Source of the DNA: Clostridia bacterium
GTDB lineage: Bacteria > Bacillota > Clostridia > Oscillospirales > Acutalibacteraceae
NCBI GenBank assembly: GCA_017513195.1
Contig: JAFXGM010000016.1
Location: 1-38,407 of the forward strand
Length of the DNA: 38,407 nucleotides
Direction: 5' to 3'
The notes below the pieces were generated by a model. It was given only the letters and a program-made list of their open reading frames with translations, was not told the origin of the DNA and made no database searches. Positions 1 through 38,407 of this stretch are shown one piece after another (the first letter of the stretch is position 1; each line of letters opens with the position of its first letter). The translations under genes and the position numbers were made by a program.

Positions 1-108
1 AGCAGCGTGCGAATGAATAACAACGCCTGTGAAAAGAGATACTGCAAGTACTGCAAATGCAAGTACAAAGCTAAGTATACTCTTGCTGTTTTTAAACAAT
101 TTTGTCAT
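1..108 (-). CDS. Secreted protein, N-terminal fragment (signal peptide only)
   Basis: The gene starts at the ATG at 108-106 and is cut by the left edge after 36 codons, all open. The fragment begins MTKLFKNSKSIL, continues with a hydrophobic core (SFVLAFAVLAVSLFTGVVI) and ends HSHAA. This is a textbook Sec signal peptide with a basic n-region, hydrophobic h-region and probable AxA-like cleavage site near the edge. An AAAGGAA-type ribosome binding site lies about 12 nt upstream. It is separated from the GH16 gene by a terminator and has its own candidate promoter and a leader of about 140 nt. It is probably another member of the cluster of secreted proteins, but the mature part is not visible and no function can be given. 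Confidence 0.8.
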   Translation of the reverse strand, partial: MTKLFKNSKSILSFVLAFAVLAVSLFTGVVIHSHAA

Positions 109-250
109 TTAAAAAACATTCCTTTCTTTGTGGGTGTGTTGACCACGAAAATTTAAAACACTTAGTAAATGTAGTCCGCGCTACAGTAAACCTTTTGTGA
201 CTGCCCACAGATCTAAAGGCACTACTCCACACTTACATATATGCATAATA

Positions 251-279
251 AATATAATACATTTTTGCAAAAAACGCAA
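251..279 (-). promoter_or_regulatory. Candidate sigma-A promoter of the left-edge secreted gene
   Basis: On the minus strand TTGCGT (279-274) and TATATT (256-251) are separated by 17 nt, a moderate match to the consensus. The predicted transcript has a leader of about 140 nt before the ATG at 108. That leader contains a small hairpin, TGTAG/CTACA, at 170-185. Apart from this and the terminator at 366-395, the gene-free stretch 109-402 shows nothing recognisable. Confidence 0.45.
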
Positions 280-365
280 GGGGTTTTTAAGAATTTTTAT
301 ATAAAATTACAAAAGATTTGTATCTGTCGTTGGACTCCTCAACTTTCCATTTTCAATTTTAAACT

Positions 366-395
366 AAAAAAAGACTCCCGAAGGAGTCTTTTTTT
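366..395 (-). terminator. Rho-independent terminator after the GH16 gene
   Basis: A perfect 13-bp stem (AAAAAAAGACTCC paired with GGAGTCTTTTTTT) closes a CGAA tetraloop and gives a U-tract on either strand. It starts 8 nt beyond the stop codon of the minus-strand GH16 gene and closes the operon that begins at the promoter at 13331-13359. Confidence 0.93.
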
Positions 396-402
396 GTTTT
401 GA

Positions 403-3400
403 TTAATAACCAAAGTGGTTGCTGTTGTTAAAGTCTTCGGTTTCGTCTGTTACAAGGTCACGTTTGCCATCTTCTTGATATACACGTATATACTCGATAT
501 CAAATGTAATCTTATCACCAGCATCTTTATCTACACCAAGTGTGGTATACATTGATCTACTTTCATTAAGTGCGGTGTAGAATGCGTTATCAAGGAGAAT
601 ATAACCATACTGGTTCCAGGTAGCGGCATCTGTGCCGTTTTGAACGGTAGGATCTGTGCCGAATTTTGACTCATAACCTGTTTTTTCGTTTATCTCAAAG
701 ATTTTCTCGGTTGAAGCTTCCATTACACCGTTTTCGTTAAGGTCGCAATAGATTGCGAGGGTGTAGGTGGTAGCAGTAGCATCCCAAGTAAAGCCATAGG
801 TATAAGTCTTGTGGAGATTTACGTGGCTCTTATCATTGACTGTGGTATTGCCACTACCGCTAGCCGAGATACCAGGGGCAGAAACGGTATTAAAATACAC
901 GTTGTTTGCAGCGTCACTATAGGTATTGCTTGAGCTTGATGTGGTTCCGGTAGAAATAGTAAAGTTCTTTCCAAGCTTTGCCAAAGTTGCACTAAAGGAT
1001 GCTGCAACGCGAGATGTACCTACTCCATAATTATAACTATATTTATAACCACCAGCAAAAAGGCTGCCCGTTCTCGAACTGCTCCAAGTTATGTTTGAAC
1101 TTGGATACAAATCATTATAATTACTATTGTTATAGTTATTAAGATAAGGCTTATCGTTTTGAGAAGTAAACAAGTTAGCGCCTGATACCTTTAGATTGCT
1201 GTTGCTGGTTGCATATCCGCCAGATGTATTATATGTGCACCAGGTCTGATAAGTGCCATTGCTCCAGTTAGGAAGATACAATACGTCGTCGGTCTTATCA
1301 TCGGTTTCATTATTATAAACGTTTGCAGAATAAATTTTGTGAATCGTAGCCTGGAAGTAGTCACGATAATCGCTTGTGCCTGTTGTATTAGCACTTGCCT
1401 GCATAAGCTCTACAATGTCAAACTCAAGGTGAGCTTCTGGTATCTGATACTTGTAAGTGGTAGGCTTTGAACCGTTCATTTTATTAGTAGTACCATCATA
1501 AGCCCAGCTATTATTACCGTTGTTGAGGGTATAAACCTTATCATAAAGTGTGGAATCAATACCACTGTTGGTGGTTCTTGCCGGACCTGTAAGTATCCAC
1601 CAAGCAGGGAAAGCATGACCATCAGATGGCAATGAAGCTCTCATTTCGGCATAACCATACTTAAACAACATAGAGTTAAAGGTCTTGATGCTACCGGGGT
1701 CAACAAATGTATCGTTTGAGTCGATATGACTACCAAAGTCATTTATCTCGTCATTCTCTAGTTCAACGGGCACGTAATCAGGATATTTGGTGGCATTAGA
1801 TTTGTCAGAGGCTGTAACACGCACACCACGATTAATAGTGAGTCGGCCATCATTAACAACCCAAAGGTTATCAGTATCCTTTAGATTGGCAGATTCAAGG
1901 CCAAAGCTTTGACCAGCTTGTTCACTGTCGCTATATGTACCGTCATCGTTCTTTACTTCCGATTCTGTGCGATATTCACTAAGAAGCCACTTATCTCTTG
2001 AGAAGGATGTCTTTGAATCACTTTCAAATTCATCGCCCCAAGCGTAGAAGTAAATCTCGCCTTCATCCTTTATGCCATCGCTATTCTTATCTACCCAACG
2101 ATAAGATTTATACTCATCTGCATTTGCATCGGTAGTAAAGTTATATTGGCCTACGTTATAAGAACCCTTGTTAGCGGTTGCGGAAAGAATAGAGCCGGTA
2201 AAGTTTTCGCTTCTATCAAGAGCATCCTTGTTTTCAAGATATCCCTTTTCTATAAGATCAAGAACAGCCTGCTCAACTGCGGTAAAGCAACCACCGCTAA
2301 TGTTGATAATGTTATTTTCTTTGTCAAACGTTACAGAGTAATCGTCATAAGTTGCTTTAGTAGCATCATCGTCAATTGTGCCAAGAGTTTTTGTAATTAC
2401 TATTGCGTTTGTTTCAGGAATAGTTGCATATTTTTCAACATAATTCTGAGCTTTTGTATCCGGACCTGCTAATTTAACAATATCTACGTCTCCAAGAACT
2501 CCTTCAAGATAGAGCTCTAACTTACGAGCCATATCGTAGGTATCGTTCTCTGCGTAATAAATTTTAACCTGGTTTGTTTCAAATGCACGCCAGAAACCTT
2601 CACGAATGTCATACTCGGTGCCAACCATTTCGCGACGGATGGTTACCAAGTCGGTAATGTTAACCTTGCCATCGTTATTTACGTCGCCGTAAATATTAAG
2701 ATAGCCATCTTCTTTAAGCAGATTTCTGCGAAGCGCAACAACGTCAGTTGTGGTATACATGTTACCAAATTCGCCGTCAGCGTCAACATCAGTTATGGTA
2801 TGAGCCTTGGCAGCAGCAAGATGACGGATAATACCGTCTGGACCCTTATACCACTCGGCATTTGCTGCTGGGTAAAGAGGTCTGTCAATATCTTCTGAGA
2901 AATGTTGTTGCTTGGTAACGGTTTTATCATCATTAACAGTATCAAGTACTATGTAGCTGTTTGATACACAGCTTGAAGCAGCCGCCCAGTTACCAATAAT
3001 TGTACTTTCTGAATTTACAGCGCTACTGCCCTCAACAGAACAGTTTTCAATTGTAGAACCGCTGTTTACAACGCCGGCAATAACACCTGCCGAAGCCGGT
3101 GATACAGAGCCTGCATATGAATTGCGAATGTGTAGATTTTTAACGGTACCGCCGTCAAGAACAGGAATAAGACCTGCGCCTTGTTCATCACTGGCAGAAA
3201 GACCTGTAATTGTATGGTTTGCACCATCTAATGTACCTATAAAAGGAGCATAGTTGTAACGGTCTTTAATATATGTCTGATCTATCCATTGATTGTTTTC
3301 AAGGTCGATATCACAAGTAAGCTTGTAATAAAGCTTTTGACCAAGGTTTTGACCACCAAAAGCAATTGCACGTGCAAGTTGAAGTGCATTCTCAATTAGA

Positions 3401-6327
3401 TATGGGTCAGACTCGGTACCAGAACCGGTAAGGTCATAGCAATAAGAATAGTTACCATTATATGGTCGGCCTAGTGCGGCCTTATCGTTATCAACAATGA
3501 GCTGTGAGTATGCCTGGCCAATATTTCCATAAGCCTTTCCGTTAACCATAGGAATAACGAATTTTTCGTCATTAGTGCTTTCATCCAAAAGGGTCCATGT
3601 GGTGCTCCAGTTAAGCATCGCCATTTCTTCTTTTGTATGTTGCTTATCACCGGTTAATCTGATGGTTTCTTTAAGATAGCTATATATATCGGTAAATTCT
3701 GCGGTATTAGGATCAGCATCAGTGGTGTAACAGTTGTTGATAGATACACCAAAGTTGTGCGCTTGAACCAAACGGTTATAGTAGATTTCTTCTTTCTGTC
3801 CATCGCCGTCAACATCTTTATCAGCAATAATTTGATCGGCTACAACACCGTAGTTGCCAAGTGATACGCAGTTGCTGATTTCAAAGTTGTTGGTGTCTGA
3901 CTGCGAACTCAAGATACCAGCAGCATTGTTTACAGCAAGGTCTGTTCCTGTCATTACAAGGTCAGAGGTATAACCGTCGAACAAGCAGTTTGCTACAGTA
4001 AGTACACCAGTTGTATCGCTTGTTGATACGATACCTGCCGGGCCACCTGCATTTGTTTTATAAATTTGTCTATCATTTCTGAAAACATAATAAAATGTGG
4101 AGGTTGTCGGGTTACCTTTATCATCCAACTTTGTATAGTCTTTGTTAATGAAATAGGTATTGCTATAATACTCTACTGTTTTTGTGTGAGTGGTTGTTGT
4201 TTTGTCCGCATTCAGTTTGTATTCCTTATATATACTACCATTTGCATAAGTGGCAGTTTCTGTTGCTACTATTCCCTTTTCTTCATCATGATATGTATAC
4301 TTTGTTGTAGGATCTCCAGTAAGTGTTACTGTATCGGTTACAATATACGTACCATCTTTTTCGTTATAATTTTTGTTGTAATCTTTATCAGAAGATGTAG
4401 CAAGTTGAAGCGAAACTTTTCTTGAGGAAGAAATATAAGAATTTCTTACATTTACATTAGCGATTGTGTGACAATCGTCATTAATAATAGACCATGTTCC
4501 CAAACGTGTTGTAACAACCGCCGCGTTACCGCTAGCTGTTACATAAGCTGCTTCAAAGTTTACATTTTTAATAGTAGCATTACCCTTTAAACGATAAACA
4601 AAGCCATTACCGTCGGTGCTGATAAGGCCATAAATTGTAACACCGTTACCGTCAAAGTTGCCAAAGAAGCCGTAGTTGTTAGCATTTGTGTTTGAGCCGC
4701 CTGTAGTAGCAGGAGCAGTCAGTGACCATACGTTACCGTTCTGTCCAAGAGCTACTACCTCGTCCTTGGTTTTTACGTCGTTTAAGTAAATTTCTTTAAC
4801 ATCATCGGCTACCTTATAATAATAAGGTTCATAAAAATCCCAAACGGTAGAACCATTTGTTATGGTTCTGTGACTGGTACCACAGTTATATTCGTGCACC
4901 ATTTTATAAAGCTGGTCGGCTGTACGTATAATAAACGGTCTTTCCTTGGTGCCGTCGCCACCGCTATAAAGGCTTGTTGGTGCCGTAATGCTAGGATTAT
5001 AATCAGCTGGCTTAATAGGAGATGGATATCTACCTTCAACCGCAAACCACTCGGTACCCCAAGCGAGTCCCGGCATCCAAGCCATACCAGCCGAACCCTT
5101 AACGGTATTTTTACCATCAAAGAACCTTGTTACCTTTTGAGTGTATGTTGTGGTTCTATCAGTATAAACGTTTGAATAGTTATCCTGAGAAGGTGAGCTG
5201 CTGGAACCAAGAGGTGATGCTCCTAAAACAATGCTATTTGTTACACTAGCAGTAAGAGTAGCAACAACGTTTGTTTTTTCCGCTGAATCATATAAAGTTT
5301 TGGTAAAGTTTTGACCAAAAAGGTTATTAACTACCATATCGTCGCCACTATGATAAACATAGTTATCTCTAATAAAGCAGTTATTAACTTTGGTTGGGTC
5401 ATTACCAGCGGAACCAAACAACACGCCCATTTCAGCAGTGCCTGCTGTACCGGTCTTCAACTCGTGGGTTGTATTATCGTAATACGAATCCTGCTGGTAC
5501 ATATAACAACCAGTTACTTCGATACCTTCGAGTGTAACAGTACCCGTTATCACAGAACCGCCCTTTACATAATAGGTTGTTCCAAATACAGCACCAACAC
5601 GCATGTATGTTTTATAATATGAATTGCGAACAGCAAAATTTGTAAATAAACTGCCCACCGTATCGTATTTATAATCTTTTACTTTGTAACCCTCATCATA
5701 ATAGTTGCCGCCCGGATTTGAACCGCCACCATCAACGTTAGGGAACAAAGCGGCACTTTGTCTACTATAATGATTGCTACCAGATACAACATCAGTACCA
5801 TCGGCATAAAGACCGTAAATTTCTACACCATTACCGTCAAAATCACCACAGAATGCGGTTTCGCCGTTCTGCAACCAGTTGTTTGGGGTGGTACCAGATT
5901 CGATAAGGGATTCAAAATAATCCTTTGTTTCTTGATAGCCATTCATCTCCATAATATCGGGTGTGCCGTTTGAATTGCTATCTTTTGACGCCCATGACTC
6001 TGGCTGCAATATAAATGCCTGGATATCATCTGCAATTTTATATGTCTTGCCCTTTGCTGTTGCGCCAATTTTTGTACAAATGTAGTTAAGTTCTTCTGCA
6101 GTTTCGATTATATAAATTGGATTGCCATATTGGTTTGTACCTTCGGTTTTTGTAGGCGCCGTAGCCGTAGTAGTGTTCCAATATACAATCTTGCCGTTTT
6201 TAGCAGCTTGTGCGCTGGCATCAATATTTACGCCAACGTTTGCAACAAAGAGCGTGCCTATGAGCATTGCAATGCTGAGCACAAGGCTTAAAGCTCTTTT
6301 TGCATTCTTGTTTAAATAACTTTTCAT
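403..6327 (-). CDS. Giant secreted protein: beta-helix-like modules, internal dockerin, C-terminal GH16 glucanase
   Basis: This 1974-residue exported protein probably degrades a beta-glucan or related polysaccharide. A signal peptide (about 1-41) ends at ASAQA. Three beta-helix-like modules follow, starting near residues 45, 455 and 966. They contain GTLDGANHTI- or GDFDGNGVEI-type strands and NCxxxG(N/Y) turns. A type-I dockerin-like pair of calcium loops spans about 1178-1240. The loops are DVDADG (D1180) and DVNNDGKVNITD (D1215). A region rich in alpha/beta character (1240-1400) precedes a GH16 domain at about 1430-1960. It has WGDEF at its start, YGYAEMRASLP, the catalytic EFDIVE (E1635 nucleophile, D1637, E1640 acid/base) and ends IEYIRVYQ, all typical of GH16. 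About 200 residues rich in Asn, Ser and Tyr separate the catalytic strand from TYGFTW, far more than usual. An AGAGAGG ribosome binding site supports the start. Substrate and cohesin partner are unknown. The GH16 call is firm; the dockerin call is good. Confidence 0.9.
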   Translation of the reverse strand: MKSYLNKNAKRALSLVLSIAMLIGTLFVANVGVNIDASAQAAKNGKIVYWNTTTATAPTKTEGTNQYGNPIYIIETAEELNYICTKIGATAKGKTYKIADDIQAFILQPESWASKDSNSNGTPDIMEMNGYQETKDYFESLIESGTTPNNWLQNGETAFCGDFDGNGVEIYGLYADGTDVVSGSNHYSRQSAALFPNVDGGGSNPGGNYYDEGYKVKDYKYDTVGSLFTNFAVRNSYYKTYMRVGAVFGTTYYVKGGSVITGTVTLEGIEVTGCYMYQQDSYYDNTTHELKTGTAGTAEMGVLFGSAGNDPTKVNNCFIRDNYVYHSGDDMVVNNLFGQNFTKTLYDSAEKTNVVATLTASVTNSIVLGASPLGSSSSPSQDNYSNVYTDRTTTYTQKVTRFFDGKNTVKGSAGMAWMPGLAWGTEWFAVEGRYPSPIKPADYNPSITAPTSLYSGGDGTKERPFIIRTADQLYKMVHEYNCGTSHRTITNGSTVWDFYEPYYYKVADDVKEIYLNDVKTKDEVVALGQNGNVWSLTAPATTGGSNTNANNYGFFGNFDGNGVTIYGLISTDGNGFVYRLKGNATIKNVNFEAAYVTASGNAAVVTTRLGTWSIINDDCHTIANVNVRNSYISSSRKVSLQLATSSDKDYNKNYNEKDGTYIVTDTVTLTGDPTTKYTYHDEEKGIVATETATYANGSIYKEYKLNADKTTTTHTKTVEYYSNTYFINKDYTKLDDKGNPTTSTFYYVFRNDRQIYKTNAGGPAGIVSTSDTTGVLTVANCLFDGYTSDLVMTGTDLAVNNAAGILSSQSDTNNFEISNCVSLGNYGVVADQIIADKDVDGDGQKEEIYYNRLVQAHNFGVSINNCYTTDADPNTAEFTDIYSYLKETIRLTGDKQHTKEEMAMLNWSTTWTLLDESTNDEKFVIPMVNGKAYGNIGQAYSQLIVDNDKAALGRPYNGNYSYCYDLTGSGTESDPYLIENALQLARAIAFGGQNLGQKLYYKLTCDIDLENNQWIDQTYIKDRYNYAPFIGTLDGANHTITGLSASDEQGAGLIPVLDGGTVKNLHIRNSYAGSVSPASAGVIAGVVNSGSTIENCSVEGSSAVNSESTIIGNWAAASSCVSNSYIVLDTVNDDKTVTKQQHFSEDIDRPLYPAANAEWYKGPDGIIRHLAAAKAHTITDVDADGEFGNMYTTTDVVALRRNLLKEDGYLNIYGDVNNDGKVNITDLVTIRREMVGTEYDIREGFWRAFETNQVKIYYAENDTYDMARKLELYLEGVLGDVDIVKLAGPDTKAQNYVEKYATIPETNAIVITKTLGTIDDDATKATYDDYSVTFDKENNIINISGGCFTAVEQAVLDLIEKGYLENKDALDRSENFTGSILSATANKGSYNVGQYNFTTDANADEYKSYRWVDKNSDGIKDEGEIYFYAWGDEFESDSKTSFSRDKWLLSEYRTESEVKNDDGTYSDSEQAGQSFGLESANLKDTDNLWVVNDGRLTINRGVRVTASDKSNATKYPDYVPVELENDEINDFGSHIDSNDTFVDPGSIKTFNSMLFKYGYAEMRASLPSDGHAFPAWWILTGPARTTNSGIDSTLYDKVYTLNNGNNSWAYDGTTNKMNGSKPTTYKYQIPEAHLEFDIVELMQASANTTGTSDYRDYFQATIHKIYSANVYNNETDDKTDDVLYLPNWSNGTYQTWCTYNTSGGYATSNSNLKVSGANLFTSQNDKPYLNNYNNSNYNDLYPSSNITWSSSRTGSLFAGGYKYSYNYGVGTSRVAASFSATLAKLGKNFTISTGTTSSSSNTYSDAANNVYFNTVSAPGISASGSGNTTVNDKSHVNLHKTYTYGFTWDATATTYTLAIYCDLNENGVMEASTEKIFEINEKTGYESKFGTDPTVQNGTDAATWNQYGYILLDNAFYTALNESRSMYTTLGVDKDAGDKITFDIEYIRVYQEDGKRDLVTDETEDFNNSNHFGY

Positions 6328-6339
6328 ACAAAACCTCTC

Positions 6340-6428
6340 TTTTCTAATGTGTTAGAAAATTTTTGAAACTGAAAGACGCTTTTCGTCTTTCACATTGGTT
6401 TAATATCTATTTAACATTTTTCAATGTT
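6340..6428 (-). other. Three RNA hairpins in the leader of the GH16 gene
   Basis: Between the microprotein gene and the GH16 gene there are three stem-loops. AACATT/AATGTT lies at 6413-6428, with a GAAA tetraloop on the transcribed strand. GAAAGACG/CGTCTTTC with a 5-nt loop lies at 6371-6391. The perfect 8-bp TTTTCTAA/TTAGAAAA with a 4-nt loop lies at 6340-6359, just before the ribosome binding site. None has a U-tract placed for termination, and no convincing promoter is visible here. They may therefore act in a shared transcript, for example in mRNA stability, processing or control of initiation. Confidence 0.6.
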
Positions 6429-6447
6429 TATTACGATTTAATTCACC

Positions 6448-6561
6448 TTATTCTTCTTCAAACATAGGTACGAGAATACCATCTTCACCTTCATCAAAGC
6501 TTGTAACAATGATATCATCAAGTTTTAAATCGTAGATCTCAATTTTTGCTTTTTCAAACAT
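6448..6561 (-). CDS. 37-residue acidic microprotein between the two giant secreted genes
   Basis: The gene starts at the ATG at 6561-6559 and stops at 6450-6448. An AAGGAGA ribosome binding site lies 7 nt upstream, stronger than those of many larger genes here. The peptide starts MFEKAKIEIYDLKLDD, then has IIVTS, an acidic glycine-containing stretch (FDEGEDG) and the ending VPMFEEE. It has 12 acidic and 3 basic residues, no signal peptide and no membrane segment. The pattern of an IEI strand, a DDII-(T/V)TS turn and an acidic Gly-containing tail recalls short peptides seen in many gut Clostridia, some suspected to be precursor peptides, but that is from memory and not proven. It is probably cotranscribed with both neighbours. 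Function unknown. Confidence 0.75.
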   Translation of the reverse strand: MFEKAKIEIYDLKLDDIIVTSFDEGEDGILVPMFEEE

Positions 6562-6590
6562 AATATTTCTCCTTCAATTTATTTTAACTT

Positions 6591-6630
6591 TACTGTCAGG
6601 CGGTTGCCACACAGCGACCGCCCGACTGTA
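6591..6630 (-). other. Strong intercistronic hairpin after the 2175-residue protein gene
   Basis: The arms at 6591-6607 and 6614-6630 form a 17-pair stem around a CACACA loop, with mismatches only at A6598/C6623 and T6594/T6627 plus one G-U pair. It begins 10 nt past the stop codon of the cohesin-like gene. The minus strand is A-rich rather than U-rich after the stem, so it is a poor terminator. It is better explained as a 3'-end stabiliser or processing site that sets expression of the first gene above that of the genes downstream. Confidence 0.65.
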
Positions 6631-6640
6631 TCATCGTTAC

Positions 6641-9600
6641 TTAGTTGCCGTAACGTGAGGTAAGTGCTTGTGAATAATATACAAGTGCTTTCATTGCTTC
6701 AGCACATACTTCATAGTAGCTGCAAGGTGTCTTCTTGTTTGCATTTGTAAATGCATTTGCAGCACCTTTAGCACTATAAGTACCGCAATCAACACTTTCG
6801 TCGCCGTAATTAATTACAACGCTTACACCATTTACCAAGCCTTGGATAGGCAAATCGGTAAACTGGTATGTGTGTTTCTTGCTCTTTGCAAGGTTAGACC
6901 AGCCATCAGCCTTGAGGTCTTTACCTTCTTCGTAAGCGGGAACGCTAACAGTTTTTGTCTTTGGGTCTCCGCCTACTGTATAGGTGAATGTAACCGTAAT
7001 ATCATCACGATTGGTTTTGTAGTCTTCACCAAAGTTAAATATAAATGTCAAATATGGATTAGCTCTAAGGTTTACTGAGTTTGCATAGAAACCAAAGTTT
7101 TCTGTGCCACCGGTTGGTGAAACGTTAAACTTGTCAGGCACAAGTGCATCATATTCTGCCTTGTAAGCACTTGGTAAAGCGCTAGCCTTGCTGAAGCCCG
7201 GGTAATCGCCTACAGTGCCAACATACCAAACCTCTTTGTCGTTTGCAGCGTTGAGTGCGCTTACAATATCAGCAGCCTTGCTACCCTTTAACTCGTTAAC
7301 GTTATCAACTGTTGTAACGGTTGAATACGATGTTGCCTGATCGGTGTAAACGTTAGAGAAGCAAGCATTGTAGTTGGTAGGGATAGTGAATCTATTACTA
7401 CCAGCTGAAACTCCCAAAATAATGCTGTTCTTAAGACTGTAGCTACTTGCACTATTACCGTAAACAGCACCAATCAAACCAGCTTTAACGTTTGTGTCAT
7501 CGTTGTCATAGTAAGCTTCACTATTGCTAACGATGCAATTATTTACACTCAACTTTGATTCGGTAAGATTTGCTGCCAGAAGCGCACAGTTGGTTGCGCC
7601 GCCGCTTCTTTCGGTAAGGTCAGGTGTACCTATATGACAGTTTTCAACCTTACAATTTTCAATTGTTATTGTTTCAATAGCAAAATCGCCATCATCTACG
7701 GTAGTTTTTGTCGTATCACCGGTCTGCTTTGCAATAGCCTTATCGCAGTGAGAAACTATCGCAGCAGCACGGTGGTCTCCGCCCGCTGTGCTAACATGAA
7801 TATATGAGTTTTTAACAGTAACATTCTTAACAGCCGACTCGCCGTCCATATCACCAAACAAGCCGCCGTAGCCCGTACCATTCATATAGATACCGTAAAT
7901 TTCCACGCCATTACCGTCAAACACGCCACAGAAGGAATCGTGAGTCGTTGCATCAATTGCGGCCCAACCACCAGTACCTGCCCAAGTTACAAAACCTGTC
8001 ACACCGGTTTCACCAGCAAAGTACTTGCGTGTTTCTTCTAAATCTTGAAGTTCTAGAATTTCCGAGTAGTTAGAACTCTGCAATACAATTTTACTGATAC
8101 CGTCAGCAATTCTAAAGTGTTTTGGACCAGTGAAGATTGTATCATAGGTTGTGCCTTCAGCGTTGTAGAACTGTGATACTGTTGGACCTGCAGACGCAAG
8201 ATAAGCAAGCTCTTCAGCAGAGTCGATAATGATTGGGTTTTCTGCTGTACCGTTCTGCGTGCTATAGCTGTGCCATTCATCATCTAAAACAGTGTCGCTA
8301 TTCTTCTTGCCGTCCCAATAAAGTGTTTTTCCCTCATTTGCGATGTATCCGCTTTGAACAGGGGTTGGGTAAGCATTATTGTTTATCATCCAACCGCTTT
8401 CCCAATCAAGAGCAAGTGTTGTTGCAGCGTTTGCACCCTTTAGACTTTCAAGGTCGGTAATTTGTTTAACTTTATTTTCCGCATAAGAAAGCACAAAAGG
8501 ATCCTTAGAAGAATCAGCGTTAGGCCAAGAAATGTTTACGCTTATCTGGTCGGTATATACGTTACTAAACGCATCGTCTCTAACCGTACCATTTTGATAG
8601 TTTTGCTTTGTAGAACTATAAGGTTCAACACTCAAAACAATTGAATTTGAATATTTATTAGTCGAGTTAGGTGCTTGACCTAACCACGCGAGAGTGTTAC
8701 CTTCAACAGCCCACCCAGCAGTATTTATATTGCCCTGAGTATCGTAGTAGTAGGTATCCTTTACGGTTTGACCTGCAACACTTGTAGCACCATCAGTACG
8801 GTCAAAGCCAAAGTTATAAGCAATCATATCGCTCACAAGACAATTACTAATCGTCATAAGATTTGATGTCGCACTACCCACTACAGCACCCATACTGTTA
8901 TAAACAGTCGTGTTAACAACAGTCATATCTGTCTTTCCGCTTTGACGGTAAGAAATTGTGCAACAATTTTGGATAACACAATTTTCAATAGTGTTTGTAT
9001 AACTAGAACCACCCGTAGACGCATCGGCAATAATACCGCCTGAATAACCTCTTATGTAAGAACTCTTAACATTAAGGTTTTTAATGGTTGCGCCCTTTAG
9101 AACGCCAAACAGACTTGGGTTGCCGCCATTTTTATAGAAACCATAAATTGAAACACCGTTGCCATCAAAATGGCCCATAAATGGAGTCGAAGACGAGTTA
9201 GTGGTTATATCCCAGTTAGTCCATGTAACATCTTTTCCATTGACATTAACTACCCTAGTGTTAGATGCAGCACCATAGCCACCGTCGTCTTTGTAAGTTA
9301 CTGTCTTATTAGGATCGTCAAACCACCTCATAGTGCCTTGTTCATCAAGGCTCATAAGCTCATCTATACCGCCGGCACTATCAACTGCATATTGAGGCTG
9401 TAAAACAAATGCCTTGATGTTGTCGGCTACTTTATAATATTTCTGTGTAGTTGCCTTGCCTTCCTTTAATATCCAAAGCAAGTTCTCGGGTGTTTCGATA
9501 ATGATAGGATCATTTACCGAGTCGCCTGAACCCTTTGTTGGTTCAACACCTTTACCGGAACCATTATAATACACAATCTTTGTCTTTTGTGTGGGTACAT

Positions 9601-12600
9601 CGTCTTCTGCATAAAGTGCGTTTGTTGCTGCGTCTGCATAGTTAAGCAGAGCTGCTGCAACCTTTTTGTCAGCAATTTTAATAGATTCTTCTGTGCCATC
9701 AGCGTATATTGCCTCACCGTTGAGTACGCTTTCTGCGTATTGAGCAAGAGCAATCTGATGTGATTTGCCCCATTCGGTAACAGCACCGTTGGTAGCAACA
9801 ATTGTTGGTACCCAAATGGTGTTTATGTCACGTGAAGAGAGGTTGCCGATGCTAAATACCTTAGCATTTTCGCCAAGCTCTGCAATTATTTCAGGATTTG
9901 TTACGTCGTTAGCTTCAAGCTTGAGGAAGCTGGTATAACCTGAATTGTCGGTTTTACCTACGTAAAGAACGTAGTCATAGCCCTCTTGACCTTCTGCGTA
10001 GAAATTAAAGTCAAAAGAACCGTCGTTTTTATATGTTGTGTTATATGCAACCAAGCCAAATGCGCCGTTAGAGGTGGTAGCAACACGTGTTTCATCAAGA
10101 GCTGTAAGTGTTGGGTAGCCGCCCATATTAGCGTACCAATCGGTACCCCACTTAAGGTCTGGCATAGCTGTCTTCTGAGCCGCAGCACTTGAAAGATCGT
10201 CGGTTGTAATAACGGTTACATATTTAGCCCATTTTTCAACAGTTCCTTCAGATGCATTTGCTGAAGCAACCAATTCTGAATTGGTATAAACATTTTCAAA
10301 GCAGAATGGCAACGCCCAACCTGTACCGTTATGATAAGCGCCATAAGGTAAACAGTCTAAAGCGATGGTATCGATAACCATAGCTTTATAACACCATCCG
10401 TACGTTGCGTTTTTATACACATAATCAGGATTAGCATCAACATAATCTTGCGGAGCAGTCAGATTATTGTGAATATCTGCGCGCAAAGTCATATCATAAG
10501 TTGTGCTATCAATACTATATTTAGCGTCATTGCCGTAAACCAAACAATTTTTTATAAGTATAGTATCGTTTCCGCATTTGCCCGAAATAATACCTGCACG
10601 GGTATGCTCGTTTGCTGCTTTAAAAATGTAATTGTTTATAACAGCTACATTTTCCACAACAACAAGGCCACTACCGCTAGTGTCGGAACCGCCATTAAAG
10701 CATCGGCCAATCAAACCACCAAAGTCAAAGTTGTCTTTTGTTGTGTGATTTAAATAAGAATTTGTAAGTGTAAGATTTTTAATAGTAGCACCTGTATCTA
10801 CAATTGGGAACAAACCGGCTACAGCTGTAGATGCATAGTTAGAACACAAACCATAAATTTCTACACCGTTACCGTCGAAATAACCTGCAAACGGATCAGA
10901 ATTCCAGCTTGTTTGATACCACTGATAAGGTGATGAAATTTTGCTTGCGTCGCTAAAATATGACTTAACCTGTGCTGCATCTTCAAGGTCAATTATTGAC
11001 TGAATATATTTTGCGTTTTGAAGAACCATTGTATCAATGCCGTCAGCAACCTTGAAGTGCTTGTTTGCTGTTGCAGCAACACCTGCTCTGGTGAGATAAT
11101 AAAGCTCGGCAACAGAGTCGATGATGATTGGGTTGTCAATACTACCGTCCTGTGTGCTGTAGCTGTGCTTTTCATCCGTGAGGTTAGTGTCTTTGGTGTT
11201 ATCCCAACCGATAACACTTCTACCTGTGCTTGCAATTGACGGATATTCGCCGTCTGCACCGTAGCTCCAGGTAGTACCCCAGTCAAGATTAGAGCAATTG
11301 TTAACTGCATTAACACCTAAAACACTATCGTCTGTGATTGAGAACATAACTGCAGCAGCAGTTCCATCCACACCGTAGTTAATTGTTGTCCAAGCAGTTG
11401 CGACATTAACACCATCTACTTTTTCTACTTTTGTTTGCCATTTCATGCTTAACGGAGCGTCGGTATAAACGTTGCTGTAAAGTGAACGAGTCGACCTGTT
11501 TGCAGCAAATCCGTTATTTATATCATTTTCACCGGCGCCGTTAGGAAGATAAGGTGTAGTGCCTAAAATTATAGAATTTTTAACGGTTCCGCCACGATGA
11601 GAAATACCAACAACACTAATACCATGCGCAAAATCGGTTTGAAGTGTAGCATTACTGTTGCCATAAACCAAGCAGTTGTTCAAATTTACAGTGGCTCTTC
11701 CTGCCCAGGTGCTGCCATATTTCATATATGAATCTAAGCGACCGACAATAAGACCATTCAATCGAACAGAATTAGCGGGACCTGTATTTGCGTACATATA
11801 GTTATTTACTACGGAGCAATTTTTAATGTTTGCGGCCCAGTCATAATGTTCGTTTGCTCTCGCAATGCTTTTACCGATAATAAAGCCCATGCCAAAAGTG
11901 CCGGTAAGATGAGAGTTTTTAAGGTTAATATTAGAAATTGTTATAGTTTTAGCACTTATAGCTGCAGAAGTGTTGATTTTTGAGGTATCGTTCAAGAGAG
12001 TATCCTTTAAATCATTATCTACAACATAAACATATGGGAAAAGGCCAGCAGCATCGTTGTTGCCATCTGAAAGTGTATCATATAGACCGTAGAAGGTAGC
12101 ACCGTTACCGTCAAAGTTACCTGCAAAAGCAAAGGTTGCTGCCCTACCCTCTGATACGTTTTGTGATACGGTTGAATCCCATTTGTAACCGCCATTTTCA
12201 GTGAAGTATGTATTAACTTCAGCTGCGGTTTTAAGATCCATAATATCTAAAGCTGCTTTTTCAGACTGCAATACAACGTTGTCGATGCCATCGGCTAACT
12301 TAAAGTATTTATCTTCCGTAGCGTCGATACCTGCCATTGTAGCAAGATAATAAAGCTCTTCTACGCTGTTAATGATGATAGGATGCTCGGCAGAACCGTC
12401 CTGCTCGCCGTCGGCATCGTCAATAAGATCGTCATCATATGCGCCCTCTGCGCTCCAAGCGATTGTTGTACCATTCATAGGCTCGGTTGAAGGAACGAGC
12501 TGATAACCAAACTTTTCACCGCAAAGGGTACAGTAAGAATTTTCATATACTGTATAACCGTTTATAGTATCGGTGTTGATAGGGTCACCCTTTACAGCGA

Positions 12601-13168
12601 TAACGTGGTCGCAGCTTGCCTTGATAGAGCCTGTTGCAACGGTATCACACTCGTGTATAGCGAAATCGCCACCAAGTTCAATCTCTTTTACAGAAACATC
12701 GTATGTTGCACCCTGTTCTGCGGTGCCACCAACGAAACCGTATGTAAACTCGAGAACTACGGTAGAATATGCCTCTGAATTTTGGCTTTCTACTATAACG
12801 CCCTTTTTGTCGCTTGAAATTTCAAAAGCAAGGTCGTTAACATCTACTGCCGAACCGTCAACCAAAGCTGTGCTTGCAAAGCCATCAGCTGTAGCTACAG
12901 CCTTTATTGACTGAAGGCTGAGGTCTGCGTGACTGTCAAGCGCAAACTTAATTGCACTAAAGCCCTCAGCGGCAACTTCGTCCACCGCGGTAAATGCAAG
13001 GTAAATGGTAGCCTTGTCTAAATCTTTAGACGCAGAGCCTACTGACCACTTAGCGCAGCAATTTGTATCTGCAGCGCCGGCTGTGATGAGGCAACCAAAA
13101 ACCGTGGTGAAGCAAATTGCCAATGCCAAAACGACAGAGAGTAATTTGTTCATAGATTTTTTTGTCAT
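6641..13168 (-). CDS. Giant secreted modular protein with N-terminal cohesin-like domain and four beta-helix-like modules
   Basis: This 2175-residue exported protein has no recognisable catalytic domain. The signal peptide covers about 1-32 (core LLSVVLALAICFTTVFGC); VFGC at 23-26 is a poor lipobox, so signal peptidase I cleavage near AGA is more likely. Residues 33-185 resemble a cohesin or related jelly-roll: strands ATIYLAFTAVDEV and FSAIKFALDS, then VVLEFTYGF and GATYDVSVKEIEL. A short CDH...YCTLCGE segment (185-217) could bind zinc. Four modules begin near 228, 645, 1210 and 1615. Each has NPIIIxSxEELxYL, then FK(V/I)ADGI..VLQ, FDGNGVEIYG, NNCxVYGN, SNVYTD and a final WGxxWxxxxxxYP. Two related beta-rich spacer domains lie at about 1045-1200 and 2010-2175, ending in ALLNYADAA and ALVYYSQAL. 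The closest visible relative is the GH16 protein. Roles to consider are scaffold, adhesin or glycan-binding protein. AAGGAG lies 11 nt before the ATG. Confidence 0.85.
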   Translation of the reverse strand: MTKKSMNKLLSVVLALAICFTTVFGCLITAGAADTNCCAKWSVGSASKDLDKATIYLAFTAVDEVAAEGFSAIKFALDSHADLSLQSIKAVATADGFASTALVDGSAVDVNDLAFEISSDKKGVIVESQNSEAYSTVVLEFTYGFVGGTAEQGATYDVSVKEIELGGDFAIHECDTVATGSIKASCDHVIAVKGDPINTDTINGYTVYENSYCTLCGEKFGYQLVPSTEPMNGTTIAWSAEGAYDDDLIDDADGEQDGSAEHPIIINSVEELYYLATMAGIDATEDKYFKLADGIDNVVLQSEKAALDIMDLKTAAEVNTYFTENGGYKWDSTVSQNVSEGRAATFAFAGNFDGNGATFYGLYDTLSDGNNDAAGLFPYVYVVDNDLKDTLLNDTSKINTSAAISAKTITISNINLKNSHLTGTFGMGFIIGKSIARANEHYDWAANIKNCSVVNNYMYANTGPANSVRLNGLIVGRLDSYMKYGSTWAGRATVNLNNCLVYGNSNATLQTDFAHGISVVGISHRGGTVKNSIILGTTPYLPNGAGENDINNGFAANRSTRSLYSNVYTDAPLSMKWQTKVEKVDGVNVATAWTTINYGVDGTAAAVMFSITDDSVLGVNAVNNCSNLDWGTTWSYGADGEYPSIASTGRSVIGWDNTKDTNLTDEKHSYSTQDGSIDNPIIIDSVAELYYLTRAGVAATANKHFKVADGIDTMVLQNAKYIQSIIDLEDAAQVKSYFSDASKISSPYQWYQTSWNSDPFAGYFDGNGVEIYGLCSNYASTAVAGLFPIVDTGATIKNLTLTNSYLNHTTKDNFDFGGLIGRCFNGGSDTSGSGLVVVENVAVINNYIFKAANEHTRAGIISGKCGNDTILIKNCLVYGNDAKYSIDSTTYDMTLRADIHNNLTAPQDYVDANPDYVYKNATYGWCYKAMVIDTIALDCLPYGAYHNGTGWALPFCFENVYTNSELVASANASEGTVEKWAKYVTVITTDDLSSAAAQKTAMPDLKWGTDWYANMGGYPTLTALDETRVATTSNGAFGLVAYNTTYKNDGSFDFNFYAEGQEGYDYVLYVGKTDNSGYTSFLKLEANDVTNPEIIAELGENAKVFSIGNLSSRDINTIWVPTIVATNGAVTEWGKSHQIALAQYAESVLNGEAIYADGTEESIKIADKKVAAALLNYADAATNALYAEDDVPTQKTKIVYYNGSGKGVEPTKGSGDSVNDPIIIETPENLLWILKEGKATTQKYYKVADNIKAFVLQPQYAVDSAGGIDELMSLDEQGTMRWFDDPNKTVTYKDDGGYGAASNTRVVNVNGKDVTWTNWDITTNSSSTPFMGHFDGNGVSIYGFYKNGGNPSLFGVLKGATIKNLNVKSSYIRGYSGGIIADASTGGSSYTNTIENCVIQNCCTISYRQSGKTDMTVVNTTVYNSMGAVVGSATSNLMTISNCLVSDMIAYNFGFDRTDGATSVAGQTVKDTYYYDTQGNINTAGWAVEGNTLAWLGQAPNSTNKYSNSIVLSVEPYSSTKQNYQNGTVRDDAFSNVYTDQISVNISWPNADSSKDPFVLSYAENKVKQITDLESLKGANAATTLALDWESGWMINNNAYPTPVQSGYIANEGKTLYWDGKKNSDTVLDDEWHSYSTQNGTAENPIIIDSAEELAYLASAGPTVSQFYNAEGTTYDTIFTGPKHFRIADGISKIVLQSSNYSEILELQDLEETRKYFAGETGVTGFVTWAGTGGWAAIDATTHDSFCGVFDGNGVEIYGIYMNGTGYGGLFGDMDGESAVKNVTVKNSYIHVSTAGGDHRAAAIVSHCDKAIAKQTGDTTKTTVDDGDFAIETITIENCKVENCHIGTPDLTERSGGATNCALLAANLTESKLSVNNCIVSNSEAYYDNDDTNVKAGLIGAVYGNSASSYSLKNSIILGVSAGSNRFTIPTNYNACFSNVYTDQATSYSTVTTVDNVNELKGSKAADIVSALNAANDKEVWYVGTVGDYPGFSKASALPSAYKAEYDALVPDKFNVSPTGGTENFGFYANSVNLRANPYLTFIFNFGEDYKTNRDDITVTFTYTVGGDPKTKTVSVPAYEEGKDLKADGWSNLAKSKKHTYQFTDLPIQGLVNGVSVVINYGDESVDCGTYSAKGAANAFTNANKKTPCSYYEVCAEAMKALVYYSQALTSRYGN

Positions 13169-13188
13169 GATCTCTCATTCTCCTTCGT

Positions 13189-13319
13189 GATACTTGCGTA
13201 TCGTAATTTGTTTTGCGCACCTGCGCAACTGGAATATGAAACGCCGTAAGTTTGCCGTGTACACTACTATATGTAGTAGTGTGTAGTAAATACATACAAT
13301 ATAGGTAAACCCCGGCAAA
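13189..13319 (-). promoter_or_regulatory. Folded 5' leader RNA of the giant secreted operon (unclassified)
   Basis: The leader runs from about 13323 to the ATG at 13168. TTTGCCG (13251-13257) pairs with CGGCAAA (13313-13319) and encloses a perfect 9-bp hairpin, ACACTACTA/TAGTAGTGT (13261-13282). Two further hairpins follow in the direction of transcription: TTGCGCA/TGCGCAA (13213-13228) and GATAC/GTATC (13189-13202), the latter with a GCAA (GNRA) loop, just before the ribosome binding site. I do not recognise a known riboswitch. The palindrome at 13261-13282 could instead be a protein operator. The rest of the gene-free stretch 13169-13482 holds the promoter and the RAYT terminator. Confidence 0.55.
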
Positions 13320-13330
13320 TATACTATTTT

Positions 13331-13359
13331 ATAATATATGAAAAGTGTCCGTTTGTCAA
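13331..13359 (-). promoter_or_regulatory. Sigma-A promoter of the giant secreted operon
   Basis: TTGACA (13359-13354, perfect -35) and TATTAT (13336-13331) are spaced by exactly 17 nt on the minus strand. Transcription should start near 13323, giving a leader of about 155 nt. No other good promoter is visible before the terminator at 366-395, so it probably drives both giant genes and the microprotein. Confidence 0.85.
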
Positions 13360-13447
13360 TGATTTATTATAAAATTTTTCAAAAAGATTTAAAAAAATTG
13401 TAATAATTGACTAATGTGCTGCAAGCAAGTGCTACAAATAAAAAAGC

Positions 13448-13479
13448 AAACCACCTAGTAAAGTTTTACAAGGTGGTTT
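13448..13479 (-). terminator. Terminator after the RAYT gene
   Basis: AAACCACCT (13448-13456) pairs with AGGTGGTTT (13471-13479). The loop contains an inner GTAAA/TTTAC stem that extends the hairpin. On the minus strand the stem is followed by GCTTTTTTATTTG. It lies 4 nt past the RAYT stop codon. Confidence 0.8.
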
Positions 13480-13482
13480 TGA

Positions 13483-13977
13483 CTATTCAATATAAAAGCA
13501 ATCTTCGTCCCATTTTTGAGGATTGGTGTCAATATAATTCCAAATTTTCATATAATCCGTTTCGTCTCGAATTATATGGTCGTGGAAAGAAGTTTGCCAA
13601 ATTTTTACATCAGTATTTAGCAAACGACATTTGTGAGTTGTAATCGATTTAAACGTGCAAACCAAGTCCGACAACGTAGGGCAGGGGCTTGCTCCTGCCG
13701 TTTTGCTTTTAATGACAACTATTGCGTGAATATGATTGGGCATTATTACATATTTATCTATTTTAACTTCTTGATATCGTTTTTCCAAATCTTGTAGTTC
13801 TTGCTCGGCAATCTTACCAAACGGGTATAATTTGTTTTCGGCAGGAGCAAGCCCCTGCCCTACAATATTTGAAAATAAATTTTTGCGTTTATTTGTACAT
13901 ATTATTATGAAATAATAACCGTCTTGGCTGTAATTATAACCCTTTAATCGTGTTGGTTTTCTTTTGGGTAATTCCAT
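13483..13977 (-). CDS. REP-associated tyrosine transposase (RAYT, TnpA_REP/Y1 family)
   Basis: This 164-residue single-strand DNA transposase-like protein is of the IS200/IS605-related Y1 class, which nicks DNA at palindromic REP elements. The N-terminus MELPKRKPTRLKGY is typical of clostridial RAYTs. The metal-binding HUH motif is HIH at 82-84 (in MPNHIHAIV). The probable catalytic tyrosine is Y148 in WNYIDTNP. Length is normal for the family. Two peptides, VGQGLAPAE (about 39-47) and TAGASPCPTL (about 93-102), are encoded by the two inverted copies of a REP-like palindrome, so the gene contains its own likely substrates in frame. The ATG sits 1 nt beyond the stop of the helicase-loader gene and has only a weak ribosome binding site, so translation may be coupled. 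A terminator follows at once. Probably functional; no stop or frameshift is seen. Confidence 0.93.
   Translation of the reverse strand: MELPKRKPTRLKGYNYSQDGYYFIIICTNKRKNLFSNIVGQGLAPAENKLYPFGKIAEQELQDLEKRYQEVKIDKYVIMPNHIHAIVVIKSKTAGASPCPTLSDLVCTFKSITTHKCRLLNTDVKIWQTSFHDHIIRDETDYMKIWNYIDTNPQKWDEDCFYIE
13676..13700 (+). repeat. REP-like palindrome, copy 1 (inside RAYT)
   Basis: This 25-nt unit reads GTAGGGCAGG, then GGCTTGCTCCTGCCG. Its core folds on itself (GGCAGGGGC/GCTCCTGCC with one G-U pair). It is the exact reverse complement of the copy at 13839-13863. It is translated on the minus strand as part of the TAGASPCPTL stretch of the RAYT. Confidence 0.85.
13839..13863 (-). repeat. REP-like palindrome, copy 2 (inside RAYT)
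   Basis: This is an exact inverted copy of 13676-13700, 138 nt away. It is translated as part of VGQGLAPAE in the RAYT. The two copies in opposite orientation resemble a BIME-type REP pair. No further copies were seen elsewhere in the window. Confidence 0.85.
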
Positions 13978-13978
13978 A

Positions 13979-14935
13979 TCACTTTTTTTCTAACGCTTGT
14001 AACTGTCTAATATCACTGCCGATAAACTTTTTAGCAGTATATTTTATAAGTCGTGATGCAACACGCGGGGTGTATCGGTTTGCGATTTCACCCATTGAGA
14101 GATTTGTGTTTATAATGGTTGGTTTGTTTGCCAAATCACGAGTGTTTATTATATTATACAGCAGGCTTTGTATGTACGATGACACAAACTCGCCGCCCAG
14201 GTCATCAATAACAAGCAGGTCACAATCTATTGCAGCGTTATATTTTGTATTGGTGTGGCCTGTAAAATGCTCGGTTTCCATATCGCTAAACAAATTATAT
14301 GCAGCACCGTAAATAACGTCATAGCCGCGATTTAGCAATTCGTAGGTAATAGCCAGCGTTAAGTGTGTTTTGCCAAGCCCTGTATCACCCATAAAAAGCA
14401 GGCTTTCGCTGCTTTTGGGATTAAAGTTGATAACATACTCGCGACAAAGCTTTAAAATAGCGGTCATTCGCTTGCGCGCGTTAGCGCCGTCGACATCCTC
14501 GTTTTTATAATAATTTAAATCGAAGTTTTCGAAACGGCACTCAGCAAGCGGCAGACTTGCCGACAGGTCATTTAGTCTTATCTTTTTTGCCGCGCTATGA
14601 ATACAGTCGCAAATTTTGCCGTTTATGTAGCCGGTATCTTTACAAGCATCACAGTCATAAACAATGTCACCGATGCTTGCATTTTTTAATATTGCATCAC
14701 GCAAGGCAGTAAGCTCGGTCATTTCGTTTTGAAGCTCTTTAAGCGATTGTGTGTTGCCCGAAATTGCTATGGTTGCAATTTGTGCGCCAAGGAAAGAAAG
14801 ACGCGAATTAATTTTATCAAAATCGGGGTTGGTATCTTTAAGGTTTTGCATTGCCGCATCAAAGGCGGCTTTTTTGAATCTTAAAACCTCTTTTTGTTTT
14901 TCAAAAGCAATGGTATAGCTTTGTTCTCGTGTCAT
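13979..14935 (-). CDS. DnaC/DnaI-like replicative helicase loader (AAA+ ATPase)
   Basis: This 318-residue protein probably loads the replicative DNA helicase during initiation or restart. An N-terminal helical region (1-90) precedes a four-cysteine zinc site, CDACKDTG...CDC (C95, C98, C109, C111), as in DnaI-type loaders. Walker A is GDTGLGKT (183-190), Walker B is LLVIDDLG (240-247), the sensor-like NTN is at 276-278, and an arginine-rich box TPRVASRL is at 289-296. Length matches DnaI (about 310). It lies 32 nt downstream of the DnaD-domain gene, the classic primosome pairing of Gram-positives, and shares the promoter at 15902-15930. The ribosome binding site (AAAGGAATT) supports the ATG. 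An IstB-type transposition helper is less likely, because no IS21 transposase is nearby and the zinc site and DnaD neighbour fit a loader. Confidence 0.92.
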   Translation of the reverse strand: MTREQSYTIAFEKQKEVLRFKKAAFDAAMQNLKDTNPDFDKINSRLSFLGAQIATIAISGNTQSLKELQNEMTELTALRDAILKNASIGDIVYDCDACKDTGYINGKICDCIHSAAKKIRLNDLSASLPLAECRFENFDLNYYKNEDVDGANARKRMTAILKLCREYVINFNPKSSESLLFMGDTGLGKTHLTLAITYELLNRGYDVIYGAAYNLFSDMETEHFTGHTNTKYNAAIDCDLLVIDDLGGEFVSSYIQSLLYNIINTRDLANKPTIINTNLSMGEIANRYTPRVASRLIKYTAKKFIGSDIRQLQALEKK

Positions 14936-14967
14936 TTTAAAATTCCTTTCAAATAGAAAGTTTAAAT

Positions 14968-15870
14968 TTAATCGTCGTTAAGCATTTTTTCAAATAAATC
15001 TAAATCATAACCAGCAAAGTCATTTTTACCCTGCGGTTTAACATTTTTCTTTTTGGATGATATTTGCTCCGGATTGGTAATACCGTCTTTGTGCCAAGAC
15101 TCGATTATCTTTGCAACATAAGGCATACTGAGTTTTGTTTTTGCGTCAACACACGCGTCGTATGCCGCTTTGAGCAATTCGGTGCTTATTTTCCACTCAT
15201 TTACCCAAAGATTACTGAGCTCGGCCTCTTTTGTACTGGGGTTACGTCTTTCAATACCAAAGGCGCTTTGCACAACGCTCCACGCAAGGTTTTGTTTTGC
15301 AGCCTCGGCTATGAGGTTTTCGGCATCCATAATGGTTTCGACGCCTGACTCTAACCAATGAGTAGCCGTTTTCTTTACAAAGGTAAGATTGCATTTGCCC
15401 TCTCGCACAGCGTAGCCAAGCAAAAGCAATATAACCGATGGGTCCATACCGTGATCGTCATATAGTGATACAAGTAACTGACTTTCGTTTTGTTTTAGGT
15501 TTCTGCCAAATTTAAGTTGAGCCTCGCGAAGCAAAAACATTAGCTGCTTGTCCTCAAGCCCACGCTTGATAACGTCGGTACGACTGGGCAGAGTTGATTT
15601 TACAACAACGGTCTTCGGCTCTTCTTTTGGTGTGGCACCCGTAAGTATGCCGCACTGTTGCCAAAATAAAAGCGCATCCTCGGTTTCGTTAATATCTAAA
15701 CGTAAAGCATCAGAAATTTTTTGTGAGTCGATACCGTCAGATATGTTACGCATAAAATAAAGCAAAACCTTAAGCTGTGTATGGGTGGCTATTTTTAAAT
15801 ATTTATCTGCAACATCGGTAGGTATTGCGTACGTACTGCTAAATACAGCAGGATTGACATTGTATATCAT
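14968..15870 (-). CDS. DnaD-domain replication initiation protein
   Basis: This 300-residue primosome component is probably needed to remodel DNA and recruit the helicase loader. Residues 1-80 look like a winged helix. Two DnaD C-terminal (DDBH2) repeats follow: about 110-180 ending FVKKTATHWLESGV, and about 205-265 ending YVAKIIESWHKDGI. Each carries the YxxxIxxxW signature that binds DNA; the first copy has F and T in place of Y and I. The basic tail (SSKKKNVKPQGK) also suits DNA binding. Two repeats are common in clostridial DnaD/DnaB-type proteins. An AAGGGGG site lies 8 nt before the ATG, and a separate promoter is present upstream. Confidence 0.9.
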   Translation of the reverse strand: MIYNVNPAVFSSTYAIPTDVADKYLKIATHTQLKVLLYFMRNISDGIDSQKISDALRLDINETEDALLFWQQCGILTGATPKEEPKTVVVKSTLPSRTDVIKRGLEDKQLMFLLREAQLKFGRNLKQNESQLLVSLYDDHGMDPSVILLLLGYAVREGKCNLTFVKKTATHWLESGVETIMDAENLIAEAAKQNLAWSVVQSAFGIERRNPSTKEAELSNLWVNEWKISTELLKAAYDACVDAKTKLSMPYVAKIIESWHKDGITNPEQISSKKKNVKPQGKNDFAGYDLDLFEKMLNDD

Positions 15871-15901
15871 TTTATAGCCCCCTTTTAAAAATGTAATATA
15901 T

Positions 15902-15930
15902 ATTATATATGTGTAGTTAATTTTTGTAAA
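15902..15930 (-). promoter_or_regulatory. Sigma-A promoter of the dnaD-helicase loader unit
   Basis: TTTACA (15930-15925) and a perfect TATAAT (15907-15902) are spaced by 17 nt on the minus strand, about 30 nt before the DnaD start. It separates the primosome genes from the upstream rqcH/isomerase operon. Confidence 0.8.
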
Positions 15931-15941
15931 GATAAAATTTT

Positions 15942-16721
15942 TTACAGAATTTGACGCAGTAATTTTTGATGCGAAGCAAAAAGCTCGTCCGGCTGGCCGA
16001 ATGCCGCGCGATAAACCTCGATAACGGCATCTCCGGCGTAGCCTACCGATTTGGCGGTATCTAAAAAGCCTTTAAAATCAAATTTTCCGTCAAGCGGTAG
16101 CATACAGTCGTATTGTTCGTTACTGTCGCTTAAGTGTAAATGCTTGATTTTATCGCCCAAAAGATGCAAAACGTCATATGGCGAATAACCACCGCGAATG
16201 CTCTGCTTAACGTCAAGGCAAAAACTAATGTCGTCGCCTAAATAGTTTGACATATCGGCAAGTGCTTCAAGACTGCCGGCCCTAAAGTTTACAACGTTTT
16301 CTTGCAGCAGTGTAGCACCGTTTGCTTTTACGACGTCACGAACTTTCGCAAAGCGGTCAAAGTAACCGTGATTGTCCATAGTGCCATTATATTTGCCGCC
16401 GTGCATAATAACGTATTTTGCACCAAGTTCTGCCGCAATTTCACCATAACGTTTGAACATTTCAATTCCCTCGTTAAAGCGGCGGTCATAGTTTGAAAAC
16501 AGCATAAATGATTCGGCAAGCGACATTGTTGGGTGTATACTACCTACCGCTATGCCATATTCGCTTTTAATTTCGTTTAGTTTTTTAATAAACTGCGGCT
16601 CTAGCTCGCAATTAGCGTTAAAGAATATTTCGGTAAGCTCTACACCGCGTGAGGCAATAAGCTTAAAGGACTCTTCTGTGTACATAGGATAAAGGCATGA
16701 GCTTGATACTCCTATTTTCAT
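15942..16721 (-). CDS. Sugar phosphate isomerase/epimerase family protein (AP endonuclease 2-type TIM barrel)
   Basis: This 259-residue protein is a predicted (beta/alpha)8 barrel with the metal-site residues of the xylose isomerase-like superfamily. It has MKIGVSSSCLYP at strand 1, MHGG, LLQENVVNF (Glu), FCLDVKQS (Asp), KHLHLSD (His and Asp) and VIEVYR (Glu). Such proteins are usually metal-dependent sugar isomerases or epimerases, some are endonuclease IV-like, and the substrate cannot be read from sequence. The start overlaps the rqcH stop by 4 nt (ATGA), with GGAGG 8 nt upstream, so it is translationally coupled to rqcH. It is the last gene of that operon, and no clear terminator follows. 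Confidence 0.85.
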   Translation of the reverse strand: MKIGVSSSCLYPMYTEESFKLIASRGVELTEIFFNANCELEPQFIKKLNEIKSEYGIAVGSIHPTMSLAESFMLFSNYDRRFNEGIEMFKRYGEIAAELGAKYVIMHGGKYNGTMDNHGYFDRFAKVRDVVKANGATLLQENVVNFRAGSLEALADMSNYLGDDISFCLDVKQSIRGGYSPYDVLHLLGDKIKHLHLSDSNEQYDCMLPLDGKFDFKGFLDTAKSVGYAGDAVIEVYRAAFGQPDELFASHQKLLRQIL

Positions 16722-18394
16722 AAATTGTCCTCCGGTGTTACAAAAATTGTTTTGTTTGTAGTATAGATTACCATACCAGCCTTTGCTCCGCTTGGTTTTT
16801 TAACGTACTTTATTGGTGTGTAATCAACCGGAACGTTACCAGACGATGCGGCTTTTGAGTTTTTTGCGGCAAGTCGCGCCGCAAAAAGTATGGTTTCGTC
16901 GCTAATTGGCGCACCGCCACAAAAAACCACCACGTGAGAGCCGTGAATGTTTTTGGTATGAAACCACATATCGCCCTTCGAGGCAAGTGTGCAGGTAATG
17001 TAATCGTTTTGCAGATTGTTTTTACCAACAACTATTTTATACCCCTCTACCGATTTGTACTCGGTAAGCTGGGTTTGAGCCTTTTTGCGAGGCTGTTTTT
17101 TGGAGATACTCTTTATATAACCGCCAAGGGATAGTTCTTCTCTTATTTCGGCGATATCGGCAAGCGACTTGCAACGAGTAAGGCTTTCGCTTACCGACTC
17201 TAAATATTCTATTTCTTGTTTATCGCTTTCAATAAGCGTGCCTAGTGATTGTACCGCCGCACAGCTTTTTTTATAATCCTTAAAATACTTTGCCGCGTTT
17301 GCCGCAGGCGAAAGCGACGGGTCAAGCGGTATTTCAATGATAGACAAATTTTCGTCATAATAATTTTGCACGCAAGCGGTAGCGCTTCCCGGCTTAATGG
17401 CATAAAGGTTTGCCTTAATAAGCTCGCCGTTTATGCGCAAATCCTCGCGGTTGAGATTTCGCTCTAATTCCTCACCGCGAATTGCCATACGGCGTTTTGC
17501 ACGACTTATAAGATTTGATAAAAGTTTTGTTATGTCTGACGATGCTTTGTTAATTCGAGCGGCATTTTCGCGTTCGGAATAAAACGCATCTAAAAGCTGT
17601 GACGGTGAATCAAACTGCTTTACACTATAAAGACTGCCGTATTGGGTAATTGGCATATAACAAAAGTCGGCGGGGGTGCCATCAGCTTTATAAAGTATGT
17701 TAAACTCGCCTGACGAAATATTTTTCTTTAGCTTTTGTAAGGCGGTTGTTATATTCTCATAATTTGAAATTTCTCTGCACACAAGAGGAGACATTCCCTC
17801 AAGCGTTTGCAATATTGCAGACGGTAAGTCCCCGTTATTACATTCCTTTACTTTATTTACAACCAAATCTAAATCGGCGTTTAGTATGTTAATTTTGTTT
17901 TGTGAATCGGGATAACGGTAAGTAGCGCCCGACATAATAAGTCGGTCGCTTTTTTCAATGTCGCTACGGTGAACGGCATCATAAATTTTGCCGTCATCAC
18001 CAACAAGTATAATATTACTGCTACCCGTTATAAGCTCGCATACAATTTTGGGTTTTATGCGGTCACCCATTTCGTTAGCCGTATCAAATGTGAACTCTAT
18101 TACACGCTCGAGTCCCTTTTGCTCGACTGCAATCAGCTTTGCCGAGGAAAAGATTTTGCGTGCCAGCATACAAAACATTGGGGGTGTGTCAGGATTTTCT
18201 TGTTTTTGTTCGGTAAAATGTACCCTTGCGGTGCCTGATGCCGCGCTTAATACAAGGCGTTTTACAAAGCCTTTTTTGCGCAACTGCAGCACCAGCACGT
18301 CGCGTGCCGGCTGATATATTTTATCTACGTGACAGTCAACCGCCTGTTGCAGTTCTTGTGCCACGGTATGTAAAAATCCGCCGTCGAAAGCCAT
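16718..18394 (-). CDS. rqcH: RqcH, ribosome quality control factor (NFACT family, FbpA/YloA)
   Basis: This 558-residue cytosolic protein binds stalled 50S subunits carrying peptidyl-tRNA and directs C-terminal alanine tailing. The B. subtilis homologue has a similar size (about 570). An NFACT-N region covers the first part (MAFDGGFLHTVAQELQ start, as in the family). A helix-hairpin-helix and coiled-coil region rich in Lys and Glu covers about 230-430. The NFACT-R domain lies near 450-545 with the hallmark FHTKNIHGSHVVV at about 482-493. Older annotation calls this a fibronectin-binding protein; it has no signal peptide and that name should not be taken as function. TAGGAGG lies 5 nt before the ATG. 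Its start is 1 nt beyond the trmK stop, and it overlaps the next gene by 4 nt. Confidence 0.93.
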   Translation of the reverse strand: MAFDGGFLHTVAQELQQAVDCHVDKIYQPARDVLVLQLRKKGFVKRLVLSAASGTARVHFTEQKQENPDTPPMFCMLARKIFSSAKLIAVEQKGLERVIEFTFDTANEMGDRIKPKIVCELITGSSNIILVGDDGKIYDAVHRSDIEKSDRLIMSGATYRYPDSQNKINILNADLDLVVNKVKECNNGDLPSAILQTLEGMSPLVCREISNYENITTALQKLKKNISSGEFNILYKADGTPADFCYMPITQYGSLYSVKQFDSPSQLLDAFYSERENAARINKASSDITKLLSNLISRAKRRMAIRGEELERNLNREDLRINGELIKANLYAIKPGSATACVQNYYDENLSIIEIPLDPSLSPAANAAKYFKDYKKSCAAVQSLGTLIESDKQEIEYLESVSESLTRCKSLADIAEIREELSLGGYIKSISKKQPRKKAQTQLTEYKSVEGYKIVVGKNNLQNDYITCTLASKGDMWFHTKNIHGSHVVVFCGGAPISDETILFAARLAAKNSKAASSGNVPVDYTPIKYVKKPSGAKAGMVIYTTNKTIFVTPEDNL

Positions 18395-18395
18395 T

Positions 18396-19070
18396 TTACC
18401 CTCCTAATATATTTTTTAGTTCTTCACTTAAATTAAGATAATGATTATATTCGGCTTTTTTGCTTTGTACCACCGATAAATCATTTGCGCATTTTTGCGC
18501 TATACGATATTGCTTTTCTATGTACGCTTTAGCGTCATTACTGTCGGGCTTTAAAATACCTATTACTGCGCGCACAGCATCAATATCATACGGAACTTCC
18601 GCAAAGCGCACACACATTATAGAATAAACCTTTCCGTTTTCCGCAAGTGCCGTTTCTTGCTCTACCGCAAAACCGTTTTGCGCAAGATATAATCGCAACT
18701 CTTTTGCGGCGGTGGTAGGTTGTAAAATAAGCTTTACAGTGCTATCGCGCAAAAATGCCGCGCGGTCAATAATTCCGCTTATAACCTCGCCGCCCATACC
18801 AGCAATTATTACGGTATCAGCGTCAGCGCGTGTGACCTTTTCGAGCCCGTCACAAAGAATAAGCTTTACGTCGGCACTAAGGCGCTTTAAATTAGCCCTT
18901 GCAGACTCTAACGGTTTTTCGTTTATGTCGGTAGCAATAACGCTTTTGCATTTTTGCGACAGATACAAAAATGCGGGCAGATAGCCGTGGTCAGTACCTA
19001 CATCACAAACGCTGCTGCCCTCATTTACGAACTGCGCAATAAGAGATAATCTTTTGCTAATCTCTATCAT
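18396..19070 (-). CDS. trmK: TrmK, tRNA (adenine22-N1)-methyltransferase
   Basis: This 224-residue class I SAM methyltransferase is predicted to form m1A22 in tRNA. Motif I is VCDVGTDHGYLP (about 21-32), ATDINEKPL carries the acidic residue that binds SAM ribose, and VIIAGMGGE is the family signature. A C-terminal helical part completes the TrmK length (about 230). The ATG overlaps the stop of the upstream DUF1858 gene in a TAATG junction, without a strong ribosome binding site, which indicates translational coupling. It lies between the DUF1858 gene and rqcH. Confidence 0.92.
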   Translation of the reverse strand: MIEISKRLSLIAQFVNEGSSVCDVGTDHGYLPAFLYLSQKCKSVIATDINEKPLESARANLKRLSADVKLILCDGLEKVTRADADTVIIAGMGGEVISGIIDRAAFLRDSTVKLILQPTTAAKELRLYLAQNGFAVEQETALAENGKVYSIMCVRFAEVPYDIDAVRAVIGILKPDSNDAKAYIEKQYRIAQKCANDLSVVQSKKAEYNHYLNLSEELKNILGG

Positions 19071-19270
19071 TATTTATTTTCAAAATATGCGTTAAGCTTT
19101 GCTACAAGTGCGTCAACGTCAGCATTGTGAACTGCACAAGCCTGCTCTATAGTTTCGCCGCGAGAAGCAGGGCAACCAAGACAGTGCATACCAATTTCAA
19201 AAAAGTATTTTGCCGCACCTGTATCTATATCGAGAACGTCGCCTACTATCATATCTTTTGTGATTTTCAT
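19070..19270 (-). CDS. DUF1858 domain protein (small redox-disulfide-type protein)
   Basis: This 66-residue protein is nearly all DUF1858. The start MKITKDMIVGDVL is followed by a helix and GMHCLGCPAS with C30 and C33. The family is often linked to hybrid-cluster proteins, and the CxxC pair suggests redox or metal binding. No biochemical role is established. The ribosome binding site AAAGGAAG lies 11 nt before the ATG. The stop overlaps the trmK start by one base. Confidence 0.9.
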   Translation of the reverse strand: MKITKDMIVGDVLDIDTGAAKYFFEIGMHCLGCPASRGETIEQACAVHNADVDALVAKLNAYFENK

Positions 19271-19291
19271 TTTTATTTACTTCCTTTCAAA

Positions 19292-20263
19292 TTAAAACAA
19301 TTTTGGATTTTTATCTAAATCACTTCTTGTGTGATTAAATAACTTACGGTTATCAAGTGCCCAAACACGGCCAGAAAAATCGTTGGGGCCTGTCGCTGAT
19401 ACGGCCTCGCGCATTTCAAAAACGCGTGCGTCCATAAGGTCAAGCTCTGAAAGTATTTCCGCCTCTATAAACATAGGTCTTACCGCTGCGCCAAACTCGG
19501 GCTCGCCGTGGTGAGAAAGCACCATATGTTGAAGCAGTACCGACACCCTGCGGTCAACACCCAAACGCTCTGCGCATTTATCTATTTTGGTAGCACCCAT
19601 TGAAATATGGCCAAGCAGATTGCCCTCTATTGTATAGCCGTCGGCAACACCTGCATCGTTTACGTCAAATTCGTCGAGCTTTGATATGTCGTGCAATATA
19701 GCCCCGGCAAGTAAAAGCTCACGGTCGATAAACGGGTACACGTTACAAACGCCCTCACAAAGACGAACGATTGACAAGGTGTGCATCAGCAGCCCTCCAC
19801 GAAGCGCGTGGTGCAGCTTAAACGCCGCCGGCCAGAAAAGCAGATTTTCACGATTATCGGAAAGCATTGTTGAAACGAGTAGCTTTAGATTATTATCTGT
19901 AAAGCCGTTTGCAATATTCACAAGCTCGTCATACATTTGCTCGCTACTATAACCGCTACTGCGCACAAAATCCTCAATACGAACATTGTCGGATTCTATT
20001 GTTGGTCTTATTCTTTCGATTCTTAATTGGTCGGTACCGTTATACTGCGAAATGGTACCACGAATTTTAACAAGGTCGTTTGCCTTATATTCACCGTGCT
20101 CTGCCGCTGTATATCGCCACAATTTACCATTTATTTCGCCCGTGCTGTCGCCTAAGGTAAAATCAAGATAGGTGTCGCCCTTTGAAGAAGTTTTTAGCTC
20201 AACACTTTTTACCAAGCAGTAGCCGTCAACACGGCCTTGATTATCAACAGGTGTAAAATTCAT
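19292..20263 (-). CDS. yhaM: YhaM-like 3'-5' exoribonuclease (OB-fold plus HD domain)
   Basis: This 323-residue protein probably trims RNA or DNA from the 3' end, as B. subtilis YhaM (314 residues) does. An OB-fold (about 10-95, with YLDFTLGDSTGEINGKLW and VKIRGTISQYNG) binds nucleic acid. The HD phosphohydrolase domain has HHALRGGLLMHT, AILHDISKLDE (the HD pair) and MVLSHHGEPEFGAA, which supply the metal ligands. AAAGGAA lies 8 nt before the ATG. It starts 19 nt after the CDF transporter gene, and the DUF1858 gene begins 21 nt after it. Confidence 0.93.
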   Translation of the reverse strand: MNFTPVDNQGRVDGYCLVKSVELKTSSKGDTYLDFTLGDSTGEINGKLWRYTAAEHGEYKANDLVKIRGTISQYNGTDQLRIERIRPTIESDNVRIEDFVRSSGYSSEQMYDELVNIANGFTDNNLKLLVSTMLSDNRENLLFWPAAFKLHHALRGGLLMHTLSIVRLCEGVCNVYPFIDRELLLAGAILHDISKLDEFDVNDAGVADGYTIEGNLLGHISMGATKIDKCAERLGVDRRVSVLLQHMVLSHHGEPEFGAAVRPMFIEAEILSELDLMDARVFEMREAVSATGPNDFSGRVWALDNRKLFNHTRSDLDKNPKLF

Positions 20264-20282
20264 AACTATTTTCCTTTACAGT

Positions 20283-21467
20283 TTATTGTCCCGTAAAATC
20301 ACGGTCAAAGGTTATTACGCAAATATAGGTTTTATTTGCCTCTTTTGCCCTTTGGCAAATTATATCGTTAAGCTGCGTTTCACTTATATTTAATTCCGCA
20401 GGAATTACCACGTCAAAAATCAAATTTGTGCGCGTGTCGCCTGAAGGCGTCATACGAAAATCGTGAAGAGTCAGCCTTGAGTCAATTTCTTTTATAACGT
20501 GAACCATTGTGTTGCGCGCAGCAGCCACCGATTCGTTGTCGGTATCAATGGGGTCCATATGTATTACCAGATTAACACCAAATTTTTCTTGTATTAGCTT
20601 TTCACAAAGGTCGATTTTTTCGTGACAGGTTACAATATCGGCATTGTGCGGCACCTCTACGTGAACCGAGGCAAACTGACGACCGGGGCCGTAGTTATGT
20701 ACTATAAGATCGTGTATTCCGTAAAACTCATCAAAGCTTAAAATGGTATCGTTTATATCATTTATAAGCTGTGGCTCGGGCGGACCACCCAAAATCTCAT
20801 TAAGTGTGTCGCGAGCCGAGCAAAATCCCGACCAAAGAATAAACAATGCCACGCCAATTGCCATTACAGCGTCAAGGTTAAATGGCACAGTAATAAGCCT
20901 GCTGATTATTGCCGCGGCCAAAATAGCGCCCGTTGCAATACAGTCGTTAAGGCTGTCTTTGGCAGTTGCTATAAGAGCCGTCGAATCTATCGTTTTGCCA
21001 ATTTTGCGATTAAAGAAATATAGCCAGCATTTTACCACAATCGAAATTATGAGCACAATTATTGATACAATTTTAAACTGCGGCATTGCTTCGCCATTTT
21101 TTAAAGCAGTAACCGAATCCTTTAAAAGTTCAAAGCCAACAAGCAATATCAAAAACGATACTATAAATGCCGAAATATATTCCATTCTTCCGTGACCAAA
21201 TGGGTGGTCGCGGTCGGCGGGTTTATTTGCAAGCTTAAAGCCGATAAGCGTTACAACCGAAGAGCCTGCATCTGCCAAATTGTTAAAACCGTCGGCAGTT
21301 ATCGATAAAACACCACCGATAAGTCCTATTACAATTTTTGTAACGCTTAACAAAACGTTTACAAATATTCCTACCACGCTGCCCAAATTTCCGTAACGGT
21401 TACGAGCCTCTATTGATTTTGTGTCGCTATAATTTTTTACAAAAAGTTTAATCAGTAGCGCCGTCAT
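20283..21467 (-). CDS. Cation diffusion facilitator (CDF) family metal transporter
   Basis: This 394-residue membrane antiporter is predicted to export a divalent metal such as Zn, Mn or Fe. I chose the ATG at 21467 rather than an in-frame ATG 72 nt upstream: it has an AAAGGAG site 10 nt upstream and begins in the usual place before TM1, while the extra 24 residues would be low-complexity. TM2 has ADGFNNLADAGSS, giving an NxxxD (N62, D66) where Zn transporters often have HxxxD or DxxxD. The cytoplasmic linker GHGRMEY is typical. A C-terminal domain carries HDLIVHNYGPGR and ASVHVEVP. It overlaps the end of the upstream membrane-protein gene by 20 nt. The metal is not certain. Confidence 0.9.
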   Translation of the reverse strand: MTALLIKLFVKNYSDTKSIEARNRYGNLGSVVGIFVNVLLSVTKIVIGLIGGVLSITADGFNNLADAGSSVVTLIGFKLANKPADRDHPFGHGRMEYISAFIVSFLILLVGFELLKDSVTALKNGEAMPQFKIVSIIVLIISIVVKCWLYFFNRKIGKTIDSTALIATAKDSLNDCIATGAILAAAIISRLITVPFNLDAVMAIGVALFILWSGFCSARDTLNEILGGPPEPQLINDINDTILSFDEFYGIHDLIVHNYGPGRQFASVHVEVPHNADIVTCHEKIDLCEKLIQEKFGVNLVIHMDPIDTDNESVAAARNTMVHVIKEIDSRLTLHDFRMTPSGDTRTNLIFDVVIPAELNISETQLNDIICQRAKEANKTYICVITFDRDFTGQ

Positions 21468-21984
21468 TAGTTTCTGGCTCCTTTGGGGTCTTTTTCGATA
21501 AGAATTTTGCGATTGGTAAGGTAACAAACCACACAACACAGGTTAGCACCGGCATTATAATCGACAAAAGCAAGCATACCATACGGCAGATATTAACTGC
21601 TGTGGCATTGGTTGAAATGGTAGCAATCACAACCAACACACCAAGCATTACTATCGCCGTGATATAAAATATTTTCACACGCGAATCAAATAATAGCTTT
21701 TTGGTTGAGTTTTTGTTTGCAATAACAAATATAGCTACACGTACAAGCATTAAAACCGCCGCTAAAACAAGCGGCAATATTTCCATTTCTTTTTTTATTG
21801 CAATTGTCAGCGCACAATATAAAACGGCGCTCAAAGCAAACCCTGTGGTGTATGAACCTATAACCCATTTAAAATATCCAGGTAAAGAATATGAGTTTTT
21901 TTGTAGTATTTTAAGCTGACGATAAAACGATATCACACCACTCGCAGCTATCAGTAATAATGTCCAAAAAGCAATATACGACAT
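21448..21984 (-). CDS. Membrane protein resembling the N-terminal membrane region of clostridial Mur ligases
   Basis: This 178-residue protein has about five hydrophobic segments and a short hydrophilic tail (SKKTPKEPETNDGATD). The order is an N-terminal TM, a basic loop with LKILQKNSYSLPGYFKWV, paired TMs, another pair, and FVTLPIAKFLSK. This recalls the membrane extension that precedes the ligase domain in some clostridial MurF-type proteins, but no ATP-binding GxxGKT(S/T) is present and the frame ends inside the CDF start. It could be a free-standing paralogue, a truncated remnant, or unrelated. The ribosome binding site (TTGGAGTG) and a good promoter suggest that it is expressed. It is first in the operon. 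Confidence 0.7.
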   Translation of the reverse strand: MSYIAFWTLLLIAASGVISFYRQLKILQKNSYSLPGYFKWVIGSYTTGFALSAVLYCALTIAIKKEMEILPLVLAAVLMLVRVAIFVIANKNSTKKLLFDSRVKIFYITAIVMLGVLVVIATISTNATAVNICRMVCLLLSIIMPVLTCVVWFVTLPIAKFLSKKTPKEPETNDGATD

Positions 21985-22016
21985 AGTAACACTCCAAATA
22001 ATTTACATACATAGTT

Positions 22017-22045
22017 ATTATATCATCTTATTTAATACTTTACAA
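22017..22045 (-). promoter_or_regulatory. Sigma-A promoter of the yhaM-trmK-rqcH operon
   Basis: TTGTAA (22045-22040) and TATAAT (22022-22017) are spaced by 17 nt on the minus strand, about 33 nt before the membrane-protein ATG. The downstream genes to 15942 have short gaps or overlaps and no obvious internal terminator, so one transcript is likely. Confidence 0.8.
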
Positions 22046-22093
22046 TAGCATTTTTTGTGTGATTATGGCAAAAATATTTTTGGTGATTAAGCT

Positions 22094-22453
22094 ATGAAAA
22101 TAAAAAAACATATAAAACCCGCCGCCTTTGGCGTGGCGGTAGGACTAGTAAACGGCGTGTTTGGCGCAGGTGGCGGAATGCTGGCAGTACCCTTACTTAA
22201 AAAAAGCGGTCTTGACCAAAAACAATCACACGCAAATGCGGTAGCGGTAATACTTCCCATTACCGTAATCAGTGCAATTTTGTATCTTGTAAAAGGAAAC
22301 GTCACTTTTTCCGATAGTTTTTCCTTTGTGCCAACAGGTCTTTTAGGGGCGGTAATTGCAACCTTTGCATTACAAAAATTTTCGAACAAGTTTTTACAAA
22401 AAATATTTGCCACCTTTATGATTTATGCAGGCATTCGCCTGCTGATAAGATGA
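22094..22453 (+). CDS. TSUP (TauE/SafE) family permease, N-terminal-half subunit
   Basis: This 119-residue membrane protein contains one TSUP repeat. It has GLVNGVFGAGGGMLAVPLL, the hallmark glycine-rich loop, then HANAVAVILPITVISAI and two further TMs, ending at AGIRLLI. The family exports sulfite or organosulfonates or takes up small anions. The gene overlaps the next one by 4 nt (ATGA). Full-length TSUP proteins are about 250 residues with two repeats, so the two short genes probably make one heterodimeric transporter. GGTGA lies 8 nt before the ATG. Confidence 0.88.
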   Translation: MKIKKHIKPAAFGVAVGLVNGVFGAGGGMLAVPLLKKSGLDQKQSHANAVAVILPITVISAILYLVKGNVTFSDSFSFVPTGLLGAVIATFALQKFSNKFLQKIFATFMIYAGIRLLIR

Positions 22454-22815
22454 ATATCGGCGCCCTTTTAGCAGGGCTTTTCTCCGGAATCATAGGCGGT
22501 ATGGGATTGGGCGGTGGCGCCGTGCTTATAATTTATCTCACCGTATTTAAAGATATGGAACAGCTTAAAGCACAGGGTATAAATCTGCTGTTTTTTATAC
22601 CCATAGCGCTTGTAGCCGTTATAATTTATTCTTTCAAAAAACAAATAAAATGGAAAACCACCCTATCGCTTGCAATCGGCGGTGTTTTAGGTGCTGCGGG
22701 CGGCTTCTTTTTGACCGACATTATAGGCGGAAATATTACAGCAAAGTTGTTTGGGGGATTTTTAATTTTACTTGGAATAAAAGAAATATTTTCTAAACAA
22801 GCAAAAGGCTCTTGA
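22450..22815 (+). CDS. TSUP (TauE/SafE) family permease, C-terminal-half subunit
   Basis: This 121-residue membrane protein contains the second TSUP repeat. It has LFSGIIGGMGLGGGAVLIIYL, QGINLLFFIPIALVAVI and GVLGAAGGFFLTDIIGG, then a last TM. It begins with its own ATG in a different frame from the first half and overlaps it by 4 nt. Both halves start and end cleanly, which argues for a natural split gene rather than a recent frameshift. The lexA -35 element overlaps its stop codon. Confidence 0.88.
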   Translation: MNIGALLAGLFSGIIGGMGLGGGAVLIIYLTVFKDMEQLKAQGINLLFFIPIALVAVIIYSFKKQIKWKTTLSLAIGGVLGAAGGFFLTDIIGGNITAKLFGGFLILLGIKEIFSKQAKGS

Positions 22816-22840
22816 AAGTCCTTGACAACCGTGCTATAAT
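22812..22840 (+). promoter_or_regulatory. lexA promoter
   Basis: TTGAAA (22812-22817) and a perfect TATAAT (22835-22840) are spaced by 17 nt. The LexA operator at 22846-22859 covers the predicted start site, so repression would be direct. Confidence 0.82.
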
Positions 22841-22845
22841 AAAAA

Positions 22846-22859
22846 CGAATAAATGTTCG
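22846..22859 (+). promoter_or_regulatory. LexA operator (SOS box), autoregulatory
   Basis: CGAATAAATGTTCG matches the Gram-positive SOS box CGAAC-N4-GTTCG at all fixed positions but one (T for C in the left half). It lies 5 nt past the -10 of lexA and 13 nt before its ATG, the expected place for autorepression. Confidence 0.85.
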
Positions 22860-22872
22860 GCGAGGTGTTTTT

Positions 22873-23460
22873 ATGGAAAAGACTCCACTGACCCCAAAGC
22901 AAGAGGCTGTTTATAACTTTCTTGTTAAAAAAATGCAAAACGGCATTCCACCCAGTGTGCGTGAAATTTGTGTAGCTACAGGTATTAAGTCAACGTCAAC
23001 CGTTCACGCTATACTTGGCGTGCTTGAAGAACAAGGATATATTTTGCGCGACGCAAGGTATTCTCGTGCAATTAGGCTTGAAAATAATTTTGATGCATCT
23101 ATGGTGCCGCTTGTTGGCCGTGTTACAGCAGGTCAACCGATTTTAGCGGTAGAGCAGATTGAGGATTATATACCATACCCTACCAAAGATGCAGAAGGTC
23201 TTTTTGCACTCAAGGTTGTAGGCTTTAGTATGCGTGACGCAGGACTGCTGCCGGGTGATATTGTAATTGCCGACAAAAATGCTCCCTGCCGCAGCGGTGA
23301 TATCATTATTGGTATGGACAATGACGAGGCCACCGTTAAACGCTTGCTTATAAAAGACAAACAGGTAATATTTATGCCCGAAAACCCCGATTTTTCACCC
23401 ATTTACCCCGAAAAGCCAATGGTGCTTGGCAAGGTAGTGGGCAGTTTTAGAAAGTATTAA
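22873..23460 (+). CDS. lexA: LexA repressor
   Basis: This 195-residue SOS repressor has an N-terminal winged helix (1-65) that binds SOS boxes, with [19 protein letters not shown] as the recognition region. The C-terminal domain is a self-cleaving serine peptidase. The cleavage site is A86-G87 in VTAGQP, and the catalytic pair is S119 (GFSMRDAG) and K156 (ATVKRLL). All key residues are intact. The operator just upstream indicates autoregulation. rnhA follows within about 10 nt and should be cotranscribed, so it may be DNA-damage inducible. Confidence 0.97.
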
Positions 23461-23470
23461 GGTGCGTCGC

Positions 23471-23905
23471 ATGAAACAGGTCGAAATTTTTACCGACGGT
23501 GCCTGCTCGGGCAACCCGGGCCCTGGTGGTTGGGGTGCAGTATTGCGCTATAACGGACGCGAAAAAGAACTTTCGGGCGGCGAAAAAAACACTACCAACA
23601 ACCGTATGGAACTAACCGCAGTTATAAAGGCGCTCGAGCAATTAAAGGAGCCTTGTAAGGTTTTACTTACTACCGATTCAAAATACGTATCAGACGGAAT
23701 AAATCAAGGTTGGGCGCAGTCGTGGCAAAAAAACGGTTGGCGCAAGGCCGATAAAAAACCCGCACTCAACCCTGATTTGTGGGAAAAACTTCTAGATTTA
23801 CTCAAAATTCACGACGTTACAATAAACTGGGTAAAGGGTCACGCAGGCCACCCCGAAAATGAACGCTGCGACGAATTAGCAGTAGCGTTTTACAAGAACT
23901 TATAA
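23471..23905 (+). CDS. rnhA: Ribonuclease HI
   Basis: This 144-residue enzyme cleaves the RNA strand of RNA-DNA hybrids. It has [16 protein letters not shown] (first Asp), NRMELTAV (Glu), LTTDSKYV (Asp) and [15 protein letters not shown] (last Asp), the complete DEDD set. I prefer the ATG at 23471, with AAGG 8 nt upstream, over the in-frame GTG at 23462, which overlaps that site. It is coupled to lexA and followed by a bidirectional terminator. Confidence 0.96.
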
Positions 23906-23907
23906 AT

Positions 23908-23942
23908 AAAAAAGAGTGAGGTTTTATTCCTCACTCTTTTTT
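23908..23942. terminator. Bidirectional terminator between rnhA and the PfkB kinase gene
   Basis: A perfect 14-bp stem, AAAAAAGAGTGAGG/CCTCACTCTTTTTT, closes a 7-nt loop. The last codons and stop of the minus-strand kinase gene lie inside it, so it serves both converging units. Confidence 0.93.
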
Positions 23943-24817
23943 ATTTTTTCTATCTTTTCTTTTGTGGCAAGCCCATCGCTAAACGTGGTGGCGCTACCTG
24001 CAGCAACAGCAAATTTCAAGCTGTATTTATATCCTTGGTCGTATAAAAAATAGTATAAAAATGCCGCTATGGCGCTGTCGCCCGCACCTACGGCACTTAT
24101 AACGTTACCTTTGGGCGCCGCTTGGGTATATGTTTCGCCATTTTTACAAACCAAAACCGCACCCTTACTGCCGAGTGTTACCATAACGTTTTGTGCGCCC
24201 ATTTCTTGTAGCTTTTTGGCGTATGTTAACGCAGTGTCAAAATTTTCTATTTCTACGCCAAAAATTTGCCCGAGCTCGTGATGATTTGGTTTTATTAAAA
24301 ATGGTTTATATTTTAGCGTGCCAAGCAATAAATCCTTTTCGGCATCTACCACAAATTCTACGCCCCTATTTTTAAGACGTTCAAGTATAATTTCGTATGT
24401 GTTTTGCGGCAGTGATTTTGGCACGTTGCCCGACAACACTAAAAAGTTTCCGTTTTTTAAGTTGTCTAACTTTTTGTAAAGCTGTTGCAACTCACTATCG
24501 GTTATATCAGGCCCTGATGCATTGATATCGGTATCGTTTAGCTTTACGTTTATTCGTGTGTTGCCCTGCACTTTTACAAAATCACATTTTATACCCTTTG
24601 ATTTAAGATGATTTTCTAATGCATCACCCGTAAAACCGCCCACAAAACCAAGTGCCGTAGATGTAACACCTAACTCTTTTAAAACAAAAGACACATTTAT
24701 GCCTTTTCCGCCAAAACGTATTTGCTCGGTTTTTGTTCGGTTTACTGCGCCGAGTATCAAATCATCAACCGAGAGATAATAATCTATCGCAGGGTTAAAG
24801 GTTAAAGTATATATCAT
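23924..24817 (-). CDS. PfkB-family sugar kinase, 1-phosphofructokinase type
   Basis: This 297-residue kinase fits the FruK/LacC branch of the PfkB family, with ATP phosphorylating fructose 1-phosphate or a related sugar phosphate. It begins MIYTLTFNPAIDYYL, has RFGGKGINVSFVL and ends with the catalytic SAVGAGDS (D247 as the base). No upstream PTS or FruR is present. It is the third gene of an operon with GH127 and a creatininase-family protein, so a tagatose- or other ketose-phosphate substrate is possible. It starts 4 nt after the creatininase stop. The family call is firm; the exact substrate is inferred. Confidence 0.9.
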   Translation of the reverse strand: MIYTLTFNPAIDYYLSVDDLILGAVNRTKTEQIRFGGKGINVSFVLKELGVTSTALGFVGGFTGDALENHLKSKGIKCDFVKVQGNTRINVKLNDTDINASGPDITDSELQQLYKKLDNLKNGNFLVLSGNVPKSLPQNTYEIILERLKNRGVEFVVDAEKDLLLGTLKYKPFLIKPNHHELGQIFGVEIENFDTALTYAKKLQEMGAQNVMVTLGSKGAVLVCKNGETYTQAAPKGNVISAVGAGDSAIAAFLYYFLYDQGYKYSLKFAVAAGSATTFSDGLATKEKIEKIKKSEE

Positions 24818-24821
24818 TTAA

Positions 24822-25622
24822 TTATCTTACCTTTTCTTTTATCTTGCCGTAAAACTCTTGCTGCAACTTGGGAACAACAGTGTCCTTTTTCACCTTTGCA
24901 ATTATTTCAGCAAGGTCATCAACTGCCGCCGCAATCGCAATTTCACCCTTCTCTTTTGTTGCGGCTTTAGGCTCGCCTGTAACGTTTTGGGGCCATTTAT
25001 CATACCACCAAAGGCCCGTATAAACACGGCTACCCAAACCCACCAAGTCGTGCTTTGGTTGCATTCTTTCGTTTGTTGTGTGGTAGTCTAATTTTACGCT
25101 ATCTTGCGCCACTGCCATTACCAAACTTGTTTCGCGCTCGTCGGCGTGTCCGCCTCTTTCGGTATCCCAAATATCAAGATTTGTAAATCGTCCGTCGCCG
25201 TAAGCAAAACAACTATACAAGGTGTAATCTACCTCTCGGTCTAACTGTGACATTGCAAAATACTGCAAAAAGTTGGTATTGCCACCGTGACCGCTTACAA
25301 CAAGAATCTTTTTAAACCCGTTGCTTGCAATTTGATCTAAAAGTTGTTCAAGCATTTTGCAAAGCAGATCGGTTTGAAAATTAATAGCGCCCGTAAAACA
25401 TGCGGCCTCATGAATTTGACCGAACCAATAGGTAGGAAACACAACACACTTTTCTTTTTGCGCCGCACGCACGCATATATCGTGACACACAAGACCATCT
25501 GTGCCAAAAGGCAAATGGTCGCCATGTCTCTCGAGGCAACCTATCGGCAAAATGCAAAGTTGCTCTTCTTTGACAAGTTTCTCAAAATCGGGTGGTGTTA
25601 AATAGTCCCATCTCACTTCCAT
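24822..25622 (-). CDS. Creatininase-family amidohydrolase
   Basis: This 266-residue metal-dependent hydrolase has LPIGCLERHGDHLPFGTD (E31, H33 and D42 as metal ligands), LVVSGHGGNTNFL and HADERETSLV. Relatives open cyclic amides or cleave formamides or peptides, and the substrate here is unknown. I set the start at the ATG at 25622, with GTGAGG 8 nt upstream. An in-frame longer form would run 44 codons back into the GH127 gene with low-complexity sequence. It lies 10 nt after GH127 and 4 nt before the kinase. Confidence 0.88.
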   Translation of the reverse strand: MEVRWDYLTPPDFEKLVKEEQLCILPIGCLERHGDHLPFGTDGLVCHDICVRAAQKEKCVVFPTYWFGQIHEAACFTGAINFQTDLLCKMLEQLLDQIASNGFKKILVVSGHGGNTNFLQYFAMSQLDREVDYTLYSCFAYGDGRFTNLDIWDTERGGHADERETSLVMAVAQDSVKLDYHTTNERMQPKHDLVGLGSRVYTGLWWYDKWPQNVTGEPKAATKEKGEIAIAAAVDDLAEIIAKVKKDTVVPKLQQEFYGKIKEKVR

Positions 25623-25632
25623 GTTTAAAACC

Positions 25633-27591
25633 TCACTTTGTATTGAACCAAACTGCCATCTTACTCTCTTCGGTCCAAAGCTTACCCGCCGAGGCATAAT
25701 CGGTAACGGTAAAGTATCCACCGTCGGTGGTGGGGATTTGAGCCTCAAACTCACAAGCGTAGGGCGCTGTTTTATTTTCAGAATATGCTATATCAATAAA
25801 TCCGTCATCGTTTACCTTTACGCTTACGGCATCGTCAACGCTGTAGCCCAAACGATTTTCCTGCGCCAACATCAAGGGTCCACGCTGAATTGCGATATGA
25901 TTTTTTGTAGATGGATGCTCGCGGTCAAAGGTAGGTATCATACAGTTTGCGCCCCAAATCACCTTGTTCATAAGAACCTGACTGCCGTAAGGAATGGGGT
26001 TAATTGCACGAGCACGCATATCAAAACAAATTTCGATGGTGTCGCCCTTTTTCCATTTGCGATATATGCCAATATAACCCTTTGTTGCGTTAATAACATT
26101 TCCGTTTACGTGTGCTACCGTGTTTTCGCTCCACTCGGGATTTCTTAAAAGAATTTCGAAATCGTCGGCGCAATCGGTATCAACGGTGATTTTTACCTTT
26201 TCGCCTACAGGATATGCTGTATCAAAGGTGAGCTTTACGGTTTTGCCGTTTGTAAGCGGCTGAGCCACCTCGCCCTTTTCATAAAGGTTTACAACAATAC
26301 CCGAACGGCTTGTAAGCACTGCAGATTTCATAGCAACACCAATGCCTGCCGAGCCAATACAGATACAACAGCCGTAGTATCTACCGTCTTTAAATGGTTT
26401 AAGGCCGCCCGTACCATTGCCACGAATGCCGGGGGTAAGTGGACTGTAGCTGTCAAACGGCATTGGCACCATTGTAAGCTCGGGATACTGTTTTGCCGCC
26501 GTGGTATCAATAGCGCCGTCGGTATTAACCGCACCCAAATAGCCGTTATAAAGTGAACGCTCAAACGCGTCCATATATTTTGAATCACCGGTTATGAGAT
26601 TAAGCTGATAGAAAAACTGCATTAGTGTGACGGTAACACAGGTTTCTTGTGCGCGTGGGTCGCCGCGGTCGGGGTTTGCCTGACGCACGGTCGAGTGATC
26701 AAATAGCTCGTGTGTGCAACCCGCCGAGCCTATTACTGTAAAATCATCCTCTAAAATGCGGTTTGCAAAATTGATAATTGCGGTTAGGTGCTTCTTGTTT
26801 TGACGAATTCGGTAATACTCTAAAAGCCCTACAAAGCAAGAGGTCATTTCATAAGCCTTTGTTACAGGGTACTGATATGGGTGCAGTTCGTTACGGTATG
26901 CGAGTTCAAATACGTTTTCAACGTCCATACCACCACAAACAACAATATACTCGGCAAAATCTAAATACTTTTCTTCTTTCGTGAGTGAATAAAGACGAAC
27001 GATAGGCTCTAAAATAGATGAAGAATTAAGTCCGCGCCAATGGCGTGTAAGACGGGTTATAAGAAGCTTGCCCTCAGCTTGCCAGCCGATACGCTTTGTA
27101 AGATAATCCACCTGTTTTTTCATACAGTCGATTACTTTTTGATTAAACTCTTTATCGTCGCAAATTTCTACAAAATACTGCATACCCAAAAGCACGTATT
27201 TGCGGCTCCAAAGATCCCAGCCGTCGTATTCTTTTTCTACGCTATAGGTGCTGATGCGTCCAAGCTCATCCTGACTTTCTACCAAATCGTTAACGGTGGC
27301 TTTAAGAACATTAAAAAGCTCTTTGTCTTTTGAATAGCTATATACAAAACACGCACCGCGCATCATTTTTCCCCAAAATTCACCGCGCCAACCGGCGTCG
27401 TGGTCATCGGGAGTGCCACGGAATTGCTCTACGAATAATCGCCACATATCCGCGTCGCGAAGCTGCATATCGGTAATAAGGTTTAGGCTACGATGGAGCC
27501 AACCCTCATACTTTGCACTGCGGTCTATATCAAAAAACTTATCTGTACTGTTCCGGGGAAAATTGGCAGTCAAATTATCATATATTCTCAT
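25633..27591 (-). CDS. GH127-family (DUF1680) beta-L-arabinofuranosidase-like hydrolase
   Basis: This 652-residue enzyme is predicted to release L-arabinofuranose from beta-linked glycosides. An (alpha/alpha)6 barrel covers most of the chain. The zinc-thiolate site of the family is present: E316 and C318 in QETCVT, C408 and C409 in YGCCIC. C408 matches the nucleophile Cys417 of the characterised HypBA1. E295 in HELFD is a possible acid/base. The C-terminal third is a beta-sandwich (EILLRNPEWSEN, KKGDTIEICFDM). There is no signal peptide, so it is cytosolic. GGAGG lies 8 nt before the ATG, and a good promoter precedes it. Related GH families (GH146, GH142) are alternatives; the family-level call is strong. 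Confidence 0.92.
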   Translation of the reverse strand: MRIYDNLTANFPRNSTDKFFDIDRSAKYEGWLHRSLNLITDMQLRDADMWRLFVEQFRGTPDDHDAGWRGEFWGKMMRGACFVYSYSKDKELFNVLKATVNDLVESQDELGRISTYSVEKEYDGWDLWSRKYVLLGMQYFVEICDDKEFNQKVIDCMKKQVDYLTKRIGWQAEGKLLITRLTRHWRGLNSSSILEPIVRLYSLTKEEKYLDFAEYIVVCGGMDVENVFELAYRNELHPYQYPVTKAYEMTSCFVGLLEYYRIRQNKKHLTAIINFANRILEDDFTVIGSAGCTHELFDHSTVRQANPDRGDPRAQETCVTVTLMQFFYQLNLITGDSKYMDAFERSLYNGYLGAVNTDGAIDTTAAKQYPELTMVPMPFDSYSPLTPGIRGNGTGGLKPFKDGRYYGCCICIGSAGIGVAMKSAVLTSRSGIVVNLYEKGEVAQPLTNGKTVKLTFDTAYPVGEKVKITVDTDCADDFEILLRNPEWSENTVAHVNGNVINATKGYIGIYRKWKKGDTIEICFDMRARAINPIPYGSQVLMNKVIWGANCMIPTFDREHPSTKNHIAIQRGPLMLAQENRLGYSVDDAVSVKVNDDGFIDIAYSENKTAPYACEFEAQIPTTDGGYFTVTDYASAGKLWTEESKMAVWFNTK

Positions 27592-27618
27592 AGGTTTCGC
27601 CTCCGTTTTCTTAACCTA

Positions 27619-27647
27619 AATATAATAGATTATTTTTTAAAAGTCAA
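27619..27647 (-). promoter_or_regulatory. Sigma-A promoter of the GH127-creatininase-PfkB operon
   Basis: TTGACT (27647-27642) and TATATT (27624-27619) are spaced by 17 nt on the minus strand, 28 nt before the GH127 ATG. No operator palindrome is visible. Confidence 0.8.
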
Positions 27648-27746
27648 TTCAAAGTGAGTAACAAAATTATAAAGTTAAATCTTTTTGTGGAAAAAGATAA
27701 GAATTTATGATAGAATATTAAAACAGTAAAAAAGGAGGCGGTAAAA

Positions 27747-29300
27747 TTGAGTTTTAAAAATCTTGTTGCAAAACCCTGGTTTTTAATTGTTGTAAGCGCT
27801 GTGTTGTCGGCGCTACCGCTTACTTTTTCAAAGTTGTTTTTACTGTCTTGGTTTTCATTTGTGCCGCTTTTTTATATGATATTTAAGTACAACGACACAA
27901 AATGGCGCGTTTGTTTTAGACGAGGATTTTTGTTTGGCTTTGTTTATCACGTGTGTATTTACTATTGGTTTTTGTGGTTTTACCCTATCGACTATGTAGG
28001 AATGGGCAGTGCCGCATCACTGGTTGTGGTGGCTCTTGCTTGGTTTGGTATAAGTGCGGTGCACGGCATACTTTGGTGCATACCGCTACTTCTATGTCGC
28101 GCGGTACAAAAGCTTTCTAAAAATTCGCTGTTTTTATCTTTTGTTTGCATTGTTGGAATTATGTGTTCGCAAAAGCTTACATCAATCAGCGAGTTGTCTT
28201 TCCCCTGGGTGCGCATAGCACTTGGTCAATACGAAGCTCCTGTTTTGATACAAAGTGCAAGCATTTGGGGCATTGACGGCGTCGATATATTGATTCTTGT
28301 AATAAACGCTTTAATAGCTCTTTGTGTTGTTTACCCTCCCCAAAAAAGAAAAATTGCAGCTACAATTGCCGCATCAATTTTTGTATTAAATCTTGGTTTT
28401 GGTATAATAAAACTTAACACACAAAGCATTAATGGCGAGCTTAATATTTTATCTATTCAAGGCAGTATTTCGCAAAACGACAAATGGTCAAGCGACGGAG
28501 ATAGGATTTGCTATGACAAGTATTCATCTCTTACCAAAGAAAATATCGACACCGACACCGATGTTATAATATGGCCCGAAAGTGCGGTGCCAAAGGTATA
28601 TAGAAACGAGGGCGCACTTAAGCAGTACAAAAAATTATCTGCCGAATTAGATACCCCTATTCTTGTTGGCATTTTGCTTCGAAATGACGGTGAACATACC
28701 AACAACACAGCGCTTATAACAAGCGATGGGGTTATGTACAACTACGCAAAAAGGCAGCTTGTTCCTTTTGGCGAGTATATGCCTTACGAAGAGGCCTTAT
28801 CAAAAATTTTGCCCGTGCTTACCGAACTTAATATTATTGAAGATGACTATGTCCCCGGCAAAGATACCATAATTATGGAAATCGGCGGTGGAAAAGTGGG
28901 TAACATTATCTGCTTTGAAAGTATTTACCCACACCTTTCAAGAGATAGTGTAAACGATGGTGCCGAGCTGCTAGTTGAAGTTACAAACGACTCATGGCTA
29001 AAGGATTCACCCGCTATGCATCAGCACCTTGCACACGGCGTTTTCCGTAGTATAGAAAACGGACGGTATCTTGTGCGTAGCGCTAACTCGGGTATATCGG
29101 CGGTAATCGACAACAGAGGTCGCGTGGTATCACAACTTGGTATTAACGAACAAGGAATAATAAAAGATACAGTATATTTTAGCAACGAGCAAACACTGTA
29201 TACCATTACGGGCGACATGCTTTTTCCGTTATGCTGTATAGCGCTTATAGTTCTTATAACTATATTTATTATCAAACGCAAAAAAACGACAGACAATTAA
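27747..29300 (+). CDS. lnt: Apolipoprotein N-acyltransferase-like protein (Lnt)
   Basis: This 517-residue membrane enzyme would add the third acyl chain to lipoproteins. About six TMs (15-200) precede a nitrilase-fold domain (about 225-480), and one TM lies at the C-terminus. The catalytic residues are all present: E278 (WPESAVP), K335 (YAKRQLVPFGEY) and C389 (GNIICFESIYP). Spacing is as in E. coli (E267, K335, C387). Translation starts at a TTG at 27747 with a perfect AAAGGAGG 8 nt upstream. The promoter is weak (a TATGAT or TAGAAT at 27706-27716 without a good -35). Lnt is less common in low-GC Gram-positives than in Gram-negatives, and a related carbon-nitrogen hydrolase activity cannot be excluded. 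Confidence 0.9.
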   Translation: MSFKNLVAKPWFLIVVSAVLSALPLTFSKLFLLSWFSFVPLFYMIFKYNDTKWRVCFRRGFLFGFVYHVCIYYWFLWFYPIDYVGMGSAASLVVVALAWFGISAVHGILWCIPLLLCRAVQKLSKNSLFLSFVCIVGIMCSQKLTSISELSFPWVRIALGQYEAPVLIQSASIWGIDGVDILILVINALIALCVVYPPQKRKIAATIAASIFVLNLGFGIIKLNTQSINGELNILSIQGSISQNDKWSSDGDRICYDKYSSLTKENIDTDTDVIIWPESAVPKVYRNEGALKQYKKLSAELDTPILVGILLRNDGEHTNNTALITSDGVMYNYAKRQLVPFGEYMPYEEALSKILPVLTELNIIEDDYVPGKDTIIMEIGGGKVGNIICFESIYPHLSRDSVNDGAELLVEVTNDSWLKDSPAMHQHLAHGVFRSIENGRYLVRSANSGISAVIDNRGRVVSQLGINEQGIIKDTVYFSNEQTLYTITGDMLFPLCCIALIVLITIFIIKRKKTTDN

Positions 29301-29313
29301 GTCTGTCGTTTTT
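29282..29313. terminator. Bidirectional terminator between lnt and the GH78-like gene
   Basis: A perfect 13-bp stem, AAAAACGACAGAC/GTCTGTCGTTTTT, closes a 6-nt loop that contains the lnt stop codon. The stop of the minus-strand GH78-like gene lies 4 nt away at 29317. Confidence 0.92.
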
Positions 29314-29316
29314 ATT

Positions 29317-31188
29317 TTACTTATTAAACAAATGATAATAATATGCCGGCAATGCGCTCCAGCCGTGGCAAAGAGAACCTGCGTTAGCAAAGTCTGCATC
29401 ACCCTTTATTGTTTCCCAAAAAGACGTTGCGCCCTGCTCTAACATATACCCGTACTGTTCGCGAATTTCGTTTAAAATAAAATCTTTGTTGTTAGGATCT
29501 GCCGCAAGTAATGCATCATACTTGTAAACAAGCATTGAAAGCGAGGTTTCAATTAAGTTTTTATCGCTCTTTATAGCCTCAACTGTACGCTCGTCACCAA
29601 GGCCTATAAGCAGTGCAAACGAGTTACCAAGCTGTGATTTAAAGCTGCGGTCATCGGTGCGAAGCACAAAATTGCCGTCACTCTCGTCAAAAAATTCTTT
29701 ATTTATAGCCGCTTTTATTCCTTCAAAATCGCAATCAAACTCTACCCCTGCCATTTCGCACATTTTGGTAAACATTTTGCCTGAATATACAAACGCGCAG
29801 TTAATAAGCAGATGATAATATTCGTTGTATACATACCTTGTTTGTGTAGGTATTGCATCAGCGCTACCATCAGTCCACTCGTAAAAATTCCAATAAGGCG
29901 CTTCAAACGATTTTATAAGTCCGTTGTCTTCTACCCTATCCTTGAAATTTTGCATTATTTTAAGCATTGTAGGCATTGTAGTGTCAAGTATTGACCTGTC
30001 GCCCGTATGCTCAATATACTCGTAAACCTCGACGGGATACATAACCGAGAAAAACGGAATTGCGGGGGTGTCTTTTGACGGATATGTAAGCTCTAGCATA
30101 CCATCCGCACGCGTGCCTTTTGCAATAAGCTCGAGATTTGCACGCTGAAATTCGGTCTCGGCAAAGGTGTAATAACCGCAAAGCATTTGATTGCGTGAAT
30201 CAAGCACATAGAGCGCCTGCTCACGCCAAGGGGTGTCCTCATAGTGCATATTCATACAAAGACGAAGTGTTCGAACACAGGTGTCATAAATTTTTTGGTC
30301 AAGCTCACTATCAAGCTTTATTGGCGTTTCGGTAAGAGGATAAATATATGGCATTATACCAATTGATACAATCTCGACACCCTCAGGTAAAATCGCCTGT
30401 AAGTATCTGCCCGAAATTCTTGTAAAGTAGTTAACGAATTCGTGTGTACCCTCTGTTAATTCAAAGTTAAGTGAAAAATCTCTGCCGCCTACAAGGTAAC
30501 GTACGCCGCCGTCAACAATATGCTGACCGTATGTAATTGTTGCAGTGCACGGTTTTTCAGCCTTAAACTTAACACATAAATAGCCCGCCGTTTCACGACC
30601 TACGTCGTACAAACTCTTTTCTTTATCTATAAGTTTGCCCTCGGCAAACGGTAATTGTTTGGTTTTCTTTACAGGACGTGGCATAAGGTTATATGATTTT
30701 TGAACCTCAATACAAGATATATCACAAGCGTAGCTACCAACACGCATATCACACGCATAACCAATCTGCCCCGTTATTTTGCGTGTAACATTTTGTATGT
30801 AACGGTTATCGTAACCGCCTAGCGTACCCTTGTGGCTATAGGTTGCTGTTTTGCCATCGACATCTAATGAATAGATAACCCCTGCACCGTCGGCAATATG
30901 TATATGAGAATTAATACCCTCGTATCGAACGGTTAGAGTAAAGGTGTTTTCACCCTCTTTGCACAAATCAGTTATATCAAGCTCGTCATAATATTTATGC
31001 TCGGGATAGCCCGCAAACTGACCGAAGCCTGCCAAAGCGCCGTTTATATATAAAACATAATCTATCTCGGCGCAAACGGTAAAGGTTGCCTTTTTGCCAT
31101 CGAAAACAAACTTTTCCTCAAAAACCGCATATTCGTTATCTTGGGGATTAGCGTTTATCCATATCCACTTAGCATTTTCATTAAACAT
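29317..31188 (-). CDS. GH78-like glycoside hydrolase (alpha-L-rhamnosidase family), cytosolic
   Basis: This 623-residue protein has an N-terminal beta-sandwich (about 5-110, AKWIWINAN start), a second beta domain (about 190-285, with LYDVGRETAGYLCVKF, a GH78 signature) and an (alpha/alpha)6 barrel (about 290-620). The probable general acid is E323 in EDTPWREQ, and the probable base is E592 in GATSFWET, followed by SLCHGWSALPAYY. The consensus in true rhamnosidases is close to DCPQRxER, so the variation suggests a different deoxysugar or glycoside. It has no signal peptide. It lies 11 nt after the histidine-phosphatase gene, third in the operon. Confidence 0.87.
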   Translation of the reverse strand: MFNENAKWIWINANPQDNEYAVFEEKFVFDGKKATFTVCAEIDYVLYINGALAGFGQFAGYPEHKYYDELDITDLCKEGENTFTLTVRYEGINSHIHIADGAGVIYSLDVDGKTATYSHKGTLGGYDNRYIQNVTRKITGQIGYACDMRVGSYACDISCIEVQKSYNLMPRPVKKTKQLPFAEGKLIDKEKSLYDVGRETAGYLCVKFKAEKPCTATITYGQHIVDGGVRYLVGGRDFSLNFELTEGTHEFVNYFTRISGRYLQAILPEGVEIVSIGIMPYIYPLTETPIKLDSELDQKIYDTCVRTLRLCMNMHYEDTPWREQALYVLDSRNQMLCGYYTFAETEFQRANLELIAKGTRADGMLELTYPSKDTPAIPFFSVMYPVEVYEYIEHTGDRSILDTTMPTMLKIMQNFKDRVEDNGLIKSFEAPYWNFYEWTDGSADAIPTQTRYVYNEYYHLLINCAFVYSGKMFTKMCEMAGVEFDCDFEGIKAAINKEFFDESDGNFVLRTDDRSFKSQLGNSFALLIGLGDERTVEAIKSDKNLIETSLSMLVYKYDALLAADPNNKDFILNEIREQYGYMLEQGATSFWETIKGDADFANAGSLCHGWSALPAYYYHLFNK

Positions 31189-31199
31189 GATTATTCTCC

Positions 31200-31877
31200 T
31201 TATCTACCAAAGTAGTTTTCTGCTGTAATGCCATTGATATGCCGAGCATCGTTTACAAGTTCAAATCTTGGCGATACAAGCTCACCTGTCTTTCCGCTAA
31301 ATGACACCTCGGTTATGGCTGTAAAATTGGGGCGTATTGTTTTGCAAACAAAAGGAAACGGCAGATTAAATATATGTGAAAACACAACGCTTGACGAACC
31401 GCCGTGGCTTACCAGCATTATGGTATCGGTATTTTCTTTTATCACACGATAATAGCTGCCTTCGCGCTCAAGTCCTAATGTTTTCAGCCAACCGTCAAAG
31501 CCTTCCACAACCTTGTTATAGCTTTTTAAAACTGTGCGGTCTTTATATTCTGGGTCATTCTTCCAATCATAGCCTATCATATCCTTGCCGTTTTGTACCC
31601 ATTTATCAACATTGTCCCACGGATGCATAAAGTCATCTGTGCCCGGTACGCCCCAATGAATTTCGCGCATAAAGTCAAGCTGGGTTATTTGGAGATTGTG
31701 TCGTGCGGCTATATGCTCGGCGGTTTCGAACGCTCTGCCGCACGAAGAAGAGAAAATTTTGTCTATTTTTTCGTTTTTTAGGCGCTCTGCCGCCGCTTCG
31801 GCCTGTGGATGACCAAGCTCGGTAAGGCAATCATCTTTATAATTTGGGTGTCCGTGGCGAACAAATATAATTTTCAT
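31200..31877 (-). CDS. Histidine phosphatase family protein (phosphoglycerate mutase-like)
   Basis: This 225-residue cytosolic phosphatase or mutase has the RHG motif IFVRHGHPNY (R7, H8 as the phosphorylated His), SSSCGRAFETAEH with a phosphate-binding Arg, and LVSHGGSS (H158). Its place between two glycosidase genes suggests that it dephosphorylates a sugar phosphate rather than working in glycolysis, but this is inferred. It starts 15 nt after the GH36-like gene. Confidence 0.88.
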   Translation of the reverse strand: MKIIFVRHGHPNYKDDCLTELGHPQAEAAAERLKNEKIDKIFSSSCGRAFETAEHIAARHNLQITQLDFMREIHWGVPGTDDFMHPWDNVDKWVQNGKDMIGYDWKNDPEYKDRTVLKSYNKVVEGFDGWLKTLGLEREGSYYRVIKENTDTIMLVSHGGSSSVVFSHIFNLPFPFVCKTIRPNFTAITEVSFSGKTGELVSPRFELVNDARHINGITAENYFGR

Positions 31878-31892
31878 TTGATTGTTCCTTTG

Positions 31893-33497
31893 CTAAAACT
31901 CTTTATTTCCAGCTTTTTCATACCAGTTAAAGTGTGTTTCTTTGCCGTTAAGCAACCATTTTTCAGGTGTGACGGTTTCCATCCAATCAAGCGGTATAAG
32001 TGTATCGGCTTGAATAGAATTTATGCGATAAGCTTCTTTTAGCTCCTGTTGCTCGGTATCGCTCATAACACCGGGCTTTGGTGATACAAAAAGCGGTGTG
32101 CCGCTATTTGACACTGCGCGAAGCCACTCGCGGTTCATATTCCAATCTATCTCACCCATAATGCCGACACAATCGGCATCTGCCAAGAAAAACGCCTCGT
32201 GGTGCAGCATTCTGAAAGCAAGCGCGTTAACGCCGTATTTACGCACACGTTCCCACTCGCGACCGCTGGTATCGTCACCCGTGCGGTTAAGGTGCACAAG
32301 CCCTGCCGCCAAATGACCTATAACATTACAACCAAGTATTATTGCTTTACCGTTTGAAGCCTCGTAAATTACGCGGTAAAAATCAAGTATAATTTCGGCG
32401 GTTGTCTTATTGCGATTATAAAAGCTCCAACCGTCTTTTGCAAATTCACGCGGACGTTCAAATCCCCAAAAGCCCAACATATCATAGGTGGAAAAATCGT
32501 GCTTTATAAGGGTGTAGCCCCAATCGCATATCGTTGTTATTAAATCGGACACGTATTTTAGTGTGTCGGGGTGTGACGCATCAAGATAAAGATTACTCCA
32601 ACGCGAACGCATTTCGCTGCTTTGGTCGGTGACTTCAAATTTTTGGTCAGAAAGCGGCCTAATCCATATACCGGGTCTAGCACCCATATCTTTCATTTCA
32701 CGAGAGAGCGCTTTCATATCATAAAACTTACCCTCGCGCAAAACATTCCACGGCGCATCACACGGATTTTTTTGCCAACCGTCATCAAGCACAATATACG
32801 GGCGGTTTTGAAGTTCGCCGCACGCCTCCATCAAAAGCTTGGTGTCGGTTAAAATCTCCTCGTGTGAGGTTTTGCCGTAGGCATAATACCAGTTATTAGT
32901 GCCGTAAACCTTATGGTCAACGGTAAGCGGATTATCACAAAGCGTTTTATAATAATCTTTTAAAGCGTCAAATGCCGAAACATCGTGGTAATTGCCAAAC
33001 ACTACGTCACAAACCGCAAGCTTGCGGTTTTGCAAAATAACACCTCTGCCACCGCAACGAACGTCTAACCAAAGGGTTAGACCTGCGGTGTCATATTGCC
33101 ACATACACATAGCATTTGGCTGTGTTTTAACACCAAAGCATTCTGTATAGCGACCTGTAAAATCGCGGTTTTGGTCACTGCCGTTTGACACTGCGCATAC
33201 CCAAGGCATCATACGGTCGGGCGCAACGCCGCGCCACTCAAGGTCACAGTAACCACGCTCCCAAACATCACCGTAAACCTTTACCTGCTCGTTTCGTTTT
33301 TCACCTTCGGTAAAATTCCAACGAAGACTTATATATTTAACGGGAGTTTGATCTGCTGTAAGGTCAATATGCAACAGCTCGTTTTTCAAAGATACATCTA
33401 CTGTGATGTCATCTTTTTTTATATTATTAGAAAACGAAAATGTGTTTTTGTCGTTTTCGGTATAAATGCTAATGTAGTCGGGTGTGCGTATTTGCAT
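31893..33497 (-). CDS. GH36/GH27-like alpha-galactosidase-type hydrolase, cytosolic
   Basis: This 534-residue protein has an N-terminal beta-sandwich (1-190) and a TIM barrel (about 195-480). Barrel motifs are NNWYYAYG, YIVLDDGWQ and GIWIRPLSD. The probable nucleophile is D334 in LIKHDFSTYD and the probable acid/base is D408 or D409 in NRTGDDTSG, as in clan GH-D. There is no signal peptide. AAAGGAG lies 8 nt before the ATG, and a strong promoter precedes it. Alpha-galactosidase is the nearest named activity, but the distance from standard motifs leaves the sugar open. Confidence 0.85.
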   Translation of the reverse strand: MQIRTPDYISIYTENDKNTFSFSNNIKKDDITVDVSLKNELLHIDLTADQTPVKYISLRWNFTEGEKRNEQVKVYGDVWERGYCDLEWRGVAPDRMMPWVCAVSNGSDQNRDFTGRYTECFGVKTQPNAMCMWQYDTAGLTLWLDVRCGGRGVILQNRKLAVCDVVFGNYHDVSAFDALKDYYKTLCDNPLTVDHKVYGTNNWYYAYGKTSHEEILTDTKLLMEACGELQNRPYIVLDDGWQKNPCDAPWNVLREGKFYDMKALSREMKDMGARPGIWIRPLSDQKFEVTDQSSEMRSRWSNLYLDASHPDTLKYVSDLITTICDWGYTLIKHDFSTYDMLGFWGFERPREFAKDGWSFYNRNKTTAEIILDFYRVIYEASNGKAIILGCNVIGHLAAGLVHLNRTGDDTSGREWERVRKYGVNALAFRMLHHEAFFLADADCVGIMGEIDWNMNREWLRAVSNSGTPLFVSPKPGVMSDTEQQELKEAYRINSIQADTLIPLDWMETVTPEKWLLNGKETHFNWYEKAGNKEF

Positions 33498-33532
33498 AAA
33501 GACACTCCTTTTAAGTAAAATTTCATATATTG

Positions 33533-33561
33533 ATTATATTATATAACTTGTCATTTTTCAA
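33533..33561 (-). promoter_or_regulatory. Sigma-A promoter of the GH36-phosphatase-GH78 operon
   Basis: TTGAAA (33561-33556) and TATAAT (33538-33533) are spaced by 17 nt on the minus strand, about 36 nt before the ATG at 33497. Confidence 0.83.
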
Positions 33562-33583
33562 CATAAAATAGTAGTCTTAAAAT

Positions 33584-33611
33584 AAAAAAGCAGCCAGGCG
33601 GCTGCTTTTTT
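33584..33611 (-). terminator. Terminator after the 61-residue protein gene
   Basis: A perfect 12-bp stem, AAAAAAGCAGCC/GGCTGCTTTTTT, closes an AGGC loop 6 nt past the stop codon at 33618. Confidence 0.92.
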
Positions 33612-33617
33612 ACAAGA

Positions 33618-33803
33618 TTATTTACCGGTAAATTTTTCGCAACTTATTACAGTGCTGTATTCTCCCGAGTACATTTCACGAAAGGTTTGCATTGCATGAT
33701 GACGGTCACCCGCCTCTACAAAGGCAACTCCCTTGATGCCACCGTTTAAAACCTTTGGGTTATAAACCACCTTCCAAGTTTCCCATTTACCATAAAAGCT
33801 CAT
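33618..33803 (-). CDS. Uncharacterised 61-residue protein
   Basis: The gene has an AAGGAG site 9 nt before the ATG and its own terminator, so it is probably a real independent unit. The protein starts MSFYGKWETWKVVYNP and continues NGGIKGVAFVEAGDRHHAM with a later EMYSGEYSTVISC. It is soluble, aromatic-rich and looks like one small alpha/beta domain, without Cys pairs or a signal peptide. A weak promoter may lie at 33851-33877 (TTGTCA-15-CATACT). I do not recognise the family. The rest of the spacer to 33934 holds nothing else visible. Confidence 0.72.
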   Translation of the reverse strand: MSFYGKWETWKVVYNPKVLNGGIKGVAFVEAGDRHHAMQTFREMYSGEYSTVISCEKFTGK

Positions 33804-33934
33804 AATACATTTCTCCTTTTTTAAAAATTAAAGTGTTTTTCCTTTCGTTTAGTATGATACTCTTTTATGCGTGACAATTTTGGTGCATTGGTTTTGCTAG
33901 CAGAATTGTTCAGCATTTCCTATGCTTGTTTTTA

Positions 33935-33964
33935 TTGACAAAGCACCTTTTATTATGGTAATTT
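33935..33964 (+). promoter_or_regulatory. Candidate promoter of the ABC transporter-udk unit
   Basis: A perfect TTGACA (33935-33940) and TAATTT (33959-33964) are spaced by 18 nt, 30 nt before the ATG at 33994. Confidence 0.65.
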
Positions 33965-33993
33965 TAAATTATTAAAAGCGAAGGGGTGTTTAT

Positions 33994-35814
33994 ATGTTTT
34001 GCAAAAAGAAAGAGAAACAACATTTCTTTGAAGAACAAATAATAAAGACCGAAGACCGCTTTATAGACGCATATATGTCGGAAAACCCAAGCAAAATAAA
34101 GGCATTGCGACTCTTGTTTAAGCTATACAAGGGGCATTACGGCAGATTGTTGCTTGGTGCACTGATATACATTATTAAAGACAGTCCCACTTGGGTTTTA
34201 CCGCTAATTACCGCAAACGTTATAAATTTGGTTACCAGTCCCCCCGAAAACTTTTGGTTACAGATAATTATAAACGCTGTAATAGCCGGCTCTCTTTTGC
34301 TGATAAACATACCCTTTCACACACTGTACGTTAAAATCCTTTCTAAAGCAAACCGCAATGTAGAGGCAGGCCTTCGCGGAGCTATGGTGCGCAAACTTCA
34401 ACAGCTTTCTATTAGCTATCACAAAGACACTCAATCCGGCAAAATACAGTCAAAGGTTATGCGCGATGTTGAGGTAGTAACAGACCTTGCATCACACATT
34501 ATGAATACCATTTTGGGTACAATTATTAATTTGTGCATAACGCTTGTGGTTATAATTTCAAACAACATTGTCATTTTCTTTATGTTTTTGCTGCTTATTC
34601 CCGCGGCGGTTATTCTACAAAAAAGCTTTCATAAGATTATGCACACCCAGACAAAACAGTTTCGTGAAGAGCTTGAGAACACCTCGTCTGCCGTTTACGA
34701 TATGGAGGAGCTTATCCCCGTAACACGTGCACATAACCTTGAAAATACCGAGGTTAAAAAGCTTACCCGCGCTATTACAAAAATTGCCGAGCGCGGCTAT
34801 CGTTCAGACTCTACATATAGCTTTTTTGGTGCGTTAAGCTGGGCGCTTATGAATTTTTTCCAAATAGCTTGTCTTTTTGTAACCGTTTTTATGGCATTTA
34901 AAAAGTTCATATCCATAGGTGAAATATCTCTTTATCAGACATATTTTGTATCGCTTTCCGGCAATGTTATGTCTATTGTATATCTTCTTCCGGCAATAAC
35001 ACGTGGTGCCGATTCCATACGCTCTATCGGAGAAATATTGTCATCACACGACGTAGAAAAAAACAGCAATAAACCAAAACTTTCCAATCTTAAGGGTAGA
35101 TACGAATTTAAAAACGTTATATTTAATTACGATATGGAAACCCACGTGCTCAACGGCCTTGACCTTACTGTAAATGAGGGCGAAACCATTGCACTTGTTG
35201 GTGAATCCGGCAGCGGAAAAAGCACTATTATAAATCTTGTTACAGGCTTTAACCTTGCCGAAAGCGGCGAATTGCTCGTCGACGGACAAAATATAAACAG
35301 CTTTGACCTGCGTTCTTACAGAAGGTTTTTATCAGTAGTACCCCAACAGTCAATTCTGTTTTCCGGCACCGTTCGTGAAAATATAACCTATGGAAACGAA
35401 AACTATACCGAAAAGCAGTTGTCCGACGCCATACACGCGGCACAGCTTGACGACGTTGTAGCACGTTTGCCGCATGGTCTTGACACAAGCGTCGGCGAAC
35501 ACGGCGCAAAGCTATCGGGCGGGCAAAGGCAACGCATAACAATAGCGCGCGCCATTATACGCAACCCAAAGGTTATTATTTTTGATGAAGCAACAAGCGC
35601 GCTTGACAGCGTAACCGAGCGTGAAATTCAGGCAGCTATAGAAAACCTTACGCGCAATCGCACCACTTTTGTGGTAGCACATCGCCTTTCGACCATCAAA
35701 AACGCCGATAAAATTGCGGTTATAAGGGATGGTCGCTGTGTAGAATTTGGCACTTATGATGAGCTAATTGCCAAACGCGGAGAGTTTTTTGCATTTAAAG
35801 AAATTCAATCTTAA
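33994..35814 (+). CDS. ABC exporter half-transporter (fused permease and ATPase)
   Basis: This 606-residue membrane protein would work as a dimer to export a lipid, drug or peptide. A type-I exporter domain of six TMs covers about 45-345. The ATPase covers about 365-600 with Walker A GESGSGKST (403-411), signature LSGGQRQR (507-514), Walker B VIIFDEA (D531, E532) and the H-loop AHRLS (H563), all intact. It has no peptidase C39 domain. The N-terminus has a basic, charged stretch (CKKKEKQHFFEEQ). AAGGGGTG lies before the ATG. The substrate is unknown, and udk follows 20 nt downstream. Confidence 0.94.
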   Translation: MFCKKKEKQHFFEEQIIKTEDRFIDAYMSENPSKIKALRLLFKLYKGHYGRLLLGALIYIIKDSPTWVLPLITANVINLVTSPPENFWLQIIINAVIAGSLLLINIPFHTLYVKILSKANRNVEAGLRGAMVRKLQQLSISYHKDTQSGKIQSKVMRDVEVVTDLASHIMNTILGTIINLCITLVVIISNNIVIFFMFLLLIPAAVILQKSFHKIMHTQTKQFREELENTSSAVYDMEELIPVTRAHNLENTEVKKLTRAITKIAERGYRSDSTYSFFGALSWALMNFFQIACLFVTVFMAFKKFISIGEISLYQTYFVSLSGNVMSIVYLLPAITRGADSIRSIGEILSSHDVEKNSNKPKLSNLKGRYEFKNVIFNYDMETHVLNGLDLTVNEGETIALVGESGSGKSTIINLVTGFNLAESGELLVDGQNINSFDLRSYRRFLSVVPQQSILFSGTVRENITYGNENYTEKQLSDAIHAAQLDDVVARLPHGLDTSVGEHGAKLSGGQRQRITIARAIIRNPKVIIFDEATSALDSVTEREIQAAIENLTRNRTTFVVAHRLSTIKNADKIAVIRDGRCVEFGTYDELIAKRGEFFAFKEIQS

Positions 35815-35834
35815 CTTTAGTAGGAGAAGATATT

Positions 35835-36449
35835 ATGAAACCATACATTATCGGTATTGCAGGCGGTAGCGGTTCGGGTAAATCAACCTTTGCCGCAAGA
35901 ATAAAAGAAGCTTTTCCAACGCAAGTGTCACTTGTTAGCTGTGACAATTACTATCTTCCCCACGACGATTTACCGCTTGAAGAGCGCGCCCACCTAAACT
36001 ATGACGCGCCTGAGGCACTTGAATTTGACCTTATGGTTAAACACCTTGAGCAGCTAAAGAACGGACAAGCCGCCCTTTGCCCTGTATATGATTTTACCCG
36101 ACACACCCGTAGTGATAAGGTCGCCGAAATAAAACCCAGACCAATTATTTTAATCGACGGTATTCTCATTTTTCACGATGAGTCACTCCGAAACTGTATG
36201 GACCTTAAAATATACGTAGAAACCGACGCCGACGAGCGAATTTTGCGCCGTGCGCGTCGCGATATGCTCGAGCGCGGACGCGACCTTGACAGTGTTATTG
36301 ACCAATATCTGTCTACCGTAAAGCCGATGCATAACACCTATGTAAAACCTACCAAGGTTTTTGCCGATATTATTTTAAACGGCGGCAAAAACGAACAGGC
36401 GTTTGCACTTGTAAAAGCACAAATTGAGCAACTGCTTAACAATAAATAA
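35835..36449 (+). CDS. udk: Uridine kinase
   Basis: This 204-residue nucleoside kinase phosphorylates uridine and cytidine for pyrimidine salvage. It has the P-loop GGSGSGKST (10-18), SCDNYYLPHDDLP (substrate Asp), NYDAPEALEF and RRARRDMLERGRD with the lid arginines. Length matches the family (about 205-215). AGGAGA lies before the ATG. It is probably cotranscribed with the ABC exporter and ends at a strong terminator. Confidence 0.93.
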   Translation: MKPYIIGIAGGSGSGKSTFAARIKEAFPTQVSLVSCDNYYLPHDDLPLEERAHLNYDAPEALEFDLMVKHLEQLKNGQAALCPVYDFTRHTRSDKVAEIKPRPIILIDGILIFHDESLRNCMDLKIYVETDADERILRRARRDMLERGRDLDSVIDQYLSTVKPMHNTYVKPTKVFADIILNGGKNEQAFALVKAQIEQLLNNK

Positions 36450-36461
36450 TGTTCTTATATA

Positions 36462-36499
36462 AAAAAACTCAGTCTGCCATAAGGCAAACTGAGTTTTTT
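36462..36499. terminator. Bidirectional terminator between udk and the XRE regulator gene
   Basis: A 17-bp stem with one C-A mismatch closes an ATAA loop. The arms are AAAAAACTCAGTCTGCC and GGCAAACTGAGTTTTTT. It starts 12 nt after the udk stop and ends 1 nt before the XRE stop. Confidence 0.92.
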
Positions 36500-36500
36500 A

Positions 36501-37106
36501 TTATTTGAGCACCTTTTTGCACCAGGTACGCTTTTTGCATTTGGGGCATTTTAAATATCGGGTTGTTCCCATATGCATTGCATTTAGCGCCTCTGAATAG
36601 GTAGGCACTATTTCGCATCCGCATTTTTTACACTTGTAAACGCCTACGCTTACTTCAAGCTTCAACGCATAAAAACACGGAATTAAAAATACTATGCAAA
36701 GCCCTAAAAGCGTAACAATTTGCCAAACACCCTCGGGTATAAAAAACGCAGTAATAAAGCAGCCTGCCAAAAGCGCTATTATGCTTACTGTCATAATCAC
36801 CCACATTGATGTCCAAATAACTTTATTCTTTCGCTCTATTTCTTTTGATATATCAATTAAAAGCTGTTCGTTTTTTTGATTGCTGTTTTCCATACTTATT
36901 TTCTCCCCACTTAATAGTTCGTTTACGTTAATTTCAAGAATATCACATAACTGCAGCATTATTGAGGTGTCGGGCATAGCGATACCTCTTTCCCATTTAG
37001 ATATTGCCTTGTCGGTGATATTTAACCTATCTGCCAGTTGTAGCTGTGTTAACTTTACCGCCTTTCTGCGTTCGGCAATAAAGCGACCTATTTTTATTTG
37101 GTTCAT
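36501..37106 (-). CDS. XRE-family regulator with membrane segments and C-terminal zinc ribbon
   Basis: This 201-residue protein begins with a helix-turn-helix (about 5-60, TQLQLADRLNITDKAISKWE with PD(T/I)SIML). Two TMs follow (about 98-118 and 124-148) and a C-terminal zinc-ribbon-like part, CKKCGCE...CPKCKKRTWC. It is a membrane-bound transcription factor, probably local. Similar HTH-TM proteins are common in Clostridia and usually lack known signals. AAAGGAGG lies 6 nt before the ATG. The promoter contains a palindrome that may be its own operator. Confidence 0.9.
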   Translation of the reverse strand: MNQIKIGRFIAERRKAVKLTQLQLADRLNITDKAISKWERGIAMPDTSIMLQLCDILEINVNELLSGEKISMENSNQKNEQLLIDISKEIERKNKVIWTSMWVIMTVSIIALLAGCFITAFFIPEGVWQIVTLLGLCIVFLIPCFYALKLEVSVGVYKCKKCGCEIVPTYSEALNAMHMGTTRYLKCPKCKKRTWCKKVLK

Positions 37107-37127
37107 AAAGCGCCTCCTTTGACTTAA

Positions 37128-37156
37128 AGTATAAGCAGTTTTACGTAAAATTTACA
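37128..37156 (-). promoter_or_regulatory. XRE gene promoter with palindromic operator
   Basis: TGTAAA (37156-37151) and TATACT (37133-37128) are spaced by 17 nt on the minus strand. The 12-nt perfect palindrome TTTTACGTAAAA (37139-37150) fills the spacer, a good position for repression by the encoded HTH protein. Confidence 0.6.
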
Positions 37157-37204
37157 CCTACCGTTGGTTTAGTGGGAAGAAACAAACCGCAAGTAGAGTG
37201 TAAA
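37151..37204. repeat. Interrupted inverted repeat between the XRE and nitrilase genes
   Basis: TTTACAC (37151-37157) pairs with GTGTAAA (37198-37204), then TAC with GTA, then GGTTT (37166-37170) with AAACC (37184-37188). No U-tract follows, so it is not a standard terminator for the nitrilase gene. It could be a second half-site set for the XRE regulator or an RNA stem. Confidence 0.45.
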
Positions 37205-37227
37205 ACCGATAAAATTTTAGATAACTG

Positions 37228-38031
37228 TTACTTTTTGAAAACTTCAGGACGAAGTCCTTCGTTTATAAAATCATCGTTGAGAATCATACCTCCGCCAAAG
37301 CCTGCCGTGCGCATATGTTTCTGTTTTGGTTCAATGTCTACAGAAATCGCACCTGTTGATTTGCCCATATCTTTAAGTGCTTTTCCGTCAGGGGCGACTA
37401 TCATTGAGCAACCGCCCTTTTCATCGCTGTCCATAGAATAAGACGACTTTGCCACAAACGCATTGCAGCGGAAAGAAATCATCTTGGTTTGGGCACGGAT
37501 GATATCGGTAGCTTCGCCACGCTGATAACCGGGAATAAGAATTATATCGGGCTTTTTAGACGCCAAATACTCTATCTGTTCGTTAAAATAGACGTCATAA
37601 CAGGTCATAAAGCCAAATCGAATGCCGTCAAGGTCGCATGTGCAAGCGCCATCCCCGTATTTAACACCCAAGGTAACCTCGGATGGTGGCAGATGTATTT
37701 TGTCATAGACAAATGCAATATTGCCCTGCTTGTCGAATAGATAAGTGCTGTTTTTTATATCGCCGTTTCTCTCTTCCAGCACGTTAATAGCCACATAAGC
37801 AGATTTTTCCTTAGCAACCGCTGCTGCTTTTTTAAGCATCACTTTTGCACGTGGCATAGCCGCTTTTTCGCTTTCAACATCTGAAACGCCGCCTGCATTT
37901 GAATATTCCGGTAAAACTATCAGTGAATCTTTTTCGGCTTTTTCAAGCTCTTTTATTAAAAACTCTGCAATTTTTTCATCAGGATTATCACCGACAAAAT
38001 ATGGCGGTTGTACTACTGTGATATTCAACAT
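37228..38031 (-). CDS. Carbon-nitrogen hydrolase (nitrilase superfamily) amidase
   Basis: This 267-residue cytosolic enzyme has the complete triad: E42 (VLPEYSNAGG), K111 (VYDKIHLPPSE) and C144 (GFMTCYDVYF). The family hydrolyses omega-amides, N-carbamoyl compounds or related C-N bonds. The fit to deaminated glutathione amidase or omega-amidase is possible but not shown. AAGGGTG lies about 6 nt before the ATG, and a consensus-like promoter precedes it. Confidence 0.92.
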   Translation of the reverse strand: MLNITVVQPPYFVGDNPDEKIAEFLIKELEKAEKDSLIVLPEYSNAGGVSDVESEKAAMPRAKVMLKKAAAVAKEKSAYVAINVLEERNGDIKNSTYLFDKQGNIAFVYDKIHLPPSEVTLGVKYGDGACTCDLDGIRFGFMTCYDVYFNEQIEYLASKKPDIILIPGYQRGEATDIIRAQTKMISFRCNAFVAKSSYSMDSDEKGGCSMIVAPDGKALKDMGKSTGAISVDIEPKQKHMRTAGFGGGMILNDDFINEGLRPEVFKK

Positions 38032-38070
38032 TATTCACCCTTTTATAAATAGTTTTTATATCTTTTTTAC

Positions 38071-38099
38071 ATTATACTACCACAAAACCTCAAGTGCAA
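38071..38099 (-). promoter_or_regulatory. Sigma-A promoter of the nitrilase gene
   Basis: TTGCAC (38099-38094) and a perfect TATAAT (38076-38071) are spaced by 17 nt on the minus strand, about 40 nt before the ATG. A small CAAGGC/GCCTTG hairpin (38097-38111) overlaps the -35. Confidence 0.78.
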
Positions 38100-38123
38100 G
38101 GCAAAGCCTTGTGAAAATACTTC

Positions 38124-38195
38124 TTCACTATTCACTATTACTTATTACTTCCAAAAATCCTCTATATAAAAGCGCAGAGATTAGTGAAAAGTGAA
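38124..38195. repeat. Imperfect inverted repeat, MITE-like
   Basis: TTCACTATTCACTA (38124-38137) pairs with TAGTGAAAAGTGAA (38182-38195) with one mismatch over 14 bp, around a 44-nt loop. The arms are built from TTCACTA-type 7-mers, a pattern that resembles dispersed intergenic repeats of gut Clostridia. No coding potential is seen. Confidence 0.4.
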
Positions 38196-38200
38196 AAAGT

Positions 38201-38230
38201 AAAATCCCCATTCTTACGAATGAGGATTTT
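38201..38230 (-). terminator. Terminator-like hairpin at the right edge
   Basis: AAAATCCCCATTC (38201-38213) pairs with GAATGAGGATTTT (38218-38230), with one C-A mismatch and a TTAC loop. On the minus strand the stem is followed by ACTTTTTCAC. It probably ends a transcript coming from the right. Confidence 0.65.
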
Positions 38231-38233
38231 TTG

Positions 38234-38306
38234 GCAAGTTACACCGATTTAGATGTCGACACAAAACAATTCGATAAATTGTAGTTTATAATACCGTGTA
38301 ACTCGC
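38234..38306 (-). other. Long-range inverted repeat before the terminator, possible small RNA
   Basis: GCAAGTTACAC (38234-38244) pairs with GTGTAACTCGC (38296-38306) with one mismatch over 11 bp, and a terminator lies just beyond on the minus strand. This could be the body of a small RNA or the ends of a mobile repeat. The remaining bases to 38407 hold only a short hydrophobic frame end (see rejected items). Confidence 0.3.
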
Positions 38307-38407
38307 ATCGGATAATTTATTCATCGCTCTCTTATAGTGTTATTTCTCTTTATACGATTCCCATTGCCATTTCTACCAACAATGCAACGACAACGACCAA
38401 CGCCGAG

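Follow-up and report, generated by a model that had tools for sequence, protein, structure and literature searches.

Cohesin-dockerin systems offer the closest described parallels to the locus reported here. In the cellulosome pairs of Ruminococcus flavefaciens and the amylosome of R. bromii a cohesin-fold domain and a dockerin are likewise carried on separate secreted proteins. Internal dockerins are reported in 32 proteins of R. flavefaciens FD-1, and dockerin calcium-binding loops are described as usually 12 residues long, with loops one residue longer also known (PMC2930009); the R. bromii protein Sas20 is described as docking to a scaffoldin that bears a sortase sequence (PMC9112005). Single cohesins with a C-terminal transmembrane (TM) anchor have been described in Lachnoclostridium sp. 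MSJ-17 (PMC11557425), and one-to-one cohesin-dockerin pairing has been discussed for glycosidases of Clostridium perfringens (PMC12997984). The mucinolysome of Limousia is likewise a gut-bacterial cohesin-dockerin assembly of glycan-degrading enzymes (PMC12997984). None of the openly available papers listed in a literature search describes the gene cassette considered below.

The window, a stretch of 38,407 nucleotides from a Clostridia bacterium (contig JAFXGM010000016.1), contains two giant ORFs on the minus strand, P0002 (6641..13168; 2175 residues) and P0001 (403..6327; 1974 residues), delineated by ORF listing and domain profiles. Both had been called secreted, and each indeed begins with a hydrophobic signal-type N-terminus, as read from the sequence. 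P0002 comprises, in order, a signal region, a divergent cohesin, a CxH...CxxC module and four repeated modules, together with conserved middle and C-terminal domains, whereas P0001 consists of repeated modules, an internal dockerin, an alpha/beta-like domain, a GH16 domain and a conserved tail. Between them, also on the minus strand, lies a gene (6448..6561) for a 37-residue peptide beginning MFEKAKIEIYDLKLDDIIVTS, which recovered no match in Pfam or PHROGs and a single, irrelevant match in NCBIfam (E 0.13). It is plausible that P0002 and P0001 form one operon: they share a strand, with a promoter-like site upstream (13359-13331) and a terminator-like hairpin with a T-run behind P0001 (365..396; listed for the plus strand, the minus strand folding into the same hairpin). 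Stable hairpins are also present in both intergenic gaps of the three-gene set. Across the region such sites show no clear excess, with 45 promoter-like sites against a shuffle mean of 38.2 (sd 5.6) and 11 terminator-like sites against 10.9.

The reading we favor, with a probability of roughly 0.6, is that P0001 is a secreted glycan-cutting protein kept on the cell through cohesin-dockerin binding, its partner being the P0002 cohesin, anchored single cohesins encoded elsewhere in the genome (the C5 and C23 types), or both. The repeated modules of the two giants would reach outward and bind glycan. In this reading the domain content, the conserved gene set and the homology of the P0002 N-terminus to cohesins are established, whereas docking, attachment to the cell, catalysis and the role of the modules are inferred. 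Such attachment would explain why P0001 has no anchor of its own: as noted earlier for both giants, no LPXTG- or SLH-type family is listed for either among the Pfam matches at E<=1.

The sharing of a repeated module between the two proteins, also proposed in the first-pass annotation, was confirmed by profile searches. A profile built from three P0002 modules recovered those three and a fourth in the same protein (7.7e-15), placing the modules at residues 263-382, 680-790, 1221-1355 and 1645-1771 (7856..12382, minus strand). Against P0001 the module profile yielded three matches, at 7e-20, 3e-11 and a weak 0.004, of which two define clear shared modules at residues 73-178 and 495-574 (4606..6111, minus strand); the best single match in shuffled P0001 scored -0.2 bits. 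Judged from its sequence, the module gives the impression of a beta-helix fold. One PHROGs match of P0002 (6.6e-16, function not annotated) falls within a repeated module.

The dockerin of P0001 occupies residues 1175-1242 (2602..2805, minus strand; Pfam match 2623-2691). Its scores against PF00404 (24.8, 30.1 and 34.5 bits for three query lengths) all exceed the cut-off of 22.9, although the best-matching stretch covers only profile positions 1-23, that is, the second repeat. Reading of the loops from the sequence showed that loop 2 is canonical and that loop 1 (2743-2790) has 16 residues, four over the usual 12; in the ten relatives whose loop 1 was read out, it has 14-15 residues. Thus, P0001 carries a variant dockerin rather than one with two 12-residue loops. 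A weak Pfam Cohesin match elsewhere in P0001 (5137-5565, E 0.03) lies below the cut-off and was taken as a chance hit.

C-terminal to the dockerin is a conserved domain (residues 1251-1364; 2236..2577, minus strand), recognized by a family profile and having no Pfam match, which we take to resemble the small N-terminal domain found in some glycosidases. It is followed by a divergent GH16 domain (residues 1428-1951; 475..2046, minus strand) and by a C-terminal tail conserved among relatives (RD(I/L)VT..T..FNN.NHFGY; 406..474, minus strand). At E<=1, a profile of the GH16 region matched 17 PDB sequences, the best of them at 2.7e-4 and four below 0.02. Sixteen bear names of GH16, laminarinase, glucanase or carrageenase type; the remaining entry is named simply 'Hydrolase'. 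The catalytic motif of GH16 enzymes, ExDxxE, is present as EFDIVE (1408-1425) and occurs in 16 of 19 relatives. The GH16 assignment made earlier is thus borne out for a divergent member, with no GH16 family listed in a Pfam search of P0001; the accompanying label 'glucanase' is too narrow, as the GH16 family acts on several substrates. A structure model of the dockerin and GH16 regions had a mean pLDDT of 30, too low for fold assignment.

In P0002, residues 33-185 (12614..13072, minus strand) had been called cohesin-like from strand order only. Comparison of a profile of ten such N-termini with one of 30 genus cohesins using HHalign gave a probability of 83.7 and a score of 36.6, with a co-linear alignment over nearly the full domain length; the best of 200 shuffles scored 19.1 and 32 decoy comparisons gave at most 16.3. 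An eight-member profile gave a probability of 41 and a score of 28.2, and none of 100 shuffles exceeded 17.3. The cohesin set was built from six seeds, the C47 cohesin of this genome among them, and also includes a G033 cohesin that is matched both by the P0002 N-domain profile (4.3e-5) and by Pfam Cohesin (1.0e-7). The AF2 model of the domain (mean pLDDT 82.9) is predicted to be a jelly-roll of the cohesin class, and Foldseek matched it to cohesins at 1.1e-5 to 1.4e-4, with 5lxv, 6kgf, 5n5p, 2vo8 and 2xdh among the matches at E<1e-3; query TM-scores to cohesins were at most 0.50, with rmsd of 4-7 A. The N-terminal domain is therefore supported, by profile and by model, as a divergent cohesin. 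In the search of the genome with Pfam Cohesin (PF00963) at E<=10 it is absent from the four listed matches, with three other proteins above the cut-off. A PDB sequence search with the N-domain profile returned just four myelin P2 matches (E 0.36-0.69), which we regard as chance. Since only one cohesin is recognizable in P0002, this protein would serve not as a scaffold but as an anchor or adaptor with a single docking site.

The cohesin is followed by a CxH...CxxC module (residues 186-228; 12485..12613, minus strand), similar versions of which also occur behind the cohesin in the C5 protein and in two G033 proteins, including the doubly matched one; its zinc-ribbon-like pattern suggests that it may bind zinc. 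Upstream, Cys26 (13091..13093, minus strand) lies in a lipobox-like sequence of the PS51257 type. This form is seen in all ten close relatives of P0002 and in none of ten relatives of P0001; a stricter Gram-positive form is seen in five of the ten, and four of nine more distant relatives have a lipobox-like pattern. The hydrophobic stretch of P0002 continues beyond Cys26 up to an ordinary cleavage-like site. Family profiles further define a conserved middle domain (residues 1026-1180; 9629..10093) and a conserved C-terminal domain (residues 2011-2175; 6644..7138), both on the minus strand.

The genome, which is 97.8% complete, encodes three further Pfam cohesins that appear to be membrane-anchored, as well as two further Pfam dockerins. 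The C5 protein has a signal peptide, a cohesin and a C-terminal TM segment, and the C23 protein an N-terminal TM segment and a cohesin; C47 is less certain as a third, being above the Pfam cut-off in one search and unlisted in another at E<=0.001. P0001 thus has candidate partners beyond P0002. The 'miniature two-component scaffold' hypothesized in the first-pass annotation finds partial support, being weakened by these additional domains and by the occurrence of a C5-type anchored cohesin wherever P0001-type proteins are found. That annotation had also passed over the 37-residue ORF, the extra loop-1 residues of the dockerin and Cys26, as well as the further cohesins and dockerins.

A search with the P0001 sequence alone found no relatives, and one with an alignment of the dockerin and GH16 regions recovered 19 loci, all in metagenome-assembled genomes titled Clostridia or Oscillospiraceae; those titles that name a host refer to sheep, goat, roe deer, water buffalo or yak gut. 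Among 70 congeneric genomes (species), full-length P0001-type proteins occur in nine, which look like one clade (their C5 proteins being 47-67% identical to the copy in the window's genome), and relatives of the 37-residue peptide (E<1e-9) in the same nine. The P0002 N-domain is strongly matched in eight of these and nowhere else among the 70; the exception, G088, has a P0001-type protein away from P0002 and no close P0002 N-domain. The complete three-gene set recurs at 11 loci in six genomes, and solitary P0001-type proteins away from P0002, which speak against the favored reading, are found at L136, L140, L141, L142 and L147. In G018, 20 of whose 32 dockerins were inspected, a [R/K]D[Y/V/F]-type motif is seen in 18 and a further one is like that of the C47 gene; the last was not assigned by the pattern, which catches canonical loops only and is uninformative on loop length.

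These distributions bear on which cohesin P0001 might use. We see about an even chance that the partner is an anchored C5- or C23-type cohesin and a somewhat smaller one that it is P0002, the two not being exclusive. A stricter version, that P0001 docks solely on C5 and C23 and that the P0002 N-domain descends from a cohesin with a lost or changed partner, can be held only tentatively. It draws, as does the favored reading, on elimination: the only Pfam dockerins of this genome at E<=0.001 are those of P0001, its C15 paralogue and a protein whose neighboring gene encodes its own cohesin, so that C5 and C23 have no visible partner other than P0001-type dockerins. Dockerins missed by Pfam would weaken this argument, and the P0001-type dockerin of G032 is one that Pfam misses, the one Pfam match of G032 lying elsewhere. 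Co-occurrence points the same way: C5-type cohesins are present in 9/9 and C23-type in 8/9 genomes with P0001-type proteins. Among genomes with few dockerins C5-type cohesins, defined by a match running from query residue 30 or earlier to at least 240 and with one weak case included (G089, 1.2e-9), occur in 7/7 with and 4/27 without such proteins; these counts may miss some weak copies and are uncorrected for shared ancestry. Further, the P0002 N-domain is more variable (25-37% identity to the window copy) than C5 (47-67% to this genome's copy). Against exclusive docking on C5 and C23 stands the adjacency of P0002- and P0001-type genes at the 11 loci, and C5 is also found in 21 of 34 genomes that have at least four dockerins and no P0001-type protein, hence is not specific to P0001.

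The fold of the P0002 N-domain admits a different role, namely in adhesion: it may belong to the collagen-binding (Cna/DEv-IgG) class and be directed to a host or plant ligand instead of a dockerin. Cna-type structures head the Foldseek matches by E-value (7lgr 5.2e-6, 1amx 6.8e-6, 2okm 7.2e-6), and pilin domains match as well, but the target TM-scores of these three (0.53-0.56) fall below that of the best cohesins (0.63, the highest among the 50 matches listed). The profile comparison, made against genus cohesins, ties the domain to cohesins, as does the G033 protein matched from both sides; we consider this role unlikely. Cna-type entries were absent from the matches of the PDB sequence search. 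Still less probable is that the giants are independent adhesins or glycan binders with modules shared through duplication, a relic dockerin and no meaning to their pairing. In favor of this, the shared modules imply a common origin of the two proteins, and calcium positions of loop 1 are partly lost in L056, L074 and L139, a loss that also counts against the favored reading; however, a relic should decay faster than is seen, as a family profile, built from five of the 19 P0001-type proteins, recognizes the dockerin region in all 19. Going beyond the favored reading of P0001 as a cell-held glycan cutter, the P0002 N-domain could be a new type of cohesin for the long-loop dockerin, which together with the micropeptide would give one clade of gut Clostridia a specialized surface apparatus of three parts, operating alongside the usual anchored cohesins, and P0002 might be attached to lipid through Cys26; this extension we hold to be doubtful.

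If this pairing is real, the cohesin-dockerin toolbox would gain an orthogonal pair made up of a cohesin that escapes Pfam and a dockerin with a long first loop, and enzyme display in gut Clostridia would extend to genomes with few dockerins and no visible scaffoldin. As Pfam cohesins occur in 65 and dockerins in 69 of the 70 congeneric species, the genus is suited to the study of how cellulosome-like display grows and shrinks. In comparison with cellulosomes, P0002 has one divergent, Pfam-unlisted cohesin and is itself a giant of repeated modules, the P0001 dockerin has a first loop four residues longer, and no multi-cohesin protein is found among the three Pfam cohesin proteins of the genome. 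Limousia, by contrast, has tandem-cohesin scaffoldins, and the ten GH families that its description lists for MGYG000005496 do not include GH16 (PMC12997984). The Cna-type collagen-binding domains share a fold class with the P0002 N-domain. Unlike TM-anchored single-cohesin or pairwise systems, the locus combines adjoining giants and a micropeptide in a conserved set, and it seems to be a novel form of an established means of tethering enzymes to the cell.

The genome of the window (1.88 Mb, 97.8% complete, 47 contigs, with the window forming the entire contig C12) encodes two giant secreted proteins, P0002 (2175 aa; 6641-13168) and P0001 (1974 aa; 403-6327), as in the first-pass annotation; both genes lie on the minus strand. 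Between them lies a conserved ORF for a 37-aa peptide (6448-6561), with the pattern F.KA.IEI..L...DIIVTS followed by an acidic tail. A profile built on three P0002 modules recovered a fourth in the same protein. P0001 has two strong matches to this profile and a weak third (0.004), and in a shuffled control nothing rose above zero bits. Residues 1313-1383 of P0002 (9019-9232) match a PHROGs phage-protein family of unassigned function (phrog_30905; 6.6e-16). The repeated module shared by the two giants also occurs on contig C7 in a 767-aa protein (L025:1166-4501) with a sortase-signal-like tail (SPSTGD followed by a TM segment), adjoined by a sortase-like gene of 273 aa.

The N-terminal domain of P0002 had been proposed to be cohesin-like from its strand pattern. 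An AlphaFold2 model based on eight sequences (mean pLDDT 82.9, pTM 0.73) was compared with the PDB using Foldseek: by E-value Cna-type collagen-binding domains lead (5.2e-6), with cohesins just behind (Ruminococcus flavefaciens 5lxv, 1.1e-5; the CaCohA2 complex 6kgf, 1.9e-5; and others) and pilin domains ranking in between. Among the best 50 of the 77 matches at E<=0.001 the highest target TM-scores, 0.63, belong to cohesins, and query TM-scores do not exceed 0.50. Since this left the family of the domain undecided, a profile-profile comparison was made with 30 cohesins of the genus. HHalign with an 8-member domain profile gave a probability of 41 and a score of 28.2, against 17.3 for the best of 100 shuffles and 13.2 on reversal. 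With a 10-member profile it gave a probability of 83.7, an E-value of 8.1e-6 and a score of 36.6 over positions 20-135 versus 16-131. The best of 200 shuffles in the latter case scored 19.1, and the best decoys 16.3 (six named domains), 14.6 (20 windows of the P0002 alignment) and 16.2 (6 windows of the P0001 alignment). Matches of the cohesin profile to the ten domains one by one are weak, with 7/10 above the inclusion line and the window's own domain at E 0.004 in this search of ten sequences. A protein of genome G033 is matched by both the P0002 profile (4.3e-5, part of which may be owed to a CxH...CxxC module) and Pfam Cohesin (1.0e-7). Thus, while a Pfam search does not call the domain a cohesin, the controlled HHalign scores and the cohesins among the structural matches strengthen the original guess, and sequence comparison places it among the cohesin homologues as a divergent one, which may still bind a dockerin.

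The dockerin of P0001 passes the Pfam cut-off through its second repeat. Its first loop, DVDADGEFGNMYTTTD, exceeds by four residues the 12 that are usual for a dockerin calcium loop (PMC2930009); in ten relatives with a printed loop the excess is three residues in eight and two in two. A family-built profile, constructed partly on 5 of the same proteins, found the dockerin region in 19/19 P0001-type proteins. The GH16 assignment, missed by the Pfam search of P0001, is backed by PDB profile matches, by conservation of the domain at both its start and its end, and by an ExDxxE motif in 16/19 relatives. The same 16 bear FNNxNHF of the strongly conserved C-terminal tail FNNxNHFGY (406-474), in which small variants also end.

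The order P0002-type gene, peptide, P0001-type gene recurs at 11 loci in 6 genomes (three in G010, two each in G000, G018 and G091, one each in G032 and G087), counting all those where the three genes are at least partly readable. Several are broken or interrupted by contig ends, and at L054 and L061 the P0001-type gene is seen through its N-terminal part only; both the cohesin domain and the dockerin are readable at 5/11 (the window, L053, L056/L057, L074 and L075). In five of the genomes (G000, G010, G018, G032, G087) one cassette sits a few kilobases from the NFACT-family gene that also neighbors it in the window. The second copy in the window's genome, on contig C15 (L008:3-7340), opens inside a P0002 paralogue with a cut 5' end, followed by the peptide and a P0001 paralogue. 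The peptide is also found 3' of P0002-type genes with no P0001-type neighbor in the fetched stretch (L024, L062, L064, L134, L135), implying that its association is with P0002 and not with P0001. Its relatives are found in 9/70 congeneric genomes at E<1e-9 and 20/70 at E<=0.01. Weaker relatives also lie 3' of secreted proteins of smaller size, both in other species (L109, L113) and in one that has P0001 (L126). Both gaps hold stable RNA hairpins (6562-6640, z -4.7; 6328-6447, z -3.1), with no clean T-run 3' of either on the coding strand. Directly upstream of P0002 is an IS200-like (Y1) transposase gene (13483-13977), for which the syntenic locus L074, with ~300 bases between the P0002-type gene and the next large ORF, has no space. 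Glycoside hydrolase genes lie in the right half of the window, one of GH127 type (25633-27591) and one of rhamnosidase type (29317-31188).

The first-pass annotation had envisaged the two giants as a pair possibly joined by a cohesin-like domain and a dockerin. Its observation is borne out, but exclusive pairing is not, and the anchored cohesins encoded elsewhere in the genome are strong rival candidates as partners for P0001. Pfam Cohesin matches three proteins of the genome, their TM segments being judged by eye: one on C23 (176 aa, N-terminal TM), one on C5 (421 aa, with a signal peptide and a TM at the C-terminus) and one on C47 (484 aa, C-terminal TM), the last passing the cut-off in one search and absent from the listing of another. 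Two further dockerins are found, in the C15 paralogue of P0001 and in the gene adjoining that on C47. P0001 and P0002 are hence not alone, and the C5 and C23 proteins are candidate anchors for P0001. As for a possible anchoring of P0002 itself, a lipobox-like pattern of the PS51257 form ends at Cys26, and the hydrophobic stretch runs on beyond it to an ordinary cleavage-like site. This form is seen in 10/10 close P0002 relatives and 0/10 P0001 relatives, a stricter Gram-positive form in only 5/10 of the former, and a lipobox-like pattern in only 4/9 more distant P0002-type proteins.

Of the 70 genomes, 65 have Pfam cohesins and 69 have dockerins. With the P0001-type C-terminal region, 17 matches are full-length and score above 500 bits, all in 9 genomes, while 39 genomes show some match at E<=0.001, mostly a short one. 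The P0002 N-domain is detected in 10 at E<=0.001, and the 8 strong cases (E <= 1.3e-40) all fall within those 9. All 9 genomes with P0001-type proteins encode a C5-type cohesin together with the cysteine module, and 8/9 encode the C23-type. In the eight besides the window's own, the C5-type protein is 47-67% identical to the copy in the window's genome. Among the 34 genomes with <=3 dockerin matches, the C5-type is present in 7/7 with P0001-type proteins versus 4/27 without (Fisher p 6e-5, a statistic that ignores ancestry), and it also occurs in 21/34 genomes with at least 4 dockerins and no P0001-type protein. This distribution is as expected if C5 displays any dockerin proteins of its species, P0001 included; common ancestry could alternatively be the source of the co-occurrence.

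No description of the P0002-peptide-P0001 cassette was found in the literature searched. Individual elements have precedents in earlier reports: cohesins that occur singly with a TM anchor (PMC11557425), dockerins that lie internally or vary in loop length (PMC2930009), and cohesin–dockerin systems of gut bacteria (PMC12997984; PMC9112005). The locus is classed as a variant form of cohesin–dockerin display, with the docking itself being putative.
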